From contig NZ_BJLY01000005.1 of NCBI RefSeq assembly GCF_006538885.1, positions 1 to 64,000 of the forward strand: DNA of 64,000 bases, read 5' to 3'. The position numbers were made by a program, and so were the translations under genes. Below, piece after piece: positions 1 to 64,000 of this stretch; position 1 is the stretch's first letter, and every line of letters begins with the position of its first letter. The notes under the pieces were generated by a model. The model saw only the letters and a list, made by a program, of their open reading frames with translations. It was not told the DNA's origin and did no database searches. The stretch is from Gluconobacter roseus NBRC 3990. GTDB lineage: Bacteria; Pseudomonadota; Alphaproteobacteria; Acetobacterales; Acetobacteraceae.

Positions 1-250
1 ATAGCCATCATAACTCAATCACAATCGACTGCTGACGCAGATGGTCCCGCGTCATTTCAGTCGTTTACGCGCGTCTCGATCCTCGAAAGAGGGCCGGGCG
101 ATTGCGCGTGTCTTCATAGAGAATGCGGACTGATCTGGCCTTGTGGGATGTGACCGGGCCGCACGAACTTTCGTACTGGATTGGCGGTATCCGACTTGTC
201 CGGAGAATTTATAACAGGATGGGTACGGACATTTAAGAAACGGGCTATTG
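1..250. other. Left-edge stretch with no supported gene
   Basis: I see no convincing coding frame, RNA gene or repeat here. A frame on the minus strand that enters this stretch is a shadow of the downstream kinase gene. It may contain the 3' flank of the kinase transcript or the edge of a gene lying outside the window. Confidence 0.4.
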
Positions 251-1363
251 TCAGCGCACAGCGAGCCATTCGGGCAGGGGAGAAAGGCTGGCGCATGTCA
301 GTCGTCCGCCTGTCAGGGCTGTGGGGGCGCCGGTAATGGTCGGGGCGGAGAGCGGTAGTTTTCGCAGGGTGCGTACGGCCAGAAATCCGAAACATTCCGC
401 TTCAAGATCATCGCCATTCCAGCCCAGTTTTTCAACGGAAAGGACCGGGGCAGGCAGGGCGTATTTCAGCTGTTCCATGAGTACCGGGTTGCGTCGGCCA
501 CCTCCACACACATACCAGGCCGCGGGCTGGCATGGCAGTGGTGTCCGCCGGATGGCTTCGACCGTGAATGCGACTAGCGTGGCTGCTCCGTCCTCTGGTG
601 AGAGTGTCTTTACGGCGTTCATGGCGCGGTGAAAGGTCAGGCGGTCCAGTGACTTTGGCGCCGGGCGGGAAAAATAGGGATCTGCGAGCAGAGGCTCTAG
701 AATGTCTGTGTGGACCATGCCCGAACGTGCCAGCGCGCCGTCAATATCGCAGGCGGTCCCTGTATGAAGAAATGCCCAGTCATCCAGAAGGGCGTTGCCG
801 GGGCCGGTATCACAGGCATGAATGTCTCCGCCCGCATCCACCAGGGTCACATTTGCAACGCCTCCGATATTCAGGATGGCAACGGACCCCTCATGCCCGT
901 GAAGCAGTGCGGCATGATACCAGGGGGCCAAAGGGGCTCCTTCTCCGCCGGCGGCGACGTCCGCGCTACGAAAATCATGGATGACCGGAAGGCCGGTTTC
1001 GCGGGACAGCAGGGCAGCGTCACCGATCTGCCAGGTCAGCTGTCGTTCCGGTGCGTGCAGGATGGTCTGTCCATGAAACCCGATCAGATCGATCGTGTCC
1101 GTCTGGCGCCGCAGGAGTTCGACGGCTTCGATGTGGCGCAGGGTGATGTCCCGCTCGATAGCGCGCAATTCCGGATCATCCGGGCTTGTCGTTGCTGCAC
1201 GGGAGAGAAGGTCGCGGGCACGGTTCCGCAGTTCCGGAGAATATTCCAGGCTCAGTCCGGGGCCATGCGAGACGATTTTCTCGCCATCCGTGCGGACAAG
1301 GGCTGCGTCCACGCCATCCAGCGAGGTGCCACTCATCAGCCCTATGGCAGTCAGGCATCGCAT
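251..1363 (-). CDS. anmK: Anhydro-N-acetylmuramic acid kinase
   Basis: The 370-residue protein is the usual length for AnmK. This cytoplasmic ASKHA-fold kinase cleaves the 1,6-anhydro ring of anhydro-MurNAc and phosphorylates it to MurNAc-6-phosphate. The N-terminal nucleotide-binding motif GLMSGTSLDGVD is at residues 8-19. NIGGVANVT (about 165-173) and DTGPGNALLDDW (about 185-196) carry the family's sugar and catalytic positions, and a late VCGGGRRNP motif closes the second domain. The start codon shares one base with the stop of the upstream regulator (TGATG), so the two are translationally coupled. It is the last gene of the leftward amino-sugar operon and supplies the substrate for MurQ in the same operon. 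Confidence 0.95.
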   Translation of the reverse strand: MRCLTAIGLMSGTSLDGVDAALVRTDGEKIVSHGPGLSLEYSPELRNRARDLLSRAATTSPDDPELRAIERDITLRHIEAVELLRRQTDTIDLIGFHGQTILHAPERQLTWQIGDAALLSRETGLPVIHDFRSADVAAGGEGAPLAPWYHAALLHGHEGSVAILNIGGVANVTLVDAGGDIHACDTGPGNALLDDWAFLHTGTACDIDGALARSGMVHTDILEPLLADPYFSRPAPKSLDRLTFHRAMNAVKTLSPEDGAATLVAFTVEAIRRTPLPCQPAAWYVCGGGRRNPVLMEQLKYALPAPVLSVEKLGWNGDDLEAECFGFLAVRTLRKLPLSAPTITGAPTALTGGRLTCASLSPLPEWLAVR

Positions 1364-2127
1364 CAGTCGTGCTCCTCGGATGTCTGCAGCTCCACGACGA
1401 AATCATAGAGATCGGCGCGGTAGCAGGAAAATGTGACCTCGAGGACGCGTCCGTCCGGAAGGAAAGAACGCCGCTCGATCTCGAGAATGGCCGTGGGGTG
1501 GCTGATATGGAGCAGTTCGGCTTCGTGCAGCGTGGCCATTCGCGCCCGGATCCGCTGAAGCGCCCGCACCGGCAGCAGTCCGTGGGCTTTCAGGGCCGCG
1601 TAAAACGATTCCCTGACCAGTTCCGGCGATGCCAGATCCCGACGTGAGATGACGGCTGTCTCGATGGCCATTGGCTCACCGTCGGCGGTCCGGATCCGCT
1701 TCAGGCGCAGGACCGGGGCTGCCGGAGCAATGCCCAGCGCCATGGCTTCATCCGGGCTGGCGCCTGCCGCGCGTTTGTCCAGCCAGATTGACGACGGTTC
1801 ATAGCCACGGGCGCGCATGTCGTCGGAAAATCCCATCAGGACCGAGAGCGGCTGCTGGATCCTGCGGGATACGAATGTTCCTGCACCGGGGCGTTGTGTT
1901 AACAACCCGGCCGTCACCAGCTGTTCAAGGGATTTGCGAACGGTCACACGCGATACGCCTGTCAGCTCGGCCAGTTCGCGCTCTGGCGGGACGGTGTCGC
2001 CACCGCGGAGCGTTCCGCTGTTGATCAGTTCGCGCAGGCGTTCAGCCAGTTGCAGGTACAGGGGTTTGCGATCCGTCTGGTCGGGCTTCAGGGCAGCAAA
2101 AATGTCTTCCGTGTGCTTCACGTCCAT
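1363..2127 (-). CDS. GntR/HutC-family regulator with UTRA domain, probable amino-sugar regulator
   Basis: This 254-residue protein has an N-terminal winged helix-turn-helix (about residues 20-88, including PPERELAELTGVSRVTVRKS) and a C-terminal UTRA effector domain (about 105-245). That is the architecture of NagR/DasR-type repressors, which bind phosphorylated amino sugars. It lies between murQ (7 bp upstream) and anmK (1-bp overlap), so it is produced with the pathway it probably controls. Two similar 18-bp sites in the murQ-operon/nagA divergent region (4638-4655 and 4780-4797) are candidate operators. The effector is inferred from context; GlcNAc-6-P, GlcN-6-P and MurNAc-6-P are all possible. 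Confidence 0.85.
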   Translation of the reverse strand: MDVKHTEDIFAALKPDQTDRKPLYLQLAERLRELINSGTLRGGDTVPPERELAELTGVSRVTVRKSLEQLVTAGLLTQRPGAGTFVSRRIQQPLSVLMGFSDDMRARGYEPSSIWLDKRAAGASPDEAMALGIAPAAPVLRLKRIRTADGEPMAIETAVISRRDLASPELVRESFYAALKAHGLLPVRALQRIRARMATLHEAELLHISHPTAILEIERRSFLPDGRVLEVTFSCYRADLYDFVVELQTSEEHD

Positions 2128-2134
2128 AAAAGCC

Positions 2135-3067
2135 TTAGCCCCGATCTGTCTGCGCTGCCATGACGGCGCGCAGGTCGCCTGCGTGTTGCGCCAGTGCGGT
2201 TTCTGCCTCTTCCGCCGTCAGGCCGGCACGGATGAGAATGGCGCGCTTGACGTTCTGATGGCTGGCCTGCAGTGCGGCCTCGATTTCTTCAGAGGTTCCA
2301 CCGGCCAGATCATGCACCATGCGGGCTGCCCGCTTTTCAAGCTTGGCGTTAACGACACGCATATCCACCATCTGTCCGCGATAGCCGTGTCCGAGTTGGA
2401 TCATCAACGTCGTGGACAGCATGTTCAGGACGGCTTTCTGGGCTGTTCCGGCCTTGAGCCGCGTGGAGCCTGCAATGACTTCGGGGCCTGTCACGATGGC
2501 TATTCCCAGTTCTGCTTCCCTGAGCAGACGGCCATCTTTATTGCAGCTGATTCCGACGGTCAGTGCGCCGGTGTTACGCGCGGCTGCGATGGCAGCGCAG
2601 GTATAGGGGGTTGCGCCACTGGCTGCGATGCCGAACACGACATCGTCTGGACCGGGATTGTGGGACAGGATTTCCGTGCATGCGGTCTCTTCGCGGTCTT
2701 CGGCACCTTCCACGGCTTCAAACAGGGCTGTTGTGCCGCCTGGCAGCATCAGGACAAGGCGTTCGGAGGGCCAGCCGAAGGTTGGGGTGAGTTCCACGCC
2801 GTCCTGAAGGCCCACGCGGCCTGATGTGCCGGCACCGACATAGAACAGCCTTCCGCCTGCGCGTAGGCGCGGCAGTGCGGCCGTGATGACGTCATTCATC
2901 TGGGGGATTGCTGCGCGGGCGACGGCTGTGGCCGTCATCTGAGCTTCAGCCAGAGCGTCCAGCACCGAGATTGCCAGCCACAGGTCGATGTCACCGTAAC
3001 GCGGGTCCTGCTGTTCGGTCCCTGTCGGTGCTGTCGAAGATGTCTGGATCGTGTTCGTGGCGGTCAT
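2135..3067 (-). CDS. murQ: N-acetylmuramic acid 6-phosphate etherase
   Basis: MurQ cleaves the D-lactyl ether of MurNAc-6-P, giving GlcNAc-6-P and D-lactate in the cytoplasm. The SIS-domain signature GAGTSGRVGLQD is followed by the catalytic-glutamate region VELTPTFGWP, and FGIAASGATPY binds the sugar phosphate. I place the start at ATG 3067 (310 residues, near the family's ~300). The frame stays open to 3490, but that extension lies antisense within the symporter gene and does not look like protein. The gene begins 5 bp after the symporter stop. The product is the substrate of NagA, encoded divergently from this operon. Confidence 0.95.
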   Translation of the reverse strand: MTATNTIQTSSTAPTGTEQQDPRYGDIDLWLAISVLDALAEAQMTATAVARAAIPQMNDVITAALPRLRAGGRLFYVGAGTSGRVGLQDGVELTPTFGWPSERLVLMLPGGTTALFEAVEGAEDREETACTEILSHNPGPDDVVFGIAASGATPYTCAAIAAARNTGALTVGISCNKDGRLLREAELGIAIVTGPEVIAGSTRLKAGTAQKAVLNMLSTTLMIQLGHGYRGQMVDMRVVNAKLEKRAARMVHDLAGGTSEEIEAALQASHQNVKRAILIRAGLTAEEAETALAQHAGDLRAVMAAQTDRG

Positions 3068-3072
3068 TGGCC

Positions 3073-4596
3073 TCAGTTCTTTCGGGTGTCGTGAGCCGAC
3101 TGGAATTCCTGTCGGGCCGACCCGGTGAAAAGCATGGAAAAGCGGGCGGTCATCAGCATTCCGGCTATGCCGAGGGGGACGAGCCAGGGAAAAGCCACAT
3201 GATAGCCTGTGTATTGCAGGAACTTCATGGTTGCTGCCATGCCCGCCAGTGACGTCAGGAAACCCGCCAGGGCATCGCGTGCACGGGCGGCGGGATAGAG
3301 CATGCCGAAGAGAAAGACTCCGAGGGTTGGGCCATAGGACCATCCTGCGATCGTCAGGCCCAGAATAACTGCGGACTGCTCTCCCTGGGTGAACCAGAGT
3401 GCAACCAGAACCAGCGCGATACTCCACAGCAATGTCATGAGACGGGGGGCAAACAGGGGGCTTTCCCTGAACCCGAAGAAGCGCCCCCACTGTTTCAGGA
3501 AACGTTCCGGGAGGGGGCCGAAATCTGTCAGGGATGCACCGGCCATGGCGTTGAGGGTGGAGGACAGGGAACCCATCGTGGCGCTCAGGACGCCTGCGAG
3601 CAACAGGCCGCCAAGTCCGGCTGGCAGGCCTGAGACGATGTAGTTTGGAAACAGCTCGTCGGGTGAGTGCAGTCCAAGAGCGGTCAGGGAGGTGCCTTGA
3701 TGCGTTATCCAGAGCTGCACGCCGACGAGGGACAGCAGGCCGAACAGGAACGCCACGACGAATGCGCTTCCCACAAGGGCGTACCGGGCATCACGAAGAT
3801 TTCTGGCCGCCAGCAGTCGCTGCACCATGAGCTGGTCCGAACCATGGGAGGCGACCGAAAGGATAGCGCCCCCGACCAGTGCCGCGAGAGGTGTAAAGGG
3901 ATCGGAGAGCAGTGTTCTGACATGCAGGGTGTGGAACGGTGACATCTTTCCGGCAGTCCAGGCCAAGGTCCACCCATCGGATGGAAGGTCGTGCATCAGC
4001 AGGAAGGCGCAGGCGGCGGCACCGAAAAGATAAATGCAGAGCTGTATGGTGTCAGACCAGACAACGGCTTTCAGGCCGCCCAGAACCGTATAAGCCAGCG
4101 TAAAAGCGATAATGAGGGTCAGGACGAGCAAATGGTTCAGGAAAATTCCATTGTGTTCCAGCATCCATGTCAGAGGCAGTAACCCCGCGGACAGGCGAAC
4201 GCCTTCGGCCAGAAGCCGTGTGACAAGGAAGGCGCCGGATGCCGCGCATTGTAGTCCCGGGCCGAAACGCTCGCCCAGATATTGGTAGGCGCTTCTGATC
4301 TGGCCCTGTGCGTAAAGTGGCAGAAACCAGATGGCCACGATCAGCCGGCCTATCAGATATCCTCCGGCCAGGCCGAGAAACACCATGCCTGATGTATAGC
4401 CAATGCCCGGGATGCTGATGAATGTCAGGGTCGAGGTTTCTGTTGCCACGAGTGAAAGGCAGATCGCCCACCAGGGAAGGTCATGTGAGGCAGAAAGAAA
4501 ATCGCCGGGCGTTTTTCCGCGCCGCGACACCATGATCGCCACGAGGGGAAGCAACAGGAAATATGCGCAGATTACGGCTATGTCGGTAAAGCGCAT
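3073..4596 (-). CDS. Sodium:solute symporter (SSS family), candidate amino-sugar importer
   Basis: This 507-residue inner-membrane protein has about 13-14 hydrophobic helices and begins with a first transmembrane helix directly at residue 5. Sequence landmarks of the SSS family include DFLSASHDLPWWAICLSLVATETS and the following glycine-rich helix (about residues 32-75). It is the first gene of the leftward operon with murQ, the GntR regulator and anmK, so its substrate is probably MurNAc, anhydro-MurNAc or GlcNAc. No PTS (MurP/NagE) or AmpG gene is nearby, and this permease would fill that role. The substrate assignment is inference from gene order only. Confidence 0.85.
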   Translation of the reverse strand: MRFTDIAVICAYFLLLPLVAIMVSRRGKTPGDFLSASHDLPWWAICLSLVATETSTLTFISIPGIGYTSGMVFLGLAGGYLIGRLIVAIWFLPLYAQGQIRSAYQYLGERFGPGLQCAASGAFLVTRLLAEGVRLSAGLLPLTWMLEHNGIFLNHLLVLTLIIAFTLAYTVLGGLKAVVWSDTIQLCIYLFGAAACAFLLMHDLPSDGWTLAWTAGKMSPFHTLHVRTLLSDPFTPLAALVGGAILSVASHGSDQLMVQRLLAARNLRDARYALVGSAFVVAFLFGLLSLVGVQLWITHQGTSLTALGLHSPDELFPNYIVSGLPAGLGGLLLAGVLSATMGSLSSTLNAMAGASLTDFGPLPERFLKQWGRFFGFRESPLFAPRLMTLLWSIALVLVALWFTQGEQSAVILGLTIAGWSYGPTLGVFLFGMLYPAARARDALAGFLTSLAGMAATMKFLQYTGYHVAFPWLVPLGIAGMLMTARFSMLFTGSARQEFQSAHDTRKN

Positions 4597-4637
4597 GAAG
4601 CATGTCCCCTTGTTCGTTTCGATATAGGAGAGTTATG

Positions 4638-4655
4638 ATACCAGATCAATACCAG
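4638..4655 (-). promoter_or_regulatory. Candidate GntR/UTRA operator proximal to the symporter gene
   Basis: Read on the minus strand the site is CTGGTATTGATCTGGTAT, ending 41 bp upstream of the symporter start. On the plus strand it appears as two ATACCAG direct repeats 11 bp apart, one helical turn. The core resembles NagR/DasR-type GGTATxGATC operators. It shares 12 of 18 positions with the second site at 4780-4797. Binding is not shown. Confidence 0.4.
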
Positions 4656-4779
4656 GTTCATGGCGTTTCCTGAGAAAGAGCTGGCTCATCACGGTTAGCC
4701 TGAAATTCGAGGCGCACAAGGTCTTCAGGCTTTTCGATTTTGCGATTCGGCTTCGAAATGGGTTGAATGAGGTTTGATT

Positions 4780-4797
4780 CCGGTATTAGATTGGCAT
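4780..4797 (+). promoter_or_regulatory. Second candidate GntR/UTRA operator proximal to nagA
   Basis: CCGGTATTAGATTGGCAT on the plus strand, about 116 bp upstream of the nagA start. It matches the symporter-side site at 12 of 18 positions and points toward the gene it would control. It is weaker than the first site. Confidence 0.35.
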
Positions 4798-4913
4798 TAA
4801 TGGTGGTGCCTTTCCGTACATCACATGAACGGCTGGCCTTCCTTCGGGCGTGGTCTACGTGATGGCCGGATGTTCGTGTCTGAATTCAATTATTCTCTGT
4901 GTCAGGAGTTATG

Positions 4914-6020
4914 ATGTCGCATCTTGAAGGCCGGCTTGTTCTGCGTGACCGCATTGTTTCCGGTCGGGTCAGTTTCGACAGTCATATACGTGATATTGCG
5001 CCGCTGTCCGAAACCACGGACCGTTACATTCTGCCGGGTTTCATTGACGGACATGTTCATGGGGGTGGGGGAGCCGACACGATGGATGGTGTGGCGGCCA
5101 TCGAAACGCTGTCACGCTTTCATCTTGCTCATGGTACGACAACGATCCTGCCCACCACGATTACCGCACCCTGGCCGGAGGTCATGGATGCCTTGCGTGC
5201 CGTGGCGGAAGTTTGTGACCGAGGTGTGCAGGCTGGGCCGCGCATTCATGGTGCGCATCTGGAAGGGCCGTTTGTCAGCCCGCACAAGCTTGGTGCGCAG
5301 CCGCCATTCAATATCGAACCGACCACCGATCGTGTGGCGGAAGCCATTGCGACGGGATGTGTGCGTGTCGTGACGATTGCGCCGGAGCTGGAACACGCGC
5401 CGACGGCCATGAAAGCTTTTGCATATGCGGGTGTCAGGGTCAGTCTTGGACATACCACGACGGATTACGATGGAGCCGAACGGGCGATCTGTCTTGTCTG
5501 TGCTGCCGGGGGCACCATAGGCGCGACCCATCTGTTCAATGCCATGTTGCCCATCGAGGGTCGGCGTCCGGGGCCTGTTACGGCACTGATGTGTAGTGAT
5601 GTGGCTTATGGCGAGATGATCTTCGACACCCATCATGTCCATCCTGCCAGCTTCCGGCTGGCGGAGCGCATGATGGGCAACCGGCTGCTGTTCGTGACGG
5701 ATGCCATGCGCGGCACCGGTGAAGCGGATGGACCCAGTCAGCTGGGCGGGCAGGATGTGGTGATCCGTGATGGCGTGGTCCGTCTGCCTGACGGTACGCT
5801 TGCGGGAAGTGTGCTCACGCTGGATCAGGCGTTGCGCAATGCCGTGCAGGCCGGGATGTCCCTGCCGAAGGCTGCGCGTCTGGTCAGTACGAATGCAGCC
5901 GCCTATCTCGGCCTGCATGACCGAGGTGCCATTGCGCCGGATATGCTGGCAGATTTTACGGTTTTGGACGACAGCCTTCAGGTCATTGAAGTCTGGGTCA
6001 ATGGCGAACGCCGGGCATGA
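4914..6020 (+). CDS. nagA: N-acetylglucosamine-6-phosphate deacetylase
   Basis: NagA hydrolyses GlcNAc-6-P to GlcN-6-P and acetate. It is a cytoplasmic amidohydrolase-superfamily metalloenzyme. The protein (368 residues from this start) shows the HxH metal motif in GFIDGHVHGGG, the metal-binding glutamate in HLEGPF, histidines in SLGHTTTDYDGA and GATHLFNAM, and the catalytic aspartate in LFVTDAMRGTG. ATG 4914 follows CAGGAG with 5 bp spacing; ATG 4911 and GTG 4899 are in-frame alternatives, the latter lying before the Shine-Dalgarno. It overlaps nagB by an ATGA junction and stands divergent from the murQ operon, whose product it uses. Confidence 0.96.
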   Translation: MSHLEGRLVLRDRIVSGRVSFDSHIRDIAPLSETTDRYILPGFIDGHVHGGGGADTMDGVAAIETLSRFHLAHGTTTILPTTITAPWPEVMDALRAVAEVCDRGVQAGPRIHGAHLEGPFVSPHKLGAQPPFNIEPTTDRVAEAIATGCVRVVTIAPELEHAPTAMKAFAYAGVRVSLGHTTTDYDGAERAICLVCAAGGTIGATHLFNAMLPIEGRRPGPVTALMCSDVAYGEMIFDTHHVHPASFRLAERMMGNRLLFVTDAMRGTGEADGPSQLGGQDVVIRDGVVRLPDGTLAGSVLTLDQALRNAVQAGMSLPKAARLVSTNAAAYLGLHDRGAIAPDMLADFTVLDDSLQVIEVWVNGERRA

Positions 6021-6790
6021 ATGTCCGGACTGGAATGATAAAGCCCATGAACATCATCGTCACCGATCATCCTGATCAGGCCTTCCAGCGTACGGCCGGG
6101 ATCATTGCGGATGAGATCCGCAGCTCTTCGACGCCGGTTCTGGGGCTTGCGACGGGTCGGACGATGGAAAGCATCTATCGTCTTCTGGTGCAGCAGTATG
6201 AAGCGGGAATGCTGGATTTCTCCGGTGCCACGTCTTTCAATCTGGACGAATATGTCGGGCTTTCTGCGGCAGATCCGAACTCATACAGCCATTATATGCG
6301 GGAGCATCTGTTCGCGCATGTGAATATGCCTGATGGGAAGGCGCATGTTCCTGATGGCGTCGCGGCGGATCTGGATGCGGAATGTGCGCGTTACGAAGCG
6401 ATTATCAGGGCTTCGGGCGGGATCGGCCTGCAGCTTCTGGGTATTGGGGAGACCGGTCATATCGGTTTTAACGAACCGCCCTCCGCTTTCGATAGCCGGA
6501 CGCGGGTGGTGCATCTGGATGAAGTTACGCGTCGGCAGAACAGCGGCATGTTCGGTAACGATCCGGAGCGGGTTCCGGAACGCGCCCTGACAATGGGCGT
6601 CGGAACGATCCTTGAAGCCCGGCATCTTCTGCTGGTGGCTGTCGGGGATGGGAAGGCGGCCATCATCAATGACGCCCTGAATGGTCCGATCAGTGAAGAC
6701 GTAAGCGCCACGGCCATCCGGTTTCATGACAATGTCACCGTCATTCTGGACAGGGCCGCTGCCAGCATCTGGGCGCAGAACAGGTCCTGA
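6017..6790 (+). CDS. nagB: Glucosamine-6-phosphate deaminase
   Basis: NagB converts GlcN-6-P to fructose-6-P and ammonia, delivering peptidoglycan or chitin amino sugars to central metabolism. The 257-residue frame has the sugar-phosphate loop GLATGRTMESIY, the catalytic aspartate in NLDEYVGL and the active-site histidine and glutamate in GHIGFNEP. The position filled by Asp141 in the E. coli enzyme is Thr here; this position is also not aspartate in Bacillus NagB, so activity is expected. ATG 6017 overlaps the nagA stop (ATGA). ATG 6047 (MNIIVTDH) gives a protein closer to family length and may be the real start. Confidence 0.93.
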   Translation: MNVRTGMIKPMNIIVTDHPDQAFQRTAGIIADEIRSSSTPVLGLATGRTMESIYRLLVQQYEAGMLDFSGATSFNLDEYVGLSAADPNSYSHYMREHLFAHVNMPDGKAHVPDGVAADLDAECARYEAIIRASGGIGLQLLGIGETGHIGFNEPPSAFDSRTRVVHLDEVTRRQNSGMFGNDPERVPERALTMGVGTILEARHLLLVAVGDGKAAIINDALNGPISEDVSATAIRFHDNVTVILDRAAASIWAQNRS

Positions 6791-6793
6791 TCT

Positions 6794-7534
6794 CTATCGG
6801 TCGCTTTGTGTGGAGAGGGCCTCGGTGAGTTCGAATGCGTTCCGTGTGGCGGCGCCGAAGGTTGTATTGTCGTAGATGGTCCAGACTTCAGCGCCCTGAT
6901 CCCTAAGAGTGGCCACGGTTTCTGCCTGTTCTGCGATGGCTTCTTTTTCGTAGGGGGATTCGTAGATGCGTGGCGAGCCATGAAGCCGGAAATATGCCAG
7001 ACCCTGCCATCCTCCAGGATGAGCTACGGCAGGGACGGGTTTGGCTGGATCGGCTGCGACCCGTGAGACCTGTTGCCTCTGCAGCATCTGATCGATCTCG
7101 GGGTTGAACCAGCTGGCATGTCTGGGTTCAAGCACGACCGGTCCCGCAAGAAGGCGTTTCAGTTCCTCGAGAAAGGCTTCAGCGGTCTCGCCGGGGTAAG
7201 CGAAACCCGGTGGAAGCTGGACCAGGACAGGGCCGCGTTTATTGCCCAGGCCACTCGTTTCATCGACGAATTTTTCGACAAGGTCCTGGCAGTCGATCAG
7301 GCGGCGTTCATGCGTGATTGCCTTGGTCAGTTTGACGGAAAAGCGGAATGAGGGCGGGACACTTGCTGCCCAGCGTTCATAGGTCGTGCGGCGATGTGGC
7401 CTGTAGAAACTGCTGTTGATCTCGACGCAGGACAGGCGTGTTCCGTAGCGCTCCAGATGTGTGCCGTCCGGGGGAAACTGCCCGGCCATTGCAGAAGGAA
7501 TTGACCAGCCGGCAACGCCGATGCGGAGGGACAT
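6794..7534 (-). CDS. DUF72 (YecE-like) family protein
   Basis: This 246-residue cytosolic protein belongs to the DUF72 TIM-barrel family. It begins with RIGVAGWS and carries VEINSSFYR, KLTKAITHERRL and VVLEPRHASW, all characteristic blocks of the family. The molecular role is unknown. I chose ATG 7534 because RIGVAGWS is the usual N-terminus; an in-frame ATG at 7573 adds 13 residues without similarity to the family. It converges on nagB with a 3-bp gap and is divergent from the TonB-dependent receptor gene. Nothing in the sequence ties it to either pathway. Confidence 0.85.
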   Translation of the reverse strand: MSLRIGVAGWSIPSAMAGQFPPDGTHLERYGTRLSCVEINSSFYRPHRRTTYERWAASVPPSFRFSVKLTKAITHERRLIDCQDLVEKFVDETSGLGNKRGPVLVQLPPGFAYPGETAEAFLEELKRLLAGPVVLEPRHASWFNPEIDQMLQRQQVSRVAADPAKPVPAVAHPGGWQGLAYFRLHGSPRIYESPYEKEAIAEQAETVATLRDQGAEVWTIYDNTTFGAATRNAFELTEALSTQSDR

Positions 7535-7851
7535 GAGCGGTTTCCTTGGATCCGGGCCATGGTGATGGAGCACTGTACGCCCTTGGTCTGTGAGAGAAAA
7601 GGAGTGCTGCTGTCTCTCACTGTGATGGGATCTGCTCTTGCCTGCTGGTGTGTTCCCGGTGTCGGGAAGGCTAAGAACAACTTACGGTAGGATAGAAAAA
7701 AACATACATTCCGTTATCGTTCCGAAGTTCGTTAGATTTTTCCGCAAGGTGATCGGCTGAGTGCGGGAGGTCACCGGGAAATATTCAGAACGCTCTGATG
7801 TCCGGGTTGAGCAACGGGCATGTGGTGGACGAACGGGAAGAAGATCAGCCG

Positions 7852-10287
7852 ATGAAGACAGTCTCCATTCCTCTGGGTGTCATGCTGCTCACATGTGCTG
7901 CGAGCCAGCTTGTCTGTATGCAGGCCTATGCGGCTGACGCGGCATCGGATCGCAGGACTGCTCCGGCTTCCAAGGCGCCGGGTAGGCATATTTCTTCCGG
8001 CAAGAAGGTGACTTCGCTCCCCAAGGAAGACGAAACCGTCATCGTGACCGGAACGCGTGATCCGCATCAGACCGTCCGCAAGAGTGCCAGCCCGATCCAG
8101 GTTGTCACTTCTGCCGAAATTTCCCGCACGGGCCAGTCCGATCTCCGTGATGCCCTGACGCAGCTCACGCCGTCCCTGACGCGTGCTCCGCTTCTGATCG
8201 GCAATGCCAACATGGTGGATGTTCTGCGTCTGCGGGGGCTGTCTCCCAATCACACCCTGATCCTCGTCGATGGAAAACGCCGTCACGCGACTTCGGTGCT
8301 GTCCAATAATTCCGGGCCGCAGCAGGGATCGAACGGTGTTGATATCGACATGATCCCGATCTCTGCGATCGATCATGTGGAAATCCTTCAGGACGGCGCC
8401 GCTGCCCTCTACGGCTCCGATGCCGTCGCAGGCGTCATCAACATCATTCTCAAACATCGCAAGTCCGGCATCACGATGCAGGCTACCAATGGCGGACGTT
8501 ACGCTGGGGACGGTTTCCAGTCCGGAGAGTCCATCAACGCGGGCTTCGATCTGATGGGACGCGGCTTTTTCGATCTGAGCGCGGAATACAAATACCAGGA
8601 TCATACCATCCGCAATTCGGCCGACAGCCGGAACGGCAAGTATGACTTCAAGGACGAGGGCGATCCGCGTCAGCAGCGCGGCACCATCTCCTACAACATG
8701 CAGTATGACTTCCTGCCCGATCTGTCCCTGTATTCGTTCTCGACTTACGGCCATCGCTATGGCGAGAGCTATCAGGATGCGCGTGTCGCGTCTTCGGACT
8801 GGCCCATGTATCCCAACGGGTTCAGCCCGAAGGAAAGCGTTTCGGAAGACGATTACAGCGTCACTCTCGGTCTGAAGGGTGAGAAGTTCGGCTGGAACTG
8901 GGATCTCAGCACGACTTATGGCAGCGACCATACGTCGATGGATCTCTTCAACACCGTCAATCCATCGCTCTATGCGGCAACGGGGGCTTCTCCGACGAGC
9001 TTCCATGAAATGGCGTTCACCAATACCCAGTGGACGAATGATTTCGGCATCCATCGCAGCTTCCACACGCCGATCTTCGCAGGCCCGATCAATCTCGCAA
9101 TGGGCGCGCAGTACCGCTATGACGAGTTTGACATCATGTCCGGTGACGCCAACTCGTATTACGGCACCGGCCCACAGGGTCTGCACGGTCTGAGCCCGCA
9201 GAACGCCAGTGAAAGCAACCGTGATGTCACGGCCGGTTATGTCGAACTCTCCATGCGGCCGCTGAAGAACTGGCAGGTCGATTTCGCCGGGCGCTACGAA
9301 TATTACACGGATGCCGGGGACACGAAGACCGGCAAGGTCTCCACGCGCTACGATTTCAATAAGTATTTCGCCCTGCGCGGGACGATTTCGAACGGCTTCA
9401 GTGCACCGTCCCTGCTTCAGGAACACTGGTCCAACCTGTCCGTCGCGCCGACCTACGCAACGGGTTATCTGCCGGTCAATTCCGCCGGCGCTCGCCTGAT
9501 CGGGGCCAAGCCGCTCCATCCGGAACACACGATGAGCTACAGCGCGGGCTTCACGCTGGACCCGCTGCCGCGCCTGCATATCAGTGTCGATGCGTATCAG
9601 ATCACCATCAAGAACCGCATCCTGGCGGCAGGCGTCTATAACGGTGCGAATGCGATCGAAGCCCTCCGTCTCGACGGCTTCACCGTGCCGTCCACGCTTC
9701 AGTCCAACGCCGTCACCGCCTCCTATTACGCCAACGCGGCCGACACGCGGACGCGGGGCCTGGACGTGACCGCCCGATACGAAACCCGCTTCCGCGACTG
9801 GGGCAAGATCGACTGGGACGTGGCCCTGAACCTCAACGAGACGGATCTGACCCATACGGGCAAGGACGGGAACGGCAACAGTCTGCTGAACTCCCAGCAG
9901 GCCGCTTACATCACGAGCTATACGCCCAAGAACAAGCTGATCTTTGGCGGCACCTGGCAGTACAAGAAGCTCGGCGTGTCGGTCCATGAAGTCCGCTACG
10001 GCCACGCGACCTCGTCCCTGACCTATTATGAAGGCCCGCTGGCCTATTCGAATACCGACTTCATGCGCTACGTGAACAAGGCCCGTTTCGAGACCAATCT
10101 GGCCGTGTCCTATCAGGTCCTGCCGCAGCTTGGGCTGACGCTCGGCGGGAACAATGTCGGCAACGCGAAGCAGCGCCGCATTCCCAAGGAGTTCCGCTAC
10201 CTTGGTGCGTTCCAGTATGACTATCAGATTGAACAGCTCGGCTATAACGGTGGATACTACTACCTGCAGGCCAATCTGAACTTCTAG
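7852..10287 (+). CDS. TonB-dependent outer-membrane receptor
   Basis: The 811-residue protein has a signal peptide (about residues 1-27, cleavage after QAYA), a TonB-box-like ETVIVTG (about 64-70) and a plug domain with LRLRGLSPNHTLILVDGKR and the plug end GAAALYGSDAVAGVINIIL. A beta-barrel follows, ending in an aromatic residue (ANLNF). It imports a scarce ligand across the outer membrane using TonB energy. ATG 7852 is preferred over 7798 because the signal peptide begins there. It lies 74 bp upstream of a nickel permease and the urease operon on the same strand, so nickel or a nickel chelate is a plausible ligand; this is inference. Confidence 0.92.
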   Translation: MKTVSIPLGVMLLTCAASQLVCMQAYAADAASDRRTAPASKAPGRHISSGKKVTSLPKEDETVIVTGTRDPHQTVRKSASPIQVVTSAEISRTGQSDLRDALTQLTPSLTRAPLLIGNANMVDVLRLRGLSPNHTLILVDGKRRHATSVLSNNSGPQQGSNGVDIDMIPISAIDHVEILQDGAAALYGSDAVAGVINIILKHRKSGITMQATNGGRYAGDGFQSGESINAGFDLMGRGFFDLSAEYKYQDHTIRNSADSRNGKYDFKDEGDPRQQRGTISYNMQYDFLPDLSLYSFSTYGHRYGESYQDARVASSDWPMYPNGFSPKESVSEDDYSVTLGLKGEKFGWNWDLSTTYGSDHTSMDLFNTVNPSLYAATGASPTSFHEMAFTNTQWTNDFGIHRSFHTPIFAGPINLAMGAQYRYDEFDIMSGDANSYYGTGPQGLHGLSPQNASESNRDVTAGYVELSMRPLKNWQVDFAGRYEYYTDAGDTKTGKVSTRYDFNKYFALRGTISNGFSAPSLLQEHWSNLSVAPTYATGYLPVNSAGARLIGAKPLHPEHTMSYSAGFTLDPLPRLHISVDAYQITIKNRILAAGVYNGANAIEALRLDGFTVPSTLQSNAVTASYYANAADTRTRGLDVTARYETRFRDWGKIDWDVALNLNETDLTHTGKDGNGNSLLNSQQAAYITSYTPKNKLIFGGTWQYKKLGVSVHEVRYGHATSSLTYYEGPLAYSNTDFMRYVNKARFETNLAVSYQVLPQLGLTLGGNNVGNAKQRRIPKEFRYLGAFQYDYQIEQLGYNGGYYYLQANLNF

Positions 10288-10361
10288 GAAACGCGCTTCA
10301 TGAGGGTGCCAGATACGGGAGAAAGCTCCTGACAGGGAAGGGTATCCGTCATCGTTCCGGA

Positions 10362-11297
10362 ATGCTGCGCCTGATCGGTCCTCTGGTTGGGGCTAACGGT
10401 CTGGCGTGGCTTCTGGCGTTTCTGCTGTTCCACGGAAATGCGCTTCTTCTGGGCGCTGCGGCCCTTTCATATGGACTGGGTCTGCGTCACGCTCTGGATG
10501 CGGACCATATTGCCGTCATTGACAACGTCACCCGCGCTGCCCTGCGCGAGAACCGGCAGGCCCGCGCGGCAGGACTGTTCTTCTCGATGGGTCACTCCAC
10601 GATCGTCTGTCTGGCCACACTCGTGATCGTTCTCGCCGGACAGCATTACCGCACGCAGATTGATGCGTTTGCGGTGCAGGGTGGCCTGTTTGGAACGTGG
10701 ATCTCCGTCCTGTTCCTGCTCGTCATCGCCACCCTCAACGCCACGACCCTGCATGATCTGTGGCGCAGACGGCGCGGCGCAGAAACCACTCACCCTGAAA
10801 TGCCACCCCGGGGCCTCGCCCGGCTGCTCATCCCGGTCCTGCGTCAGGTCTCGGTCAGCTGGCATCTCTATCCGGTCGGGTTTCTCTTCGGCCTGGGCTT
10901 CGATACCGCTTCGGAAATCAGCCTTCTGGGCATCTCCATCGTCCAGAACCAGCACGGCCTGCCGATCTGGCAGATCATGATGTTCCCGCTGCTCTTCACC
11001 GCCGGAATGGCCCTGCTGGACACGGCCGACAGCATCCTGATGCACGGCCTCTACCAAAGGGCAGGGCGCAGGATGAACTGGAATCTGGCCCTGACCACCA
11101 TCTCCGTTATGCTGGCGCTCGTGATTGCAGGGATCGAACTGGTGAACCTTCTTGCGGACCATCTGCCGGGACTGGAAACGCTCACATCTCTCGCCAGCCT
11201 GCTGTCCGATCATTTTGAGCTGATCGGCGCCGCCGTCTTCTGCGCGTCCGTCCTCGGATGGTTCCTGCTGCGTTCCGGCCGGGAGGAGCCTGCATGA
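10362..11297 (+). CDS. HoxN/NixA-type nickel (cobalt) permease
   Basis: This 311-residue inner-membrane protein of the NiCoT family carries the signature RHALDADHIAVIDN (around residue 47) in the second transmembrane segment, the HX4DH motif needed for nickel transport, and the further family motif FSMGHSTIV. About eight hydrophobic helices are visible. Its stop overlaps the ureD start (ATGA), so it is cotranscribed with urease and probably supplies Ni2+ to the active site. Cobalt transport cannot be excluded from sequence. The upstream gene is a TonB receptor, which would give a two-membrane uptake route. Confidence 0.92.
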   Translation: MLRLIGPLVGANGLAWLLAFLLFHGNALLLGAAALSYGLGLRHALDADHIAVIDNVTRAALRENRQARAAGLFFSMGHSTIVCLATLVIVLAGQHYRTQIDAFAVQGGLFGTWISVLFLLVIATLNATTLHDLWRRRRGAETTHPEMPPRGLARLLIPVLRQVSVSWHLYPVGFLFGLGFDTASEISLLGISIVQNQHGLPIWQIMMFPLLFTAGMALLDTADSILMHGLYQRAGRRMNWNLALTTISVMLALVIAGIELVNLLADHLPGLETLTSLASLLSDHFELIGAAVFCASVLGWFLLRSGREEPA

Positions 11298-12121
11298 GCA
11301 CGGCAGTTCTGCAACGCGCCAGAGGCTGGTTCGGTCTGACGGCAAAACTCCGTGACGGGCAGACCGTCCGTGGCGATCTGGAGCAGGGCGGGTGCTGCCG
11401 TCTATTGTTCCCACGCGTGGATGGCGCGTCGCTGGAAGCCGTCACCGTCAATATTTCCGGTGGCATCGCGGGCGGAGACCGGATTGAAGGCCGCATCGCC
11501 TGCGCTCCGGACACGGAACTGCTGGTCACATCGCAGGCCGCAGAACGCATCTACCGCGCCCGCGCCAGCGATATCCCGCCCGAAATCCTCACCTCCTGTC
11601 ACATCGCGGCCGGAGCCCGGCTGGACTGGCTGCCTCACGGCACAATCTTTTTCGATGGCAGCCAGCTCCGGCGGCACATGACGGTCGAGATGGAGGCATC
11701 ATCCAGCTTCCTTTTCCTTGAAAGCCGGATGTTCGGCCGCACCGGCTCGGGCGAAATCCTGCAAACACTGGCCCTGCGGGACCGGCTGACAGTCCGGCGG
11801 GACGGGCGTCTGATTCTGGAAGACCTCGTACGGCTGGAGAGCGACGACATGTCCGCTCTGATGGCCCGCAAAGCCGTGAGTTCGGACCAGTTCGCAGTCG
11901 TCACGTTGGTATTGGTTTCGCCCGTCGCAGAAGTGCGTCTTGAGGCGGTGCGCGACGTGCTGGACGCCATCGCGCCGCATGAGTTTGCAGCATCGGCGTG
12001 GAATGGCATGCTGGTCATCCGCGGGGTGGCATCGGGCTGCTGGTCGCTGGAAAAGCCGATCAGACAGATCCTGCCGGTCCTGCGGGACGGGCGCCCCATG
12101 CCGGCCACATGGCGGTCATGA
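11294..12121 (+). CDS. ureD: Urease accessory protein UreD
   Basis: UreD (275 residues from this ATG) is the scaffold of the UreDFG complex that delivers nickel to apo-urease. Family blocks visible are [13 protein letters not shown] near residue 53, [10 protein letters not shown] and [12 protein letters not shown], followed by [14 protein letters not shown]. The ATG overlaps the stop of the nickel permease (ATGA). UreA begins 25 bp downstream with a CAGGA ribosome-binding site. Placement at the head of the urease genes is the common order in alphaproteobacteria. Confidence 0.95.
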
Positions 12122-12146
12122 CACAGAGTTCGGAACGGAGCAGGAC

Positions 12147-12449
12147 ATGAAACTTACCCCCCGTGAAAAGGACAAGCTGCTGGTGGCGATGGCGGCAAAC
12201 GTCGCACGCCGCCGGCTGGAACGCGGTGTCGTGCTCAATTATCCGGAAGCCGTGGCCCTCATCACTGATCACGTCGTCGAAGGCGCGCGGGACGGCAAAA
12301 GCGTGGCCGAACTCATGGCCAGTGGCGGCCGTGTTCTGACGCGCGACCAGGTCATGCAGGGCGTGGCCGAAATGATTCATGACGTGCAGGTGGAAGCGAC
12401 TTTCCCCGATGGCACAAAGCTGGTGACCGTTCATGACCCGATACGCTGA
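12147..12449 (+). CDS. ureA: Urease gamma subunit
   Basis: The 100-residue protein matches UreA over its full length: [20 protein letters not shown] at the N-terminus, [11 protein letters not shown], then [10 protein letters not shown] and [17 protein letters not shown] at the end. It is one of three structural subunits of the nickel urease that hydrolyses urea to ammonia and carbamate in the cytoplasm. ATG 12147 follows GGAGCAGGA. The gene overlaps ureB by 17 bp. Confidence 0.98.
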
Positions 12450-12777
12450 ATCCCTCGCCGCCGGGGCCATTCCCGGCGAAATCCTGCCCGCCGAAGGCGA
12501 GATCGCGCTTAACGAAGGCCAGCCGCGCCGGACGCTTCTGGTGACGAATACCGGTGACCGGCCGGTGCAGGTCGGCAGCCACTATCATTTTGCCGAGGTA
12601 AATCCGGCCCTGAAATTCGATCGTGCGCAGGCCAGAGGCTGGCGTCTCGATGTGGCGTCAGGCGGGGCCATCCGTTTTGAACCCGGGCAGGATCGCGAAG
12701 TCACGCTCGTGCCTCTGCGTGGCCTGCGGCGCGTCGTGGGCTTCCGGGGCGATGTCATGGGGAGTGTGGATCAGTGA
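12433..12777 (+). CDS. ureB: Urease beta subunit
   Basis: The 114-residue UreB carries [34 protein letters not shown] (with the conserved histidines) and [13 protein letters not shown]. The only in-frame ATG (12433) gives about 12 residues ahead of the usual IPGEI start and overlaps the ureA end by 17 bp, so translation is probably coupled. An ATT at the IPGEI position would be an unusual alternative start. It joins UreA and UreC in the urease core and abuts ureC. Confidence 0.96.
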
Positions 12778-14480
12778 TGCGTCTTTCCAGACATGACTAT
12801 GCCGGACAGTTCGGCCCCACGGTCGGCGATCGCCTGCGCCTCGCCGATACAGCCCTTCTGGTCGAAATCGAGCGCGACTACACGACCTATGGCGAGGAAG
12901 TCCGCTTCGGCGGCGGCAAGACCATCCGTGACGGCATGGGCCAGTCGCAGGTCACGCGGGCCGAAGGAGCGGCAGATACCGTCATCACCAATGCGGTAAT
13001 CATCGATCACTGGGGGATCGTGAAGGCCGATGTTGCGCTCCGGGACGGGCGGATCGCGGCCATCGGCAAGGCAGGCAATCCCGACATCCAGCCGGGCGTG
13101 GACATCATCATCGGCCCGGGCACGGAAATCATCGCGGGGGAGGGCAAGATCCTGACCGCCGGCGGGATCGACAGCCACATCCATTTCATCTGCCCGCAGC
13201 AGATCGAGGAAGCGCTGGCATCGGGTATCACGACCATGCTTGGCGGCGGCACCGGCCCCGCCACCGGCACGGCCGCCACGACCTGCACACCCGGCCCCTG
13301 GCATCTGGCGCGGATGCTCCAGGCGGCGGAAGCCTTCCCGGTCAATCTGGCGTTCGCGGGCAAGGGCAATGCCTCCCGCCCGGACGGACTGGAGGAAATG
13401 GTACGCGCCGGGGCCTGCTGCCTCAAACTGCATGAAGACTGGGGCTCAACCCCCGCCGCCATCGACTGCTGCCTGAGCGTTGCAGACCGCATGGACGTGC
13501 AGGTCATGATCCATACCGATACGCTGAACGAAAGCGGCTTCGTCGAGGATACGATCGCCGCCTTTCAGGGCCGCACGATCCACGCCTTCCACACGGAAGG
13601 CGCGGGCGGGGGCCATGCGCCGGACATCATTCGCGTGGCAGGCCTGCCCAACGTCCTGCCATCCTCGACCAACCCCACGCGCCCGTTCACCGTCAACACG
13701 CTGGACGAACATCTGGACATGCTGATGGTCTGCCATCACCTGGACCAGCGCGTGCCGGAAGACATCGCCTTCGCCGAAAGCCGCATCCGCCGCGAGACGA
13801 TCGCCGCCGAGGACATTTTCCATGATATGGGCGTGCTTTCGATGATGTCGTCGGACAGTCAGGCCATGGGCCGTGTCGGCGAAGTCCCGCTGCGCACATG
13901 GCAGACGGCCCATAAAATGAAAATCCAGCGCGGCTCTCTGGCCGGGGATGGGGCTGCGGATAATGCCCGGGTAAAGCGCTATATCGCCAAATACACCATC
14001 AATCCCGCCATCTCACATGGTCTGTCCCATGAAGTCGGATCGGTCAAGGTCGGCAAGCTGGCGGATCTGGTCCTGTGGGACCCCGCTTTCTTTGGCGTCA
14101 AACCCGATCTGGTCATCAAGGGCGGCGCCATCGTCTATGCGATGATGGGCGATCCCAACGCCTCGATCCCCACGCCACAGCCCGTGCATGGCCGCATGAT
14201 GTTTGGCGGCTATGGCGGCGCGCTGACCCATACCAGCCTGACCTTCGTGTCACAGGCCGCGCTGGAAGACGATATCGGCAAAAAGCTGGGTCTGCGTCGG
14301 CCGCTCTCGGCCGTTTCGAACGTGCGTGGCGGGATCGGCAAGCGCAGCATGATCCATAACGACGCCATGCCCCATATCGAAGTCGATCCTGAAACCTATG
14401 AAGTGCGGGCTGATGGCGTGCTCCTGACCTGCGAGCCCGCCGATGTCCTGCCCATGGCCCAGAGGTATTTCCTGTTCTGA
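12777..14480 (+). CDS. ureC: Urease alpha (catalytic) subunit
   Basis: The 567-residue UreC binds the two nickel ions. The metal-binding histidines are in [14 protein letters not shown], the carbamylated lysine in CLKLHEDWG, further ligands in [10 protein letters not shown] and [13 protein letters not shown], the flap catalytic histidine in MVCHHLD, and the last aspartate ligand in [14 protein letters not shown]. All are intact, so the enzyme should be active. ATG 12777 shares a base with the ureB stop (TGATG); GTG 12774 is an alternative in the same frame. Urea released by arginase from the convergent operon (16.3-24.4 kb) is a probable internal substrate. Confidence 0.98.
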
Positions 14481-14974
14481 TGACCCAAATCCTGGATATC
14501 CTTCCCGTCGGAAGCTGGCCCGAAGCCGAGGCCAGCGGTACCTTCGCCGCCGATTATGAAGGGCGGCACCGTCGCCGGATGATGCTCACCCTGCAAAACG
14601 GTGAGAAAATCCGGCTGGAGCTGGAACATGCCCGCCTGCTTCAGGCCGGGGAAGGGCTGCGTCTGGAGGACGGGCGCATCATCCGCGTGGAAGCCCTGCC
14701 CGAAGAGCTGATGGAAGTCACCGCCCACAGCCTCCTGCAACTGCTTCAGCTCGCCTGGCATCTGGGCAACCGGCACCTGCCCGCCGCCATTTCGGAACAC
14801 GCCATTCTCGTGCGCCGTGATCACGTCATTGCCGACATGATCCATGGTCTGGGCGGGCATGTGCGCATGGTGGAAGCGCCGTTCGACCCGGAAAGCGGAG
14901 CCTATGCCTCCCGTGCGGGCAACCACGAGCCGCACCACCACGGCGACGTGCACCATCACCACACGCATGACTGA
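14480..14974 (+). CDS. ureE: Urease accessory nickel metallochaperone UreE
   Basis: UreE (164 residues) carries nickel to the UreDFG-apoenzyme complex. The N-terminal beta domain is followed by the metal-binding domain with AWHLGNRHLPA, the conserved histidine block, and DHVIADMIHGLGGHVR. The tail is histidine-rich ([16 protein letters not shown]), the nickel-buffering extension found in some UreE proteins. The start shares one base with the ureC stop. It overlaps ureF by 8 bp. Confidence 0.95.
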   Translation: MTQILDILPVGSWPEAEASGTFAADYEGRHRRRMMLTLQNGEKIRLELEHARLLQAGEGLRLEDGRIIRVEALPEELMEVTAHSLLQLLQLAWHLGNRHLPAAISEHAILVRRDHVIADMIHGLGGHVRMVEAPFDPESGAYASRAGNHEPHHHGDVHHHHTHD

Positions 14975-15653
14975 AACCCCGCTCCCGGAAGCAGGAGCCG
15001 CCTTCCTGCGCCTCCTGTCTTGGGTGTCGCCCGCCTTTCCAACAGGCGGATATGCCTACAGCCACGGTCTGGAATGGGCGGTGGAAAGCGGGGACGTCAT
15101 GGATGTCGCAACGCTTTGCGACTGGATCGGCTGCCTGCTGGAGCACGGCGCGCCGGGCAGCGACCTGATTATCCTTCAGGAAGCCTGGAGCGCCGCGCAC
15201 GACATGCCCCGTCTGCGCGACCTGGCGGAATTTGCCTGCGCCTGCGCCTCATCGCGGGAGCGGTACGACGAAACAGTCTATCAGGGCGAAGCCTTCCTCA
15301 AGGCCGCGTCCGTCTGGCCCGTCACGCCTGATCCGTCCGAACTGCGCGGCACACGCTGGCCTCTTCCGGTCACGCAGGGGCTGGTGTTCCGTCGCGGCGG
15401 TCTGGCGCTGGAACAGGCGCTGCTCTCGGGTGGATACGCCACCATCGCAGCCCTCGTCTCCGCAGCCGTGCGCCTCGTGCCACTGGGACAGACGGACGGC
15501 CTGCACGCGCTGGCCAAGCTGGAACCACGTCTCTCACGCGCCGTGAGTGTTACGGAACACCGGACGCTGGACGATGTCGGGGGCGCGTGCTTCCGCTCGG
15601 ACCTCGCGGCCATGCATCACGAAACCCAGACAACGAGGTTGTTCAGAACATGA
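14967..15653 (+). CDS. ureF: Urease accessory protein UreF
   Basis: UreF (228 residues) is the all-helical partner that bridges UreD and the GTPase UreG. Recognisable blocks are [21 protein letters not shown] near the N-terminus, [18 protein letters not shown] and the C-terminal RLFRT. ATG 14967 is inside the end of ureE; the frame extends upstream to 14844 but that segment is antiphase ureE sequence. The stop overlaps the ureG start by ATGA. Confidence 0.94.
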
Positions 15654-16264
15654 CAAAAGCAAAGCACGGCCCGCTGCGAGTCGGCATCGGCGGACCGGTG
15701 GGGACGGGCAAGACAGCCCTGATGGATGCGCTGTGCCGGACGTTCCGCGACGAGTACAACATCGCCGCCATCACGAACGACATCTACACGCGCGAAGACG
15801 CCGAGTTCCTGACCCGCGCGGGGTCCCTCCCGCCGGAACGGATCAAGGGGATCGAAACGGGCGGCTGCCCCCACACGGCCATCCGCGAAGACGCCAGCAT
15901 CAATCTGGCGGGCATCGCGGAACTGACGGAGCGCTTCGAGGGGCTGGATCTGGTTCTCGTGGAGAGCGGCGGCGACAATCTGGCCGCGACCTTCAGTCCC
16001 GAACTGGCCGACCTGACGATCTATGTGATCGACGTCTCGGCCGGCGACAAGATCCCCCGCAAGGGTGGTCCGGGCATTACCCGAAGCGACCTGCTGGTCA
16101 TCAACAAGATCGATCTTGCGCCTTATGTCGGTGCCGATCTGGGCGTGATGGACCGCGACAGCAAAAAGATGCGCGGCACACGGCCCTTCGTTTTCGCCAA
16201 TATCCGCGCGGGTGAGGGCGTCCCCGCCATTGCCCGCTTCATCATCGAACAGGGCGGGCTCTAA
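15650..16264 (+). CDS. ureG: Urease accessory GTPase UreG
   Basis: UreG (204 residues) is a SIMIBI-class GTPase that drives nickel insertion into urease. The P-loop [11 protein letters not shown] is near residue 15, [12 protein letters not shown] follows, the nickel-binding CPH motif is in [31 protein letters not shown] is intact and the guanine specificity motif is NKIDLAP. It is the last gene of the urease operon and converges on ornithine cyclodeaminase across a 47-bp gap with a hairpin. Confidence 0.97.
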
Positions 16265-16272
16265 GAACCTGT

Positions 16273-16303
16273 TCCGGCTGCCCCTGCGAGAAGGGCAGCC
16301 GGA
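16273..16303. terminator. Hairpin between convergent ureG and ornithine cyclodeaminase genes
   Basis: An 11-bp perfect stem (TCCGGCTGCCC at 16273-16283 pairing with 16293-16303) with a 9-nt loop lies in the 47-bp convergent gap. Neither side has a strong T-tract, so it is a probable bidirectional transcription end rather than a canonical intrinsic terminator. Confidence 0.5.
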
Positions 16304-16311
16304 GTGGCGTT

Positions 16312-17382
16312 TCAGGCTTTGTCAGCGCCCTTGGAGCGCTGAAGCATCCCGAACAGATCGCGCGGATCATCCGGATCGGCGAGCATGTCCAGCTTCTCGT
16401 ACAGGCCGGTTGCGTCCAGCTTGTTGCGCACATAGCGCAGGGCCGAGAAGTCCTCGATCGCAAAGCCCACGGAATCAAACAGCGTGATCTGGCTGTCACT
16501 GGCGCGGCCCTTCGCTTCGCCGTTGATGACCTGCCACAGCTCCGTCACCGGATAGTCTTCGGGAAGCTGCTGGATCTCGCCTTCGATGCGCGTCTGCGGC
16601 GGATATTCCGCAAAGATGGAGGACCGCAGCAGGATGTCGCGCTGAAGCTCCGTCTTGCCCGGGCAGTCCCCGCCCACTGCGTTGATGTGAATCCCCGCGC
16701 CAACCATGTTGTCGGACAGGATCGTCGCGCACTGCTTGTCAGCTGTGACGGTCGTGATGATGTCCGCCCCGTCCACGGCCTCTTCACTGCTGTCGCAGAT
16801 CGTGATGTCGAAGCCCTGTCCGCTTAGATTGCGGGCGCATTTCTCCGAAGCCGTCCGGTCCAGATCATACAGGCGCAGGGCGCGGATCCCGACGATCTCG
16901 CGGAACGCCATCGCCTGGAACTCGGACTGCGCACCGTTGCCGATGATCGCCATCGTCTTCGAATTTGCCGGTGCCAGATATTTCGCGGCCATGGCCGACG
17001 TCGCCGCCGTGCGAAGAGCCGTCAGCAGCGTCATTTCGGACAGAAGCGTCGGATAACCCGAAGCGACATCCGCCAGCATGCCGAACGCCGTAACCGTCTG
17101 GAGGCCTTCCTTCGTGTTCTTGGGATGGCCGTTGACGTATTTGAACCCATACAGGCTGCTGTCGCTCGTCGGCATCAGTTCGATGACGCCTTCAGCCGAA
17201 TGCGCGGCCACCCGCGGCGTCTTGTCGAATTCCGGCCAGCGCTTGAAATCGGCCTCAAGATACTCCGCAAGCTCGCGCAGGAAGGTCTCGATCCCGATGG
17301 TGTGGACCAGCGCCATCATGTTCTCGACCGAGACGAACGGCACGAAGGCGAGATGGGACGGGGCGGGGGCGAAGGAAGTCAT
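16312..17382 (-). CDS. Ornithine cyclodeaminase
   Basis: This 356-residue NAD-dependent enzyme of the OCD/mu-crystallin family converts L-ornithine to L-proline and ammonia. Landmarks are LMPTSDSSLYGFKYVNGHP near residue 80 (substrate site), EMTLLTALRTAATSAMAAKY, the Rossmann segment MAIIGNGAQSEFQAMAF and INAVGGDCPGKTEL with the catalytic aspartate. ATG 17382 lies immediately after the arginase stop (TGA-G-ATG); the frame is open to 17424, inside the arginase gene. In the operon it follows arginase, so arginine would pass through ornithine to proline. Confidence 0.93.
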   Translation of the reverse strand: MTSFAPAPSHLAFVPFVSVENMMALVHTIGIETFLRELAEYLEADFKRWPEFDKTPRVAAHSAEGVIELMPTSDSSLYGFKYVNGHPKNTKEGLQTVTAFGMLADVASGYPTLLSEMTLLTALRTAATSAMAAKYLAPANSKTMAIIGNGAQSEFQAMAFREIVGIRALRLYDLDRTASEKCARNLSGQGFDITICDSSEEAVDGADIITTVTADKQCATILSDNMVGAGIHINAVGGDCPGKTELQRDILLRSSIFAEYPPQTRIEGEIQQLPEDYPVTELWQVINGEAKGRASDSQITLFDSVGFAIEDFSALRYVRNKLDATGLYEKLDMLADPDDPRDLFGMLQRSKGADKA

Positions 17383-17383
17383 C

Positions 17384-18307
17384 TCAGTAGGTCCTTGTCT
17401 TGCGTTCGAGAACACGGCGGCCAAAGAGGCTGGCGGCCAGATCGGTCATGAGCAGGGCGGTCTTGGCGCGGACGTCGAGGAACGGGTTGAGTTCCGCCAG
17501 ATCCAGCGACGTCACGAGCCCGCTGTCATGCAGCATCTCCATGATGAGATGCGCCTCACGGAAGGTCGCACCGCCATTGACGGTGGTGCCGACCGCCGGT
17601 GCGATGTCCGGGTCGAGGAAATCCACGTCCAGGCTGACATGCAGGCGGCCATTGGCAGCGCGGACGCGGTCCAGAAAGCTGGTCAGCGGGCCGACAATGC
17701 CCTGCTCGTCAATGGCGCGCATGTCGAAGACGGTGATGCCGATTTCCGCGACATGGCGCTTCTCGGCCTGATCGACGGATCGGATGCCCATCATGCACAT
17801 GTTGCGTGGATCGACGGGCGCGGCAGGCGGCGGAAAGCCCTCGAAGCCGGACTGGCCCGTGAAATAGGCGACAGGTGTGCCGTGCAGATTGCCGCTGGTG
17901 GTCGTGTGCAGTGTGTGCAGGTCAGTATGGGCATCCAGCCACAGGACAAACTGGGGCTGCCCCAGATCCTGCGTGTGGCGAGCGATGCCGGAGACCGTGC
18001 CGGCGGACATGGAGTGATCGCCACCCAGGAAAATCGGGAAATCGCAGGCTTTCGCCATCTCGTAAGCCCGCTCACCGACGCTTTTCGTCCAGGCGATGAT
18101 CGCGTCCAGATTGCGTACGGCAGGGTTGGAGTGGCTCACATCCGGCATCGCGGCGGGCACGGCGTCTCCCACATCCTCAACCTGCCATCCGAGCTCCTGC
18201 AGGATTTCGGGCAGTCCCGCGATGCGAAAGGCCGTCGGGCCCATGATGCAGCCTCTTTCGGAGGTTCCGCTCTGGGTGGGGACTCCCAGAATCTGGCACG
18301 TCTTCAT
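17384..18307 (-). CDS. Arginase
   Basis: The 307-residue protein belongs to the ureohydrolase family and hydrolyses arginine to ornithine and urea with a dimanganese centre. Metal ligands are visible in FLGGDHSMSAG, LWLDAHTDLHT and VSLDVDFLDPDIAP, and the substrate loop has TTSGNLHGTPVAY. The absence of agmatinase-like features and the adjacent ornithine cyclodeaminase favour arginase. It begins 33 bp after the transporter ATPase gene and is followed at once by ornithine cyclodeaminase. The urea it forms can be used by the urease encoded in the convergent operon. Confidence 0.93.
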   Translation of the reverse strand: MKTCQILGVPTQSGTSERGCIMGPTAFRIAGLPEILQELGWQVEDVGDAVPAAMPDVSHSNPAVRNLDAIIAWTKSVGERAYEMAKACDFPIFLGGDHSMSAGTVSGIARHTQDLGQPQFVLWLDAHTDLHTLHTTTSGNLHGTPVAYFTGQSGFEGFPPPAAPVDPRNMCMMGIRSVDQAEKRHVAEIGITVFDMRAIDEQGIVGPLTSFLDRVRAANGRLHVSLDVDFLDPDIAPAVGTTVNGGATFREAHLIMEMLHDSGLVTSLDLAELNPFLDVRAKTALLMTDLAASLFGRRVLERKTRTY

Positions 18308-18340
18308 CTCAACTCCTTTCCGATACTCTGCGCCGGGGCT

Positions 18341-19147
18341 TCAGCCCTGACGCGAAAAATGGCTGACAAACCTGTCGAAGCGCTCATCCATACCGCCTTT
18401 GAACAGGTCCTGCGGGGTACCCTGGACGCGGACGGTTCCTTTTTCCAGAAACACGACCCGGCTTGAGACATCCCGCGCGAACGCCATTTCATGCGTGACA
18501 ATCAGCATGGTCCTGCCCTCGGCCGCCAGATCCTGCATGACTTTGAGCACTTCCCCGACCAGTTCCGGGTCCAGCGCGGAGGTCGGCTCGTCGAACAGCA
18601 GGACGCGCGGGCGCATGACGATGGCGCGGGCAATCGCGACCCGCTGCTGCTGCCCGCCGGAGAGCTGGGACGGATAGTAATCCGCCCGGTTCAGCAGACC
18701 GACACGGTCCAGAGCCTTTTCGGCTTCCTCACGCACCTCGTGGCGGTTGCGTCCCTGAACATGGACCGGGCCTTCCATGACGTTCTGTAACACCGTCCGG
18801 TGGCTCCACAGGCAGAAATTCTGGAACACCATGCCGACCTGCGAGCGCAGGCGGTTGACCTGCCGCGCATCCGCAATCTGCCGCTCTGCGCCTTTCATGC
18901 GGAAACGGACATCCTCGCCCAGCACGTTGAGCGTGCCGCCCGAAGGAACTTCCAGAAGGTTCAGACAGCGCAGGAATGTGGATTTTCCCGAGCCGGAAGC
19001 GCCCAGGATCGAAATCACCTCGCCTTCATGTGCGTCCAGATCAACGCCGCGCAGGACGTGCAGGGCACCATAGCGTTTCGTCAGGCCGGTGGCGCTGATG
19101 ACGGGGGAGGCGGACAGGGCCCCTGTGGCGGACTGGATCGGTTCCAT
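18341..19147 (-). CDS. Polar/basic amino-acid (opine-type) ABC transporter ATPase
   Basis: This 268-residue cytoplasmic ATPase is of the HisP/OccP/NocP type. Walker [10 protein letters not shown] is at residues 49-57, the Q-loop is in [11 protein letters not shown], the signature [14 protein letters not shown] precedes Walker [15 protein letters not shown], and the H-loop is [11 protein letters not shown] 19147 has GGAG six bases upstream; the frame is open to 19234 without a better start. It energises the two permeases encoded just upstream in the operon. It also sits next to arginase, so the imported compound probably contains arginine. Confidence 0.94.
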
Positions 19148-19178
19148 GGAAACTCCGGAAAAGACGGGGGCGTCTGGG

Positions 19179-19862
19179 TCAGACCCGGCGACAGGGTGTG
19201 AGGCGGCGTTCAAGGAGATGGACCCCCGTGGCAATCACGAAGGTCAGGGCAAGATAGATCAGACCCGCAACCGTGAAGATTTCTTCCGAACGATAGGTCT
19301 TCGAGACCAGCCTGTAAGCCAGACCCGTAACATCCATCAGCGTGATCACACTGGCGAGCGACGTCGCCTTCAGCAGCAGGATGGCCTCGTTGCCGTAATT
19401 GGCCAGCCCGTATTGCAGAGCCTGCGGCCAGATGATCCGCCGGCGCAGCAGCAGCCCGGACATGCCCATCGCGCGCGCCGCCTCGATCTCCCGCGGGGGA
19501 ACCGCCGCGACGGCGCCACGGATGATTTCCGCACCATAGGCCGAGGTATTGAGCGAGAGCGCAAGAATGGCGCACCAGTAGGCCTGCTGCAAAAACGGCC
19601 AGGCAAAGGACGCGCGCAGAAAATCGATCTGCCCGAAGCCGTAATAGACGATGAAAATCTGTACCAGCAGCGGCGTGCCCTGAAAGAGCATCACATAAAG
19701 CGCAGCCAGCCAGCGCGCCGGAGCAAACCGGCTCCCGGCTAGGGCAGCGATCCCGACCGCCAGCGCAAACCCCGCGCAGAGCGACGTCGCTGCCAGCCGG
19801 AGGGTCAACGGCACGCCTGTGAGAAGCGTCTTCGCCGTTGCGAAAAGAAAAGGCCAGTCCAT
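19179..19862 (-). CDS. ABC transporter permease (HisM/OccM/NocM type)
   Basis: This 227-residue inner-membrane permease of the polar amino-acid uptake family has about five transmembrane helices. The early segment LFQGTPLLVQIFIVYYG is typical, and the EAA loop that contacts the ATPase reads EIEAARAMGMSGLLLRRRIIWPQAL. ATG 19862 starts 2 bp before the end of the neighbouring permease gene; the frame continues upstream only as antiphase sequence. It pairs with the next permease and the ATPase. Confidence 0.92.
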   Translation of the reverse strand: MDWPFLFATAKTLLTGVPLTLRLAATSLCAGFALAVGIAALAGSRFAPARWLAALYVMLFQGTPLLVQIFIVYYGFGQIDFLRASFAWPFLQQAYWCAILALSLNTSAYGAEIIRGAVAAVPPREIEAARAMGMSGLLLRRRIIWPQALQYGLANYGNEAILLLKATSLASVITLMDVTGLAYRLVSKTYRSEEIFTVAGLIYLALTFVIATGVHLLERRLTPCRRV

Positions 19863-19863
19863 T

Positions 19864-20577
19864 CTATCGCCCCCAGCAGCGTGCAAGACGTTTCTCGACA
19901 GTCCGGATGCCCAGCGCCGTGATCTGCCCCATGACAAGATAAAGCAGCGCGGCCACACCGTAGAATAGCAGCGGCTGCCGTGTCGCGCCGGACGCGATCG
20001 TGGACTGCCGCAGAAGCTCGACAAGCCCGATGATGGACAAAAGCGCCGTTTCCTTCAGCACGGACTGCCAGATATTGCCCAGCGCAGGCAGCGCAAACCG
20101 CAGGGTCTGCGGCGCTATGACCCGCCACAGCAGGACAAAGCTGGACATGCCGCAGGCCTTGCCCGCTTCGATCTGCCCGCGTTCGAGGCGCAGATAAGCA
20201 CTGCGATAGGCCTCGGTCTGATAGGCCCCCGAAACCAGCCCGATGGCCACGACACCGATGATGAACGACGGAAGGGAGAAGAACCCCGGAAACCCCGCCA
20301 GATGCATCAGTCGCGTCAGGGCGAGAGAGCCCCCGAAATAGAAAAGATAGACGACGAGGATCTCCGGAATCCCGCGGAAAACCGTCGTGTAAAAAGTGCC
20401 AATTCCCCGCAGGCTCCGGGACGATGCCAGCTTGAGCGCCGCCCCTGCCGCTCCAAGCAGGCTGCCCAGCGCAAAGCTGCACACCGCCGCCACGAGCGTC
20501 AGCCCGGCCGCCAGCAGCAGGAGCTTCCCCCAGCCTTCCGGACCAAACCCGATGAGCGTGAAGGCCGGTGTGCTCAC
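19864..20577 (-). CDS. ABC transporter permease (HisQ/OccQ/NocQ type)
   Basis: The 237-residue protein has about five transmembrane helices, the HisQ-family motif TTVFRGIPEILVVYLFYFG and the EAA loop QIEAGKACGMSSFVLLWRVIAPQ. It forms the second half of the membrane channel with the preceding permease entry. Its GTG start overlaps the stop of the FAD oxidase subunit (GTGA), which ties transport and oxidation in one transcript. Confidence 0.92.
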   Translation of the reverse strand: MSTPAFTLIGFGPEGWGKLLLLAAGLTLVAAVCSFALGSLLGAAGAALKLASSRSLRGIGTFYTTVFRGIPEILVVYLFYFGGSLALTRLMHLAGFPGFFSLPSFIIGVVAIGLVSGAYQTEAYRSAYLRLERGQIEAGKACGMSSFVLLWRVIAPQTLRFALPALGNIWQSVLKETALLSIIGLVELLRQSTIASGATRQPLLFYGVAALLYLVMGQITALGIRTVEKRLARCWGR

Positions 20578-21719
20578 GCGGCGTCTCCCGCGTTAAAGCG
20601 CCTGCCGCTGAACGGCGCGAGCAACGGATCGACCGTCCCGCTGACCAGAGAGCGCCCCACAACATCGCCCACCGCCGGCGAAAGCTGGAACCCATGCCCG
20701 CAGAACCCGAAGACATGCCACAGATCCGGCGTGCCGTCGCCCGGACCGATCACGGGAATTCCGTCCGGCGTCGCGCCTTCAAGCCCTGTCCATGTCCGCA
20801 GGACCGGCACATGCGCCAGGGCCGGAAACGCCTCAAGCGTGGCGGCCGCGCCCTCGGGCATCCGGTCCATGACGGTAAAGGATGTGTCATGATCCGCGCA
20901 GGGCTTTCCAAGAATGCCCCCGCCGATCACCAGCGATCCGACAGCGCTCTGCTTGAAGGACAGCGGACGGTCGATCCCGATGACCACGGGTTCAAGGAAT
21001 GGCTGCGTCCGCGCCGTGACTATCATGGAAGGGGCCACGACCTTCAGCGGTAGCGTCTGCCCCGCCATGGCCGCCACCTCCGCCCCCCAAGCGCCAGCAC
21101 AGTTGACCAGCACGCCCGCCTCATACTGCCCCGACGATGCCGTAATCGACCATCCGCCGCCCGGCAAACGCTCCAGCCCCAGAACACGGCAGTTCTCGAC
21201 GATCTTTGCGCCCGCCGCCATAGCGGCCTGCCTGAAAGCCCGCGTCGACGCGGCCGGATTGGCATGTCCGTCCCCACGCGAAACAAGCCCGCCCAGAGCC
21301 TGATCCGTCAGACCGGGCAGCATCTTCCGGACTTCCGTGGCGGAGAGAAGCTCTTCCGCCCCCAGTCCCCGCCGTTCCATCTCCTGCACGCGGCCAAGCG
21401 TCCAGGACATCTCCGCCTCATCGAGGGCCACCGCGATCTGCCCGACGCCGAGCCGAACCTCACAGCTTTCCGCAGCCTTCGCACCGATAAGCCGGTCGAG
21501 ATGGCGCCAGTGCTCCATCGCCAGTTCGGACAGCGGATATTCCCGCCAGTCCCGCATCAGCGTCCGCAGGCCCCCGGCATTGACGCTCGAGGCATGGCGT
21601 CCGGCGACATTCTTGTCGAGCAGCGTGACATTCCAGCCCGCACGCGCCAGGAACAGGGCGATCGAACAGCCCTGAAGTCCGGCACCGATAATCAGAGCGG
21701 TTTCATTCTGCCGGGGCAT
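20574..21719 (-). CDS. FAD-dependent oxidase subunit (DAO family), opine oxidase B-like
   Basis: This 381-residue flavoprotein of the D-amino-acid oxidase (DAO) family has the FAD Rossmann motif LIIGAGLQGCSIALFLARAG at residues 9-28, NAGGLRTLMRDWREYPL and the C-terminal FAD loop FGFCGHGFQLSPAVG. Its relatives include the catalytic subunits of octopine/nopaline oxidase (OoxB/NoxB), hydrogen cyanide synthase (HcnC) and D-hydroxyproline dehydrogenase. Context with arginase, ornithine cyclodeaminase and an opine-type transporter supports oxidation of an arginine-derived opine or other N-substituted or D-amino acid. ATG 21719 overlaps the preceding gene by 17 bp. Substrate is inference. Confidence 0.85.
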   Translation of the reverse strand: MPRQNETALIIGAGLQGCSIALFLARAGWNVTLLDKNVAGRHASSVNAGGLRTLMRDWREYPLSELAMEHWRHLDRLIGAKAAESCEVRLGVGQIAVALDEAEMSWTLGRVQEMERRGLGAEELLSATEVRKMLPGLTDQALGGLVSRGDGHANPAASTRAFRQAAMAAGAKIVENCRVLGLERLPGGGWSITASSGQYEAGVLVNCAGAWGAEVAAMAGQTLPLKVVAPSMIVTARTQPFLEPVVIGIDRPLSFKQSAVGSLVIGGGILGKPCADHDTSFTVMDRMPEGAAATLEAFPALAHVPVLRTWTGLEGATPDGIPVIGPGDGTPDLWHVFGFCGHGFQLSPAVGDVVGRSLVSGTVDPLLAPFSGRRFNAGDAA

Positions 21720-23211
21720 CGACCGTATCCTCTGATGCATTTTCGGGCTTGTCTTCAAGTGTCAGCCGGATGGTGGCGCGGGGGTCAAGACCTGACAGCG
21801 CCGCCACCGCCCCGAGCGGGATCGGCCGGATCGGCGGCCGTCCCCGGAATGTCGGCGGGCAATCCGCAGCACGCGTCTCATCCTGAAGCAGCCGTGCCGC
21901 CGTCACCATGCAGCTCCGGCCCTGACACGGCCCCATGCCGCAGCGTGTTTCGCCGCGCAGCGCATCCATGTTCCGAAAGCCCGAGCGGATCTTCGCCCGC
22001 AGATCCCCGGCCGTCAGCTCCTCGCAGCGGCAGACGATCGTGTCATCATCCGGCAGTGCCTGTGCCAGACCGGGCGGAAACGCCGCATCCAGAAAAGGAC
22101 GCACGGACAGCGCCTTGCCAACCGCCCGCAGAGCCTCTGCTGACGGCCCCGCACCGTGATCCAGCGCCGCCAGAATGGCCTGCGCGGCCACTCTGCCATG
22201 TGCCATGGCGGCATCCGCGCCCCCGATCTTCCGGGCATCACCCGTAATACGCAGCACGCACGGCTCTGCGGACATTTCCGGCGGAAGGGTAGAGGCGCCC
22301 AGCCCATCCGGCGTCGTCGCCGGACGCCAGCTCGCATTGGGCCCGTCCCATTGCAGACGCAGCCCGGCCGCATTGGGGATATCGATGGCGGGCACGATCC
22401 CGTCATGGACGATCAGCAGATCACAGGGCAGCGTCCGCCGTTTTCCACCGACCGTAAAGCTCACACTCTCAACGCTCTGCGCTCCATGCGCGGCCAGGTT
22501 CTCAAGCCCCGTCACGGATTTCACACCCGCCAGCTTCAGACGTCCCAGCCAGCCAAGCCCCTTTACAAGCGGTATAAGCCCGTCCGGACGCAGATGCCGT
22601 GCAGCCCGCACATTATCGGAAAGCCGGTCGGTCCGGCCCACCAGCGCCGGTTTGACGCCAAGCTGGTGCAACTGGTTGGCCAGCAGCAGCAGCAGCGGAC
22701 CCGTCCCCGCAAGAACGATATTGCCTCTTGGCTTCAGGTGCCCGGCCTTGAGCAGCGTCTGCACCGCACCCGCCGTCATGACGCCGGGCAGCGTCCAGCC
22801 CGGGAACGGCACGGGCCGCTCCATCGCCCCATGCGCGAGCAGAACCTGCCGCCCCCGCACATATCCGGCGTTCATGCCCTGCAGCCAGCCCACGGTTCCA
22901 TCAGGCCGGACTTCCCACACGGTGGTCTGCGGCCGGTAATCAATACTGGAACAGGCCTTGAAACGTTGGATCAGATCCGCACCTGCCCGATAGGCAGGCC
23001 CCAGCGCGGCCAGAAGGCTCTGGCCTGCGAGGCTCGTGTCGCACAGATTGGCTTCAAGGTTCCGGAAAATCTGGCCGCCGGGCGTGGGCTGCATATCCAG
23101 TACGATGACGGAGCGGCCTGCCTCCGCCAGCTCGACCGCAGCGGTCATTCCGGCAGGGCCGCAGCCTATGATGATGACGTCGGCATCAGGAAGAGGGGCG
23201 TTGATGGTCAT
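21703..23211 (-). CDS. FAD/NAD(P)-binding oxidoreductase subunit with BFD-like Fe-S domain, opine oxidase A-like
   Basis: The 502-residue protein has an N-terminal dinucleotide-binding motif VIIIGCGPAGMTAA (residues 12-25), a second nucleotide-binding region (NIVLAGTGPLLLLLANQL) and, near the C-terminus, a BFD-like [2Fe-2S] domain with VCRCEELTAGDLRA and TRCGMGPCQGRSC. This architecture matches the large subunits of opine oxidase (OoxA/NoxA), HcnB and D-hydroxyproline dehydrogenase. It would pass electrons from the DAO-type subunit encoded downstream to an acceptor. ATG 23211 overlaps the small subunit stop by ATGA. Confidence 0.87.
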   Translation of the reverse strand: MTINAPLPDADVIIIGCGPAGMTAAVELAEAGRSVIVLDMQPTPGGQIFRNLEANLCDTSLAGQSLLAALGPAYRAGADLIQRFKACSSIDYRPQTTVWEVRPDGTVGWLQGMNAGYVRGRQVLLAHGAMERPVPFPGWTLPGVMTAGAVQTLLKAGHLKPRGNIVLAGTGPLLLLLANQLHQLGVKPALVGRTDRLSDNVRAARHLRPDGLIPLVKGLGWLGRLKLAGVKSVTGLENLAAHGAQSVESVSFTVGGKRRTLPCDLLIVHDGIVPAIDIPNAAGLRLQWDGPNASWRPATTPDGLGASTLPPEMSAEPCVLRITGDARKIGGADAAMAHGRVAAQAILAALDHGAGPSAEALRAVGKALSVRPFLDAAFPPGLAQALPDDDTIVCRCEELTAGDLRAKIRSGFRNMDALRGETRCGMGPCQGRSCMVTAARLLQDETRAADCPPTFRGRPPIRPIPLGAVAALSGLDPRATIRLTLEDKPENASEDTVDAPAE

Positions 23212-23513
23212 GGGGCTGACGGCTCCAGGGCGGGAGGCGCACCGGCTTGTCGGCGCACTTTCATGCCGTCGCGCACGGGTGTCAGGCAGGCCTGTCGGTT
23301 GCCGATGCCGTCGATTTCGACGAGGCATTCGAAGCAGTGGCCGATCATGCAGTAGGGCAGACGGGGTGCGCCGGAGACCGGCATCAGGCGGTTATAGGAT
23401 ACCCCGGCGCGCAGCAGGCAGACCGCGACGGTATCGCCGGCGCTGGCTGTAATCGGCTGGCCGTCCAGAAACAGGGTCACCGCATCGGTGATGGGGGCGA
23501 GGGCTGAAAACAT
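23208..23513 (-). CDS. [2Fe-2S] small subunit of the opine-oxidase-like complex
   Basis: This 101-residue protein has a ferredoxin-like fold with VTLFLDGQPITASAGDTVAV and the cluster-binding cysteines in LPYCMIGHCFECLVEIDG followed by RQACLTPV. It resembles HcnA and the gamma subunits of D-hydroxyproline dehydrogenase and opine oxidases. I use ATG 23513 because the conserved domain starts shortly after it and GGGAT precedes it. ATG 23603 (131 residues) would overlap the binding-protein gene by 8 bp and cannot be excluded. It is cotranscribed with the two FAD subunits. Confidence 0.82.
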   Translation of the reverse strand: MFSALAPITDAVTLFLDGQPITASAGDTVAVCLLRAGVSYNRLMPVSGAPRLPYCMIGHCFECLVEIDGIGNRQACLTPVRDGMKVRRQAGAPPALEPSAP

Positions 23514-23595
23514 CTTGGATCCCGGTTGAGGGGAGGGGCTGTGCCCGGCTGCTTCAGACGCGGATGCAGTGGACAGGGAGAAGCAGGTGGCAGGA

Positions 23596-24447
23596 TCATT
23601 CATGGATCGAGATGTCCGTGCCGAACCATTTTTCTGACAGGGCCTGATTGGTGCCGTCACGATTGACGGATGTCAGGGCTGCGTCAAAGGCATTGCGCAG
23701 CGCATCATCATCCGGGCGGAACGCGATATTGGTCGTGTTCGACCCCAGCACCCCGCCCGAGAATGTCGGGCCGGTCATGACGAGCGCCCCTTTGGGGGCC
23801 GCCTCCATCATGGTCCCGAAGGTGGTGACATTGGCGATGGCAATATCGATGCGCCCGGCAATCAGCTCCAGTCCAAGCTGGTCGAGGGAAGGGTATTCCA
23901 TGATTTTCAGGCCCTGAAGATAGGCATCGGCAAACCCCGCCGCCGTCGAGCCCGTTTGCACCCCGATGACCTTCCCGGCCAGGGCAGTCTTCAGCTCGGC
24001 AAGGGCCGCCTGCGCTTCCTGTGGCCCGCGCGTCAGATCAAAGGGCACACCCGTATGGGCCAGACGGGTCAGGGAGCCTGTGCCGGATGTCAGGAAGCCG
24101 TTCGGGGCGCGTGTATAGGGGTGTGAGAACGAGACGACCTTGCTGCGTTCTTCCGTGACGCCCATGGAGGCGATGATGGCGTCGTACTGTCCTACGCGAA
24201 GCCCAGGAATTAGGCCGTTCCAGTCCTGTGTGACGACCTTGCAGGTTGCGTGCATCCGCTGGCAGAGAACCTTCACGAGATCCATTTCATAGCCGGCATA
24301 GGACCCGTCCGGTTTCGCAAAGGCCCAGGGCGGATAGGTGCCTTCCGTGCCAATCGTGATGTGGCGGGGAAGATCGTCTGCGGTGGCAAGGGGCGGAGAG
24401 GCCAGAAGCAGGAACGGAAGGAGCAGACATGTCGCACGAACAGACAT
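23596..24447 (-). CDS. Periplasmic solute-binding protein, opine/basic amino-acid type
   Basis: The 283-residue family 3 binding protein has a signal peptide (about residues 1-23, ending ATA) and the family blocks ITIGTEGTYPPWAF, GYEMDLVKVLCQRM and WNGLIPGLRVGQYDAIIASM. It shares the type of lysine/arginine/ornithine, octopine (OccJ/OccT) and nopaline (NocT) receptors. It captures the substrate in the periplasm for the two permeases. It is the first gene of the leftward operon, divergent from a LysR gene 121 bp away. Confidence 0.9.
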   Translation of the reverse strand: MSVRATCLLLPFLLLASPPLATADDLPRHITIGTEGTYPPWAFAKPDGSYAGYEMDLVKVLCQRMHATCKVVTQDWNGLIPGLRVGQYDAIIASMGVTEERSKVVSFSHPYTRAPNGFLTSGTGSLTRLAHTGVPFDLTRGPQEAQAALAELKTALAGKVIGVQTGSTAAGFADAYLQGLKIMEYPSLDQLGLELIAGRIDIAIANVTTFGTMMEAAPKGALVMTGPTFSGGVLGSNTTNIAFRPDDDALRNAFDAALTSVNRDGTNQALSEKWFGTDISIHE

Positions 24448-24545
24448 CCATGGAGTTCCCGCTGAGACGTTTGCAAAAAAGGCTCACTCACCGCTTTATG
24501 GGGTTGAATGCGATATCGGAATATATTTCTTCTTGGCAGAAAGCA

Positions 24546-24558
24546 TAAGCTGAGCTTA
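24546..24558. promoter_or_regulatory. LysR-type operator: T-N11-A palindrome
   Basis: TAAGCTGAGCTTA is a perfect 6+1+6 palindrome with the T-N11-A spacing typical of LysR boxes. It ends 10 bp before the LysR start and lies in the 121-bp region shared with the opine-type operon. It is the probable site for autoregulation and activation of the divergent operon. Confidence 0.6.
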
Positions 24559-24568
24559 CGCTTGAGGA

Positions 24569-25450
24569 ATGCAGCCTCATCGTATTCCGTCCCTGAACTG
24601 GCTTCGCGTCTTCGATGCCGCGGCACGGCATCAGAGTTTTGCGTCTGCTGGACGCGAGCTGAACATGTCCGCCGCCGCTGTCAGCCAGCAGATCCTTGCG
24701 CTGGAGACCTATCTCAAGAAGCCCCTTTTCCTGCGCAGTGCCAACAAGGTCAGGCTGACTCAGGAAGGCAATGAGTTTCTTCCTACCGTTCAGGTTTCCC
24801 TCCGGGCCATCGAGGCGAAATCTGCTGCATTGTTTCCCAGACGGGATGTAGAGCGCGTCTCTCTTGTCGCCAGCCAGTTGATGGCAATGAGTTGGCTGCC
24901 GCGGCGCCTGTGCGAGTTTGAAAAAAACCATCCTTCCGTGCGGGTGGACGTCATTATTGAAGACTCCCAGAGGCACCGGGAGCCGGATCTTGCCATCCGT
25001 TTTGATTATGCCATGTCGACACGGGAGCATCCGGGGTGGCTGATGGGGATCAGCCATGTTGTTGTGGGTCAGCCGCAGGATGTGGAGCGGATCACTTCGG
25101 CAAATGATGTCGTCGGTTTCAAGCTGCTTGACGTCAGGTCCCATGCGGTCGGGTGGAACACGTTGCTGGCCCGCTATCCCGGTCTTTCCGACGAGCCTTC
25201 CCTGATGGTGGAATCGGTGGACATGACCCCGCTGGCGCTCATGATGGTCAAGGAAAGTTCGGCTCTGGCTCTTGTTCCTTGGCCTGCGTCCCAGAATCTG
25301 GTGGAAGCGCTGGGGCTGAGTGTCTGCACTGTTCTTCCCGCCATTTCAGGATTGGGAAATTACTATATCGAGCAGTTTTCCGGTCATGGCGTGAGGCCGG
25401 TCATCAGAACGCTGTTCGAAGCGCTGCGTCAGTCCAGCCGGGATTCCTGA
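24569..25450 (+). CDS. LysR-family regulator of the opine-type operon
   Basis: The 293-residue protein has an N-terminal winged helix (residues 8-66, FASAGRELNMSAAAVSQQI as recognition region) and a periplasmic-binding-protein-like effector domain, the GcvA/AmpR-like branch by the SLNWLRVFDAAARHQSF start. It is divergent from the solute-binding gene, the arrangement of OccR and NocR in Agrobacterium opine loci. ATG 24569 has GAGGA directly before it; an in-frame stop six bases upstream rules out a longer start. The co-inducer is unknown and would be the opine or its breakdown product. Confidence 0.9.
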   Translation: MQPHRIPSLNWLRVFDAAARHQSFASAGRELNMSAAAVSQQILALETYLKKPLFLRSANKVRLTQEGNEFLPTVQVSLRAIEAKSAALFPRRDVERVSLVASQLMAMSWLPRRLCEFEKNHPSVRVDVIIEDSQRHREPDLAIRFDYAMSTREHPGWLMGISHVVVGQPQDVERITSANDVVGFKLLDVRSHAVGWNTLLARYPGLSDEPSLMVESVDMTPLALMMVKESSALALVPWPASQNLVEALGLSVCTVLPAISGLGNYYIEQFSGHGVRPVIRTLFEALRQSSRDS

Positions 25451-25523
25451 CAAACGGGCATAGGACGATCCCGTGTAACAGTGGCCGCTTGTGCTGATGA
25501 TCCGTGTCATTCAACAAGGCGGA

Positions 25524-26735
25524 ATGACTGATTTTTCTGCCGGATCCCGTGCGTATCTCATACGTATTCTGGCGTCTCCTGTATGGGGAGCTTCTGCTCT
25601 TCTGGTTGCGTCGCTCACGGGGCTTGTTCTGGCGAATTCACCATGGGCGTCAGCTTATGCTGGTCTGACGACATTTCCTTTGCGGCTTTCCTGGCTTGGA
25701 GCGGACGGTCCGGGGACAGTTGGTGCATGGGTGTCGAACGGGCTGATGAGCCTGTTCTTTTTGGTAGTTATTCTTGAGATCAGGAAAGAGATTGTCTCCG
25801 GGCATCTCTCGTCACTTCGCCGTATCGCCCTTCCGCTCATCGGGGCGCTGGGTGGGATGATCGTGCCTGCCCTGACATATTTGCTGGTAACATACGGGCA
25901 TCCGGAAGCGGTTCGGGGCTGGGCTGTTCCGGTTGCAACGGATGCTGCGTTCACGCTGCCGATCATTCTTGCCCTTGGCAGGCATGTGTCTCCGGGAGCC
26001 CGAGTCTGGTTGATGGCACTGGCTATTTTCGATGATGTTCTGGGGATTGTGGTGATTGCCCTGTTCTACGGGCACGCCCTGTATTGGCCGGCGATGGGGG
26101 CCGTCATGATCCTTACAGGAGCGCTGATCGGGGCGAACAGGGCCGGGATCGTGAGCCTGTGGAGTTATGGGAGCGGGGGCGTTCTGCTGTGGATTGCGCT
26201 GCTGTATTCCGGTCTGCATCCGACACTTGCCGGGGTTGTGACCGGGCTGTGTCTGCCTGCGGATGTGTCTGGACGAAATGTGGGAGACGCATCTCCGCTT
26301 GAGCGGGTGGCGGCTGGGCTGGGGCCTTTTGTGACCTGGGGTGTTCTGCCGCTGTTTGGGTTCATGAATGTGGGCGTGTCGCTGACGGGTTTCCGTCAGG
26401 AAATGATGCTGAAGGCTGTTCCGCTGGGGATCATGGCAGGGCTTGTGATCGGCAAGCCGCTGGGCGTTTTTGGTGCGACATGTATCGCGACAAAGCTGAA
26501 AATTGCCGATTTGCCGGTCGCAACATCCATGAGGATGGTTTTTGGTCTGTCGCTGCTTTGCGGGATCGGATTTACGATCAGTCTGTTTATTGCCGGGCTG
26601 GCTTTTTCTGCGCCGGACCTCGCATCTTCCGCCAGGCTGGGCATCTTTGCCAGCTCTGTCTTTTCTGCGCTGATTGGCTGGCTGTGGCTGCGGTTTTCCA
26701 TGAACTATGCGTCATTCGGGTCCACGACAGGGTGA
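25524..26735 (+). CDS. nhaA: Na+/H+ antiporter NhaA
   Basis: The inner-membrane antiporter (403 residues from ATG 25524; upstream in-frame starts at 25491 and 25497 are possible) exchanges internal Na+ for external protons. Family signatures are present: PVATDAAFTLPIILALG with the conserved TD pair and LAIFDDVLGIVVIALFY with the ion-binding DD pair, plus about twelve hydrophobic helices. AAGGCGG precedes the chosen start. It follows the LysR gene on the same strand but has no obvious functional link. Confidence 0.93.
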   Translation: MTDFSAGSRAYLIRILASPVWGASALLVASLTGLVLANSPWASAYAGLTTFPLRLSWLGADGPGTVGAWVSNGLMSLFFLVVILEIRKEIVSGHLSSLRRIALPLIGALGGMIVPALTYLLVTYGHPEAVRGWAVPVATDAAFTLPIILALGRHVSPGARVWLMALAIFDDVLGIVVIALFYGHALYWPAMGAVMILTGALIGANRAGIVSLWSYGSGGVLLWIALLYSGLHPTLAGVVTGLCLPADVSGRNVGDASPLERVAAGLGPFVTWGVLPLFGFMNVGVSLTGFRQEMMLKAVPLGIMAGLVIGKPLGVFGATCIATKLKIADLPVATSMRMVFGLSLLCGIGFTISLFIAGLAFSAPDLASSARLGIFASSVFSALIGWLWLRFSMNYASFGSTTG

Positions 26736-26824
26736 GTTGAGGCAACACTTGTCGGCTTCGGCGGTTGATCATGGCAGAGGTGCTGACCCCTGAAAGCGCC
26801 AGAACTCTTTTGGAGTACTGTTTC

Positions 26825-27685
26825 ATGCCTGATCATATTCTTCCGCAATCACAGGATCACCAGCCCGGCCTAGAAGGACTGATGAAGCCCAAGGCTATTC
26901 ATATCCGGCCTGATTATCGCGGAAGCGGTAAGCTTGTGGGAAAGAAGGCCCTGATCAGTGGGGGCGATAGCGGGATCGGGCGTGCTGCGGCTATCCATTT
27001 CGCCCGTGAAGGTGCGGATGTGGCGATCCTCTATCTGGAAGAGCATGAGGATGCACAGGAGACCGTTCGTCTTATTGAGAAGGAAGGGCGCAAGGGGCTG
27101 GCTATTGCCGGTGACGTCTCTTCCAGTCAGGTTTGCAATGATGCCGTAGCACGCACGGTGGATGAGCTGGGCGGTCTCGATATTCTCGTCAACAATGCTG
27201 GTGTGCAGATCGTCGAGGAAGACATCGAAGCCATCTCTGATGAGGAATGGCAGAGCCACATGGACACCAATATCAACGGCTATTTCTATCTTGTCCGGGC
27301 GGCACTGACGCATCTGAAGAAAGGCAGCGCCATCGTCAATACGTCTTCCATCAATGCATTTGCGGGGAACAAGGCGCTTCTGGCCTATTCCACGACCAAG
27401 GCGGCAGAGATGGGCATGACGCGCGCACTGGCGCTTCAGCTGGTGTCAAAGGGCATCCGGGTGAATGCCGTGGCGCCGGGGCCGGTCTGGACACCGCTTC
27501 AGCCGGCGAGCTGGGGTGTGGTTGATCCGCAGTCCGTAGCCGATCTGGGCAAGGATACGCCGATGGGACGCTGTGGTGATCCGGCCGAGCTGGGTCCGGC
27601 CTATGTTTATCTGGCGAGCGAGGATGCGTCCTTCGTGACGGGACAGACGCTGCATGTGAATGGCGGCATGATTATCAACGGCTGA
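26825..27685 (+). CDS. Short-chain dehydrogenase/reductase (YhdF/YdaD-like)
   Basis: This 286-residue SDR oxidoreductase has an N-terminal extension (PDHILPQSQDHQPGLEGLM) typical of the general-stress glucose/ribitol dehydrogenase subgroup. It also has the NAD(P) motif SGGDSGIGRAAA, NNAGV, the catalytic serine in NTSSIN and Y-x3-K in YSTTKAAE, and it ends with a family-typical GGMIING. ATG 26825 has GGAG ten bases upstream. The substrate is unknown. Confidence 0.9.
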   Translation: MPDHILPQSQDHQPGLEGLMKPKAIHIRPDYRGSGKLVGKKALISGGDSGIGRAAAIHFAREGADVAILYLEEHEDAQETVRLIEKEGRKGLAIAGDVSSSQVCNDAVARTVDELGGLDILVNNAGVQIVEEDIEAISDEEWQSHMDTNINGYFYLVRAALTHLKKGSAIVNTSSINAFAGNKALLAYSTTKAAEMGMTRALALQLVSKGIRVNAVAPGPVWTPLQPASWGVVDPQSVADLGKDTPMGRCGDPAELGPAYVYLASEDASFVTGQTLHVNGGMIING

Positions 27686-27698
27686 GGATGTTTTTTTG

Positions 27699-27730
27699 CG
27701 CCTCTTCCGGACGGTTCACCGGAAGAGGCG
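27699..27730. other. Inverted repeat between convergent genes
   Basis: A 12-bp perfect stem (CGCCTCTTCCGG at 27699-27710 with 27719-27730) and 8-nt loop lie between the SDR gene and the molybdenum oxidase gene. The T-run lies at 27691-27697, upstream of the stem when read on the plus strand, so it does not form a U-tail for either strand. Confidence 0.5.
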
Positions 27731-27736
27731 TATAGA

Positions 27737-29983
27737 TCAGTTTCCGGGTGTAATGGGCAGGCTGCGGTGGCGCTGGCCTGTGGCATGGAAGATGGCATTG
27801 GCGATGGCGGCGGCTGTTCCGCACATCCCAATTTCGCCTACGCCCTTGACCCCGAGCGGGCTGACTTCCCGGTCTTTTTCCTCGACGAAGAGGACGTCCA
27901 TGTCCGGAATGTCGGCATGGGCCGGGATGTGATACTCAGCGAAATTGTGGTTCATGAAGCGGCCGACGCGTTCGTCCATCAGGGACTCTTCGTGAAGTGC
28001 CATGCCTGTGGCCATCACCATGGCGCCCCGGACCTGACTGGCTGCGGTCTTGGGGTTCATGATGCGACCAGCTGCGACAGCATTGACCAGCCGTGTCACG
28101 CGGACGATGCCGAGTTCTTCATCCACGCGGACCTCGCAGAAGACCGCGCTGTGGGTGAAGCGGGCTTTTCTCATCTGGCTGATGGTGCCGCGCAGGCCTG
28201 GCTTTGCGGTTTCTTCGACTTCAAGCCTGTCCTGACCTGTCAGGGACAGGGCTTCGGAGAGGGACAGTCTGAGATTTTCGTCTGCGTCCTTATCCTGAAG
28301 AAATCCGTCCTGTAGCACTGTGGTATTGTTCGACAGTCCTGCCGTCAGCCAGGCGGAAATGTTTCCGCTTTTGCCCAATGTCTTGAACAGCTTTTCGCGC
28401 AGGCTTTGGCAGGCGAGCCAGACGGCGGCGCCTGCGGAGGCGGCTGTCCATGAGCCGCCTTCCGTCGGGCATTCGGGAAGGGTTGAATCGCCCAGTTCGA
28501 TATCGATCATTTCGATGGGGATGCCGAAGGCTTCCGAGGCGGTCTGGGCCAGAATTGTGTAGGTTCCGGTCCCGATGTCCGAGGCGGCGGTTGCGATATG
28601 CAGGCGTCCGTCTGCTATCAGGGTGGCGCGGGCTGAGGTGGGGGAGAACATTGCGTCCCAGATGCCTGTCGCCATGCCCCAGCCGATCAGCTCTTTGCCG
28701 TCACGCATGCTTTTCGGGGCAATCGGGCGGTTGTACCAGCCGAAACGTTCTGCGCCCTCATGCATGGCCTCTTTCAGCGCCTTGCTGGTCAAGGGCATGT
28801 CATGCATGGCGTCAATGTCGGAATAGTTGTGCAGGCGAAAGGCCAGCGGGTCCATGTTGCAGGCATAGGCCATTTCATCGACGGCCATTTCAAAGAGATT
28901 GACGCCCGTGGCGGCACCGGGAGCACGCATGTCGCTGGAAGTATAGGTGTCACGCGGGGCGACTTTGTAATCGGCCGTGGCGTTAGGGCATTTGTAGTTG
29001 ATCAGGCCCCAGATCACGAGATTTTCCATGTTGTGCTCAAAGCGCGACGTGTCCGTTACGCCATCGACGATCATGGACTGCAACGTGCCGTCCGGCTGGG
29101 CGCCGAGGGCGATGTTCATGACGGCTTCCGGACGGAAAACATGGGTGAACATCTGCTGGCGTGTCAGAGTGATCCGGACCGAGCGCTTGAGCATTTTTGC
29201 GCCCAGTGCTGCGAGAAAGACGTTGTGCTGGGCACGCAGGCCGGAGCCGAACGCCCCGCCGACATAGGGATTGCGTACGCGGACCTGATCTTTTGAAAGG
29301 GACAGGGCGCTTGTCAGATAGGCCTGTACAGCCTGCGGACCCTGTGTCTTGTCCCAGACCGTGAAGGTTCCGTCATCCTCGGCGATGACGGTGGTTGCGT
29401 GCATCTCCATAGGGTTGTGATGCTCGGGGGCCAAATGATAGCGCCCTTCGATTTTGATCGGGCTGAGGGCATAGGCCTCGGCGGCGTTTCCGCGTGATTT
29501 GGGCGGCACGTAATTGCTGCGGGTTTTGCTTGGCATGTATTTCTGGTGCAGGGATGCTTCGAAATCCGCGTTATGCGGCCAGCGTTCGTAATCCACTTCA
29601 AGAAGCATGGCGGCTTCACGGGCGGCTTCGAATGTCTCTGCAAGGACGACGGCAACGGGTTGGCCGTTGAAGCTGATTTCCGCGTCATGGAGTGGTCTGT
29701 AGGGAGAGCCGGGAACGCCCAGACCATCCATGTAGGATTTTTCAAAAAGCGCGCTGTGGGGGCGGTTGAGATGCGTCATGATCTCCACCACGCCCGGCAC
29801 CGCGCGGGCGGCCTCGTCCCGGATTGTCTCGATCCGGCCACGGGCGATGGGGCTGTTGACGATGAAGCCGTATAGCATGCCTGCAGGATGGGGCTCGGCG
29901 GCGTATCGGGCCTGTCCTGTCACTTTGGCGAGGCCGTCGATCCGGGAGACGGGCTGTCCGATTTTTGCTGAATGGAGGGTCAT
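27737..29983 (-). CDS. Molybdenum cofactor-binding subunit of aldehyde oxidase (PaoC/YagR-like)
   Basis: This 748-residue xanthine-oxidase-family large subunit binds the molybdopterin cofactor. It starts with IGQPVSRIDGLAKVTGQARY, carries GGAFGSGLRAQHNVF and AGAATGVNLFEMAVDEMA-like contact regions, and has the catalytic glutamate in GVKGVGEIGMCGTAAA near the C-terminus. With the FAD and Fe-S genes it forms a PaoABC-type oxidase that oxidises aldehydes to acids. It lies 12 bp after the FAD gene and is the last gene of a three-gene operon. Confidence 0.9.
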   Translation of the reverse strand: MTLHSAKIGQPVSRIDGLAKVTGQARYAAEPHPAGMLYGFIVNSPIARGRIETIRDEAARAVPGVVEIMTHLNRPHSALFEKSYMDGLGVPGSPYRPLHDAEISFNGQPVAVVLAETFEAAREAAMLLEVDYERWPHNADFEASLHQKYMPSKTRSNYVPPKSRGNAAEAYALSPIKIEGRYHLAPEHHNPMEMHATTVIAEDDGTFTVWDKTQGPQAVQAYLTSALSLSKDQVRVRNPYVGGAFGSGLRAQHNVFLAALGAKMLKRSVRITLTRQQMFTHVFRPEAVMNIALGAQPDGTLQSMIVDGVTDTSRFEHNMENLVIWGLINYKCPNATADYKVAPRDTYTSSDMRAPGAATGVNLFEMAVDEMAYACNMDPLAFRLHNYSDIDAMHDMPLTSKALKEAMHEGAERFGWYNRPIAPKSMRDGKELIGWGMATGIWDAMFSPTSARATLIADGRLHIATAASDIGTGTYTILAQTASEAFGIPIEMIDIELGDSTLPECPTEGGSWTAASAGAAVWLACQSLREKLFKTLGKSGNISAWLTAGLSNNTTVLQDGFLQDKDADENLRLSLSEALSLTGQDRLEVEETAKPGLRGTISQMRKARFTHSAVFCEVRVDEELGIVRVTRLVNAVAAGRIMNPKTAASQVRGAMVMATGMALHEESLMDERVGRFMNHNFAEYHIPAHADIPDMDVLFVEEKDREVSPLGVKGVGEIGMCGTAAAIANAIFHATGQRHRSLPITPGN

Positions 29984-29995
29984 ACCCGGTTTCTT

Positions 29996-31003
29996 TCAGA
30001 AAATGGTCTTTTGCGTCTGGGACTGGGGCGTGCCTGCGGCGGCTTGCGACAGGGCGCGGATGATTACGCGGGGGGCCAGCTTCAGCTTTGCGGCGTTGTC
30101 GCGGTCAGTGACGGCACCTTGCAGCAGGCATTCGGCAGCGTCGCGGAACAGGGAAGGGGACGGCGTTTTTCCCTCAAGGAGGGCTTCGGCCTCTGGGACG
30201 CACCAGGGTTTCGTGCCAACGCCGCCCATGGCGATGCAGGCCTTTCCGATCGTGTTGTTTTCCATCTGCAGACCTGCTGCGACGGATACAATCGCGAAGG
30301 CGAAAGACAGGCGGTCGCGGATCTTGAGGTAGGTGTGATGGGAGCCGAAGCTGAGCGGCGGCAGGTCGATGGATGTGACGATTTCACCGGTACGCAGGAT
30401 GTTGTCCTGCCAGGGTGTGTCTTCCGGGAGGCGGTGATAGTCGCGCAGGGGGACGGAGCGCTCGCCTTCGGGGCCTGTGAGGTGCACTGTCGCATTCAGG
30501 GCTGCGAGGGCCACGCACATATCGGATGGGAATGTCGCGATACAGGCATCGCTGGTCCCGAGGATGGCCATGATCCGGTTGCGTCCGCCTTTTGCGGAAC
30601 ACCCCGTACCGGGGGAGCGCTTGTTGCAGGCCATGTCCGGATCATAAAAATAGTGACAACGGGTGCGTTGGTTCAGGTTCCCACCATTGGTGGCCCTGTT
30701 GCGAATCTGGGGGCTGGCACCGGCGAGGATGGCGGAGGCCAGAAGGGGATAGCGCTCGGTGACGAGGGGATGGGCCGCCGTGTCGGCATTGGTGGCGAGG
30801 GCACCGAGGCGCAGGCCCCCATCAGGGCGTTCCTCGATCTGGCTCATGGACAGGGCACTGAGATCGACGACATGTTCGGGCCGTTCGACGTCCGATTTCA
30901 TCAGATCAATGAGATTGGTGCCGCCGGCGAGATAGCGTGTGTGGTCCGGAGTGTGGCAGGCGGTGTCGAGCGTGTCGGGGCGGGAATAGGAGAACTGTCT
31001 CAT
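29996..31003 (-). CDS. FAD-binding subunit of aldehyde oxidase (PaoB/YagS-like)
   Basis: The 335-residue protein has the FAD motif YLAGGTNLIDLMK near residue 28 and NRATNGGNLNQRTRC, followed by closely spaced cysteines (RCHYFYDPDMACNKRSPGTGC). This extra [4Fe-4S] insertion is the mark of the PaoB branch. A C-terminal CO-dehydrogenase-flavoprotein-like domain completes it. The start overlaps the stop of the Fe-S subunit (ATGA). It transfers electrons from the Fe-S clusters and molybdenum centre to its acceptor. Confidence 0.9.
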   Translation of the reverse strand: MRQFSYSRPDTLDTACHTPDHTRYLAGGTNLIDLMKSDVERPEHVVDLSALSMSQIEERPDGGLRLGALATNADTAAHPLVTERYPLLASAILAGASPQIRNRATNGGNLNQRTRCHYFYDPDMACNKRSPGTGCSAKGGRNRIMAILGTSDACIATFPSDMCVALAALNATVHLTGPEGERSVPLRDYHRLPEDTPWQDNILRTGEIVTSIDLPPLSFGSHHTYLKIRDRLSFAFAIVSVAAGLQMENNTIGKACIAMGGVGTKPWCVPEAEALLEGKTPSPSLFRDAAECLLQGAVTDRDNAAKLKLAPRVIIRALSQAAAGTPQSQTQKTIF

Positions 31004-31506
31004 GCGGCTTCTCCCGCCCGGTCCTGCTGTTGCTGGGCAATGACCTGTTCGATGGCATCAAGAATGCCGTTATAGGCGCCACACCGACAGAGATTGCCGC
31101 TCATGAATTCGCGGATTTCCTCGCGGGTATGAACGTGTCCTTCTTCCATAAGCGCTACCGCTGACATGATCTGGCCCGGTGTGCAGTATCCGCATTGAAA
31201 GGCGTCCTGGTCGAGAAAGGCCTGTTGCATGGGATGCATCTGTCCGTCCCGGCTCAGGCCCTCGATCGTCGTAACCTCGGCATCGGGGATCGAGACGGCC
31301 AGAATCAGGCAGCTTTTGACACGCTTGCCATTGACGAGAACGGTACAGGCGCCGCACTGCCCGTGATCGCATCCCTTCTTCGTTCCGGTGAGGTCCAGAC
31401 GTTCCCGGAGCAGGTCTAGCAGGGTCACGCTGGGGGGAATATCGATGGTGCAGGGCTCTCCATTGATCCGGAGGCGACAGGGGCTGGTGACGGACACATC
31501 AGTCAT
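31000..31506 (-). CDS. [2Fe-2S] subunit of aldehyde oxidase (PaoA/YagT-like)
   Basis: This 168-residue protein has the ferredoxin cluster CDHGQCGACTVL with a further cysteine at KSCL and the second cluster in QCGYCTPGQ and LCRCGAYNG. It matches the two-cluster small subunit of xanthine-oxidase-type enzymes. ATG 31506 is chosen because the domain starts a few residues later. The frame stays open to 31665 but that part has no twin-arginine signal, unlike the exported E. coli PaoA, so the enzyme is predicted to be cytoplasmic. It heads the leftward operon. Confidence 0.88.
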   Translation of the reverse strand: MTDVSVTSPCRLRINGEPCTIDIPPSVTLLDLLRERLDLTGTKKGCDHGQCGACTVLVNGKRVKSCLILAVSIPDAEVTTIEGLSRDGQMHPMQQAFLDQDAFQCGYCTPGQIMSAVALMEEGHVHTREEIREFMSGNLCRCGAYNGILDAIEQVIAQQQQDRAGEAA

Positions 31507-31761
31507 TGGAAATTCGCTCCGTTCAGCGTCATTTTTGCAGGTATGTCGAAGTGTAAGAGCAGTGGTGGCGGCAAGTTTCATGCTGCTCCCGATAATTCGG
31601 GGACACGGAAGAATTGTCAGGCTGAAGAACCGGGCGGCGACTGGGGGTGGGGGCTGAAAAAGCATTTTTCTTTCAGCAGCTTCGTAACGTGACCGGGATC
31701 TGGCCGTTTAATATCGAAGCGGCCGGGTTTCAGTACCTGCGCGGCGTGTCAGAAAATCTTG
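31507..31761. promoter_or_regulatory. Divergent region between aldehyde oxidase operon and MFS gene
   Basis: The 255-bp region has no supported gene. It contains the inverted repeat GCTGAAA/TTTCAGC (31653-31659 and 31671-31677, 11-nt spacer), a possible regulator site. No clear promoter could be assigned by eye. Confidence 0.35.
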
Positions 31762-32997
31762 ATGGGAACCAGTGTGACGGAAAACAGAGCGCAGACCCGA
31801 CACCGGAAGGATGATCTTTCCCTCGACGGACTGAGCTTTCTTCTTGCGGATGTTCAGGACAATCTCGGGAACTTCCTGACCGCTTTCCTGACGATACAGA
31901 ACTGGCCTTCCAGCCGGATCGGGGCCGCCATTGCTGCGGGTGGGCTGGGGGCCGTTCTGGCGCGTTTCATAGGGGGATGGGCGCTGGATATCATTGCCCG
32001 TCGCCGCCTGATGCTGGCCCTGTGCTGTGTTGTGACGTTCGTGTCCGTTGCGATGATGGCCTGGGTGCCGCTGTTCTATCCCATTGTTGTGGCGCATTTT
32101 ATTGCAGGCGGGGCTGGGGCGCTGTTCACGCCCATTCTGGCCGCTATCAGTCATCATACGGCAGGGGCCAGGGGTTATATCGAACGGATGGGCCGTAATG
32201 AGTCCTTCAACCATCTGGGGAATGCGTCTTCCGGTTTTCTGATGAGTCTTCTCGGGCGCATAATGGGGCCGGTGGCGCCGTTATGGGGCGTGGGAGGACT
32301 TGCGGCGGTCAGTCTTCTGCTGGTTGGTGGGTTTTCGTCGCAGGCTGATGAACCTTCGGGCCAATCGCGGGAAGCGGGTTCTGTGCGTGAGACGCTGCAT
32401 GCCGTTGTGAGTCTGCTGTCTGAGCCGCGACTGGCCGTTTTTCTGGTGACGTATCTGCTGTTCAATGTGGCCAATGGTGCGGTTGTTCCGCTCATGATTG
32501 AGCGTTACGCCTTTTACCATCTGGGTAATCCGGCAGATGTGACGGCCATCTGCATTGTCGTGGCGCAGATAACCATGGCGCCTGTTGCGTTCATCGTGGG
32601 TAGGAAGGCACCGCAATGGCCTCGCAAGCCGCTTTTCGTTCTTGCGCTCGCTTTGCAGCCTGTTCGTGACGGGTTGGTTATTCTGAGTGCGGGCTGGCCG
32701 ACGCTGGCGCTTGTGCAGATTCTGGACGGGTTGTCCTCGGGCATCATTCTGGTGCTGTTTTACGCCATTCTCTCCGATATTGCTTCGGGAAGCGGGCGGC
32801 GCAATCTGCTGATCGGCCTGGGGCTGGCGCTCGGGACCATCGGGGCGCTTCTGTCCAATCTTGCGGGCGGTGCGCTGGCATCGGCTTATGGCTTCAGCAC
32901 GACCTTCACGATCCTTGGCCTGACGGGGGCGGCTGTGGCCTGTCTGTTTGCCTGGGGGATGCCGGAAACCCATCCCAACGGTTCTGATCCAGCCTGA
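31762..32997 (+). CDS. Major facilitator superfamily transporter
   Basis: The 411-residue inner-membrane protein has about twelve hydrophobic helices and the MFS loop 2-3 motif GGWALDIIARRRLML. Substrate is not evident from sequence. ATG 31762 is used; a TTG three bases earlier extends it by one residue and neither has a strong ribosome-binding site. It is divergent from the aldehyde-oxidase operon but no specific link can be shown. Confidence 0.85.
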   Translation: MGTSVTENRAQTRHRKDDLSLDGLSFLLADVQDNLGNFLTAFLTIQNWPSSRIGAAIAAGGLGAVLARFIGGWALDIIARRRLMLALCCVVTFVSVAMMAWVPLFYPIVVAHFIAGGAGALFTPILAAISHHTAGARGYIERMGRNESFNHLGNASSGFLMSLLGRIMGPVAPLWGVGGLAAVSLLLVGGFSSQADEPSGQSREAGSVRETLHAVVSLLSEPRLAVFLVTYLLFNVANGAVVPLMIERYAFYHLGNPADVTAICIVVAQITMAPVAFIVGRKAPQWPRKPLFVLALALQPVRDGLVILSAGWPTLALVQILDGLSSGIILVLFYAILSDIASGSGRRNLLIGLGLALGTIGALLSNLAGGALASAYGFSTTFTILGLTGAAVACLFAWGMPETHPNGSDPA

Positions 32998-33117
32998 TTT
33001 GATGCGTTCCGGGTTGCCTGCCCTCGAAAGAGTGACTGGGGGACGGAGTTTGACTGCGCATCCCTGACTGCTTGCCAGACGTTGCGTGTGCTGGCTGGCG
33101 CGGAAGGATGCTCGGGC

Positions 33118-34257
33118 ATGTTGAATTCAGGTCGGGAGATCTCCTGCGAAGGCCTTGCCGTGTTTCAGGACAGGCTCCAACGCCTGTTTATGGAGTGGAA
33201 GGCCAGGCCGTTCAAATCTTCGGAAGATGTCTTTCCTGAGGACCTGCTCGCTTCTCTAAGGAAAATCGGTGCACTGGATGCGTTGCTTCCTTTCGAAGAC
33301 GGGGGGCTTGGTGTGGCCAGTTCTCCGGAAGGACGTGGCGCGCTCCTGACCCTGCTGCGACGGACCGGGTATCTCAGCCTTTCTCTTGGCCGGTGCTTTG
33401 AGGGGCATGTGAATGTCATTCGCCTTGTTGCGCTGTATGGCAGTGCAGATCAGCGCAGGAGGTTGGCCCGGACGCTTAAAAGCGGCGTTCTGGCGGGGAT
33501 ATGGGTGACGGATGGCGATCCCCCTGTGACGATCCAGAAGGAAAGCAGCGGCTACAGGCTGTCCGGTATCAAGGGGTTTTCCAGTGGTGTCAGTCAGGTT
33601 GGACTGGCGCTGATCACGGCGACGACCGTGGATGATACGTCAGTCATGGTTCTTGCTCCGACGACCGATCCCAGTCGCAGGCGACCCGGTCCGGGAAAGC
33701 TGACAGGGATGCAGGCGAGCGGGACCGGTGCTTATGATTTCACTGATCTGCATGTTTCAGCCGGGGATGTTCTCGGATCGGCAGGAGATTATCTGCGACA
33801 ACCCGAGTTTTCTGCCGGAGCCTGGCGCGGATCGGCTGTTGCTCTCGGGGCCATGGATCGGCTGGTTGATCTGTTGAGGCAGGAGCTTGTGGCGCGGGGG
33901 CGGGCGGATAATCCGCATCAGCTGTGTCGCATTGGAGAGGCGCTGATCCTGCAGAAAACGGCGGCGCTCTGGACCGGTCAGGCCGCTCAGGCGGCGTATG
34001 GGGGGGCGGAGGTGAGTCCGGAAGAGATCACGGCGACCGTCAATCTTGCGCGACTGGCGGTTGAACGGGCTGCTCTGGAGTTGATTACGCTTGTGCAGAG
34101 GGGGCTGGGACTTTCTTCCTTCGTAAAAGGAAGGGCTGTCGAACAGGTCATGCGGGATCTGGCGACCTATCTGAGGCAGCCGGCGCCGGATGAAGCACTG
34201 ACTGACGCGGCGGGCTGGTTTGTCAGCCATGACTGGCCGGAGGATGTCGTCGCATGA
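33118..34257 (+). CDS. Acyl-CoA dehydrogenase-like flavoprotein
   Basis: This 379-residue protein resembles acyl-CoA dehydrogenases over its length: an N-terminal helical part, a middle beta region (GIWVTDGDPPVTIQKESSGY and IKGFSSGVSQVG) and a C-terminal helical bundle. The usual catalytic glutamate region is not clear to me, so its reaction is uncertain. ATG 33118 follows GGAAGGA with 9-bp spacing. Its stop overlaps the PIG-L deacetylase start (ATGA), and these two with the methyltransferase form a tightly coupled operon of unknown product. Confidence 0.75.
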   Translation: MLNSGREISCEGLAVFQDRLQRLFMEWKARPFKSSEDVFPEDLLASLRKIGALDALLPFEDGGLGVASSPEGRGALLTLLRRTGYLSLSLGRCFEGHVNVIRLVALYGSADQRRRLARTLKSGVLAGIWVTDGDPPVTIQKESSGYRLSGIKGFSSGVSQVGLALITATTVDDTSVMVLAPTTDPSRRRPGPGKLTGMQASGTGAYDFTDLHVSAGDVLGSAGDYLRQPEFSAGAWRGSAVALGAMDRLVDLLRQELVARGRADNPHQLCRIGEALILQKTAALWTGQAAQAAYGGAEVSPEEITATVNLARLAVERAALELITLVQRGLGLSSFVKGRAVEQVMRDLATYLRQPAPDEALTDAAGWFVSHDWPEDVVA

Positions 34258-34985
34258 AAATCGAAGAGATGCTGCGGTATTTTTCCAGTTTTCCCTTCGC
34301 GTCTCTGGATGAGATTGCGCCCGGCACATCTCTTGTACTCTCACCGCATCCGGATGATGAAAGTCTGGGATGTGGGGGCTTTATTGCCAGCGCTGTCAGC
34401 GAAGGACGGCCGCCGGTGGTGGTGATTGTTTCCGATGGCTCAGCGTCTCATCCCGGGTCCGTGTCCTGGCCACCGCAGCGGCTGGCGCAGTGTCGGCAGG
34501 AGGAGAGCCGGGATGCTGTGTCTGTGCTGGGTCTGCCTTCCGACCGGTTGCTGTTTCTAGGGTTTCGGGACACGGCGGTGCCAAGCGAAGGCAAGATGCT
34601 GGACGGTGCCTTGCAGCAGTTGGCCGGGATTGTCCGGCGTTATGACTGCAGCACGGTTCTTGTTCCCTGGCGGTATGATCCGCACTGCGATCACGAAGCT
34701 GTCTGGGTCATGGGGCAGAAACTGAAAGCTCTTCTGCCGGATCTCAGGATACTGGCTTATCCGGTCTGGGGCCTGACACTTCCGCCTGATATGGAAATTG
34801 ATGAGCCGGTCCCGACGGGATGGCGTCTTGATGTGCGGGATTTTCTCGACAGGAAGCGGGACGCTGTTGACGCGCATCGGAGCCAGAGAGGTCTGGTTGT
34901 GGAGGACGATCCGGAAGGTTTTGTCCTGCCGGAGCATCTTCTGGGAAAAATCATCCAGCCTTATGAAATCTTTATCGCATCATGA
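34254..34985 (+). CDS. PIG-L/LmbE-family deacetylase
   Basis: The 243-residue zinc-dependent hydrolase has the family motif SPHPDDESLGCGG (around residue 27-39) and a later HCDHEAVW histidine motif. Relatives remove the N-acetyl group from GlcNAc-containing lipids, thiols and antibiotics. It starts inside the end of the acyl-CoA dehydrogenase-like gene and ends inside the methyltransferase start (both ATGA), so the three proteins act together in an unidentified pathway, perhaps on a GlcNAc-containing intermediate. Confidence 0.85.
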   Translation: MKIEEMLRYFSSFPFASLDEIAPGTSLVLSPHPDDESLGCGGFIASAVSEGRPPVVVIVSDGSASHPGSVSWPPQRLAQCRQEESRDAVSVLGLPSDRLLFLGFRDTAVPSEGKMLDGALQQLAGIVRRYDCSTVLVPWRYDPHCDHEAVWVMGQKLKALLPDLRILAYPVWGLTLPPDMEIDEPVPTGWRLDVRDFLDRKRDAVDAHRSQRGLVVEDDPEGFVLPEHLLGKIIQPYEIFIAS

Positions 34986-35614
34986 GCCGGGAGACATGGA
35001 AGCCGGAGGTCTTCGAGCGCCTGTTTCAGGGTGGTTCTGATCCATGGGGTTTGGAAAGCAGTCCCTATGAACAGCAGAAACTGGCGAGGGTGCTGGAGTG
35101 TCTTCCAGACCGTCCCGTTTCATTTGCTGTCGAACTTGGGTGTGCGATTGGTGTCGGTACGCTGGCGTTGGCGCTGCGCTGCGGGCGGGTTCTGGCTGTT
35201 GATGCCTCGGAAAATGCCCTGTCCATCGCGCGGCAGCGATGCGAAGCGCAGGAGCATGTGACGTTTCTCAAGGCATTTCTGCCAGCAGATTATCCTGTTT
35301 TCGAAGCGTCTGGATGTGATCTCGTTTTGATTTCAGAAATCCTGTATTTCCTGACAGCGGAGGATATCCAGCGCCTCGCCATCATGGTGGCGGAAAGCCT
35401 CGTGCCTGCAGGGCATATCCTGCTCGTCAACTGGACGGGAGAGACGGATACGCCCTGTACTGGTGACGAGGCGGCTGAGCATTTCATCCAAACCTGCCAT
35501 GGGGCAGGCTGGCGGTCTGATCTGTCAGAGCGTGGAGAGGGATATCGGATTGACCGGTTGTGCCGCTCTGAAGCTCCTTTGAAAACCGGGATTTCAGCTG
35601 ACGAAGGACGTTGA
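34982..35614 (+). CDS. Class I SAM-dependent methyltransferase (NodS-like)
   Basis: The 210-residue protein has SAM motif I in FAVELGCAIGVGTLAL, the acidic post-I residue in VLAVDASENAL, and the motif IV region CDLVLISEILYFL. Its size and arrangement resemble NodS-type N-methyltransferases, but that substrate is not shown. Its last 131 bp overlap, on the opposite strand, the 3' end of the glycosyltransferase gene, which is unusual for two apparently real proteins. It is the third gene of the deacetylase operon. Confidence 0.82.
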   Translation: MSRETWKPEVFERLFQGGSDPWGLESSPYEQQKLARVLECLPDRPVSFAVELGCAIGVGTLALALRCGRVLAVDASENALSIARQRCEAQEHVTFLKAFLPADYPVFEASGCDLVLISEILYFLTAEDIQRLAIMVAESLVPAGHILLVNWTGETDTPCTGDEAAEHFIQTCHGAGWRSDLSERGEGYRIDRLCRSEAPLKTGISADEGR

Positions 35615-36683
35615 GGACACGCTGGGCGCGTTCATGATGTCTGGGAAGGTCCTGACGACGGATATGGACGAGCGGCAGCTCCGGGTAGGGCTGCATGGGA
35701 AATGCGTACTGGTCTGCATTCCAGTAGGCATGTTCCCTGCGAAGACGCAGCAGGCGTCTTGAGACCGGCTCGAAAGCATCGTCGATATATTCATCCTGCG
35801 CGATCAGGCGTCGGGCGAGTGTTTCCGCCATGCCGCCCTGTGCCCGTCCCTGAAGGCGGGCCGAAACATAAACCCTGACCTCCAGGTCATGCCGAACCGG
35901 GATCCCGTGGCGTCGCAGGGCTTTGTAGAACTCGCGGTCTTCTCCTGAGGAAATGTGCGGGATGCCGCCGACCCTGCGCCAGGCTTCATGCGTAACAGCA
36001 ATGCTTGCGCCCGAATGTTCCTGATGCCGGGGCCAGGGGTCATGTGCTTCCGGACGGAGCATCAGTCCGATCTGTTCAAGAAGCGCGCCATAGGCTCTTT
36101 CCGCCTGTTCGTCCTCATGCAGATGAGGCGGGATCTTCCGGTATTCTTCAGGCATCAGCAGAACCCGGCCAAAGACGGCTTCGACGGGATATTGCGTGAA
36201 GGCCGCCAGAATGTTTTCGGTCCAGTCAGGGGCGACTTCGCTGTCGGCATCTGTAGTAAACAGGATGGCATCGGGTGCTGCGGTTTTGGCGGTGTGCGCC
36301 ATGGCGTCCCGTCGTGCCAGCCCGGCACTTGCCTGCGCCGGGTCGTAAGAGACCGTGACGGTTTCCAGTTCGAATGGAAGTCTACCGGTCAGGGAGAGTG
36401 CCCGGTTGCGGGTGTCATCCGTCGTGTTGTTGATCCACAGGACAACTCTGTCCAGCGCATCTTTCTGGGCGGCAAGTGCAAGAAGGCATGGGATGATGTG
36501 CTCTTCTTCGTTGCATACGGGGATTGCGACAACTCTCTGCCGTTTCCAGACCATGGAATGTCCATGGATGGATGCGAGGCCCGGTCTTGCGGGGAAAAGG
36601 GACCGGTTGGCAAAAAGGGATACGCTCCCGTTTTCACGAGGGAATTCCGCTGCAACGGGGATGTCTGCTTTTCCATTCATCAT
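35484..36683 (-). CDS. Family 2 glycosyltransferase
   Basis: The protein (399 residues from ATG 36683) has the GT2 start VVAIPVCNEEEHIIPCLLAL, the nucleotide-sugar motif LFTTDADSEVAPDWT (DxD) and the acceptor region GGIPHISSGEDREFYKALR. It probably transfers a sugar onto the product of the convergent deacetylase/methyltransferase operon. The frame is open to 36875, but that part overlaps a better small gene and does not read as protein, so I start it at the MM pair near 36683. The 3' end overlaps the methyltransferase gene by 131 bp. Confidence 0.85.
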   Translation of the reverse strand: MMNGKADIPVAAEFPRENGSVSLFANRSLFPARPGLASIHGHSMVWKRQRVVAIPVCNEEEHIIPCLLALAAQKDALDRVVLWINNTTDDTRNRALSLTGRLPFELETVTVSYDPAQASAGLARRDAMAHTAKTAAPDAILFTTDADSEVAPDWTENILAAFTQYPVEAVFGRVLLMPEEYRKIPPHLHEDEQAERAYGALLEQIGLMLRPEAHDPWPRHQEHSGASIAVTHEAWRRVGGIPHISSGEDREFYKALRRHGIPVRHDLEVRVYVSARLQGRAQGGMAETLARRLIAQDEYIDDAFEPVSRRLLRLRREHAYWNADQYAFPMQPYPELPLVHIRRQDLPRHHERAQRVLNVLRQLKSRFSKELQSGTTGQSDIPLHALTDQTASLPHGRFG

Positions 36684-36699
36684 CGTCGGATACCCGTCT

Positions 36700-36891
36700 T
36701 CAGTGACCCATCGGGGCCTGTCCCCGGTTGGCCGGCTTTTCCCGTGAGGGGGTCTCGCCGGGCAGGTCATTCTCGGGTGGTTCGTCAATGATCGGGCTTT
36801 TGTCGGGATAAGGGTCGAAATGTTCCCGCTCATCGGGAGAGCCGGGAGTTTTTGTCGGGTTTTTGAGAAGGGCACTATGTGAGAAAGGCAT
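36700..36891 (-). CDS. Small proline- and acid-rich hypothetical protein
   Basis: This 63-residue frame starts at an ATG preceded by GGAGG with 5-bp spacing. It encodes a hydrophilic protein with a Pro/Asp/Glu-rich centre (DPYPDKSPIIDEPPENDLPG). It lies 16 bp upstream of the glycosyltransferase start on the same strand and reads more like protein than the glycosyltransferase-frame extension in the same DNA. I do not recognise a function. A 67-residue start at 36903 is also possible. Confidence 0.55.
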   Translation of the reverse strand: MPFSHSALLKNPTKTPGSPDEREHFDPYPDKSPIIDEPPENDLPGETPSREKPANRGQAPMGH

Positions 36892-37090
36892 TGTCGCCTC
36901 CATGAATGAGACGACTCAATGGCTGGAAGCAGCGAGAGTTCAGATCACTTAAAAAAGACGAATTTATTCCTGCGCACTGGTAATAAATCTGGCTTTTAAA
37001 AATATGAGGTTCTGGAAATATTTAGAATCTACCGGCATGACAATTTTCGCAGAAGATCACTGCCGGATGTGCGGGAAGTTGTCCGAACCG

Positions 37091-37498
37091 TCATGAGGGT
37101 TTGGGTGTTCCCAGTTTTCCATTCAGGAACTGGGCTTCTCCATTGCCGAAGGACCAGTCGGCGTCAGTGTTTTCGACATAGTTCACCATGACGTCGCTGG
37201 GCGCGATACCGCATTTTTCGGACAGGGTGCTGGTGAGCAGACGGAAGAAGGTGGTCTTTTCCTCAACTGTGCGCGGGCGCGTCGTGATTGAGATGATCAT
37301 CACATCATCGGTGCGGGGAATGCCCAGTCCCGTATCCTCGATCCGTACCCGGCTTTTCCTGTGTTCATGGACGATCTGATAGCGGTCACTGGGCGGGACA
37401 TGAAATGCGTCGAGAACGGCCTGATGGGCTGCGTCGAGAAGTGTGGCCAGTTCTGCTTCAGAACGGCCTTCCAGCATGTCAAAACGAATGAGGGGCAT
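37091..37498 (-). CDS. Tautomerase-family protein
   Basis: This 135-residue protein begins MPLIRFDMLEGRS, so proline follows the initiator methionine as expected for the catalytic Pro1 of the tautomerase (4-oxalocrotonate tautomerase/MIF) superfamily. The segment SDRYQIVHEHRKSR is also typical of the larger bacterial tautomerases. The substrate is unknown. It is divergent from bacterioferritin. Confidence 0.85.
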   Translation of the reverse strand: MPLIRFDMLEGRSEAELATLLDAAHQAVLDAFHVPPSDRYQIVHEHRKSRVRIEDTGLGIPRTDDVMIISITTRPRTVEEKTTFFRLLTSTLSEKCGIAPSDVMVNYVENTDADWSFGNGEAQFLNGKLGTPKPS

Positions 37499-37716
37499 GG
37501 GATATCTCCGGTCGTCAGGGGATGGAAACCGGGATTGAGCATGATGGCTGTCCTGCCTTTTCAGGAAGTAAATTAATTCTGACCGTCACTGGCGTGGCGG
37601 TTGCGGCCGGAGTGGAGTTCCCTGTCGTCCGGTCACCGGCAGTGTCAGAGAGAATAGGACTCTCCTTTGCCTGTGGTGTTCGATATTCTTTTCTTTTTTT
37701 GGGAGGGTTTGGAAAC

Positions 37717-38205
37717 ATGGCCATCAAAGATCCAGTGGTGATCGAGCACCTGAATACGCAGCTCACGAATGAGCTGACGGCGATCAACCAGTATTTCCTT
37801 CATGCCCGGACGCTGAGGCACTGGGGTGTCACGCATCTGGGGAAGAAGGAATATGACGAGTCCATCGAAGAGATGCGTCATGCAGACTGGCTGATCGAGC
37901 GCATCCTGTTTCTGGGCGGTCTGCCGAACGTCCAGCGTCTGAACCCGATCCTGATCGGGCAGACCGTTCAGGAAATTCTGGAATGCGATCTGAAGCTTGA
38001 AGAGAAGGCCATTCAGGATCTGCGGGACGGTATCGCTTACTGTGAGAGCGTTCGGGATTATGTCTCGCGCGATCTTCTGCTGAAAATCCTCGTCAATGAA
38101 GAAGAGCATGAGGACTTCATTGACCGTCAGTTCGATCTGATCAGGCAGGTCGGGATTGAGCGCTACATCCAGAAGAACTCTGCTGCGGCGCCCGAGCAGG
38201 AATAA
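37717..38205 (+). CDS. bfr: Bacterioferritin
   Basis: The 162-residue protein stores iron in a 24-mer shell in the cytoplasm. Ferroxidase glutamates lie in NELTAINQYFLHAR and SIEEMRHADWLIER, the latter with the haem-ligating methionine, and in the late NEEEHEDFIDRQ. ATG 37717 follows GGGAGGG; an open frame extends to 37522 without family similarity. It converges on bfd, the ferredoxin that helps release iron from the shell, with a terminator between them. Confidence 0.97.
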   Translation: MAIKDPVVIEHLNTQLTNELTAINQYFLHARTLRHWGVTHLGKKEYDESIEEMRHADWLIERILFLGGLPNVQRLNPILIGQTVQEILECDLKLEEKAIQDLRDGIAYCESVRDYVSRDLLLKILVNEEEHEDFIDRQFDLIRQVGIERYIQKNSAAAPEQE

Positions 38206-38222
38206 GGCCGTATGGCTTCAGG

Positions 38223-38250
38223 CAACCCGGCATTGTCCGGGTTGTTTTTT
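38223..38250 (+). terminator. Intrinsic terminator of bfr
   Basis: Stem CAACCCGG (38223-38230) pairs with CCGGGTTG (38237-38244) around a 6-nt loop and is followed by six Ts (38245-38250). The T-tract touches the stop codon of the convergent bfd gene. Confidence 0.85.
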
Positions 38251-38449
38251 ATGCGGCGTTGAGCTGTGCCTGTTCAGCCTGGGTTTTCTGCAGGGCCGAG
38301 CGCAGAAGACAGACGATGCCGGGCACACAGTTGCCGCACTTGGCCTTGCATTTCCGGGCTGAATAGATTTCCGCCGGTCGGGATGCACCGTTGTGAATTG
38401 CGATTTCAATGTCCCGGTGGGACAGCGCGTTGCATGAACAGACGATCAT
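38249..38449 (-). CDS. bfd: Bacterioferritin-associated ferredoxin
   Basis: The 66-residue [2Fe-2S] protein has the BFD cysteine set at C4, C6, C38 and C41 (MIVCSCN and CGNC). In known systems it donates electrons to bacterioferritin haem so that stored iron is released. Its convergent position next to bfr agrees. It carries a longer hydrophilic C-terminus. Confidence 0.93.
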   Translation of the reverse strand: MIVCSCNALSHRDIEIAIHNGASRPAEIYSARKCKAKCGNCVPGIVCLLRSALQKTQAEQAQLNAA

Positions 38450-38531
38450 GGAAAAGCAGGCTTTCGTTCACGGAGACCGATGACTCGAGCCTAATCCAAA
38501 TGCAAATGGTTCGCAAACGCATTTTTGCATC

Positions 38532-38996
38532 TCAGGGTGCGTCCTGACTGATCCAGCGCTGGACGACGGGGCGGATTGCGAAATTGCTCTGGATGCGGAC
38601 GACGCCGGGCAGGCGGGAGAGCTCTTCCTTGTGGATGCGTTCGTAGTCGGCCAGATCGCGGGCGGCGACGTGGAGGAGGTAATCGGCCTCTCCTGTCATG
38701 AGATAGCATTCACGGACATCGGGACATTCACGGATGCGGGCCTCGAAGCGGCGGAGGGTCTCGTCGGTCAGGCGTTCGAGGGTGATCTGGACGATGACCG
38801 TTGTCAGTTTATGGGCTGAGCGCTCGTCGATAACGGCGCGGTAGCCACGGATGACGCCCTGTTCTTCCAGCAGGCGGACCCGCCGCAGACAGGCGGACGG
38901 GGACAGGCCGACGCGCTGTGCGAGTTCGGCATTACTGAGGCGTCCGTCATGCTGGAGGATGCGCAGAATGGATTCGGTGATGCGGTCGAAGATCAT
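38532..38996 (-). CDS. Lrp/AsnC-family transcriptional regulator
   Basis: This 154-residue regulator has an N-terminal helix-turn-helix (about residues 14-52, with LSNAELAQRVGLSPSACLRRVR) and a C-terminal RAM/ACT-like ligand-binding domain (about 70-148, with ECYLMTGEADYLLHVAARDL). It is divergent from alanine racemase, and the AT-rich region between them (38997-39110) is the probable binding region. Alanine or another amino acid is the likely effector. Confidence 0.92.
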   Translation of the reverse strand: MIFDRITESILRILQHDGRLSNAELAQRVGLSPSACLRRVRLLEEQGVIRGYRAVIDERSAHKLTTVIVQITLERLTDETLRRFEARIRECPDVRECYLMTGEADYLLHVAARDLADYERIHKEELSRLPGVVRIQSNFAIRPVVQRWISQDAP

Positions 38997-39110
38997 GTTG
39001 GAATTATCGGTCTATTTTCGCAGATTCGACCATGATTTTTTTGTTAATCGAAAGATTCTGTGATTATCCGGCAGGATATTCTAACGGGGAAGGGGATAGT
39101 CTCGATTTTC

Positions 39111-40250
39111 ATGATGAGCGCATGTCCTGATCCTCTGTGGCCTTCTTCTCGTGCCGGAGCCCGCCTTACGGTGGATCTCGACGCGATTGCTTCCAACTAC
39201 CGATATCTTCAGAACCGCGTGGGCGCTGCGTCCTGTGCGGTTGTCGTCAAGGCAGATGCCTATGGATTGGGCATTGCGCACGTGGCTCCGGTGCTTGAGC
39301 GCGCCGGGGCAAAGGATTTTTTTGTCGCGCATGTTGATGAAGGCATCAGGCTGCGTTCGGTGGTTTCAAAAGATGCGCGGATTACGGTGTTGCATGGACC
39401 GCGGCCGAATGCGGCCGGAGCATGCGCGCATTATGGGTTGCGGCCGGTTCTGAACAGTCTTGAGCAGATTGCGGTCTGGCGTGACGCTGCGAAGCAGGCA
39501 GGTGCTCCGCTGGAAGCGGCCCTTCAGGTCGATAGCGGGATGTCCCGGTTTGGTCTTTCGCAGGCGGATCTTGAGGCTTTGCGTGAAGATGAGGGACTTG
39601 TGGACGGACTGGATGTCAGTCTGGTCATGAGCCATCTGGCCTGTGCCGATACGCCGGATCATCCTGCCAATCCGTCTCAGAAAGCCCGGCTGCTCGAGAT
39701 GTCTGCGCGGCTGCCGGCTGCGCCGCTGAGCCTGTCGGCGTCTTCGGGGATTTTTCTGGGCCCGGACTATCATCTGGACATGGTGCGGCCGGGAGCTGCG
39801 CTTTATGGGCTTGCTCCGAACCAGAACGGGCCCAATCCGCTGTCGCCGGTCGTCCAGCTGCAGGCTCATATCCTGCAGATCCGCGATCTTCTGCCGGGTG
39901 AGGGGGTCGGGTACGGGCTGACCTACCGGCCGACGATGCCGCGTCGGATCGCGACTGTGGCTGTGGGCTATGCGGATGGATTTTCCCGGCATGGAGCCGG
40001 GCAGGGCTGTGCGTGGTTTGAGGATTTCTGTCTGCCGCTTCTCGGGCGTGTTTCGATGGATTCCCTGATTGTGGATATTTCAGATGTGCCGGATGGAAAA
40101 CTTGGTCCCGACATGATGGTCGATCTGATCGGCCCCAGACGTAGCGTGGATGATGTTGCGGCAGCGGCCGGGACGATCGGATATGAGGTTCTGACGTCGC
40201 TGGGGCATCGTTTTCATCGGGAATATGCTGGAAATGGGGAGACGTCCTGA
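39111..40250 (+). CDS. alr: Alanine racemase
   Basis: Alr interconverts L- and D-alanine with pyridoxal phosphate and supplies D-Ala for peptidoglycan. The 379-residue protein has the PLP lysine in VVVKADAYGLG, the PLP phosphate/barrel segments and the catalytic tyrosine region GEGVGYGLTYRP, followed by the RVSMD motif. ATG 39111 is used (ATG 39114 is adjacent); a GTG at 39060 gives a longer N-terminus without family similarity. The Shine-Dalgarno is weak. The gene is divergent from an Lrp regulator. Confidence 0.94.
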   Translation: MMSACPDPLWPSSRAGARLTVDLDAIASNYRYLQNRVGAASCAVVVKADAYGLGIAHVAPVLERAGAKDFFVAHVDEGIRLRSVVSKDARITVLHGPRPNAAGACAHYGLRPVLNSLEQIAVWRDAAKQAGAPLEAALQVDSGMSRFGLSQADLEALREDEGLVDGLDVSLVMSHLACADTPDHPANPSQKARLLEMSARLPAAPLSLSASSGIFLGPDYHLDMVRPGAALYGLAPNQNGPNPLSPVVQLQAHILQIRDLLPGEGVGYGLTYRPTMPRRIATVAVGYADGFSRHGAGQGCAWFEDFCLPLLGRVSMDSLIVDISDVPDGKLGPDMMVDLIGPRRSVDDVAAAAGTIGYEVLTSLGHRFHREYAGNGETS

Positions 40251-40347
40251 AAGGGCGATTGACATTCCGGCATGGAAAACAAGATAGACGAACTGAAATC
40301 GGACTATGTCATGATGGCACAGTCTTTCGCAGCAAATCGGAATTCTC

Positions 40348-40794
40348 ATGTATCTCCGTCGTGACAGAGCTTTGACCGCCATATCCATCATGCTGGATGT
40401 CGCCTTTCATGCGGGCCGGTCTGGGGTGGTGAGTGGTGCGGATATTGCCAGACGGGGTGACATGCTCCGCCGGGGGATCGAGCCGGTGCTGCAGGCGCTG
40501 TCCCGTGCCGGGTTGCTGTCGAGTGTGCGCGGCCCGAAAGGGGGATATCGTCTGGGTCGGCCGCCGCGGACTATTACGCTGAACGAGATCGTCCGCACTG
40601 TGACGGAAGATCCGGAAATGCCGGAAGAAGGCACGAATCTTCTGCGGACCAAGGTTCTGGAGCCATTCTGGCAGTCGGTGGATCAGGACGTTTCTGAAAA
40701 GATGGCGTCGGTTACGCTGGAGCATCTGCTTCAGAATGCGGAAGAGGCCGGGATGCAGCGTCCAAGCCGTGCCCCGATCTCCTTCTCTATATAA
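40348..40794 (+). CDS. Rrf2-family transcriptional regulator
   Basis: This 148-residue regulator has a winged helix-turn-helix (about residues 5-70, with YLRRDRALTAISIMLDVAFHA and the wing RGPKGGYRLGR) of the Rrf2 family. The iron-sulfur ligand cysteines of IscR/NsrR are absent, so it resembles the cluster-free CymR-type branch that responds to cysteine metabolism. It is on the same strand as the sulfite reductase operon and about 200 bp upstream of it. Confidence 0.87.
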   Translation: MYLRRDRALTAISIMLDVAFHAGRSGVVSGADIARRGDMLRRGIEPVLQALSRAGLLSSVRGPKGGYRLGRPPRTITLNEIVRTVTEDPEMPEEGTNLLRTKVLEPFWQSVDQDVSEKMASVTLEHLLQNAEEAGMQRPSRAPISFSI

Positions 40795-40813
40795 CCAGTA
40801 AAAAAAGTATTTT

Positions 40814-40838
40814 GTAAAAACCACGAAATGGGTTTTAC
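40814..40838. promoter_or_regulatory. Imperfect inverted repeat, candidate Rrf2 operator
   Basis: GTAAAAACC (40814-40822) is mirrored by GGGTTTTAC (40830-40838) with a 7-nt spacer and one mismatch in nine. It lies between the Rrf2 gene and the sulfite reductase genes and would suit a dimeric regulator. Confidence 0.4.
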
Positions 40839-40856
40839 AGGACTGGATATCTTACC

Positions 40857-40973
40857 ATGATGGATCAATGTTTGAGCCGATGTGGTAAGCCCCATGTCCT
40901 CGGTATTTTCCCGTCTCTTTTGTCGGAAGAGGGGATTGAGGACGGATTCATGATGGGTCCAGCCGCAGGGTGA
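40857..40973 (+). CDS. Possible 38-residue leader peptide with two cysteines
   Basis: A short frame (MMDQCLSRCGK at the N-terminus, two Cys codons at residues 5 and 9) lies between the Rrf2 regulator and the DUF2849/sulfite-reductase operon, ending 30 bp before it. No strong ribosome-binding site is present. A cysteine-sensing leader peptide is a possibility, but it may simply be chance. I report it with low confidence. Confidence 0.25.
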   Translation: MMDQCLSRCGKPHVLGIFPSLLSEEGIEDGFMMGPAAG

Positions 40974-41003
40974 GATCGGGATTCATCAGGAAGGTGAGCG
41001 CTG

Positions 41004-41321
41004 ATGAAACGTCCTGTCCGACTTGAACCTGGCCAGAAGCTGGTTCTGACCGCCAACCGTCTTCTGGATGGTCGTACCGTCTGGTGGTGTGCGGACGGAA
41101 GCTGGGATCTTCACATTGGACGCGCGGCTCTTCTGGATGCGGATGAGACGGAAGCGGTGCTGGCGCGTGTGGCCGGGGAAGCCCAGCGTGATGGTGTTGT
41201 AGGCGTTTACGATACGGCGGTGCAGGCTGTTATGCCGCCGGAGCCCGTCACCGTACGCGAAAAGATTCGGGCTCATGGTCCGACCGTTCATCCCGAATTT
41301 GCAGTGGAGAGCCAGCAGTGA
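41004..41321 (+). CDS. DUF2849-family protein of the sulfite-reductase operon
   Basis: The 105-residue small protein has the DUF2849 start LTANRLLDGRTVWW and a typical LDADETEAVLARV segment. In alphaproteobacteria it is a frequent partner of CysI and the DUF934 protein; its own role is unknown. It follows AGGAAGGTGA and its stop overlaps the reductase start (ATGA or GTGA junction). Confidence 0.85.
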   Translation: MKRPVRLEPGQKLVLTANRLLDGRTVWWCADGSWDLHIGRAALLDADETEAVLARVAGEAQRDGVVGVYDTAVQAVMPPEPVTVREKIRAHGPTVHPEFAVESQQ

Positions 41322-42991
41322 GTGCTCCTGTCGGCCATTATCAGTATGACCGGATTGACCGGGATTTTCTTCAGGCGCGGATTGCCGAATTTGAGAGGCA
41401 GGTGAACCGTCGTCTGGACGGGACGCTGAGCGAGGATGAGTTCAAGCCGCTGCGGCTGATGAACGGGCTCTATCTGCAGCTTCATGCCTATATGCTGCGG
41501 GTTGCCATTCCCTATGGGATTCTGGACAGCCGGCAGCTGCGCAAGCTGGGTGAGATTGCCCGGCGGTATGATCGCGATTACGGGCATTTCACGACGCGGC
41601 AGAACATCCAGTTTAACTGGATCCGGCTTGAGGATACGCCTGCCATTCTGCGTGAGCTGGCTGAGGTGGACATGCATGCCATTCAGACCAGCGGGAACTG
41701 CATCCGCAATGTGACGGCGGATGAGTATGCGGGGGCTGCAGCGGATGAACTGGTGGATCCGCGGGTTCATGCGGAAATCCTGCGTCAGTGGTCCACACTG
41801 CATCCCGAGTTCACGTTCCTGCCCCGCAAGTTCAAGATTGCGATTTCGGGCAGTCCGAATGACCGGGTAGCGGCGCGCTTCCATGATATCGGGATTCTGG
41901 CCCGTCCGGGTGAGGATGGGGCGCCGGTGTTCCGGATTTTCGTGGGGGGTGGTCTGGGGCGGACCCCGGTCATCGGTCAGGAACTGTTTGACAGTGTGCG
42001 GGAAGAGCATCTTCTGGCGACGCTCGAGGCCATTCTGCGTGTCTATAATGCGCATGGACGGCGGGACAATATTTATAAGGCGCGGATCAAGATCCTGGTG
42101 CAGGCGATTGGCGTTGAGGCCTATCGCGAGGCTGTCGAAGCGGAGCTCTCCCAGATGGATCTGGAGCGGTATCGGCTGACGCCGGAGGCGGTTGCGGCGA
42201 TCCGGTCGCGGTTTGCCGTGCCGCAGCTTGAGGCTCCGGCCGATGCGGATGCGGTTCTGGCGCAGCAGCGGCGGGATGATCCGCTTTTTGACCGTTGGGT
42301 GCGGAGCAATACGCATGTCCATCGGGATCCGGGGCATATCATTGCGACCATTTCTCTAAAACCGGCGGGGGGGATTCCGGGGGATGCGACCTCGGCGCAG
42401 ATTGCGCGGCTGGCGGATCTGGCAGATGCGTATTCGTTTGGCGAGATTCGGATCACGCATCTGCAAAATGTTGTTCTGGGGCATGTGCGCAAGGACCGGC
42501 TGCGGGATCTGTGGCTGGGGCTGGCAGAAGTCGGGTTGGCGGAAGCGAATATCGGTCTGATCGGCGATATCGTGGCGTGCCCGGGTTTGGATTATTGTGC
42601 ACTGGCGAATGCGCGGTCCATTCCGATTGCGCAGAAGCTGGGGGCCCGGTTTGCGGATACGGCGCTTCAGGCGGAAATCGGGGCGCTCCGAATCAACATT
42701 TCGGGCTGCATCAATGCCTGCGGGCATCACCATGCCGGGCATATCGGGCTTCTGGGTGTGGACAAGCGCGGGGAAGAATTCTTCCAGTTGACGGTTGGTG
42801 GCCGGGCCGAGAATGGTGCGGCGATCGGGACGATTCTGGGGGCGGCTCTGCCGGAAGACGAGACCGTGGATGCGATTGCGCGGCTTGTGGACTGCTATCT
42901 CGGGCGCCGGGAGAGCGGAGAGACGTTCCTCGATACGCTGACACGTCTGGGGCATGAGCCTTTCAGGGAGGCGGCATATGAAGCTGTTTGA
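41318..42991 (+). CDS. cysI: Nitrite/sulfite reductase hemoprotein (CysI type)
   Basis: This 557-residue sirohaem/[4Fe-4S] reductase forms sulfide from sulfite in assimilatory sulfur metabolism. The duplicated ferredoxin-like repeats are seen, the first with RQNIQFNWIRLEDTP and a second with LQNVVLGHVR. The cluster cysteines lie in CPGLDYCALANARS and ISGCINACGHHHAGHIG (C-x5-C and C-x3-C). It is coupled to the DUF2849 and DUF934 genes. Nitrite reduction is the alternative; the partner genes favour sulfite. Confidence 0.92.
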   Translation: MSAPVGHYQYDRIDRDFLQARIAEFERQVNRRLDGTLSEDEFKPLRLMNGLYLQLHAYMLRVAIPYGILDSRQLRKLGEIARRYDRDYGHFTTRQNIQFNWIRLEDTPAILRELAEVDMHAIQTSGNCIRNVTADEYAGAAADELVDPRVHAEILRQWSTLHPEFTFLPRKFKIAISGSPNDRVAARFHDIGILARPGEDGAPVFRIFVGGGLGRTPVIGQELFDSVREEHLLATLEAILRVYNAHGRRDNIYKARIKILVQAIGVEAYREAVEAELSQMDLERYRLTPEAVAAIRSRFAVPQLEAPADADAVLAQQRRDDPLFDRWVRSNTHVHRDPGHIIATISLKPAGGIPGDATSAQIARLADLADAYSFGEIRITHLQNVVLGHVRKDRLRDLWLGLAEVGLAEANIGLIGDIVACPGLDYCALANARSIPIAQKLGARFADTALQAEIGALRINISGCINACGHHHAGHIGLLGVDKRGEEFFQLTVGGRAENGAAIGTILGAALPEDETVDAIARLVDCYLGRRESGETFLDTLTRLGHEPFREAAYEAV

Positions 42992-43424
42992 ACTCGGCGA
43001 GCGGACCGCACAGGTTCATGATGTGCTGGTGACGGTTGCAGAACTGGCGGAGCGGGATGATGCGCGGGCAGTTCTGCTGGAGAGTGCGGATGATCCGACG
43101 CTTCTGAAGCCTTATCTGAACCGGCTGGAGCTTGTGGTGCTGCGGTTCCCGATTTTCCGGGATGGGCGTGGGTTCACGCAGGCCCGGGAGTTGCAGGAAT
43201 ATCTGCGCTTTTCCGGCGAGATCCGGGCCGAGGGGCATATCCTGCCGGACCAGGCGGCGTTTCTGCGCCGCTGCGGGGTGGACAGTGTCGTTCTGCCGAA
43301 GGACGGCAATGGTGACCCGGCTCTGTGGGAAAAGCAGCTGCGGCAGTTTCCGGTCGCGTATCAGCGTTCGGTTCTGCCGGAGCGGTCTGTGGGGCCGGGG
43401 CTTCGGGTGGAAGAGGCGTCCTAG
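42978..43424 (+). CDS. DUF934-family protein of the sulfite-reductase operon
   Basis: This 148-residue protein of the DUF934 family carries LVVLRFPIFRDGRGFTQARE and RCGVDSVVLP, characteristic of the group. It is usually found next to CysI-type sulfite reductase and is thought to support it, but no reaction is established. ATG 42978 overlaps the reductase end by 14 bp; its stop overlaps the convergent corA stop. Confidence 0.88.
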   Translation: MKLFELGERTAQVHDVLVTVAELAERDDARAVLLESADDPTLLKPYLNRLELVVLRFPIFRDGRGFTQARELQEYLRFSGEIRAEGHILPDQAAFLRRCGVDSVVLPKDGNGDPALWEKQLRQFPVAYQRSVLPERSVGPGLRVEEAS

Positions 43425-44398
43425 CGGGCGCCGAACCAGCCGCGGCGCCAGAACCAGAAGAGCGGCAGGATGACCGAAAGCGCCATCAGGGTCAGGCCGT
43501 AAGGATAGCCGTATTTCCATGAGAGTTCGGGCATGTCGTGGAAATTCATGCCGTAGATGCCGGCGATCAGGGTCGGCAGGATGCCGATCGCGCTGACCAC
43601 GGTCAGGACTTTCATGCCGTCATTCTGTTCGATGCTGATGAAGCCGAGTGTGGCGTCGAGCAGGAACTGGACCTTGTTGACGGTCTGGGCATCGAAGTCG
43701 TTGAGGGAGGCGATGTCGCGACCTGCGACCTTGATGCGGGTTTTCAGGGCCTGCGGGTCTTTTTCCGTCCTGTCGCCGATATAGATTAGGATACGGTCAA
43801 GGCCGAGCAGACTGTCACGGGTCATGGAGGCGAGGTCGCCCGCATGGCCGAGGCGACGCAGGGTTTCACGCAGCATCTCGCCGGCGCGGGCGGGATCGCG
43901 GGGGTGGTCAGCCCTGAATACGCGTCTGGAAATGGCATCGAGGGCGCGACCGAGGCCTTCCAGAATATCGGCCAGGCGGTTGATGACTTCCTCGATGATC
44001 TCGACGAGGAGTTCGTTGGCGGATGGATCGCCCTTGGCAGGGTCGCGCTCCGCCTGTCGGCGGCCGACGATGTCGAAGCCGTAGTAGTCGGCATAGCGGA
44101 CGGTGACGAGGCGATGGTCCGTCAGCACAAAGCCGATCGGCAGGGAGAAGGCCGTGTCTTCCTCCCGCCGGACGAGGGGTGTGGAGAGGTAAAGGACGCC
44201 ATCTTCTTCATGATGCCGGGATGAACTTTCGATTTCTTCGAGTTCGTCCCGGCGGGGAACATGGGTTCCGAGGGCTTTTTCCGCACGGGCGATTTCGTCC
44301 GGGGTCGGGTTGATGAGGTCGAGCCAGACCGCTTTGGAAATATCGACGTCCGGTCCGGTTTCCCGGGCCGGAGCACCAGCGGGGCGCACCAGGAACAT
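43421..44398 (-). CDS. corA: CorA-family magnesium/cobalt channel
   Basis: The 325-residue protein has a large N-terminal cytoplasmic domain and two C-terminal transmembrane helices. The selectivity motif GMN appears in IYGMNFHDMPEL between the helices, and a positively charged end (WRRGWFGAR) follows. It conducts Mg2+ (and Co2+ or Ni2+) across the inner membrane. It converges on the DUF934 gene by a 4-bp overlap and diverges from trpB. Confidence 0.92.
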   Translation of the reverse strand: MFLVRPAGAPARETGPDVDISKAVWLDLINPTPDEIARAEKALGTHVPRRDELEEIESSSRHHEEDGVLYLSTPLVRREEDTAFSLPIGFVLTDHRLVTVRYADYYGFDIVGRRQAERDPAKGDPSANELLVEIIEEVINRLADILEGLGRALDAISRRVFRADHPRDPARAGEMLRETLRRLGHAGDLASMTRDSLLGLDRILIYIGDRTEKDPQALKTRIKVAGRDIASLNDFDAQTVNKVQFLLDATLGFISIEQNDGMKVLTVVSAIGILPTLIAGIYGMNFHDMPELSWKYGYPYGLTLMALSVILPLFWFWRRGWFGAR

Positions 44399-44579
44399 CA
44401 GGCAGGTCCTCGGGGAAAATGAAATGGCGGTGAGGCTCTCTCATGTCCTGCCTGCTTTAGGATCGCAAGGCCCAGACCGCGTAATTGTTTCAGAATACGT
44501 CGGAAATCAGCGTGGTGGATGGACGGCGGAGGCTGCCCTTGGTATCGCTTTGGGGCCCTGAAGTGGAACCGAGTGCGGT

Positions 44580-45818
44580 ATGACGAACACATCTTCCCCC
44601 CTGTCATCTCCTTTGGCCAATTCCCTCCGTTCCGGTCCGGATGACCGGGGGCGGTTCGGGATTTTTGGTGGCCGCTTCGTGGCGGAAACGCTGATGCCGC
44701 TGCTGCTTGAGCTGGATGAGGCCTATCGCGCCGCGCAGGCTGATCCGGAATTCCGCAAGGAGCTGGACTATTACCTGAAGGATTATGTCGGTCGTCCGAG
44801 CCCGCTGTGGTTTGCGCAGCATCTGACGGAGGAGCTTGGCGGGGCGAAGGTCTACTTCAAGCGTGAAGAGCTGAACCATACCGGCTCGCACAAGCTCAAC
44901 AACGTCATGGGCCAGATTCTTGTCGCCCGGCGGATGGGCAAGACGCGGATTGTGGCTGAGACCGGTGCGGGGCAGCACGGTGTGGCGACAGCGACGGTCT
45001 GTGCACTCTTCGGGCTGAAATGCACCATTTACATGGGTGCGACGGACGTTGAGCGGCAGAAGCCCAATGTGTTCCGCATGCATCTGCTGGGCGCGGAAGT
45101 GAAGCCTGTGACCGCCGGGGCGGGGACGCTCAAGGATGCGATGAACGAGGCCATGCGTGACTGGGTGGCCAATGTCGCCGACACGTATTTCCTTGTTGGC
45201 ACTGTGGCCGGGCCGCATCCGTATCCGGAGATGGTGCGTGATTTCCAGTCCGTTATCGGGGTGGAGGTCAAGGAACAGATCATGCAGGCCGAGGGGCGTC
45301 TGCCGGATGTGATCGTGGCGGCCATTGGTGGCGGCTCGAATGCGATGGGGATTTTCCATCAGTTTCTTGATGATGTGGATGTGAAGCTGATCGGTGTTGA
45401 AGCCGCAGGGCATGGGCTGGATTCCGGGAAGACGGCAGCATCCATTTCCCGTGGCCGGCCGGGTGTGTTGCATGGCAACCGGACGTATCTGCTTCAGGAC
45501 AGGCACGGTCAGATCGAGGAAGCGCATTCGATCAGCGCGGGACTGGATTATCCGGGGATCGGGCCGGAGCATTCCTGGCTGAATGATATTGGCCGGGCCG
45601 AATATGTCGGTGTGACGGATGAGGAGGCGCTTGAGGCGTTCCAGGTCTGCACGCGGACGGAGGGTATTATCCCGGCGCTCGAATGTGCGCATGGGCTGGC
45701 GCATGTCATGAAGATCGCGCCCACGATGGCGAAGGACCAGATCATTGTCCTGAATGTCTCCGGGCGTGGAGACAAGGACATCTTTACTGTGGCGCATCAT
45801 CTGGGAGTGAAGCTGTGA
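44580..45818 (+). CDS. trpB: Tryptophan synthase beta chain
   Basis: The 412-residue PLP enzyme joins indole and serine to form tryptophan. Family signatures are [20 protein letters not shown], the PLP lysine in [27 protein letters not shown], and the phosphate loop GGGSNAMG. It is coupled with trpA (ATG/GTG overlap at the stop). Start at ATG 44580, with a short variable N-terminus before the conserved domain. Confidence 0.97.
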
Positions 45819-46627
45819 GCCGTATCCAGACACGTTTTGCGGCCCTGAAGAAGGAAGGGCGCGGCGCGCTGATCCCGTATCTTCAGGCCTGCGACCCGGA
45901 TTATGATACTTCGCTGGAGTTGTTGCGGGCGATGCCGGCGGCGGGGGCGGACCTGATTGAAGTCGGCGTGCCGTTTTCCGATCCGTCTGCGGATGGGCCG
46001 ACGATTCAGGCGGCAGCACTTCGTGGCCTCAAGGCCGGGGCGACGCTAGGGCGTGTGCTGGAGATGGTCCGGGCGTTCCGCGAGACGGATAATGAAACAC
46101 CGATCGTGCTGATGGGGTATCTGAACCCGATCGACAGTTATGGTCCGGCCGAGTTCTGCTTTGAGGCGGCTCAGGCAGGTGTGGACGGGATCATCGTCGT
46201 CGACATGCCGACCGAAGAAGCGGATCTGCTGGATGCGCATGCGCGGGAAGCGGGTCTCGATATCATATCGCTGGTGGCGCCGACGACGTCGAATTCCCGT
46301 CTGTTCCACGTCCTGCGGGAGGCGAGCGGGTTTGTCTATTATGTGAGCATTACCGGGATTACCGGGACGAACAGTGCGAGTGCGGCGGATCTGGAGAAGG
46401 CGCTGCCGCGGATCCGGGAAGTCACCGATCTTCCAGTCGCTGTCGGTTTTGGGATTTCCACGCCGGAGCAGGCGCGGACAGCGTCGCGGATCGGGGATGC
46501 GGCTGTTGTGGCTTCGGCTTTGATCAAGACCATGGCTGGCACGCTTGATGATGGTCGGGCGACGGAGCGGACCGTTCCGGCTGTTCTGAAGCAGCTTGAA
46601 GGTCTGGCGGCGGCCGTTCGGGCCTGA
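45815..46627 (+). CDS. trpA: Tryptophan synthase alpha chain
   Basis: The 270-residue TIM-barrel enzyme releases indole from indole-3-glycerol phosphate and channels it to TrpB. Landmarks are the catalytic glutamate in [16 protein letters not shown], the aspartate in GIIVVDMP, the phosphate-binding [10 protein letters not shown] and [12 protein letters not shown]. The GTG start at 45815 overlaps the trpB stop by four bases and has GGGAG seven bases upstream. Confidence 0.97.
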
Positions 46628-46635
46628 TTTGTGAT

Positions 46636-46663
46636 GTTCCGGCAGGTTGGTACCTGCCGGAAC
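46636..46663. terminator. Hairpin between convergent trpA and hdeD genes
   Basis: A 12-bp perfect stem (GTTCCGGCAGGT at 46636-46647 with ACCTGCCGGAAC at 46652-46663) with a TGGT tetraloop lies in the gap. There is no T-tract, so it probably marks transcript ends in both directions rather than being a canonical terminator. Confidence 0.5.
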
Positions 46664-46670
46664 AGGATAC

Positions 46671-47237
46671 TCAGACGCTGTCGTTGCGCAGGGACAGTCC
46701 GAAGAGGACGGTGGCGACGCCGGCCATCAGCAGTTCCACGGCAATGAACATGCCGATCAGCCACAGGCCGGACCAGGGCAGCGTCATGTAGAGCATGATG
46801 CCGATGAGCAGCGTGACGAGTCCACTAATGGCTAGGGCGAGCCAGCTTCTGTTGTTGCGGTGGCCGCCGGCCCAGAAGGTGCGGGCGAGGCCTGCGAAGA
46901 TCAGGCAGCCTGCGAGGATGGCGGTCAGGAAAATGGAGCCCGTGGCGGGTTCTTCGATCAGGAGGATGCCACCAAGAATGTAGAGGCCGCCGATCAGTCC
47001 GGAGAGCCACTGGTTCGGGACGGGCAGGCCGCGATGGGCGAAGCTCTGCATGACCTGGGCGACGCCACCGATGATCATCAGAACGCCGAGGATAACCATG
47101 CTGGTCAGGGTGGTGGTGATGGCATCCAGGGCTGCCAGGATGCCGAGAATGATCAAGAAAGCTCCGAAACCGATGAACCAGCCGGGCTTGAGGCCCTGTG
47201 GGCTGGGGAAGCGGATGGTGTTGAAACTGTCGGACAT
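46671..47237 (-). CDS. HdeD/DUF308-family membrane protein
   Basis: This 188-residue inner-membrane protein has about six hydrophobic helices, alternating with short loops, as in HdeD (DUF308 repeat) proteins linked to acid resistance in E. coli. The repeat is visible as LGILAALDAITTTLTSMVILG and GGILLIEEPATGSIFLTAIL. A role in acid tolerance would fit an acetic acid bacterium but is not shown. It is inserted against the trp-acc gene string. Confidence 0.85.
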   Translation of the reverse strand: MSDSFNTIRFPSPQGLKPGWFIGFGAFLIILGILAALDAITTTLTSMVILGVLMIIGGVAQVMQSFAHRGLPVPNQWLSGLIGGLYILGGILLIEEPATGSIFLTAILAGCLIFAGLARTFWAGGHRNNRSWLALAISGLVTLLIGIMLYMTLPWSGLWLIGMFIAVELLMAGVATVLFGLSLRNDSV

Positions 47238-47507
47238 GGTCTTCTCCGTTCAGGGGCGTGGTCTGTTAGGCTGCCTCTTTTTCGGGAGGTCTGCCGGATA
47301 CGGGACACAACGCCCGCTGGGATGGGTCGTGCTGGTAAAGATGCCATGTTTTATGGATCAGGCGGGAGCGTTAAGAAGGGGACTGATGCGCGGGCTGGCA
47401 TATTTGGCCTTCCGGCGTTAAAACGCGGCAGAGAATATGGCCCTTTGCCGGGCTTTCACCCCACTCCGTCCTTTGTCCTGAAGGCGGGCAGAAAGTAACG
47501 AGACGAC

Positions 47508-48377
47508 ATGAGCTGGATGACCGACTACGTCCGACCCAAGCTGCGTGGCCTGCTTCAGCGGGACGTGCCGGACAATCTGTGGACCAACTGCGAATCCTGC
47601 GGGCAAATGATGCTCACCAAGGAGCTGGAGCGGTCCGAGAAGGTCTGTCCGCATTGCGGGCATCACATGCGGGCGACGGCGAAGGAGCGTCTGGGCTGGA
47701 CGTTCGATGGGGGGGAATACACCACCATCGAGCTGCCGAAGATGCCGGTCGATCCGCTGGGGTTCAAGGATTCCAAGCGTTATACGGACCGCCTGAAGGA
47801 TGCGCGGAACAAGTCGCATCTCGATGAGGCACTGGTCGTTGCTCATGGCCTGATCAAGGGGCAGAAGACTGTTGTGGCCGTCATGGCGCCCGAGTTCCTG
47901 CTGGGGACGATGGGCGCTGCGCTGGGCGAGGCTTTTGTGGCCGCCTGCCGTCTGGCGGTTCTGCAGAAGGCGCCGCTGGTGGTCTATACGGCTTCGGGTG
48001 GGGCGCGGATGCAGGAAGGTGTTGTCAGCCTGATGCAGATGCCGCGGACGACGATCGGTGTGCAGATGCTTCAGGAAGCGGGTCTGCCTTATGTTGTTGT
48101 GTTTACGAATCCGACGACGGGTGGTGTTTCGGCGTCTTTTGCGATGCTGGGCGATGTGCATATCGCCGAGCCCAATGCGCTGATCGCATTCGCAGGGCCG
48201 CGCGTCATTCAGGATACCGTTCGCGAGAAGCTGCCGGAAGGCTTCCAGCGGTCGGAGTATCTGCGTGAGCATGGCATGGTCGATATCGTGGCCAAGCGCT
48301 CCGAGCTTCCGGAACTTCTGGGGCGGATTCTGGGCATCATGATGCGCCAGAAAACCGTTTCCGACGCAGCGGCCTGA
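47508..48377 (+). CDS. accD: Acetyl-CoA carboxylase carboxyltransferase subunit beta
   Basis: The 289-residue subunit of acetyl-CoA carboxylase forms malonyl-CoA with AccA. It has the zinc ribbon CESCGQMMLTKELERSEKVC followed by PHCGHHMRAT near the N-terminus, then the carboxyltransferase domain with VYTASGGARMQEGVVSLMQM. It overlaps folC by a TGATG junction. The accD-folC order is common in proteobacteria. Confidence 0.97.
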   Translation: MSWMTDYVRPKLRGLLQRDVPDNLWTNCESCGQMMLTKELERSEKVCPHCGHHMRATAKERLGWTFDGGEYTTIELPKMPVDPLGFKDSKRYTDRLKDARNKSHLDEALVVAHGLIKGQKTVVAVMAPEFLLGTMGAALGEAFVAACRLAVLQKAPLVVYTASGGARMQEGVVSLMQMPRTTIGVQMLQEAGLPYVVVFTNPTTGGVSASFAMLGDVHIAEPNALIAFAGPRVIQDTVREKLPEGFQRSEYLREHGMVDIVAKRSELPELLGRILGIMMRQKTVSDAAA

Positions 48378-49699
48378 TGACTGCGGAGCGTGGGGCGCCG
48401 GTTCGGTTGTCCGGCGAATATCAGGGCCGGCCGGGTGCCGTTCTTGCACGGTTGCAGGAGCTGTATCCGGCGCTGATTGATCTTTCGCTGGGGCGGCTTG
48501 AGGCGCTTCTGGCGAAGCTGGGCAATCCCGAGCGTCATCTGCCGCCGGTCATTCACGTGGCCGGGACGAACGGCAAGGGCAGCACCTGCGCCAATCTGCG
48601 GGCGATTGCTGAAGCTGGTGGTCTGCGCGTTCATGTCATGAGCAGCCCGCATCTGGTGAGCGTGACCGAGCGCTTCCGTCTGGCGGGGCGGCTTGTGGAC
48701 GAGGATGTTCTGGTGGCCGCGCTCGAAAAGGTCGAGCAGGTCAATGCCGGCGCTCCGATTACGGTTTTCGAAGTTCTGACGGCGGCGGGGTTCCTGCTGT
48801 TCTCGCAGGTTCCGGCCGATCTGGTGGTGCTGGAAGTCGGGCTTGGGGGACGGCTGGATGCGACCAATGTCGTGCCGAAGCCTGCGGCCTGTGTGATTAC
48901 GCCGGTCAGTCTGGATCATGAGGCGTTTCTGGGCAGTACGGTTGCGGCCATTGCCGGGGAGAAGGCCGGGATCATCAAGGAGGGTGTGCCGGTTGTTTCG
49001 GCGGCCCAGGTACCGGAGGCGCTGGATGTCATTCGTAGCCGGGCTGCAGAGCTGAATGCGCCGCTTCGGGTGATCGGGCAGGATGTTGTTTTCACCGAGC
49101 GTGCGGATGGTCTGGAGTATCGGGATGCGGATGGTGCGCTTTCTCTGCCGCTACCGGCTCTGAAAGGGCGACATCAGGCCGGGAATGCGGCGCTGGCGGT
49201 TGCGGCCCTCCGGGTTTCGGGTGTGGCGCTGCCGCTCTCGGCTTATCAGGGCATTGCCCGGACCTTCTGGCCTGCGCGGTTGCAGAAGCTGGATGGAACA
49301 CTTGCGCAGATGCTGCCTGCGGGGTGGGAGCTTTATCTGGATGGTGGTCATAATCCGGATGCCGGGCAGGTTCTGGGGACGGTTCTGGATGACTGGAAGG
49401 ACCGGCCTGTCCATGTGATTGCTGGCGTAAAGCAGACCAAGGATGCTTCGGGGTTTCTGAAGCCGATTGTCGAGCGTGCGGCTTCGGTTCAGGCGGTGGC
49501 GGAGCCGGGGCAGCATCTGGCGATGCCGGTCGAAGAGATCATTGCGGCTTCGGGGGGGCGGGCGATTGCTGGCCCGACTGTCAGAGAGGCGCTGGGGCGT
49601 CTGGTTGCGGAAGGCGGAGCGCCTGCGCGGGTGCTGATCTGCGGAAGCCTGTATCTGGCGGGCGTGGTTCTGGCAGAGGATGGCTGGATCGCTAGGTAA
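48377..49699 (+). CDS. folC: Folylpolyglutamate synthase/dihydrofolate synthase
   Basis: The 440-residue Mur-ligase-like enzyme adds glutamates to folates. It has HVAGTNGKGSTCANLRAI (P-loop), SPHLVSVTERFR, LEVGLGGRLDATNVV, and the C-terminal DGGHNPDAGQVL. It starts within the accD stop codon. Confidence 0.96.
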   Translation: MTAERGAPVRLSGEYQGRPGAVLARLQELYPALIDLSLGRLEALLAKLGNPERHLPPVIHVAGTNGKGSTCANLRAIAEAGGLRVHVMSSPHLVSVTERFRLAGRLVDEDVLVAALEKVEQVNAGAPITVFEVLTAAGFLLFSQVPADLVVLEVGLGGRLDATNVVPKPAACVITPVSLDHEAFLGSTVAAIAGEKAGIIKEGVPVVSAAQVPEALDVIRSRAAELNAPLRVIGQDVVFTERADGLEYRDADGALSLPLPALKGRHQAGNAALAVAALRVSGVALPLSAYQGIARTFWPARLQKLDGTLAQMLPAGWELYLDGGHNPDAGQVLGTVLDDWKDRPVHVIAGVKQTKDASGFLKPIVERAASVQAVAEPGQHLAMPVEEIIAASGGRAIAGPTVREALGRLVAEGGAPARVLICGSLYLAGVVLAEDGWIAR

Positions 49700-49744
49700 T
49701 CCGTTTCTGGCTATGGGATGGGATGGTAGAAGGACCGTGTGAAC

Positions 49745-51259
49745 ATGATCGAATCGCATTCCTCTCCAGCCGTATCTGATGGTTCCTCGAACGATGGAGA
49801 TCTGGGTGTCCTGCTGAGGCGGAGCCCGCCTTCCAGCACGGCCGCCGAGCAGGCGCTTCTGGGCGCCATCCTGACCAACAACAAGGCCTATGAGCGGGTT
49901 TCGGACTTTCTGGAACCGGCGCATTTTTCCGACCCGGTTAACGGGCGGATCTATGAAGCTGTTGCCCGGCGCATTGAGCGGGGGCAGCTGGCTGATCCCG
50001 TGACCATGCGGGCGGAGTTCGAGCATACCGGTGTTCTGGATGCTGCGGGCGGTCCGGCTTATCTGGCCAAGCTGCTGACGGCGATGGTGGGTATCGTCAA
50101 CGCGGGCGATTACGGTCGGGTCATTCATGATGCCTGGGTTCGCCGCCAGCTGATCGATATTGGTGAGACGGTCGTCAACAATGCCTTTGGTGCGCGGCCC
50201 GATCTGGACGGTTCCGATCAGATTGCGGCGTCCGAGGAAGCATTGTTCAAGCTTGCGACGGAGCGTGGTCAGGAAGGCGGGTTTGTCTCGTTTACCAAGG
50301 CGCTGACGGAAGCGGTCAGTGTTGCGACCAAGGCCTATCAGCGGACTGGGGACGTTGTGGGTCTGACGTCCGGGCTGCGGGATTTCGACAAGCGGACCGG
50401 TGGGCTTCATCCATCTGATCTGATTATTCTCGCGGGGCGACCTGCGATGGGCAAGACGGCGCTGGCGACCAAAATCGCGTTCTCGGCGGCACGGGCGATT
50501 CTACGGGATGCCGAGGATAGCGGAGAGAAGCCCAAAGGGTCCGTTGCGATTTTCTCGCTGGAAATGTCATCCGAGCAGCTGGCGACTCGTATCCTGTCGG
50601 GTGAAGCCGAGGTGTCGGGTGAGAAGATCCGTCGCGGTGATATCGGGCAGAAGGAATTTGACCGGTTTGTCCGGGTTGCCCGCGAACTCCAGAGACTGCC
50701 TCTTTATATTGACGATACGCCGGCGATTTCCCTGTCTGCCATGCGGACGCGCTGCCGTCGTCTGGCCCGGACGCAGGGGCTGAGTCTGGTTGTGGTGGAT
50801 TACCTGCAGCTGATGCGGCCCGCTATCGGGACAAAACCCGACAGTCGTGTTCTGGAAATCTCGATGATCACGCAGGGGCTCAAGGCGATTGCGAAAGAGC
50901 TTTCCGTGCCAGTGATCGCCCTGTCGCAGCTTTCACGTCAGGTCGAATCGCGTGAGGACAAGCGGCCTATGCTGTCGGATCTGCGCGAATCGGGTTCGAT
51001 CGAGCAGGATGCAGATGCGGTCATGTTTGTTTATCGCGACGAATATTACCTGCAGCAGCGTCAGCCCAAGGACAGCGCTTACGACAGCAATGACAAATTC
51101 CAGGTTGCGACAGAAGAGTGGCAGCGGAAGATGGCTCTCGTGCACAACAAGGCCGAACTGATTCTTGAGAAGCAGCGGCATGGCCCTACCGGGATGATTC
51201 AGCTGTACTTCGAAGGAGAATACACCCGCTTCGGGGATCTGGACGTCATCCACGAGTAA
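49745..51259 (+). CDS. dnaB: Replicative DNA helicase DnaB
   Basis: The 504-residue helicase (506 from GTG 49739) has the DnaB N-terminal helical domain (PPSSTAAEQALLGAIL) and a RecA-like ATPase domain with Walker A AGRPAMGKTALA, Walker B LVVVDYLQLM, and LSQLSRQVESREDKRPMLSD (DnaB motif 4). AAGGA lies 10 bp before ATG 49745, which is the more usual spacing than the GTG. It is followed by a long non-coding gap and then the prophage. Confidence 0.95.
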   Translation: MIESHSSPAVSDGSSNDGDLGVLLRRSPPSSTAAEQALLGAILTNNKAYERVSDFLEPAHFSDPVNGRIYEAVARRIERGQLADPVTMRAEFEHTGVLDAAGGPAYLAKLLTAMVGIVNAGDYGRVIHDAWVRRQLIDIGETVVNNAFGARPDLDGSDQIAASEEALFKLATERGQEGGFVSFTKALTEAVSVATKAYQRTGDVVGLTSGLRDFDKRTGGLHPSDLIILAGRPAMGKTALATKIAFSAARAILRDAEDSGEKPKGSVAIFSLEMSSEQLATRILSGEAEVSGEKIRRGDIGQKEFDRFVRVARELQRLPLYIDDTPAISLSAMRTRCRRLARTQGLSLVVVDYLQLMRPAIGTKPDSRVLEISMITQGLKAIAKELSVPVIALSQLSRQVESREDKRPMLSDLRESGSIEQDADAVMFVYRDEYYLQQRQPKDSAYDSNDKFQVATEEWQRKMALVHNKAELILEKQRHGPTGMIQLYFEGEYTRFGDLDVIHE

Positions 51260-51609
51260 CTTTCCCGCAGGGGTGAGTACTTTGAATGGGGGAATGGCTC
51301 TGAAAATCTTTGAGCTTCTCCCAAAGGAGGGCGTTTCGGCTGGAAAAATATCTAGCCGGACGCTTTGACGCCAAAAAAACGGCATGATTTTTTCAAAAGA
51401 ATTTTTGCGGTGACAGAAACAGAATGTTGCAATTTTTCAAATCAATACTTGAGAAGTACGGATTAATGCTGAGTCCGATGTTTGAAAAAAGCTGTAATAT
51501 GAAACTCTTCAGAGTGCTTTCTCTGTAAAACTTGCGAGAAAAAATGCGCTCGCAACGTCCGATTGTGGCTGCAATGCGGAAAATTGGCAGCAGCCAAAAC
51601 CTGTATTAA

Positions 51610-51622
51610 TGGCTCAAAGCCA
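51610..51622. promoter_or_regulatory. Phage operator copy 1 (TGGC-N5-GCCA)
   Basis: TGGCTCAAAGCCA. Same 13-bp palindrome layout as three other sites around the repressor gene. Its centre is 32 bp from copy 2. Confidence 0.55.
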
Positions 51623-51632
51623 CATTTGTTCC

Positions 51633-51661
51633 TTGACCCCATGGCACAGTGCCATTAATTT
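51633..51661 (+). promoter_or_regulatory. Candidate phage promoter with an operator in its spacer
   Basis: TTGACC (51633-51638) is a good -35 element. The AT-rich TAATTT (51656-51661) 17 bp downstream is a weak -10. Operator copy 2 fills the spacer, so the repressor would exclude RNA polymerase. Transcription would run to the small frame at 51719. Confidence 0.4.
51642..51654. promoter_or_regulatory. Phage operator copy 2 (TGGC-N5-GCCA)
   Basis: TGGCACAGTGCCA, extended by one matching base pair on each side. It lies between the candidate -35 and -10 of a promoter. Confidence 0.6.
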
Positions 51662-51718
51662 ATCGTTAATCGGTGGTTGCCATGGGGGCAATTGACGGGG
51701 AAGGAAGGGAGCTGGTCC

Positions 51719-51835
51719 ATGAATTCAGACGATCTGATGACCGGTGACGCTTCCGATTTGTTCATTCCATCGATGAAGCGAATTGATCGTGTCGTATCGA
51801 ATGGGGGGCGCCTGAATGCGTACGGAAACCAGTGA
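51719..51835 (+). CDS. 38-residue phage small protein
   Basis: A short frame (MNSDDLMTGDASDLFIPSMK at its start) follows AAGGAAGGGAG (51700-51710) with 8-bp spacing, one of the best ribosome-binding sites in the window. It lies downstream of a promoter controlled by operator copies 1 and 2 and ends 9 bp before the repressor stop, on the opposite strand. No function is recognised. A regulatory or early phage peptide is possible. Confidence 0.45.
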   Translation: MNSDDLMTGDASDLFIPSMKRIDRVVSNGGRLNAYGNQ

Positions 51836-51843
51836 AACGGCCA

Positions 51844-52236
51844 CTAATGGATCTCCTCATCTGGTCTCTTGGGCGGATCAGGTGTGTCGGAAGGCGTGCT
51901 TCTGTCCGTGCTCGGAGCCATGTCTTGTCGCTGGAGCACCAACTCTGGGTGCAGGGCAGCCAGCCGCAGGGCCAGTTCTTCGTCGGTACGACCGTTCAGG
52001 ACGCCTTTCAGAAGAAAATCTGTCGACACGCGCAGGCGGTTCGAGAGCGCTGCGATGAGAAAGACGCTGGGCGCACGGTCTCCACGTTCGATCTTGTTGA
52101 GTGTCGAGGCATCAACGCCAAGCAGGCGGGCGCACTCGCTCTGGTTGGGCATGACGAGTTCACGAGCCCAGGAAATGCGAGTTCCGATGGCTCGTTGGAG
52201 TGCAGTCAGAGAGTCCGGGCGCTTGTGTTTGGCCAT
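51844..52236 (-). CDS. Phage XRE-family repressor
   Basis: The 130-residue protein has an XRE helix-turn-helix (about residues 14-76, with NQSECARLLGVDASTLNKIE as the HTH) and a polar C-terminus without a LexA/CI-type protease domain. It is the only leftward gene of the phage region, as expected for a lysogeny repressor. AAAGG precedes its start. Four copies of TGGC-N5-GCCA flank it and are the probable binding sites. Confidence 0.85.
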   Translation of the reverse strand: MAKHKRPDSLTALQRAIGTRISWARELVMPNQSECARLLGVDASTLNKIERGDRAPSVFLIAALSNRLRVSTDFLLKGVLNGRTDEELALRLAALHPELVLQRQDMAPSTDRSTPSDTPDPPKRPDEEIH

Positions 52237-52252
52237 GAGGCCTTTTTAGCAA

Positions 52253-52265
52253 TGGCTTTATGCCA
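52253..52265. promoter_or_regulatory. Phage operator copy 3 (TGGC-N5-GCCA)
   Basis: TGGCTTTATGCCA, located 17-29 bp upstream of the repressor start and so over the repressor's own promoter region. Confidence 0.6.
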
Positions 52266-52297
52266 AATCCAGAAGAAGTTTTTTTTATCACATGCTG

Positions 52298-52310
52298 TGG
52301 CATTTTGCCA
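52298..52310. promoter_or_regulatory. Phage operator copy 4 (TGGC-N5-GCCA)
   Basis: TGGCATTTTGCCA. Its right half contains TTGCCA, the candidate -35 of the rightward early promoter. Its centre is 45 bp from copy 3. Confidence 0.6.
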
Positions 52311-52332
52311 AAATTGGTAACAGTTCTGTACT
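52305..52332 (+). promoter_or_regulatory. Candidate rightward early phage promoter
   Basis: TTGCCA (52305-52310, 5 of 6 to the -35 consensus) and TGTACT (52327-52332, 4 of 6 to the -10) with a 16-bp spacer. The -35 sits in operator copy 4. The early gene starts 16 bp downstream. Confidence 0.45.
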
Positions 52333-52348
52333 GATAAAGGATGTTGAG

Positions 52349-52654
52349 ATGAAGCAGGTCAAGTCAGGTTCCGTACCCCGTCGGGTCTCCGCAAGCGCTC
52401 TCGCTGCCATGCTTGCTTCCGATGGCTGGGTACCTGAGCGGGAGGGGGCTCGCAAGAAGCGGGGGCGTCCTTCCAAAAAAGCATCTGGAGCATTCTCTTC
52501 GCGAGCACGGATGGTGACTGACAGGGAGACGGCTGAGGCGCTTCCGGCCGGGCATCCTGTGAGCTGGAATGCGCTGTGGGGTGCGGATCTGGTGCCGGTC
52601 TTTCCGGGGCTTCAGCCGATAGGCGGTCGTGACGCCGGGATGGAGATCAACTGA
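52349..52654 (+). CDS. Phage early protein with AT-hook-like motif
   Basis: The 101-residue protein begins after AAGGA with 7-bp spacing. It has a basic KKRGRPSKK segment resembling an AT-hook, preceded by a short helical part (SASALAAMLASDGWVP). Function is not recognised; DNA binding is plausible. A frame extension to 52292 covers the operator region and is unlikely. It is coupled to the next gene by a TGATG overlap and is the first gene of the rightward early unit. Confidence 0.7.
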   Translation: MKQVKSGSVPRRVSASALAAMLASDGWVPEREGARKKRGRPSKKASGAFSSRARMVTDRETAEALPAGHPVSWNALWGADLVPVFPGLQPIGGRDAGMEIN

Positions 52655-53196
52655 TGCTGAATATGGTGCAGGACGTGTCTGTGGTGGGAATGTGTGGCAT
52701 GCCGAACGTTGTAGTGAAGCCGACTACGGAGCGGTACCGGCATTCGGAAATCCGTGAAGTTGCAAACACGTTCCGGGTCGTGAATGCGGTGCAGTCCATG
52801 TATGATGCCGGCGATATCGGGGATGATGAACTGGCGGCGGCGGATCGGTGGTATCGGGAATATGTCTTCGCATCGCTTGGTGTGATGGAAAATCCGCCAT
52901 CTGATGGTCGTATCCGTGAGCGTGGGGATATTCATACCTGGATGATGGGGCGCGGGCAGTGCTCTGCGCGGCTTACGCAGATTCGGGACATGCTTGGACT
53001 GTGCGCTCATGTCCGTCTTGAGATGCTTCTGGCGCGCGAGATGTCGTTCTCGGCAATGGCGCGTCATCTTTATCCGGCTCTGTCGGAAGGGCGCGCCCGG
53101 ATGAAGGTTTCGGCTCAGTGCGCCCTGCTTCTGGAGCAGCTCGCGCATGTGTATGAGACGATGTCCAGAAACAAGAACAGGAAAAAATCTCGTTAA
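52654..53196 (+). CDS. Phage early hypothetical protein
   Basis: The 180-residue protein starts inside the previous stop codon. A central part (VVNAVQSMYDAGDIGDDELA) is helical and resembles small alphaproteobacterial DUF6456-like domains, but I do not rely on it. It ends with a basic KNRKKSR tail. It is the last gene before a strong terminator, so the early unit has only two genes. Confidence 0.7.
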   Translation: MLNMVQDVSVVGMCGMPNVVVKPTTERYRHSEIREVANTFRVVNAVQSMYDAGDIGDDELAAADRWYREYVFASLGVMENPPSDGRIRERGDIHTWMMGRGQCSARLTQIRDMLGLCAHVRLEMLLAREMSFSAMARHLYPALSEGRARMKVSAQCALLLEQLAHVYETMSRNKNRKKSR

Positions 53197-53206
53197 CGAT
53201 AAATTA
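53193..53206. repeat. 14-bp inverted copy of a sequence at 51656-51669
   Basis: TTAACGATAAATTA here is the reverse complement of TAATTTATCGTTAA at 51656-51669. It also overlaps a 13-bp palindrome CGATAAATTATCG (53197-53209). It covers the 3' end of the early gene. The role is unknown; it could be a regulatory site or an att-like or chance AT-rich match. Confidence 0.35.
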
Positions 53207-53271
53207 TCGCTTGCTATTTGAACGCGGTTTTATTATAATAAATGCATACTGAAGAATTAAATCTTAAAGAA

Positions 53272-53304
53272 AAAAGCCGCCCTTCCAGAAGAAGGGCGGC
53301 TTTT
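53272..53304 (+). terminator. Strong intrinsic terminator after the phage early genes
   Basis: A perfect 14-bp stem (53272-53285 with 53291-53304) with loop CAGAA ends in TTTT followed by ATTTTGG. The mirrored A-run on the left makes it bidirectional. It separates the early unit from the structural genes. Confidence 0.9.
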
Positions 53305-53325
53305 ATTTTGGAAGTTTCCTGAATT

Positions 53326-53760
53326 ATGGAAAAAAATGAAATTTCTTCTGGCAGTGTCGTTTTGTCTGGCCGTCAAACATTTGTGGTTCTTCAGGAAAAT
53401 TCCGGTTCATTTTTAGGTTGTCCTCTTGTGTATGAAGGGGAGCCCGTGCATCGGGCGGATGTTGTTCTGGAATGGCATGAACTGGTGGATGCGGGGCTTT
53501 CCCGGCTGGATGTCAGGTGTCGGTCCATTCCCTGTCAGCGATCGGTTCTGTCGGCTCGGGTGCTCGGTCGTGTTGCACCGGAAATCGTGTCTCGTCTGGC
53601 TGTACGGGCGGAACGGGAACAGACCCAGCGGAACGGAGAAATCCCGACACGTAAGGATGCAAACAACAGGAAGCGTTTCCGGCAGGCCCCGGTCCGGGCG
53701 GTCTGGCTGGACGGTGGCATGATGATGAGCCGCAGGGAGGCTTCGCTGAGAGCCGGGTGA
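53326..53760 (+). CDS. Phage hypothetical protein upstream of terminase
   Basis: The 144-residue protein starts at ATG 53326 between the terminator and the terminase genes. It begins with a beta-rich part (VVLSGRQTFVVLQENSGSFL) and ends in a basic, possibly disordered tail rich in Arg and Asn. I do not recognise the family. Its position suggests a DNA-packaging or regulatory role. No strong Shine-Dalgarno is seen (GGAAG lies further upstream). Confidence 0.65.
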   Translation: MEKNEISSGSVVLSGRQTFVVLQENSGSFLGCPLVYEGEPVHRADVVLEWHELVDAGLSRLDVRCRSIPCQRSVLSARVLGRVAPEIVSRLAVRAEREQTQRNGEIPTRKDANNRKRFRQAPVRAVWLDGGMMMSRREASLRAG

Positions 53761-53802
53761 GGGTTGGTTCTCGGGTCGATCCGGGAGAAAAGGTTGAAGC
53801 AG

Positions 53803-54255
53803 ATGGATGAAGACGTATCTGGTAAATGTTCTTTGCGACGGGAACAGTCATGGGAACGGAAAAAGAGATTTCTCGAACATCTGTCTGTCAGTGGAAATAT
53901 TTCGGAAGCCGGGCGTGTCGCCGAGGTCCGGCGCAGTACGTTATATCTCTGGAAAGATACGGATAAGGAATTTTCTGCGCGTTGGGAGGAGGCTCTCGAA
54001 GAGGCTGTGGATGCCCTGGAAGCGGAAGCGCGTCGACGCGCCGTGGAAGGATATGACGAGCCTATTACCTATGCGGGGCGAGTTGTCTGCGATCCGGATA
54101 CGGGTAATCCGATTGTTCGCAAACGGTATAGCGACGGATTGATGGCGTTTCTGCTTCGTGCGCATCGCCCATCCCGTTTCAGGGCGGGTATGGAGTCCGA
54201 GGGACGTTCGGGGACGATTTCGATCAATATCAGTAGTGATGACAGCGCCCTTTAG
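53803..54255 (+). CDS. Terminase small subunit-like protein
   Basis: The 150-residue protein has an N-terminal helix-turn-helix (LSVSGNISEAGRVAEVRRST) and a helical middle, which is the arrangement of terminase small subunits that bind the pac/cos site. It is followed at once by the large subunit with a 17-bp overlap. ATG 53803 has AAAGG upstream; a TTG at 53764 would extend it by 13 residues. Confidence 0.75.
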   Translation: MDEDVSGKCSLRREQSWERKKRFLEHLSVSGNISEAGRVAEVRRSTLYLWKDTDKEFSARWEEALEEAVDALEAEARRRAVEGYDEPITYAGRVVCDPDTGNPIVRKRYSDGLMAFLLRAHRPSRFRAGMESEGRSGTISINISSDDSAL

Positions 54256-55552
54256 GCTGAATGATTCGCAGCGTGAGGCGGTGCGGCTGCTTGGTGGGCC
54301 GGCAAGACATATTCTTCTGAGGGGCGGCTCGCGGTCGGGAAAGACCTTTGTTCTGGTTCGGGCCGTTGTGATACGGGCGCTGAAGGCTCCGGACAGTCGG
54401 CATGGCATTTTTCGCCATCGGCTGACGGCGCTGAAGGCGTCGGTTTTGCGGGACACGTTTCCGAAGGTCATGCGGATGTGTTTTCCGCAGGTCGGGTGGA
54501 AGCTGGACCGGCAGGACTGTGTTGTGACGTTCCCGAATGGATCGACGATCTTTTTCGGGGGGCTGGATGACGAGCAGCGGACCGAGAAGATCCTCGGTCT
54601 GGAGTTTGCGACGGTTTATCTGAACGAAGCCAGCCAGATCAGTTATGGCGCGCGGAACATGCTTCTAACGCGTCTGGCGCAGAAAACCGGTCTGGCGGTG
54701 AAGGAATATATCGATGCCAATCCGCCGAGCATGGGACACTGGCTTTATGTGCTTTTCGAAAGCGGGATCGAGCCGAAGTCGGGGGAACCGTTAGCGGACA
54801 GGTCGCTGTATGCGACGATGATCCTCAATCCGCAGGCCAACCGGGATAATCTGAGCGAGGATTATCTCGCCAGCCTTGAATCGCTCCCTGAGCGGGAAAA
54901 GCGGCGGTTTCTTTATGGTGAATATCAATCGGTTGTTGAAGGTGCGCTGTGGCGGCTGGAGATGTTCCGGCGTGAGGCGGCGGTTACGGCGCAGAGCCGG
55001 GCGGATGTGGCGGCCCGTATGCGGCGTATTCTGGTGTCTGTTGATCCTTCGGGGGCTGCGGGACCGGAAGATTACAGGTCCGATGAAATCGGGATTGTGG
55101 TCTGTGGCGTTGATGCGGCTGGTGTGGGACATGTTCTGGAAGATCTGTCTGCCAGGGATAGTCCGGCGGGCTGGGCTGCCAGGGCCCTGCGGGCATTTGA
55201 TGAATGGGGTGCTGAACGCATTGTTGCGGAGCGGAACTTCGGCGGGGCTCTGGTAGAGGGCACGATCCGGAGTGTGCGGGCGCATGCCTCGGTCAAGCTG
55301 GTGACGGCGGCGCGGGGCAAGGCGGCACGCGCCGAACCGGTTGCGGCACTCTATGAGGTTGGCAGGGTTGTTCATCATGGCCGGTTCACGGCTCTGGAGG
55401 ATCAGCTCTGCCATTTTTCGGTCAGCGGATATCGCGGACCACGGTCTCCGGACCGGGCGGATGCGATGGTCTGGGGGCTGAGTGAACTGATGCTTGCCGG
55501 ACGTGGCGGCATGACGGGCTGGAGCTCGTCTGGATTTTCGCTGGCGCGCTGA
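54239..55552 (+). CDS. Terminase large subunit
   Basis: The 437-residue ATPase/nuclease packages phage DNA into the capsid. Walker A GGSRSGKT is at residues 29-36, Walker B-like FATVYLNEAS follows at about 125-134, and the RNase H-like nuclease has SVDPSG and RADAMVWGLSE aspartates. ATG 54239 starts within the small subunit gene. It is the most confident phage assignment. Confidence 0.93.
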   Translation: MTAPFRLNDSQREAVRLLGGPARHILLRGGSRSGKTFVLVRAVVIRALKAPDSRHGIFRHRLTALKASVLRDTFPKVMRMCFPQVGWKLDRQDCVVTFPNGSTIFFGGLDDEQRTEKILGLEFATVYLNEASQISYGARNMLLTRLAQKTGLAVKEYIDANPPSMGHWLYVLFESGIEPKSGEPLADRSLYATMILNPQANRDNLSEDYLASLESLPEREKRRFLYGEYQSVVEGALWRLEMFRREAAVTAQSRADVAARMRRILVSVDPSGAAGPEDYRSDEIGIVVCGVDAAGVGHVLEDLSARDSPAGWAARALRAFDEWGAERIVAERNFGGALVEGTIRSVRAHASVKLVTAARGKAARAEPVAALYEVGRVVHHGRFTALEDQLCHFSVSGYRGPRSPDRADAMVWGLSELMLAGRGGMTGWSSSGFSLAR

Positions 55553-55598
55553 ACCGATCTTTGCGGGTCGGAATGCGGCCTGAAACAATGGAGAACAC

Positions 55599-57017
55599 AT
55601 GGATTGGTTGTCCCTGCAACAGCGTTACGCTGTTCCCGCGGGTGCGTCCGCGCGGACGGCGCGGCTGCTGGCGCTTAAGCGTGTTCTGGATGGGACGCAG
55701 TATGATGCGCTGCCGCACCCGTTCTCGATGGAGAAGTCGGGGGCGGGGGAATACATTCCGCTGTCCAGCCGGCGTCCTTCGGTACGGACAAATCTGTGCC
55801 GGACGGTGGTGGATGAGTCGGTTTCGCTGCTGTTCGGGGATACGCACTGGCCGGGTCTGGTGACGGATGATGCGCGGGTGACGGAAACCTTGAGCACGTT
55901 CGCTTCCCAGACCAGGCTGGCGTCGCTGCTGATGGAGGCGGCGCGGCTGGGGTCGGTTGGGTCGGTTGCGATCCTGTTCGAAGTCTCGGCAGGGGTTCCG
56001 AAACTGTCGGTTCTGGAAACGGCGTATCTGACGCCGTTCTGGGATGATGCGACGGGGGAACTGCTTCGGGTTGAGGAGCGGTTTTTGGTTCGGGGGCGGG
56101 ATCTGGCGGCGCAGGGCTATCCGATTGCGGATGAGCTTCTGGGCGCACAGTTTTGGTGGCAACGGATCTGGACGCCTCTGGACTGTGCGGTTTCCGTGCC
56201 CTGGCTAGTGGGGATGGATGGCGGGGTCCGGGATGAAAGCCGGTCCGTGCGGCATGGGCTGGGGTTTGTGCCGATTGTCTGGACGCGCAATCTGGGTGGG
56301 CCTTATGGGCGTGATCCGGAAGGTGAATGCACGTTCGAGCGGGCGATCGATACGGTCATCGAGGCGGATTATCTGCTGTCACAGGCAGGTCGGGGGCTGA
56401 AATACGGGTCTGATCCGACGCTGGTGCTGAAGACGGGTGGGTTTTCCGACGGTGTGGCGCATCAGGGCGGGGCGGCTTCGGCGCTGACGCTGCCGCCGGA
56501 AGGTGATGCCAAACTGCTGGAAATCAACGGGAATGCGGCGGGGGCGGTGCTCGATCATTATCGGGAACTGCGTCTGGTGGTGCTTGAGCAGTTGCATGGC
56601 AACCGGGCGCATGGCGACCGGGTTGGTGGTGCGCAGTCGGGCAAGGCCATGGAGATGATGTGTCAGCCACTGATCTGGCTGGTGGATCGTCTGCGGCATT
56701 CCTACGGCGAGGGGGCGCTGCTCTCGATTTACCGGATGGCGTGCCGGTTTTCCTGTGTTCTGGAAAACGGGCTGCGGATCGGGGGAACGCTGGTCAAGGA
56801 CCTGCCGTACTGCCGCATGAGCCTGCGGTGGCCGGCATGGTTTCCGTCTACCGATCCGGAGCTGCTGTCACTGACGCAGGGTCTGGTGACGTCGGTCTCC
56901 AACGGAATTCTGAGCCGCGAGACGGCGGTTCGGATGTTTGCGATGGCATCGGGAAATTCTGATCCGAATACGGAATGGAAAATGCTGGAGCAGTGGTGTG
57001 CTTCTGAACAAGCATGA
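55599..57017 (+). CDS. Portal protein (SPP1 gp6-like)
   Basis: This 472-residue protein is of the size and type of SPP1-like phage portals, the ring through which DNA enters the head. It has the early segment VRTNLCRTVVDESVSLLFG, a middle domain around RAIDTVIEADYLLSQAGRG and the late SLTQGLVTSVSNGILSRETA. It follows the terminase and overlaps the scaffold gene by a 4-bp junction. Confidence 0.8.
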   Translation: MDWLSLQQRYAVPAGASARTARLLALKRVLDGTQYDALPHPFSMEKSGAGEYIPLSSRRPSVRTNLCRTVVDESVSLLFGDTHWPGLVTDDARVTETLSTFASQTRLASLLMEAARLGSVGSVAILFEVSAGVPKLSVLETAYLTPFWDDATGELLRVEERFLVRGRDLAAQGYPIADELLGAQFWWQRIWTPLDCAVSVPWLVGMDGGVRDESRSVRHGLGFVPIVWTRNLGGPYGRDPEGECTFERAIDTVIEADYLLSQAGRGLKYGSDPTLVLKTGGFSDGVAHQGGAASALTLPPEGDAKLLEINGNAAGAVLDHYRELRLVVLEQLHGNRAHGDRVGGAQSGKAMEMMCQPLIWLVDRLRHSYGEGALLSIYRMACRFSCVLENGLRIGGTLVKDLPYCRMSLRWPAWFPSTDPELLSLTQGLVTSVSNGILSRETAVRMFAMASGNSDPNTEWKMLEQWCASEQA

Positions 57018-57529
57018 GTGTTGACGGGGGAATGATGTCCGGAACTGATGACACCATTGAGGATGTGGAGGCTCTGCGTCAGGCGCTGAATGAAGCGCGG
57101 AGCGAGGTTGAGGCGGTCCGTCAGGAAATGACGGATGTTGTGACACGGCAGGAGACGCTTCAGCGCAGCCATGAGGAAGCGCTGGCCCGCGTGCGGGAGG
57201 ACAGTGACCGGGAAGTCATTGTGGCGGCGCTTCGGGCGGAGGCGATCCGCAATGGTGCGCATAATCCTGATGATGTCGTGCGGCTGATTGATCTGGAAGG
57301 GATCAACCGGGGCGAGGATGGTTCCGTGGTCGGTGTGGCAGAGGCTTTGCAGCAGGCCCGTCAGGAGCGGGCCTATCTGTTCGGCGAAGCGCTGCGACCC
57401 GGATATTCGAGCGGAACCACCGTCGGGCAAGCAGCGCCTCGCCCGGGCGGGATTGAACCGTTCAATGCGCGCGCCGTCAGCGAGGCGGATTATGAAGCGC
57501 GCAAATGGCAGTTTCTGGCCCAGGGCTGA
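57014..57529 (+). CDS. Scaffold-like (GP20-type) phage protein
   Basis: This 171-residue acidic protein has a long coiled-coil (about residues 17-75, DVEALRQALNEARSEVEAVR and following heptads) and a C-terminal region with RNGAHNPDDVVRLIDLEGI, as in phage scaffold proteins of the GP20 type. It lies between portal and capsid, the usual place. Its role in shell assembly is inferred from position and coiled coil. Confidence 0.75.
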   Translation: MSVDGGMMSGTDDTIEDVEALRQALNEARSEVEAVRQEMTDVVTRQETLQRSHEEALARVREDSDREVIVAALRAEAIRNGAHNPDDVVRLIDLEGINRGEDGSVVGVAEALQQARQERAYLFGEALRPGYSSGTTVGQAAPRPGGIEPFNARAVSEADYEARKWQFLAQG

Positions 57530-57599
57530 GGTCCGGGACGATATTTGACCGGGTCTGATGGCAGGCCGGGTTCAGAAAACACATTTACGGAAAAAATAC

Positions 57600-58979
57600 A
57601 TGAGCATTGATAATTTTCCTGTTCAGCTTCAGGCCGCCATTCAGCAGGGTTTTCTGGCCCGCGAGTTCGAGAATGGTCTGAAATCCCGGCTGGGTTTCCG
57701 GCAGGTTGCCGATCGTGAAGTATTCCCGAATGCCATTGGTGAGACGCTGACGAAGACCCGCAAGAGTCTCAAGGCGCCGGTGACGACGCCGCTGAACCCG
57801 ACAGGCAATACGAATTTCGATAATGGTCTGACCCCGTCTGGCTGGTCGGTCGAGCAGTACACGCTCTCCATCAACCAGTATGGCGATACGATTGACCTGA
57901 ATATGGTGACCAGTGGCGTGGGAATTGCATCGCAGTTTCTGGCCAATGCCAACACTAATGGCGTGCAGGCCATGCAGTCTCTGGACCGTCTGGCGCGTAA
58001 CACGCTTTTTGGCGGTGCGCAGAATGGTGTTGGTGGCTATCTGGGCGGCAATACGCGTGTGACTGCGACGCTGGGCAGCGAAGAGAACACCATTGCGGTT
58101 GATGATATCCGCGGCTTCCAGTCCGTGATCGTGAATGGTCAGGTGACGCCGATCAGTGCGACCAATGGCATGACCGTGACTGTTGGCAGTGATGTTTATA
58201 CGCTGGTCAGCGTGGCGGCAGATGCGGCGAATGTGTCCACGGCACCAGGCGGTGTTTCGGGGCAGATGACGTTCTCTACGGCTGTGTCTGTTGCGGATGG
58301 CACGGAAGGTCAGGCCGTTGTGGCTTCCACGGCACCGCTGGTGATCCGTCCGAATGGTCGTCTGACAACGGCGGCACTGCAGACGGCCAGTGCGAGCGGT
58401 CTGGCGGATACGCTGGGCATCCAGCAGGTTCTGGCTGGTGTGGCGACGCTGCGGCGTAACAACGTGCCGATGATCAATGGTGCGTATCACTGTTACCTTG
58501 ATGATCTGCAGCTTCTTTCGCTGTTCCGCGATCCGGATTTCAAACATCTGTATCGTGGAGCTTATGGTTCGGAAGAGTATCGTTCCGGACAGGTGATTGA
58601 ATTGCTCGGCGTGCGGTTTATTCCGACGACTGAAGCGCCGCAGCAGGCATCTCTGGGTTCCGGTTCCATTCATCGTGCGCTTCTGCTGGGACAGGGTGCG
58701 CTGATTGAGGGTGACTGTGCTCTGACGGGTCATTCCGATATTCCGGATTCCGAGCGTGCGCTGATCGAGATGGTGGATAGCGTGGCGATGGTGACGCGTG
58801 AGCCGCTGGATCGTCTGCGCCAGATCATTGCGCAGTCCTGGTACTGGATTGGTGGTTTTGCGCTGCCGACCGACGTGACGGCGGACATGACGGTTATTCC
58901 GACGGCCACGAACAGCTATCTCAAGCGTGGTGTCGTGATTGAGAGCCTTGGCACGGATGCGCTTGGTCTGACGTTCTGA
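57600..58979 (+). CDS. Major capsid protein
   Basis: The 459-residue protein is the probable HK97-fold capsid, by its place after the scaffold and by capsid-like segments such as FLANANTNGVQAMQSLDRLA and the C-terminal TATNSYLKRGVVIESLG. Residues about 155-275 form a Thr/Val/Gly-rich insertion (from TLGSEENTIAVDD) with the look of a beta-sandwich domain. That is unlike a plain HK97 protein. ATG 57600 follows ACGGA with about 8-bp spacing. Confidence 0.75.
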   Translation: MSIDNFPVQLQAAIQQGFLAREFENGLKSRLGFRQVADREVFPNAIGETLTKTRKSLKAPVTTPLNPTGNTNFDNGLTPSGWSVEQYTLSINQYGDTIDLNMVTSGVGIASQFLANANTNGVQAMQSLDRLARNTLFGGAQNGVGGYLGGNTRVTATLGSEENTIAVDDIRGFQSVIVNGQVTPISATNGMTVTVGSDVYTLVSVAADAANVSTAPGGVSGQMTFSTAVSVADGTEGQAVVASTAPLVIRPNGRLTTAALQTASASGLADTLGIQQVLAGVATLRRNNVPMINGAYHCYLDDLQLLSLFRDPDFKHLYRGAYGSEEYRSGQVIELLGVRFIPTTEAPQQASLGSGSIHRALLLGQGALIEGDCALTGHSDIPDSERALIEMVDSVAMVTREPLDRLRQIIAQSWYWIGGFALPTDVTADMTVIPTATNSYLKRGVVIESLGTDALGLTF

Positions 58980-59032
58980 GGTTTTTTGGCTCCTATCTGT
59001 AAGGCGGGGGCCTCTCTTGCAGGGAGAATGAC

Positions 59033-59434
59033 ATGTCCGGAACGGTTGGTTTATCGACGGATATTCTCTCGGAAGGAGAGAAAATGGATATCCGTCGGTT
59101 CTGTGGTTATCCCGCGATCGGGTCGCGTGAAGGCAATCAGGAATCCTGGCGTTTCTTTCAGGTGGAAGGGGCGCTTGAATGGCGGATGAATTGTCTGTCC
59201 GGGGCAGAGCTTCAGCAAATCCGGCTTTATCTGTCGCAGCTTTATCCGCTGGAAAACGCGATTACGGCGTCGTCGGACAATCTGGATACGGCGCGGGCGG
59301 CGGGCTGGTATCACAATGGCCGGGAAGTGCAGGACCGGGTGATGCTGTTCACGCTGTGGCGGCGGCGTCTGTGTGCGTTTCTGGGCGTGACGGGTGGTCT
59401 GGAGTTGCAGGACGGCCGGGCGATCGTGGTTTGA
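59033..59434 (+). CDS. Phage connector-region hypothetical protein
   Basis: The 133-residue protein starts after AGGGAGA. It is a mixed helix/strand protein with GLSTDILSEGEKMDIRRFCG at the front and no family that I recognise. Its place between capsid and tail genes is that of head completion or adaptor proteins. Function is inferred only from order. Confidence 0.6.
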   Translation: MSGTVGLSTDILSEGEKMDIRRFCGYPAIGSREGNQESWRFFQVEGALEWRMNCLSGAELQQIRLYLSQLYPLENAITASSDNLDTARAAGWYHNGREVQDRVMLFTLWRRRLCAFLGVTGGLELQDGRAIVV

Positions 59435-59444
59435 GGAGAGGGAT

Positions 59445-60044
59445 GTGCAGCAGGCGATGATCGCGGCCAGGCTTTCCAAAGGATATGCGAGGGCTGCGGC
59501 TGTGCTGGGGGCCTCGGGGGAGCAGTATCGGCCTTCGGGAGGGCTGTCGCCAATGGAAACCCTTTATGCGCAGCCTATGCTGGCTTTTGACGTCGATGCC
59601 GGGTTTTCGTTTGCACGGCCGATCGGGTGGGGCATTCCGACGGAATATGTCCTGACGGACCGGCGGGATGATACGCAGGTTGCCGATATTCTTGTGGCGA
59701 GCGGACGGACGTATTTTGTGGCGTCCGTGGAGCCGTTGCGGCCTCCCCTGTGTGTGGTGTGTAGCCGGACGGTTTCAGTCAGCGGTGTTACGGGGACGGT
59801 GCAGACGCTGGTCTCGGAATGTCCGGCGGCCATTATCATGCGGGCGAAGGGAGAGTCTGCAGGCAGTGGTGTGCCGGGGGCAACGCGTCCGGGACAGTCC
59901 GTGATGTATCTTCCGCTGCTGCCCGGTGTGGTGCTGACGCCTTACATGACGGTCACGACTGATCTGGGCACGACTTATACAGTCAATGCGGTGGAAATGT
60001 CCGGGTTCGGGATCCGGTGTACCATGTCGCTTCAGCAGGTCTGA
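59445..60044 (+). CDS. Phage connector-region hypothetical protein 2
   Basis: The 199-residue frame is best started at GTG 59445, which has GAGGAG six bases upstream. ATG 59457 is the next choice. It is beta-rich and carries paired cysteines (LCVVCSRTVSVSG). It may be a head-tail joining or stopper protein. I do not recognise a family. Confidence 0.6.
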   Translation: MQQAMIAARLSKGYARAAAVLGASGEQYRPSGGLSPMETLYAQPMLAFDVDAGFSFARPIGWGIPTEYVLTDRRDDTQVADILVASGRTYFVASVEPLRPPLCVVCSRTVSVSGVTGTVQTLVSECPAAIIMRAKGESAGSGVPGATRPGQSVMYLPLLPGVVLTPYMTVTTDLGTTYTVNAVEMSGFGIRCTMSLQQV

Positions 60045-60056
60045 GGGAGGGCGAAA

Positions 60057-61037
60057 ATGACAGATGCCTCCAGAGTCGGATTGGCGCTGGCTTATAACTG
60101 TGCGCAGATCCTGTATCCGGATGGGCTGTCGGGAGCTTCAGTGACAGGGCGGCAGGTGGTGCTGCGGCGGGGGTGGCTTTTGCCGAGCGATCTTTTCGCG
60201 GCGCAGAACATCCGCAACAACATCGATTTCGTGACTGTTACCATGGCGCCGCGGAAAATGCCGGAATGGGCTGAACCTTTGGGGCGGCCCTGGCGGGTAC
60301 AGCAGAAAGTGGTTCCTACGGTTGGGGTCGTGGTTACGGATGGGACGGTTGAGATCGTCTTTTCCGGGACATCCACGCCTGCGGGTGTGGTGGCGGTCTG
60401 GCTGGATGACATGCCGCATGGAGGTGCCCCTTCCGCGGCTTATGCGGTGACGGCGCAGGATACGCCAGCGACGGTTGCGGCGGCTTTGGCGGCGGCGTTG
60501 ACGGATGGTGTGGCGAGCGGAGCAACGGTCAGTGTGCCGGGACGGGTTCTGAACGGTCATGCCGGTGGGTATGGGCAGTCGGTCCGGGTGACGCGGCGGC
60601 AGGCGCAGCTTTATCGGGTTTCAATCTGGACTGCGGATGCGACGGCGCGGGAGACACTGGCGTCCGTGCTGGATGCGGCACTGGCGGAGCAGAGCTGGAT
60701 TACTACTCTGGACGGGCGGGAGGCTCAGCTTCGGTTTCAGAGCGTGGAAGACGTCGACACGATGCAGAACGAAGCGTTGTACCGGCGGGATTATTTCTAT
60801 GAGCTGGTTTTCGATACCCTTCAGGTGCAGTGGGCCTCCGAAATGCTGTGCGGTATCGGAAACCTGTCCGACGAAGAGGGGCTTCCGGCATCTTTCGGTA
60901 TTCTGGCACCGGGTACGGCAAACCAGACAGTGACGGCGGCTCTGGAGGCCATGCAGGCGGCGGTTGCGGCGCAGGCGGCAGCCTCGTCCTATCCGGGGCT
61001 GGGTGTTGACCGGTTCGGGACGGTGGTTGCTGCCTGA
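60057..61037 (+). CDS. Phage neck/tail-region hypothetical protein
   Basis: The 326-residue protein starts after a GGGAGGG site. It has a beta-rich middle (VVVTDGTVEIVFSGTSTPAG), and a C-terminal helical Ala-rich end. It resembles the neck-terminator (LIC_12616-like) phage proteins in size and place before the sheath gene, but the match is only by look. Function is uncertain. Confidence 0.6.
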   Translation: MTDASRVGLALAYNCAQILYPDGLSGASVTGRQVVLRRGWLLPSDLFAAQNIRNNIDFVTVTMAPRKMPEWAEPLGRPWRVQQKVVPTVGVVVTDGTVEIVFSGTSTPAGVVAVWLDDMPHGGAPSAAYAVTAQDTPATVAAALAAALTDGVASGATVSVPGRVLNGHAGGYGQSVRVTRRQAQLYRVSIWTADATARETLASVLDAALAEQSWITTLDGREAQLRFQSVEDVDTMQNEALYRRDYFYELVFDTLQVQWASEMLCGIGNLSDEEGLPASFGILAPGTANQTVTAALEAMQAAVAAQAAASSYPGLGVDRFGTVVAA

Positions 61038-61073
61038 CGGACAGGCTGAGTCAAAGGGCTGAAATTTCATCAG

Positions 61074-61109
61074 GAAAGCGGGTAGCTTCTGTCGGAAGCG
61101 CCCGCTTTC
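61074..61109 (+). terminator. Strong hairpin before the tail sheath gene
   Basis: Outer stem GAAAGCGGG (61074-61082) pairs with CCCGCTTTC (61101-61109), and an inner stem GCTTC/GAAGC (61085-61089 with 61095-61099) closes a 5-nt loop. It is followed by TGCATTTT. It may be a weak terminator or an mRNA structure that sets late expression of the sheath. Confidence 0.5.
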
Positions 61110-61133
61110 TGCATTTTGGAGAGCGATCCGGGG

Positions 61134-62621
61134 ATGTCTCTGGTCTATCAGGCGGGAACGCTGAATACCACGGCACTGACCGTGCCAAATCTTTATGTGC
61201 AGATTGCCCAGCCGCAGACGCTGGCCCTGGCTGGAGCATCGTCTTCGCAGCTGGGTGTCGTGGGAACTGCCGGCTGGGGGCCGGTGGGGATGCCGCTGCC
61301 GATCGGGGGCATGAGCGACTATGTCGCGGCGTTCGGTGCCAAGCAGAACAGGACGACAGATGCGGGTCTGGCGGTCAATATCGCCGTGATGCAGGAAGCG
61401 TCGTCCTTTGTGGTCGTCCGGGTGACGGACGGGACAGACGTGGCTGCGAAGGGCACGATTGATGGCGTGGAAATCCAGGCCGTTCATACGGGCAGCGTCG
61501 GCAACGGGATCGTGGCGGCCGTAACGGCGACGGGTTCCGGATACGCCCTTGCGGTGGCCCATGCGGATCTGGGAGCTGCGACCTATGCCGGGGCGGACTG
61601 GTCTGCCATTGCGGCGGCTGTGTCTCAGGATCTGAATGCACTGGTAAAAATCGTGCTGCCGGAGACGGTTCCGGCTGTGGCCGCTGCGAACGTTACGCTT
61701 TCGGGCGGTACGGATGGCGGTGTACCGACGACGGCTCAGTTTATCGGGCAGGACAGTACCGTCCGGACTGGCATGTATGCGCTGCGCGGGCAGGGCTGTG
61801 CGGTGGCGCTGCTGCATGGTGTGACGGACAGCACGTCCTATACGGCTCAGGCGGCTTTCGGAACCTCCGAAGGGATCTACATGATCGCGGCTGGGCTGGC
61901 GTCCGACACGGTAACGAATGCCATTTCGGTCAAGGCGGCGAGTGGGCTGGATGCGTCGTCGGTCAAGCTGATGTTTGGTGACTGGCTGTGGTGGAATGAT
62001 GACACCAACGGCATGATGCTGGTCAGTCCGCAGGCGTTTGCCGGTGGCAAGCTGGTGGCGCTTTCGCCGGAACAGTCCAGTCTCAACAAGGCGTTGTCGG
62101 GAGTGGTTGGCAGCCAGAAGGCGGGTCTGACGGGGAGCAGTGCGACCTATTCTACGGCCGAGCTGTCTGCCCTGTTTACGGCCGGGATTGATGTGATCTG
62201 CAATCCGGCGCCGGGTGGAACGTACTGGGCCGTGCGTTGCGGTCACAACTCGTCCAGCAAGAGCACCATGAATGGTGACAACTACACGCGCCTGACGAAT
62301 TACATTGCGGCTTCGCTTGCTGGTGGCATGGGTGGTTATGTGGGTGAAGTGATCAACGATACGCTGTTCAGCGATATTCGTTCGACGCTTCTGGGTTTTC
62401 TGTCGTCGCTGCTGTCGCAGGGTATTCTGGGCGTTCAGAATGGTGAACTGCCTTACAGCGTGGTCTGTGATTCGAGCAATAATCCGCAGTCCCGCACGGC
62501 GCTGGGCTATGTGCAGGCGGATGTTGCCGTGCGGTACCAGGGCATCAACGAGAAATTCATCGTCAATCTGCAGGGTGGTGCATCTGTCACCGTGTCGTCT
62601 GCATCGGGGAGTGTCGGCTAA
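61134..62621 (+). CDS. Tail sheath protein
   Basis: The 495-residue protein has the tail-sheath features of contractile phages: an N-terminal region of GVVGTAGWGPVGMP type, the phage sheath domain with AVRCGHNSSSKSTMNGDNY and the C-terminal handshake region. It ends QGGASVTVSSASGSVG. Its presence makes this a myovirus-like phage. ATG 61134 is chosen over the TTG at 61116. Confidence 0.85.
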   Translation: MSLVYQAGTLNTTALTVPNLYVQIAQPQTLALAGASSSQLGVVGTAGWGPVGMPLPIGGMSDYVAAFGAKQNRTTDAGLAVNIAVMQEASSFVVVRVTDGTDVAAKGTIDGVEIQAVHTGSVGNGIVAAVTATGSGYALAVAHADLGAATYAGADWSAIAAAVSQDLNALVKIVLPETVPAVAAANVTLSGGTDGGVPTTAQFIGQDSTVRTGMYALRGQGCAVALLHGVTDSTSYTAQAAFGTSEGIYMIAAGLASDTVTNAISVKAASGLDASSVKLMFGDWLWWNDDTNGMMLVSPQAFAGGKLVALSPEQSSLNKALSGVVGSQKAGLTGSSATYSTAELSALFTAGIDVICNPAPGGTYWAVRCGHNSSSKSTMNGDNYTRLTNYIAASLAGGMGGYVGEVINDTLFSDIRSTLLGFLSSLLSQGILGVQNGELPYSVVCDSSNNPQSRTALGYVQADVAVRYQGINEKFIVNLQGGASVTVSSASGSVG

Positions 62622-63047
62622 ATGGCAAATCCATACAGCATTGGCCGGGATTGCCGGATTACGGTTCTGTGGAATGGTCAGCGGGTGGATCTGCGAGATG
62701 TCACGTCTTTCAGTGCGGCTCAGGAAACGCAGGCTTTGCGTGCCAACCCGCTGAACGGGGTGCCGCTGGAGTTCAATGTTCCCAATGGCTGGCGGGGGGC
62801 ATTCCAGATTGCCCGCGCCAATGCAGCACTGGATAATCTGGTGGCGGCTGTCGAGGCTGCTTACTGGAATGCTGGGACGGTCGGCAGCGGAACGATCTAT
62901 CAGTACGTTACTGAACCGGATGGAACGACCAGCACCTGGGAATTCAGCAATGTTTCCATGCAGCTGAAAAGTGATCCCTGGCAGGCAGATCACATGATCC
63001 ATCAGACGGTTCAGTTCTTTGCTTCTACGAGGACGAAAATTTCGTGA
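62622..63047 (+). CDS. Tail tube protein
   Basis: The 141-residue protein starts one base after the sheath stop. It is a beta-rich protein of tail tube size, with a helix AFQIARANAALDNLVAAVEA in the middle. The sheath-tube pair is the usual order in contractile phages. It overlaps the tail chaperone start by a GTGA junction. Confidence 0.8.
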   Translation: MANPYSIGRDCRITVLWNGQRVDLRDVTSFSAAQETQALRANPLNGVPLEFNVPNGWRGAFQIARANAALDNLVAAVEAAYWNAGTVGSGTIYQYVTEPDGTTSTWEFSNVSMQLKSDPWQADHMIHQTVQFFASTRTKIS

Positions 63048-63361
63048 GTGATTTTCCGCAGGAAGTTGTCCTGTCCGACAACCGCCGTCTGACGCTGCGC
63101 GAGATTGATCCGGCGGATATGCTGGATCTGATCGAGGCAGCGGGCAGTGCGATCAATGGCGCGTCGGCATCCGCATGGCTCGGTTATGCGGAGATGATCT
63201 GTTCGGTGACGGCCATTGATGGTGTGCCGGTTCAGATGCCGCAGAACAAGGATGAAATCCGGGATCTGGCGCGTCGCGTCGGGAAGGCCGGGATTGCTGC
63301 GCTGACGCCGCTGTTTGAGCGTGATGCGGATGAGGATCTTCGGGACGTCGCAAAAAACTGA
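63044..63361 (+). CDS. Tail assembly chaperone, zero-frame product
   Basis: The 105-residue product begins at GTG 63044, overlapping the tube stop. It ends in ...DVAKN at a TGA that directly follows a slippery AAAAAAC. It corresponds to the G-type chaperone found after tail tube genes in many phages. About two-thirds of the way in it has NKDEIRDLARRVGKAGIAAL. A -1 frameshift makes the longer fusion form (see 63358-63531). Confidence 0.75.
   Translation: MSDFPQEVVLSDNRRLTLREIDPADMLDLIEAAGSAINGASASAWLGYAEMICSVTAIDGVPVQMPQNKDEIRDLARRVGKAGIAALTPLFERDADEDLRDVAKN
63352..63358 (+). other. -1 frameshift slippery heptamer A-AAA-AAC
   Basis: A AAA AAC in the zero frame (GCA AAA AAC TGA) is the canonical X-XXY-YYZ slippery site. 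It lies directly before the stop codon. GAGGA at 63332-63336 is an SD-like stimulator 15 nt upstream and CCGG-CACT-CCGG (63363-63374) a short stem downstream. The extended frame stays open to 63531. Confidence 0.85.
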
Positions 63362-63531
63362 GCCGGCACTCCGGGTTCCAGGAGATGCTTTATCTGCTGG
63401 ATCACGGAGTGCCGTGGGATGTGTTGCGGGGATGGTCGCGGGCACGGCGTCTGGCGGCCTGTGTCATTACCGCAGAGCGGGACGGGCACAGTTTTGACTG
63501 GAATATGATGTCCTATCAGGGAGAGATATGA
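63358..63531 (+). CDS. Tail assembly chaperone, -1 frame extension (fusion T part)
   Basis: After the slip, the frame CTG AGC ... reads LSRHSGFQEMLYLLDHGVPW and continues with WDVLRGWSRARRLA to a TGA at 63529-63531. It adds 57 residues to give a 162-residue fusion. An internal ATG at 63385 has AGGAG touching it and no proper spacing, so an independent start is unlikely. The stop overlaps the next gene's start. Confidence 0.75.
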   Translation: MSRHSGFQEMLYLLDHGVPWDVLRGWSRARRLAACVITAERDGHSFDWNMMSYQGEI

Positions 63532-64000
63532 TGCGGCAGGTGCTCTGGCAGAATATTCTCTCGGTCAGGACGTTTCCTGTCGGCTTTTCCAGAGGAATGG
63601 CACGAAGTTCGGTTATGGTTTCGGCTGTGCCCCGTTTGAAAAGACGGGTCGGGGTTGCTGTGTCTCGTGGGCGGGGCCGTTCTATTTTGGAGGTCGGGAA
63701 CGGGTTTTCCGGAACGCGTAGAAGTTCTGACAAGCCCGGAAAGGTTCATATCCGAAAGGTGGATGGAATTGTTCATCCGTCACTCTTTTCCAAACGTGCA
63801 GAGTGCCGGACAGACATGTTTTCTCGGCCGGTTTTGTCGGCATCGAGTTCTGCTTCTGGGAGTGTGGCTTTCCTGAAACGGATTTCGTGTTCGGTTGAAC
63901 GGAAATTACAGGGCGTAGGTGCGCGGAAGCGGCCTGCTCCTGCAGGCGTACGAGGCACGGCATCTGCCAGGCATCCTGCGCCGATTGTGGCAATTGCGAC
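63528..64000 (+). CDS. Start of the next tail gene, possibly tape measure protein (partial)
   Basis: An open frame starts at ATG 63528 (or 63531), overlapping the chaperone stop, and runs off the window without a stop. 157 codons are visible. The product is basic and Ser/Arg-rich (MMRQVLWQNILSVRTFPVG at the front), unlike the usual start of a tape measure protein, but the tape measure gene normally follows the chaperone. Identity is uncertain until the rest is seen. Confidence 0.5.
   Translation, partial: MMRQVLWQNILSVRTFPVGFSRGMARSSVMVSAVPRLKRRVGVAVSRGRGRSILEVGNGFSGTRRSSDKPGKVHIRKVDGIVHPSLFSKRAECRTDMFSRPVLSASSSASGSVAFLKRISCSVERKLQGVGARKRPAPAGVRGTASARHPAPIVAIA

Follow-up and report, generated by a model that had tools for sequence, protein, structure and literature searches.

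A predicted arginine-opine utilization operon in the acetic acid bacterium Gluconobacter roseus

Positions 16312–24447 of a 64,000-nucleotide stretch of the Gluconobacter roseus NBRC 3990 genome (contig NZ_BJLY01000005.1; the whole stretch is referred to below as 'the window') contain nine tightly spaced genes on the minus strand, with a divergent LysR gene on the plus strand (24569–25450). The operon products, assigned to families using NCBIfam and Pfam, comprise an importer of the opine type, an FAD/[2Fe-2S] dehydrogenase with three subunits, an arginase and an ornithine cyclodeaminase (ocd), in the order SBP-C-A-B-Q-M-P-arginase-ocd (where 'SBP' denotes the periplasmic binding protein). A sequence-only reading of the same DNA had described a nine-gene leftward operon, its gene set and overlaps supporting one unit, with a divergent LysR gene; all of these genes were found in place and their families were confirmed. 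Neighboring genes overlap or are separated by no more than 33 bp, with the exception of a gap of ∼82 bp between the stop of the binding-protein gene and the start chosen for the [2Fe-2S] gene. This spacing fits a single transcription unit, and the conservation of the gene order in orthologous loci indicates that the grouping is not due to chance. Below, 'cassette' refers to eight of these genes: the LysR gene with its own putative operator, the opine-pocket binding protein, the C-A-B dehydrogenase and the importer.

The first gene of the operon (23596–24447, minus strand) encodes a SBP_bac_3 family protein, predicted to be a periplasmic opine-binding protein, for which the top PDB matches are the octopine-binding OccJ (E 1.8e-58), the nopaline-binding NocT (4e-50), an entry named 'ABC transporter' (8hqr) and then LAO (2e-31). 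The passages of PMC5740067 that describe the octopine pocket of OccJ give a ten-residue signature, of which nine residues align with identical residues in the window's protein. The same nine are present in all 16 binding proteins of its clade (the window's protein and 15 orthologues), as compared to 4–7 of the ten in 23 other binding proteins (counted without L031, which is partial, L002, a close relative of L030, and the short stretches L018 and L019). AlphaFold2 models of 12 of the orthologues had a mean pLDDT of 60, which was too poor for a fold search, and the pocket assignment is accordingly one of alignment. Position 91 is Gly in the window's protein and in 14 of the 15 orthologues (Asp in L059), while it is Ser in OccJ and Gly in NocT. 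Those same passages of PMC5740067 describe Ser91 as essential to high-affinity octopine binding by OccJ, and residue 202 (one of the nine that are kept) as not critical there; given the replacement of Ser91 by Gly, the affinity of the window's protein may be low or its ligand may differ.

Five of the OccJ residues, including Ser91, are described in that part of PMC5740067 as holding the pyruvate (keto-acid) portion of octopine. The clade has four of these five, and the best of the 23 other binding proteins (L127) has three. When Ser91 is left out (a choice made post hoc, as the clade departs from OccJ at this position), the clade has four of four, whereas 22 of the 23 others have at most one and the remaining protein has two. 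Of the four residues in the published nopaline signature, three (M117, H170 and S207) are replaced by N, A and N, as they are in OccJ, and in the binding-protein tree the window's clade is not sister to OccJ. The aligned pocket residues appear to favor octopine-like over nopaline-like ligands, a refinement of the octopine/nopaline-like reading first proposed for the operon.

The dehydrogenase is encoded by three minus-strand genes. These correspond to a [2Fe-2S] gamma subunit resembling OdhC (23208–23513 with the chosen start, within an ORF that extends to 23660), which contains a Fer2_4 domain and a CX4CX2CX12C motif; an OdhA-like FAD alpha subunit (21703–23211), assigned from its tree and its Pyr_redox_2, BFD-like and SO_alpha_A3 domains; and an OdhB-like FAD beta subunit (20574–21740), the predicted catalytic subunit, assigned from its tree and its DAO family membership. 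The cofactor motifs of flavin opine dehydrogenases given in PMC4575208 are found in all three subunits. PDB matches to the beta subunit include chain B of the heteromeric complex 1y56 (7e-30) and DauA (2e-11).

In the beta-subunit tree, the type 1 group (containing OoxB and NoxB) is separated from the window's clade at 100/100, and an AU test rejected the joining of the two (p 0.0156; this grouping came from the sequence-only reading, while the labels of the other AU groups were set after a quick tree). Together these results rule out orthology of the beta subunit to OoxB/NoxB. The clade, located on a long branch of its own, is the sister of 11 B2 rows (94/89, not starred) for which the label 'type-2-like' was assigned here, and the catalytic subunit belongs to a separate lineage whose nearest neighbors, though not firmly so, are the 'type-2' opine dehydrogenases, in trees from which the type 1 and type 2 enzymes assayed in PMC4575208 are absent and in which BjOdhB2 and BtOdhB are not among the named rows. 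The careful beta tree was built without three rows that the quick tree had shown to be long or off-family (L104 at 2536, L041 at 16534 and L115) and without the frame-split L101, and the alpha tree without L115 and the frame-split L032.

The best alpha and beta trees both keep the window's FAD subunits apart from the putative HCN-synthase rows (L113 and L114, named from their C-A-B order and host, with no NCBIfam model confirming them), although the AU test did not reject a tree in which the beta clade was held with the HCN-like rows (p 0.071). The single putative D-hydroxyproline dehydrogenase reference (L102, named from its dihydrodipicolinate-synthase neighbor, likewise with no confirming NCBIfam model) fell elsewhere in the trees, on a long and weakly placed branch, and neither a racemase nor a dihydrodipicolinate-synthase-like deaminase was found among the operon genes by NCBIfam or Pfam; both results speak against a D-hydroxyproline dehydrogenase of the LhpBEF type. 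The opine reading thus withstands the refuting condition set by the sequence-only reading, a firm grouping of the FAD subunits with D-hydroxyproline dehydrogenase or HCN synthase, in that the best trees keep them apart from both sets of putative references; the beta subunit does not join OoxB/NoxB.

The importer consists of two BPD permeases resembling OccQ (19864–20577) and OccM (19179–19862) and a HisP/ArtP-type ATPase resembling OccP (18341–19147), all on the minus strand. The P, M and Q subunits are nearer to those of Occ (61, 51 and 49%) than to those of Noc (57/46/43%). Downstream, on the same strand, lie genes for an arginase (17384–18307; TIGR01229, 311 bits versus a cut-off of 228; 73% identical to the noc arginase of pTiC58), which is the sole arginase-family match in the genome, and for an ornithine cyclodeaminase (16312–17382; NF005762, 581 bits versus a cut-off of 350; 72% and 70% identical to the occ and noc enzymes). 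This arginase-ocd pair is also present without the cassette in other Gluconobacter genomes; in one of these (G020) the next large upstream gene on the same strand, ∼1.1 kb away, encodes an amino-acid permease. These observations suggest that plain arginine is the substrate of the pair, and that the cassette supplies it. A protein with a Pro_dh domain is encoded elsewhere in the genome.

A urease operon and nickel transporter gene, absent from the sequence-only reading, adjoin ocd: a NicO gene followed by ureDABCEFG (10362–16264, plus strand) is convergent with it, with ureF confirmed by Pfam and ureB recognized by eye. Based on ureC, ureD, ureE and ureG, urease is present in all seven cassette-bearing Gluconobacter genomes versus one of 19 others, counts that ignore shared ancestry; none was seen near the cassette in an Acetobacter locus (L024). 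The urease is probably part of the operon's functional unit.

The LysR protein is 23% identical to OccR and shares 19% identity with the LysR protein encoded next to nocP, and its best NCBIfam match (the GcvA subfamily) is under the cut-off; its identification as an OccR orthologue was rejected given this weak kinship. The divergent promoter contains TAAGCTNAGCTTA (24546–24558, unstranded), a perfect T-N11-A inverted repeat that is a likely LysR-type operator. The repeat is conserved across eight aligned acetic acid bacterial promoters, being exact in S. yambaruensis (L030), with one or two mismatches in five others and three in L028; no match with up to three mismatches was found in L029 or pRiA4. 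It is the single site in the genome at one mismatch or fewer. A promoter scan returned one match versus 1.3 expected and was uninformative.

Comparison with the occ locus of pTi1D1609 (L003) indicated a common divergent LysR gene, Occ-type importer, OdhA/B/C-type dehydrogenase, ocd gene and OccJ-like pocket. However, the occ genes follow the order importer-B-C-A-RidA-ocd, their beta subunit is of type 1, and the compared stretch has no annotated arginase (its gene table is incomplete), whereas the window has an arginase, a beta subunit of another lineage, an only distantly related LysR protein and an adjoining urease. The noc locus of pTiC58 (L006, L125) likewise has a closely similar arginase and cyclodeaminase and an Odh-type dehydrogenase, but its beta subunit is the type 1 NoxB and it also contains a gene for an NAD-dependent opine dehydrogenase and an oxoprolinase pair; the window's binding protein is without the nopaline pocket save Gly97. 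The type 1 and type 2 flavin opine dehydrogenases (Odh of P. putida and B. japonicum; Watanabe 2015, PMC4575208) share their subunit make-up with the window's enzyme, and the B. thailandensis genes in that study share its C-A-B order, while the window's beta subunit lies outside the type 1 group. Expression succeeded in P. putida in that work. The octopine-using P. kilonensis 1855-344 also has ooxAB genes. The earlier description of the operon as having occ/noc gene content therefore stands for the opine-pocket binding protein and Q-M-P importer (9/10 residues of the published pocket, with Ser91 missing; 49–61% identity), for the three-subunit dehydrogenase with its motifs and for the arginase and cyclodeaminase (70–73%), but not for an OoxB/NoxB-type beta subunit or an OccR/NocR-type LysR protein.

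The cassette is also found on Ri plasmids and in rhizobia, pseudomonads and other acetic acid bacteria, and was seen with arginase and urease attached in acetic acid bacteria only. Among its carriers are G. potus R-71646, G. vitians LMG 31484, G. cerinus NBRC 3267 and K. swingsii LMG 22125. The copy in G. potus is on a 916-kb contig, and the replicon that carries the operon is presumably the chromosome. On pRiA4 the orthologous cassette sits between the TL-DNA and TR-DNA genes and has the same order (LysR, binding protein at 60% identity, [2Fe-2S] subunit at 62%, alpha at 58%, beta at 60%, Q, M and P) and the same pocket residues. A 2021 paper on the pRiA4/pRi1855 plasmid type reportedly describes 'a new opine system', which we take to be this Ri-plasmid cassette. 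The binding-protein and beta-subunit genes of pRi1855 (CP044124) match the window's at the identities found for pRiA4. Unlike in the window, the pRiA4 cassette is followed by RidA, a second LysR gene and a lysine/2-oxoadipate module, with no arginase, ocd or urease there; the presence of these breakdown genes implies that substrates may vary within the clade.

Octopine is N2-(1-carboxyethyl)-L-arginine. Drawing upon the binding-protein pocket, the 70–73% identity of the arginase and cyclodeaminase to the Ti-plasmid enzymes and the presence of an orthologous cassette on Ri plasmids, we consider it likely that the operon serves the use of an arginine opine in Gluconobacter, with octopine or a close relative the best candidate. 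From the gene content and order, families, cofactor motifs, pocket residues and operator-like repeat, all read from sequence, we infer the substrate, direction of flux and regulation as follows. The binding protein would capture the opine in the periplasm for import by the Q-M-P ABC transporter, after which the alpha-beta-gamma FAD/FMN/[2Fe-2S] dehydrogenase would oxidize its secondary amine, yielding L-arginine and a 2-oxo acid. Arginase would then convert arginine to ornithine and urea, and the cyclodeaminase ornithine to proline and ammonia; the Pro_dh-domain protein could carry proline towards glutamate, and the adjoining urease may release two further ammonia from urea. The LysR protein would turn the operon on via its single dedicated operator. 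We further propose, tentatively and at somewhat less than even odds, that a third lineage of flavin opine dehydrogenases has spread as the eight-gene cassette over Ri plasmids, rhizobia, Rhodobacteraceae, pseudomonads and acetic acid bacteria, coupled to lineage-specific modules for amino-acid breakdown, and that its linkage with arginase, cyclodeaminase and urease, acquired in acetic acid bacteria, allows full nitrogen recovery from arginine opines.

The substrate could instead be another N2-alkylated arginine, such as carboxymethyl-arginine or a sugar-arginine (Amadori) adduct of ripening fruit or fermentations, from which the substituent would be removed oxidatively, with the remaining pathway unchanged. 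The sugar-rich habitat of Gluconobacter counts in favor of this explanation, as does the additional room provided by Gly at position 91, and OccJ is described in the same portions of PMC5740067 as binding the carboxymethyl analogues noroctopine and noroctopinic acid ∼10 times better than arginine or ornithine. For a neutral sugar, however, the four conserved pyruvate-holding residues besides Ser91 would be needless, and among PDB entries the deoxyfructosyl-amino-acid binding protein matches far less well (2e-17); we regard this explanation as unlikely. A nopaline-type system, for which Gly at position 91/97 (as in NocT) and an arginase near the dehydrogenase genes (as in noc) would argue, appears still less probable, because the three altered nopaline-signature residues are those of OccJ, the transporter subunits are nearer to Occ, and the type-2 enzyme assayed in PMC4575208 oxidized octopine and not nopaline.

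Uptake and oxidation of plain or D-arginine would be compatible with the presence of arginine-binding proteins within the binding-protein family, and with the placement of the beta subunit in the DAO fold family, home of D-arginine dehydrogenase. Yet no role with free arginine is known for the four extra pocket residues, which are largely absent from the other binding proteins, and the beta subunit matches DauA far less well than 1y56 chain B. Oxidation of D-arginine also yields 2-ketoarginine, which is not an arginase substrate, and this explanation is very improbable. We give almost no weight to the final alternative, in which the FAD subunits would form an HCN synthase or a D-hydroxyproline dehydrogenase that lies beside the arginine genes by chance: the three-subunit architecture is shared, the C-A-B order is that of putative HCN loci and the AU test tolerates the beta clade with the HCN-like rows, but neither best tree joins them, the racemase and deaminase are lacking from the operon, and an arginase, a cyclodeaminase and a binding protein with an opine pocket are encoded in it.

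Arginine opines are known mainly from plant crown galls, and their use has usually been described for crown-gall agrobacteria and some soil bacteria. Among the matches listed from the openly licensed PMC literature we found no report of opine use in Gluconobacter or other acetic acid bacteria, and one of these papers, on Acetobacter, mentions neither opines nor arginase. The opine synthase family PF02317 had no match in the window's genome, nor in control genomes, which makes this a weak test. If the operon does serve an arginine opine, then the fact that a minority of acetic acid bacteria carry it in complete, conserved and dedicated form would suggest a so far unrecognized natural source of such compounds in sugary, insect-visited or fermented habitats. 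Gluconobacter would provide an easily cultured and harmless host for testing a class of opine dehydrogenase that has apparently not been assayed before, and because the pRiA4 copy adjoins T-DNA genes, its substrate in Gluconobacter could help to identify a hairy-root opine. Should the proposal of a widely spread cassette prove true, arginine opines or close analogues would exist in fruit, insect or fermentation habitats without crown galls.

Gene calls and family searches bore out the make-up that the sequence-only reading had described for window 16312-24447, a nine-gene operon with a divergent LysR gene. Its genes overlap or lie no more than 33 bp apart, except for a gap of ~82 bp between the binding-protein gene and the [2Fe-2S] gene. 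The operon's arginase is the single arginase-family match in the 2.88 Mb host genome, in which a proline-dehydrogenase domain occurs in one protein (its open frame, 1228 aa, is of PutA size). Directly convergent with the ornithine cyclodeaminase gene (ocd) are a NicO nickel transporter gene and then ureDABCEFG (ureB, recognised by eye in the ORF list, at 12433-12777). The opine and urease operons both have a G+C content of 64%, versus ~59% on both flanks, a difference consistent with, though no proof of, acquisition from outside.

A TonB-dependent receptor gene (Pfam; window 7798-10287) lies directly 5' of the nickel transporter and urease genes, and might have an outer-membrane role for nickel or opine. 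The window also contains a molybdopterin-dependent hydroxylase near this region (27737-31003; large subunit by Pfam, FAD subunit by eye), an amino-sugar recycling cluster (251-6790; AnmK-, MurQ-, NagA- and NagB-like genes and GntR by eye, an SSF symporter by Pfam) and a likely prophage (54158-62621), where large ORFs resemble, by eye, phage terminase, portal, capsid and tail-sheath proteins.

A pattern-based scan in which each species was represented by a single genome gathered 295 relatives of the alpha subunit, and the best 80 of them were compared. Among those 80, fourteen were 56-95% identical over the best segment, followed by a drop to 41%. Seven of them belong to acetic acid bacteria (five Gluconobacter loci, the nearest named ones being those of G. 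vitians at 95% and G. potus at 94%, plus an Acetobacter and a Komagataeibacter locus); the other seven come from Rhizobiales, Rhodobacteraceae and Pseudomonas. As far as their contigs reach, all fourteen share one order, in which a LysR gene is divergent from genes for the binding protein, the [2Fe-2S] (gamma), alpha and beta subunits, permeases Q and M and ATPase P (the cassette). Arginase and ocd genes stand behind the cassette in all six acetic acid bacterial loci with sufficient contig (L020, L059, L021, L023, L024 and L025); the 1.8-6.6 kb searched behind the ATPase gene yielded neither in loci L027-L030 and L032, and L026 ends there. Four Gluconobacter loci (L020, L059, L021 and L023) have urease genes next to the ocd end and Komagataeibacter L025 has them next to the LysR end, so that two arrangements of the same functions exist; none were found in the 21 kb that make up Acetobacter locus L024. 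Beyond its LysR gene, the G. potus locus L020 carries a second ornithine-cyclodeaminase-like gene (5914-7014; 67% to the operon's own).

In a family-wide sample, 5 of 397 genomes had a match at E 1e-90, of which three (the window's included) are Gluconobacter, and nine records of a plasmid collection passed E 1e-60 for the beta subunit. The beta-bearing records are those of Shinella, R. leguminosarum, Rhizobium sp., pRiA4, CP044124 (agropine plasmid pRi1855 according to PMC8554961) and a 252-kb A. fabrum plasmid. Behind the cassette, R. leguminosarum Ta9k has an ornithine cyclodeaminase gene preceded by an IS, and Pseudomonas L028 has a RidA gene.

On pRiA4 (L100), the orthologous cassette lies in a region between T-DNA-type genes (11266-28735), with genes of the RolB and OCD families to one side of it and iaaH to the other. 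It is followed by RidA, another LysR gene and then a lysine/2-oxoadipate breakdown module (2-oxoadipate dioxygenase, aldehyde dehydrogenase, aminotransferase, FAD-linked oxidase and saccharopine dehydrogenase). A published report of a 'new opine system' on this Ri-plasmid type presumably concerns this cluster. The two OCD-family genes beside the cassette share 44-45% identity with a gene near the pTiBo542 RolB-family gene, and the pair could include an opine synthase; according to PMC5606197, the right end of that T-DNA is marked by rolD. Because what follows it differs among pRiA4, Ta9k, L028 and the acetic acid bacteria, the cassette appears to be a portable opine-to-amino-acid unit whose downstream neighbours vary.

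For the beta subunit, a grouping of the clade (the window's proteins and their orthologues) with type 1 flavin opine dehydrogenases, to which OoxB and NoxB of the Ti plasmids belong, was rejected (AU p 0.0156). In the beta tree the 14 clade rows form one group (100/100), 22 type 1 rows including OoxB and NoxB stand apart from it (100/100), and the clade is sister, at 94/89 (not starred), to 11 rows labelled type-2-like by best match and gene order (B1-C-A-B2 or C-A-B). Grouping the clade with HCN-like beta rows was not rejected (AU p 0.071); OoxB, NoxB and the hydroxyproline reference have long branches. The alpha clade is likewise one group (100/100), placed with weak support (82/53) beside 27 other OdhA-type rows, OoxA and NoxA included. 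PMC4575208 gives nopaline for type 1 enzymes of P. putida, octopine for type 2 enzymes of B. japonicum, and the gene order C-A-B for type 2 in B. thailandensis, an order that the window's dehydrogenase genes share. Both nucleotide-binding motifs and the RXW motif are present in the window's subunits, as are the cysteine motifs of gamma and alpha. The halves of the alpha cysteine motif are separated by 27 residues, as in OoxA, a spacing longer than the 15-20 residues printed in PMC4575208; NoxA gave no match to the search pattern used. We call the window's enzyme a putative separate, type-2-related lineage. No report of an assayed member was found.

Other Gluconobacter species have a second, different opine-dehydrogenase-like locus (L156 4601-8550, L157 5590-8879 and L158 6309-8935), in which the alpha subunit is of OoxA/NoxA type and the beta subunit is type-2-like; a first beta gene is split over two frames in L156 and short in L157. 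This locus was not found in the window's genome at E 1e-20.

The octopine signature of OccJ, the octopine-binding protein, comprises ten residues according to PMC5740067, nine of which are present in the window's binding protein, the sole change being Ser91 to Gly. The same nine are kept in all 16 clade proteins that were compared (the window's included); position 91 (OccJ numbering) is Gly in 15 and, in G. vitians L059, Asp, mid-pocket. Twenty-three other binding proteins keep 4-7 of the ten: 16 homologues that are 37-42% identical and come from 14 of 385 alphaproteobacterial genomes, four more homologues from plasmids, the nopaline-binding NocT, and E. coli ArgT and HisJ. The keto-acid set has five residues in that source; leaving out Ser91, the remaining four (N111, T163, A164 and N202) are all present in the 16 clade proteins and OccJ, and 0-2 of them in the 23 others. 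The table of PMC5740067 lists OccJ-S91G at ~20-30 micromolar for the first ligand and without interaction with the next, which we take, from the surrounding text, to be octopine and then nopaline. Given the retained pocket residues, the Ser91 to Gly change and this row, we predict octopine-family ligands bound with an affinity below that of OccJ, nopaline being less likely. Three points stand against this prediction. In the binding-protein tree the clade is not sister to OccJ, and the shared pocket is therefore either ancestral or convergent; the same paper calls Ser91 essential for tight binding by OccJ; and the pocket positions were derived from alignment, which is no substitute for a binding assay.

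The divergent promoter (121 bp) is strongly conserved in eight aligned acetic acid bacterial copies and contains a perfect repeat, TAAGCT-N-AGCTTA. Twenty exact copies of this repeat occur in the 1.86 Mb of loci compared (a figure that includes several copies of one place), every one in a cassette-bearing locus and 19 of them in the divergent promoter (~11 distinct promoters). The remaining exact copy lies just behind ocd, near the contig end, in Komagataeibacter swingsii (L025, 15110). Outside the acetic acid bacteria the repeat is exact in L030, has one mismatch in L027, two in L026, L032, L101 and L002, and three in L028; in L032 and L101 both arms are altered and symmetry is retained. It was not found within three mismatches in L029 or pRiA4. 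The window's genome has a single site even allowing one mismatch, but the reversed control pattern also has one there, and with two mismatches allowed, chance hits in the window are not rare (mean 0.41). The case for a candidate operator rests on conservation and position, not on count.

Across 26 Gluconobacter genomes, the cassette occurs in seven: six give a complete or almost complete alpha match, and in G016 it is split across two contig ends. Urease is present in eight, namely all seven carriers and G001 (Fisher p 1.2e-5, uncorrected for kinship). Carrier G018 has its alpha gene on one contig and the arginase-ocd-urease genes elsewhere, and linkage was not seen there. The cyclodeaminase family occurs in 13 of the 26, a rocF-type arginase in 11 and any arginase-family match in 14. 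Four genomes have the rocF-type arginase without the cassette: in G001, ocd and urease are adjacent to it, with an IS-type transposase gene upstream beyond a small ORF; in G020, ocd is adjacent and followed by a ureG remnant, and genes for an AraC regulator and an amino-acid permease are the nearest large ones upstream, ~1.1 kb off; in G010, ocd is adjacent, with another OCD-family gene and an aminotransferase gene upstream; in G025, arginase and ocd are apart. The G020 arrangement suggests, as one case and not as proof, that the arginase pair works on arginine, the cassette being one way to supply it.

Operons for opine catabolism have been described before, and opine use beyond Agrobacterium is on record for Pseudomonas and other bacteria (PMC10745273; PMC4432341). 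Searches of openly licensed PMC papers found no link between opines and acetic acid bacteria. What we regard as new here is the host group, the separate dehydrogenase lineage and the coupling to urease, together with the conserved octopine-type pocket, the conserved operator and the existence of an orthologous cluster on Ri plasmids.
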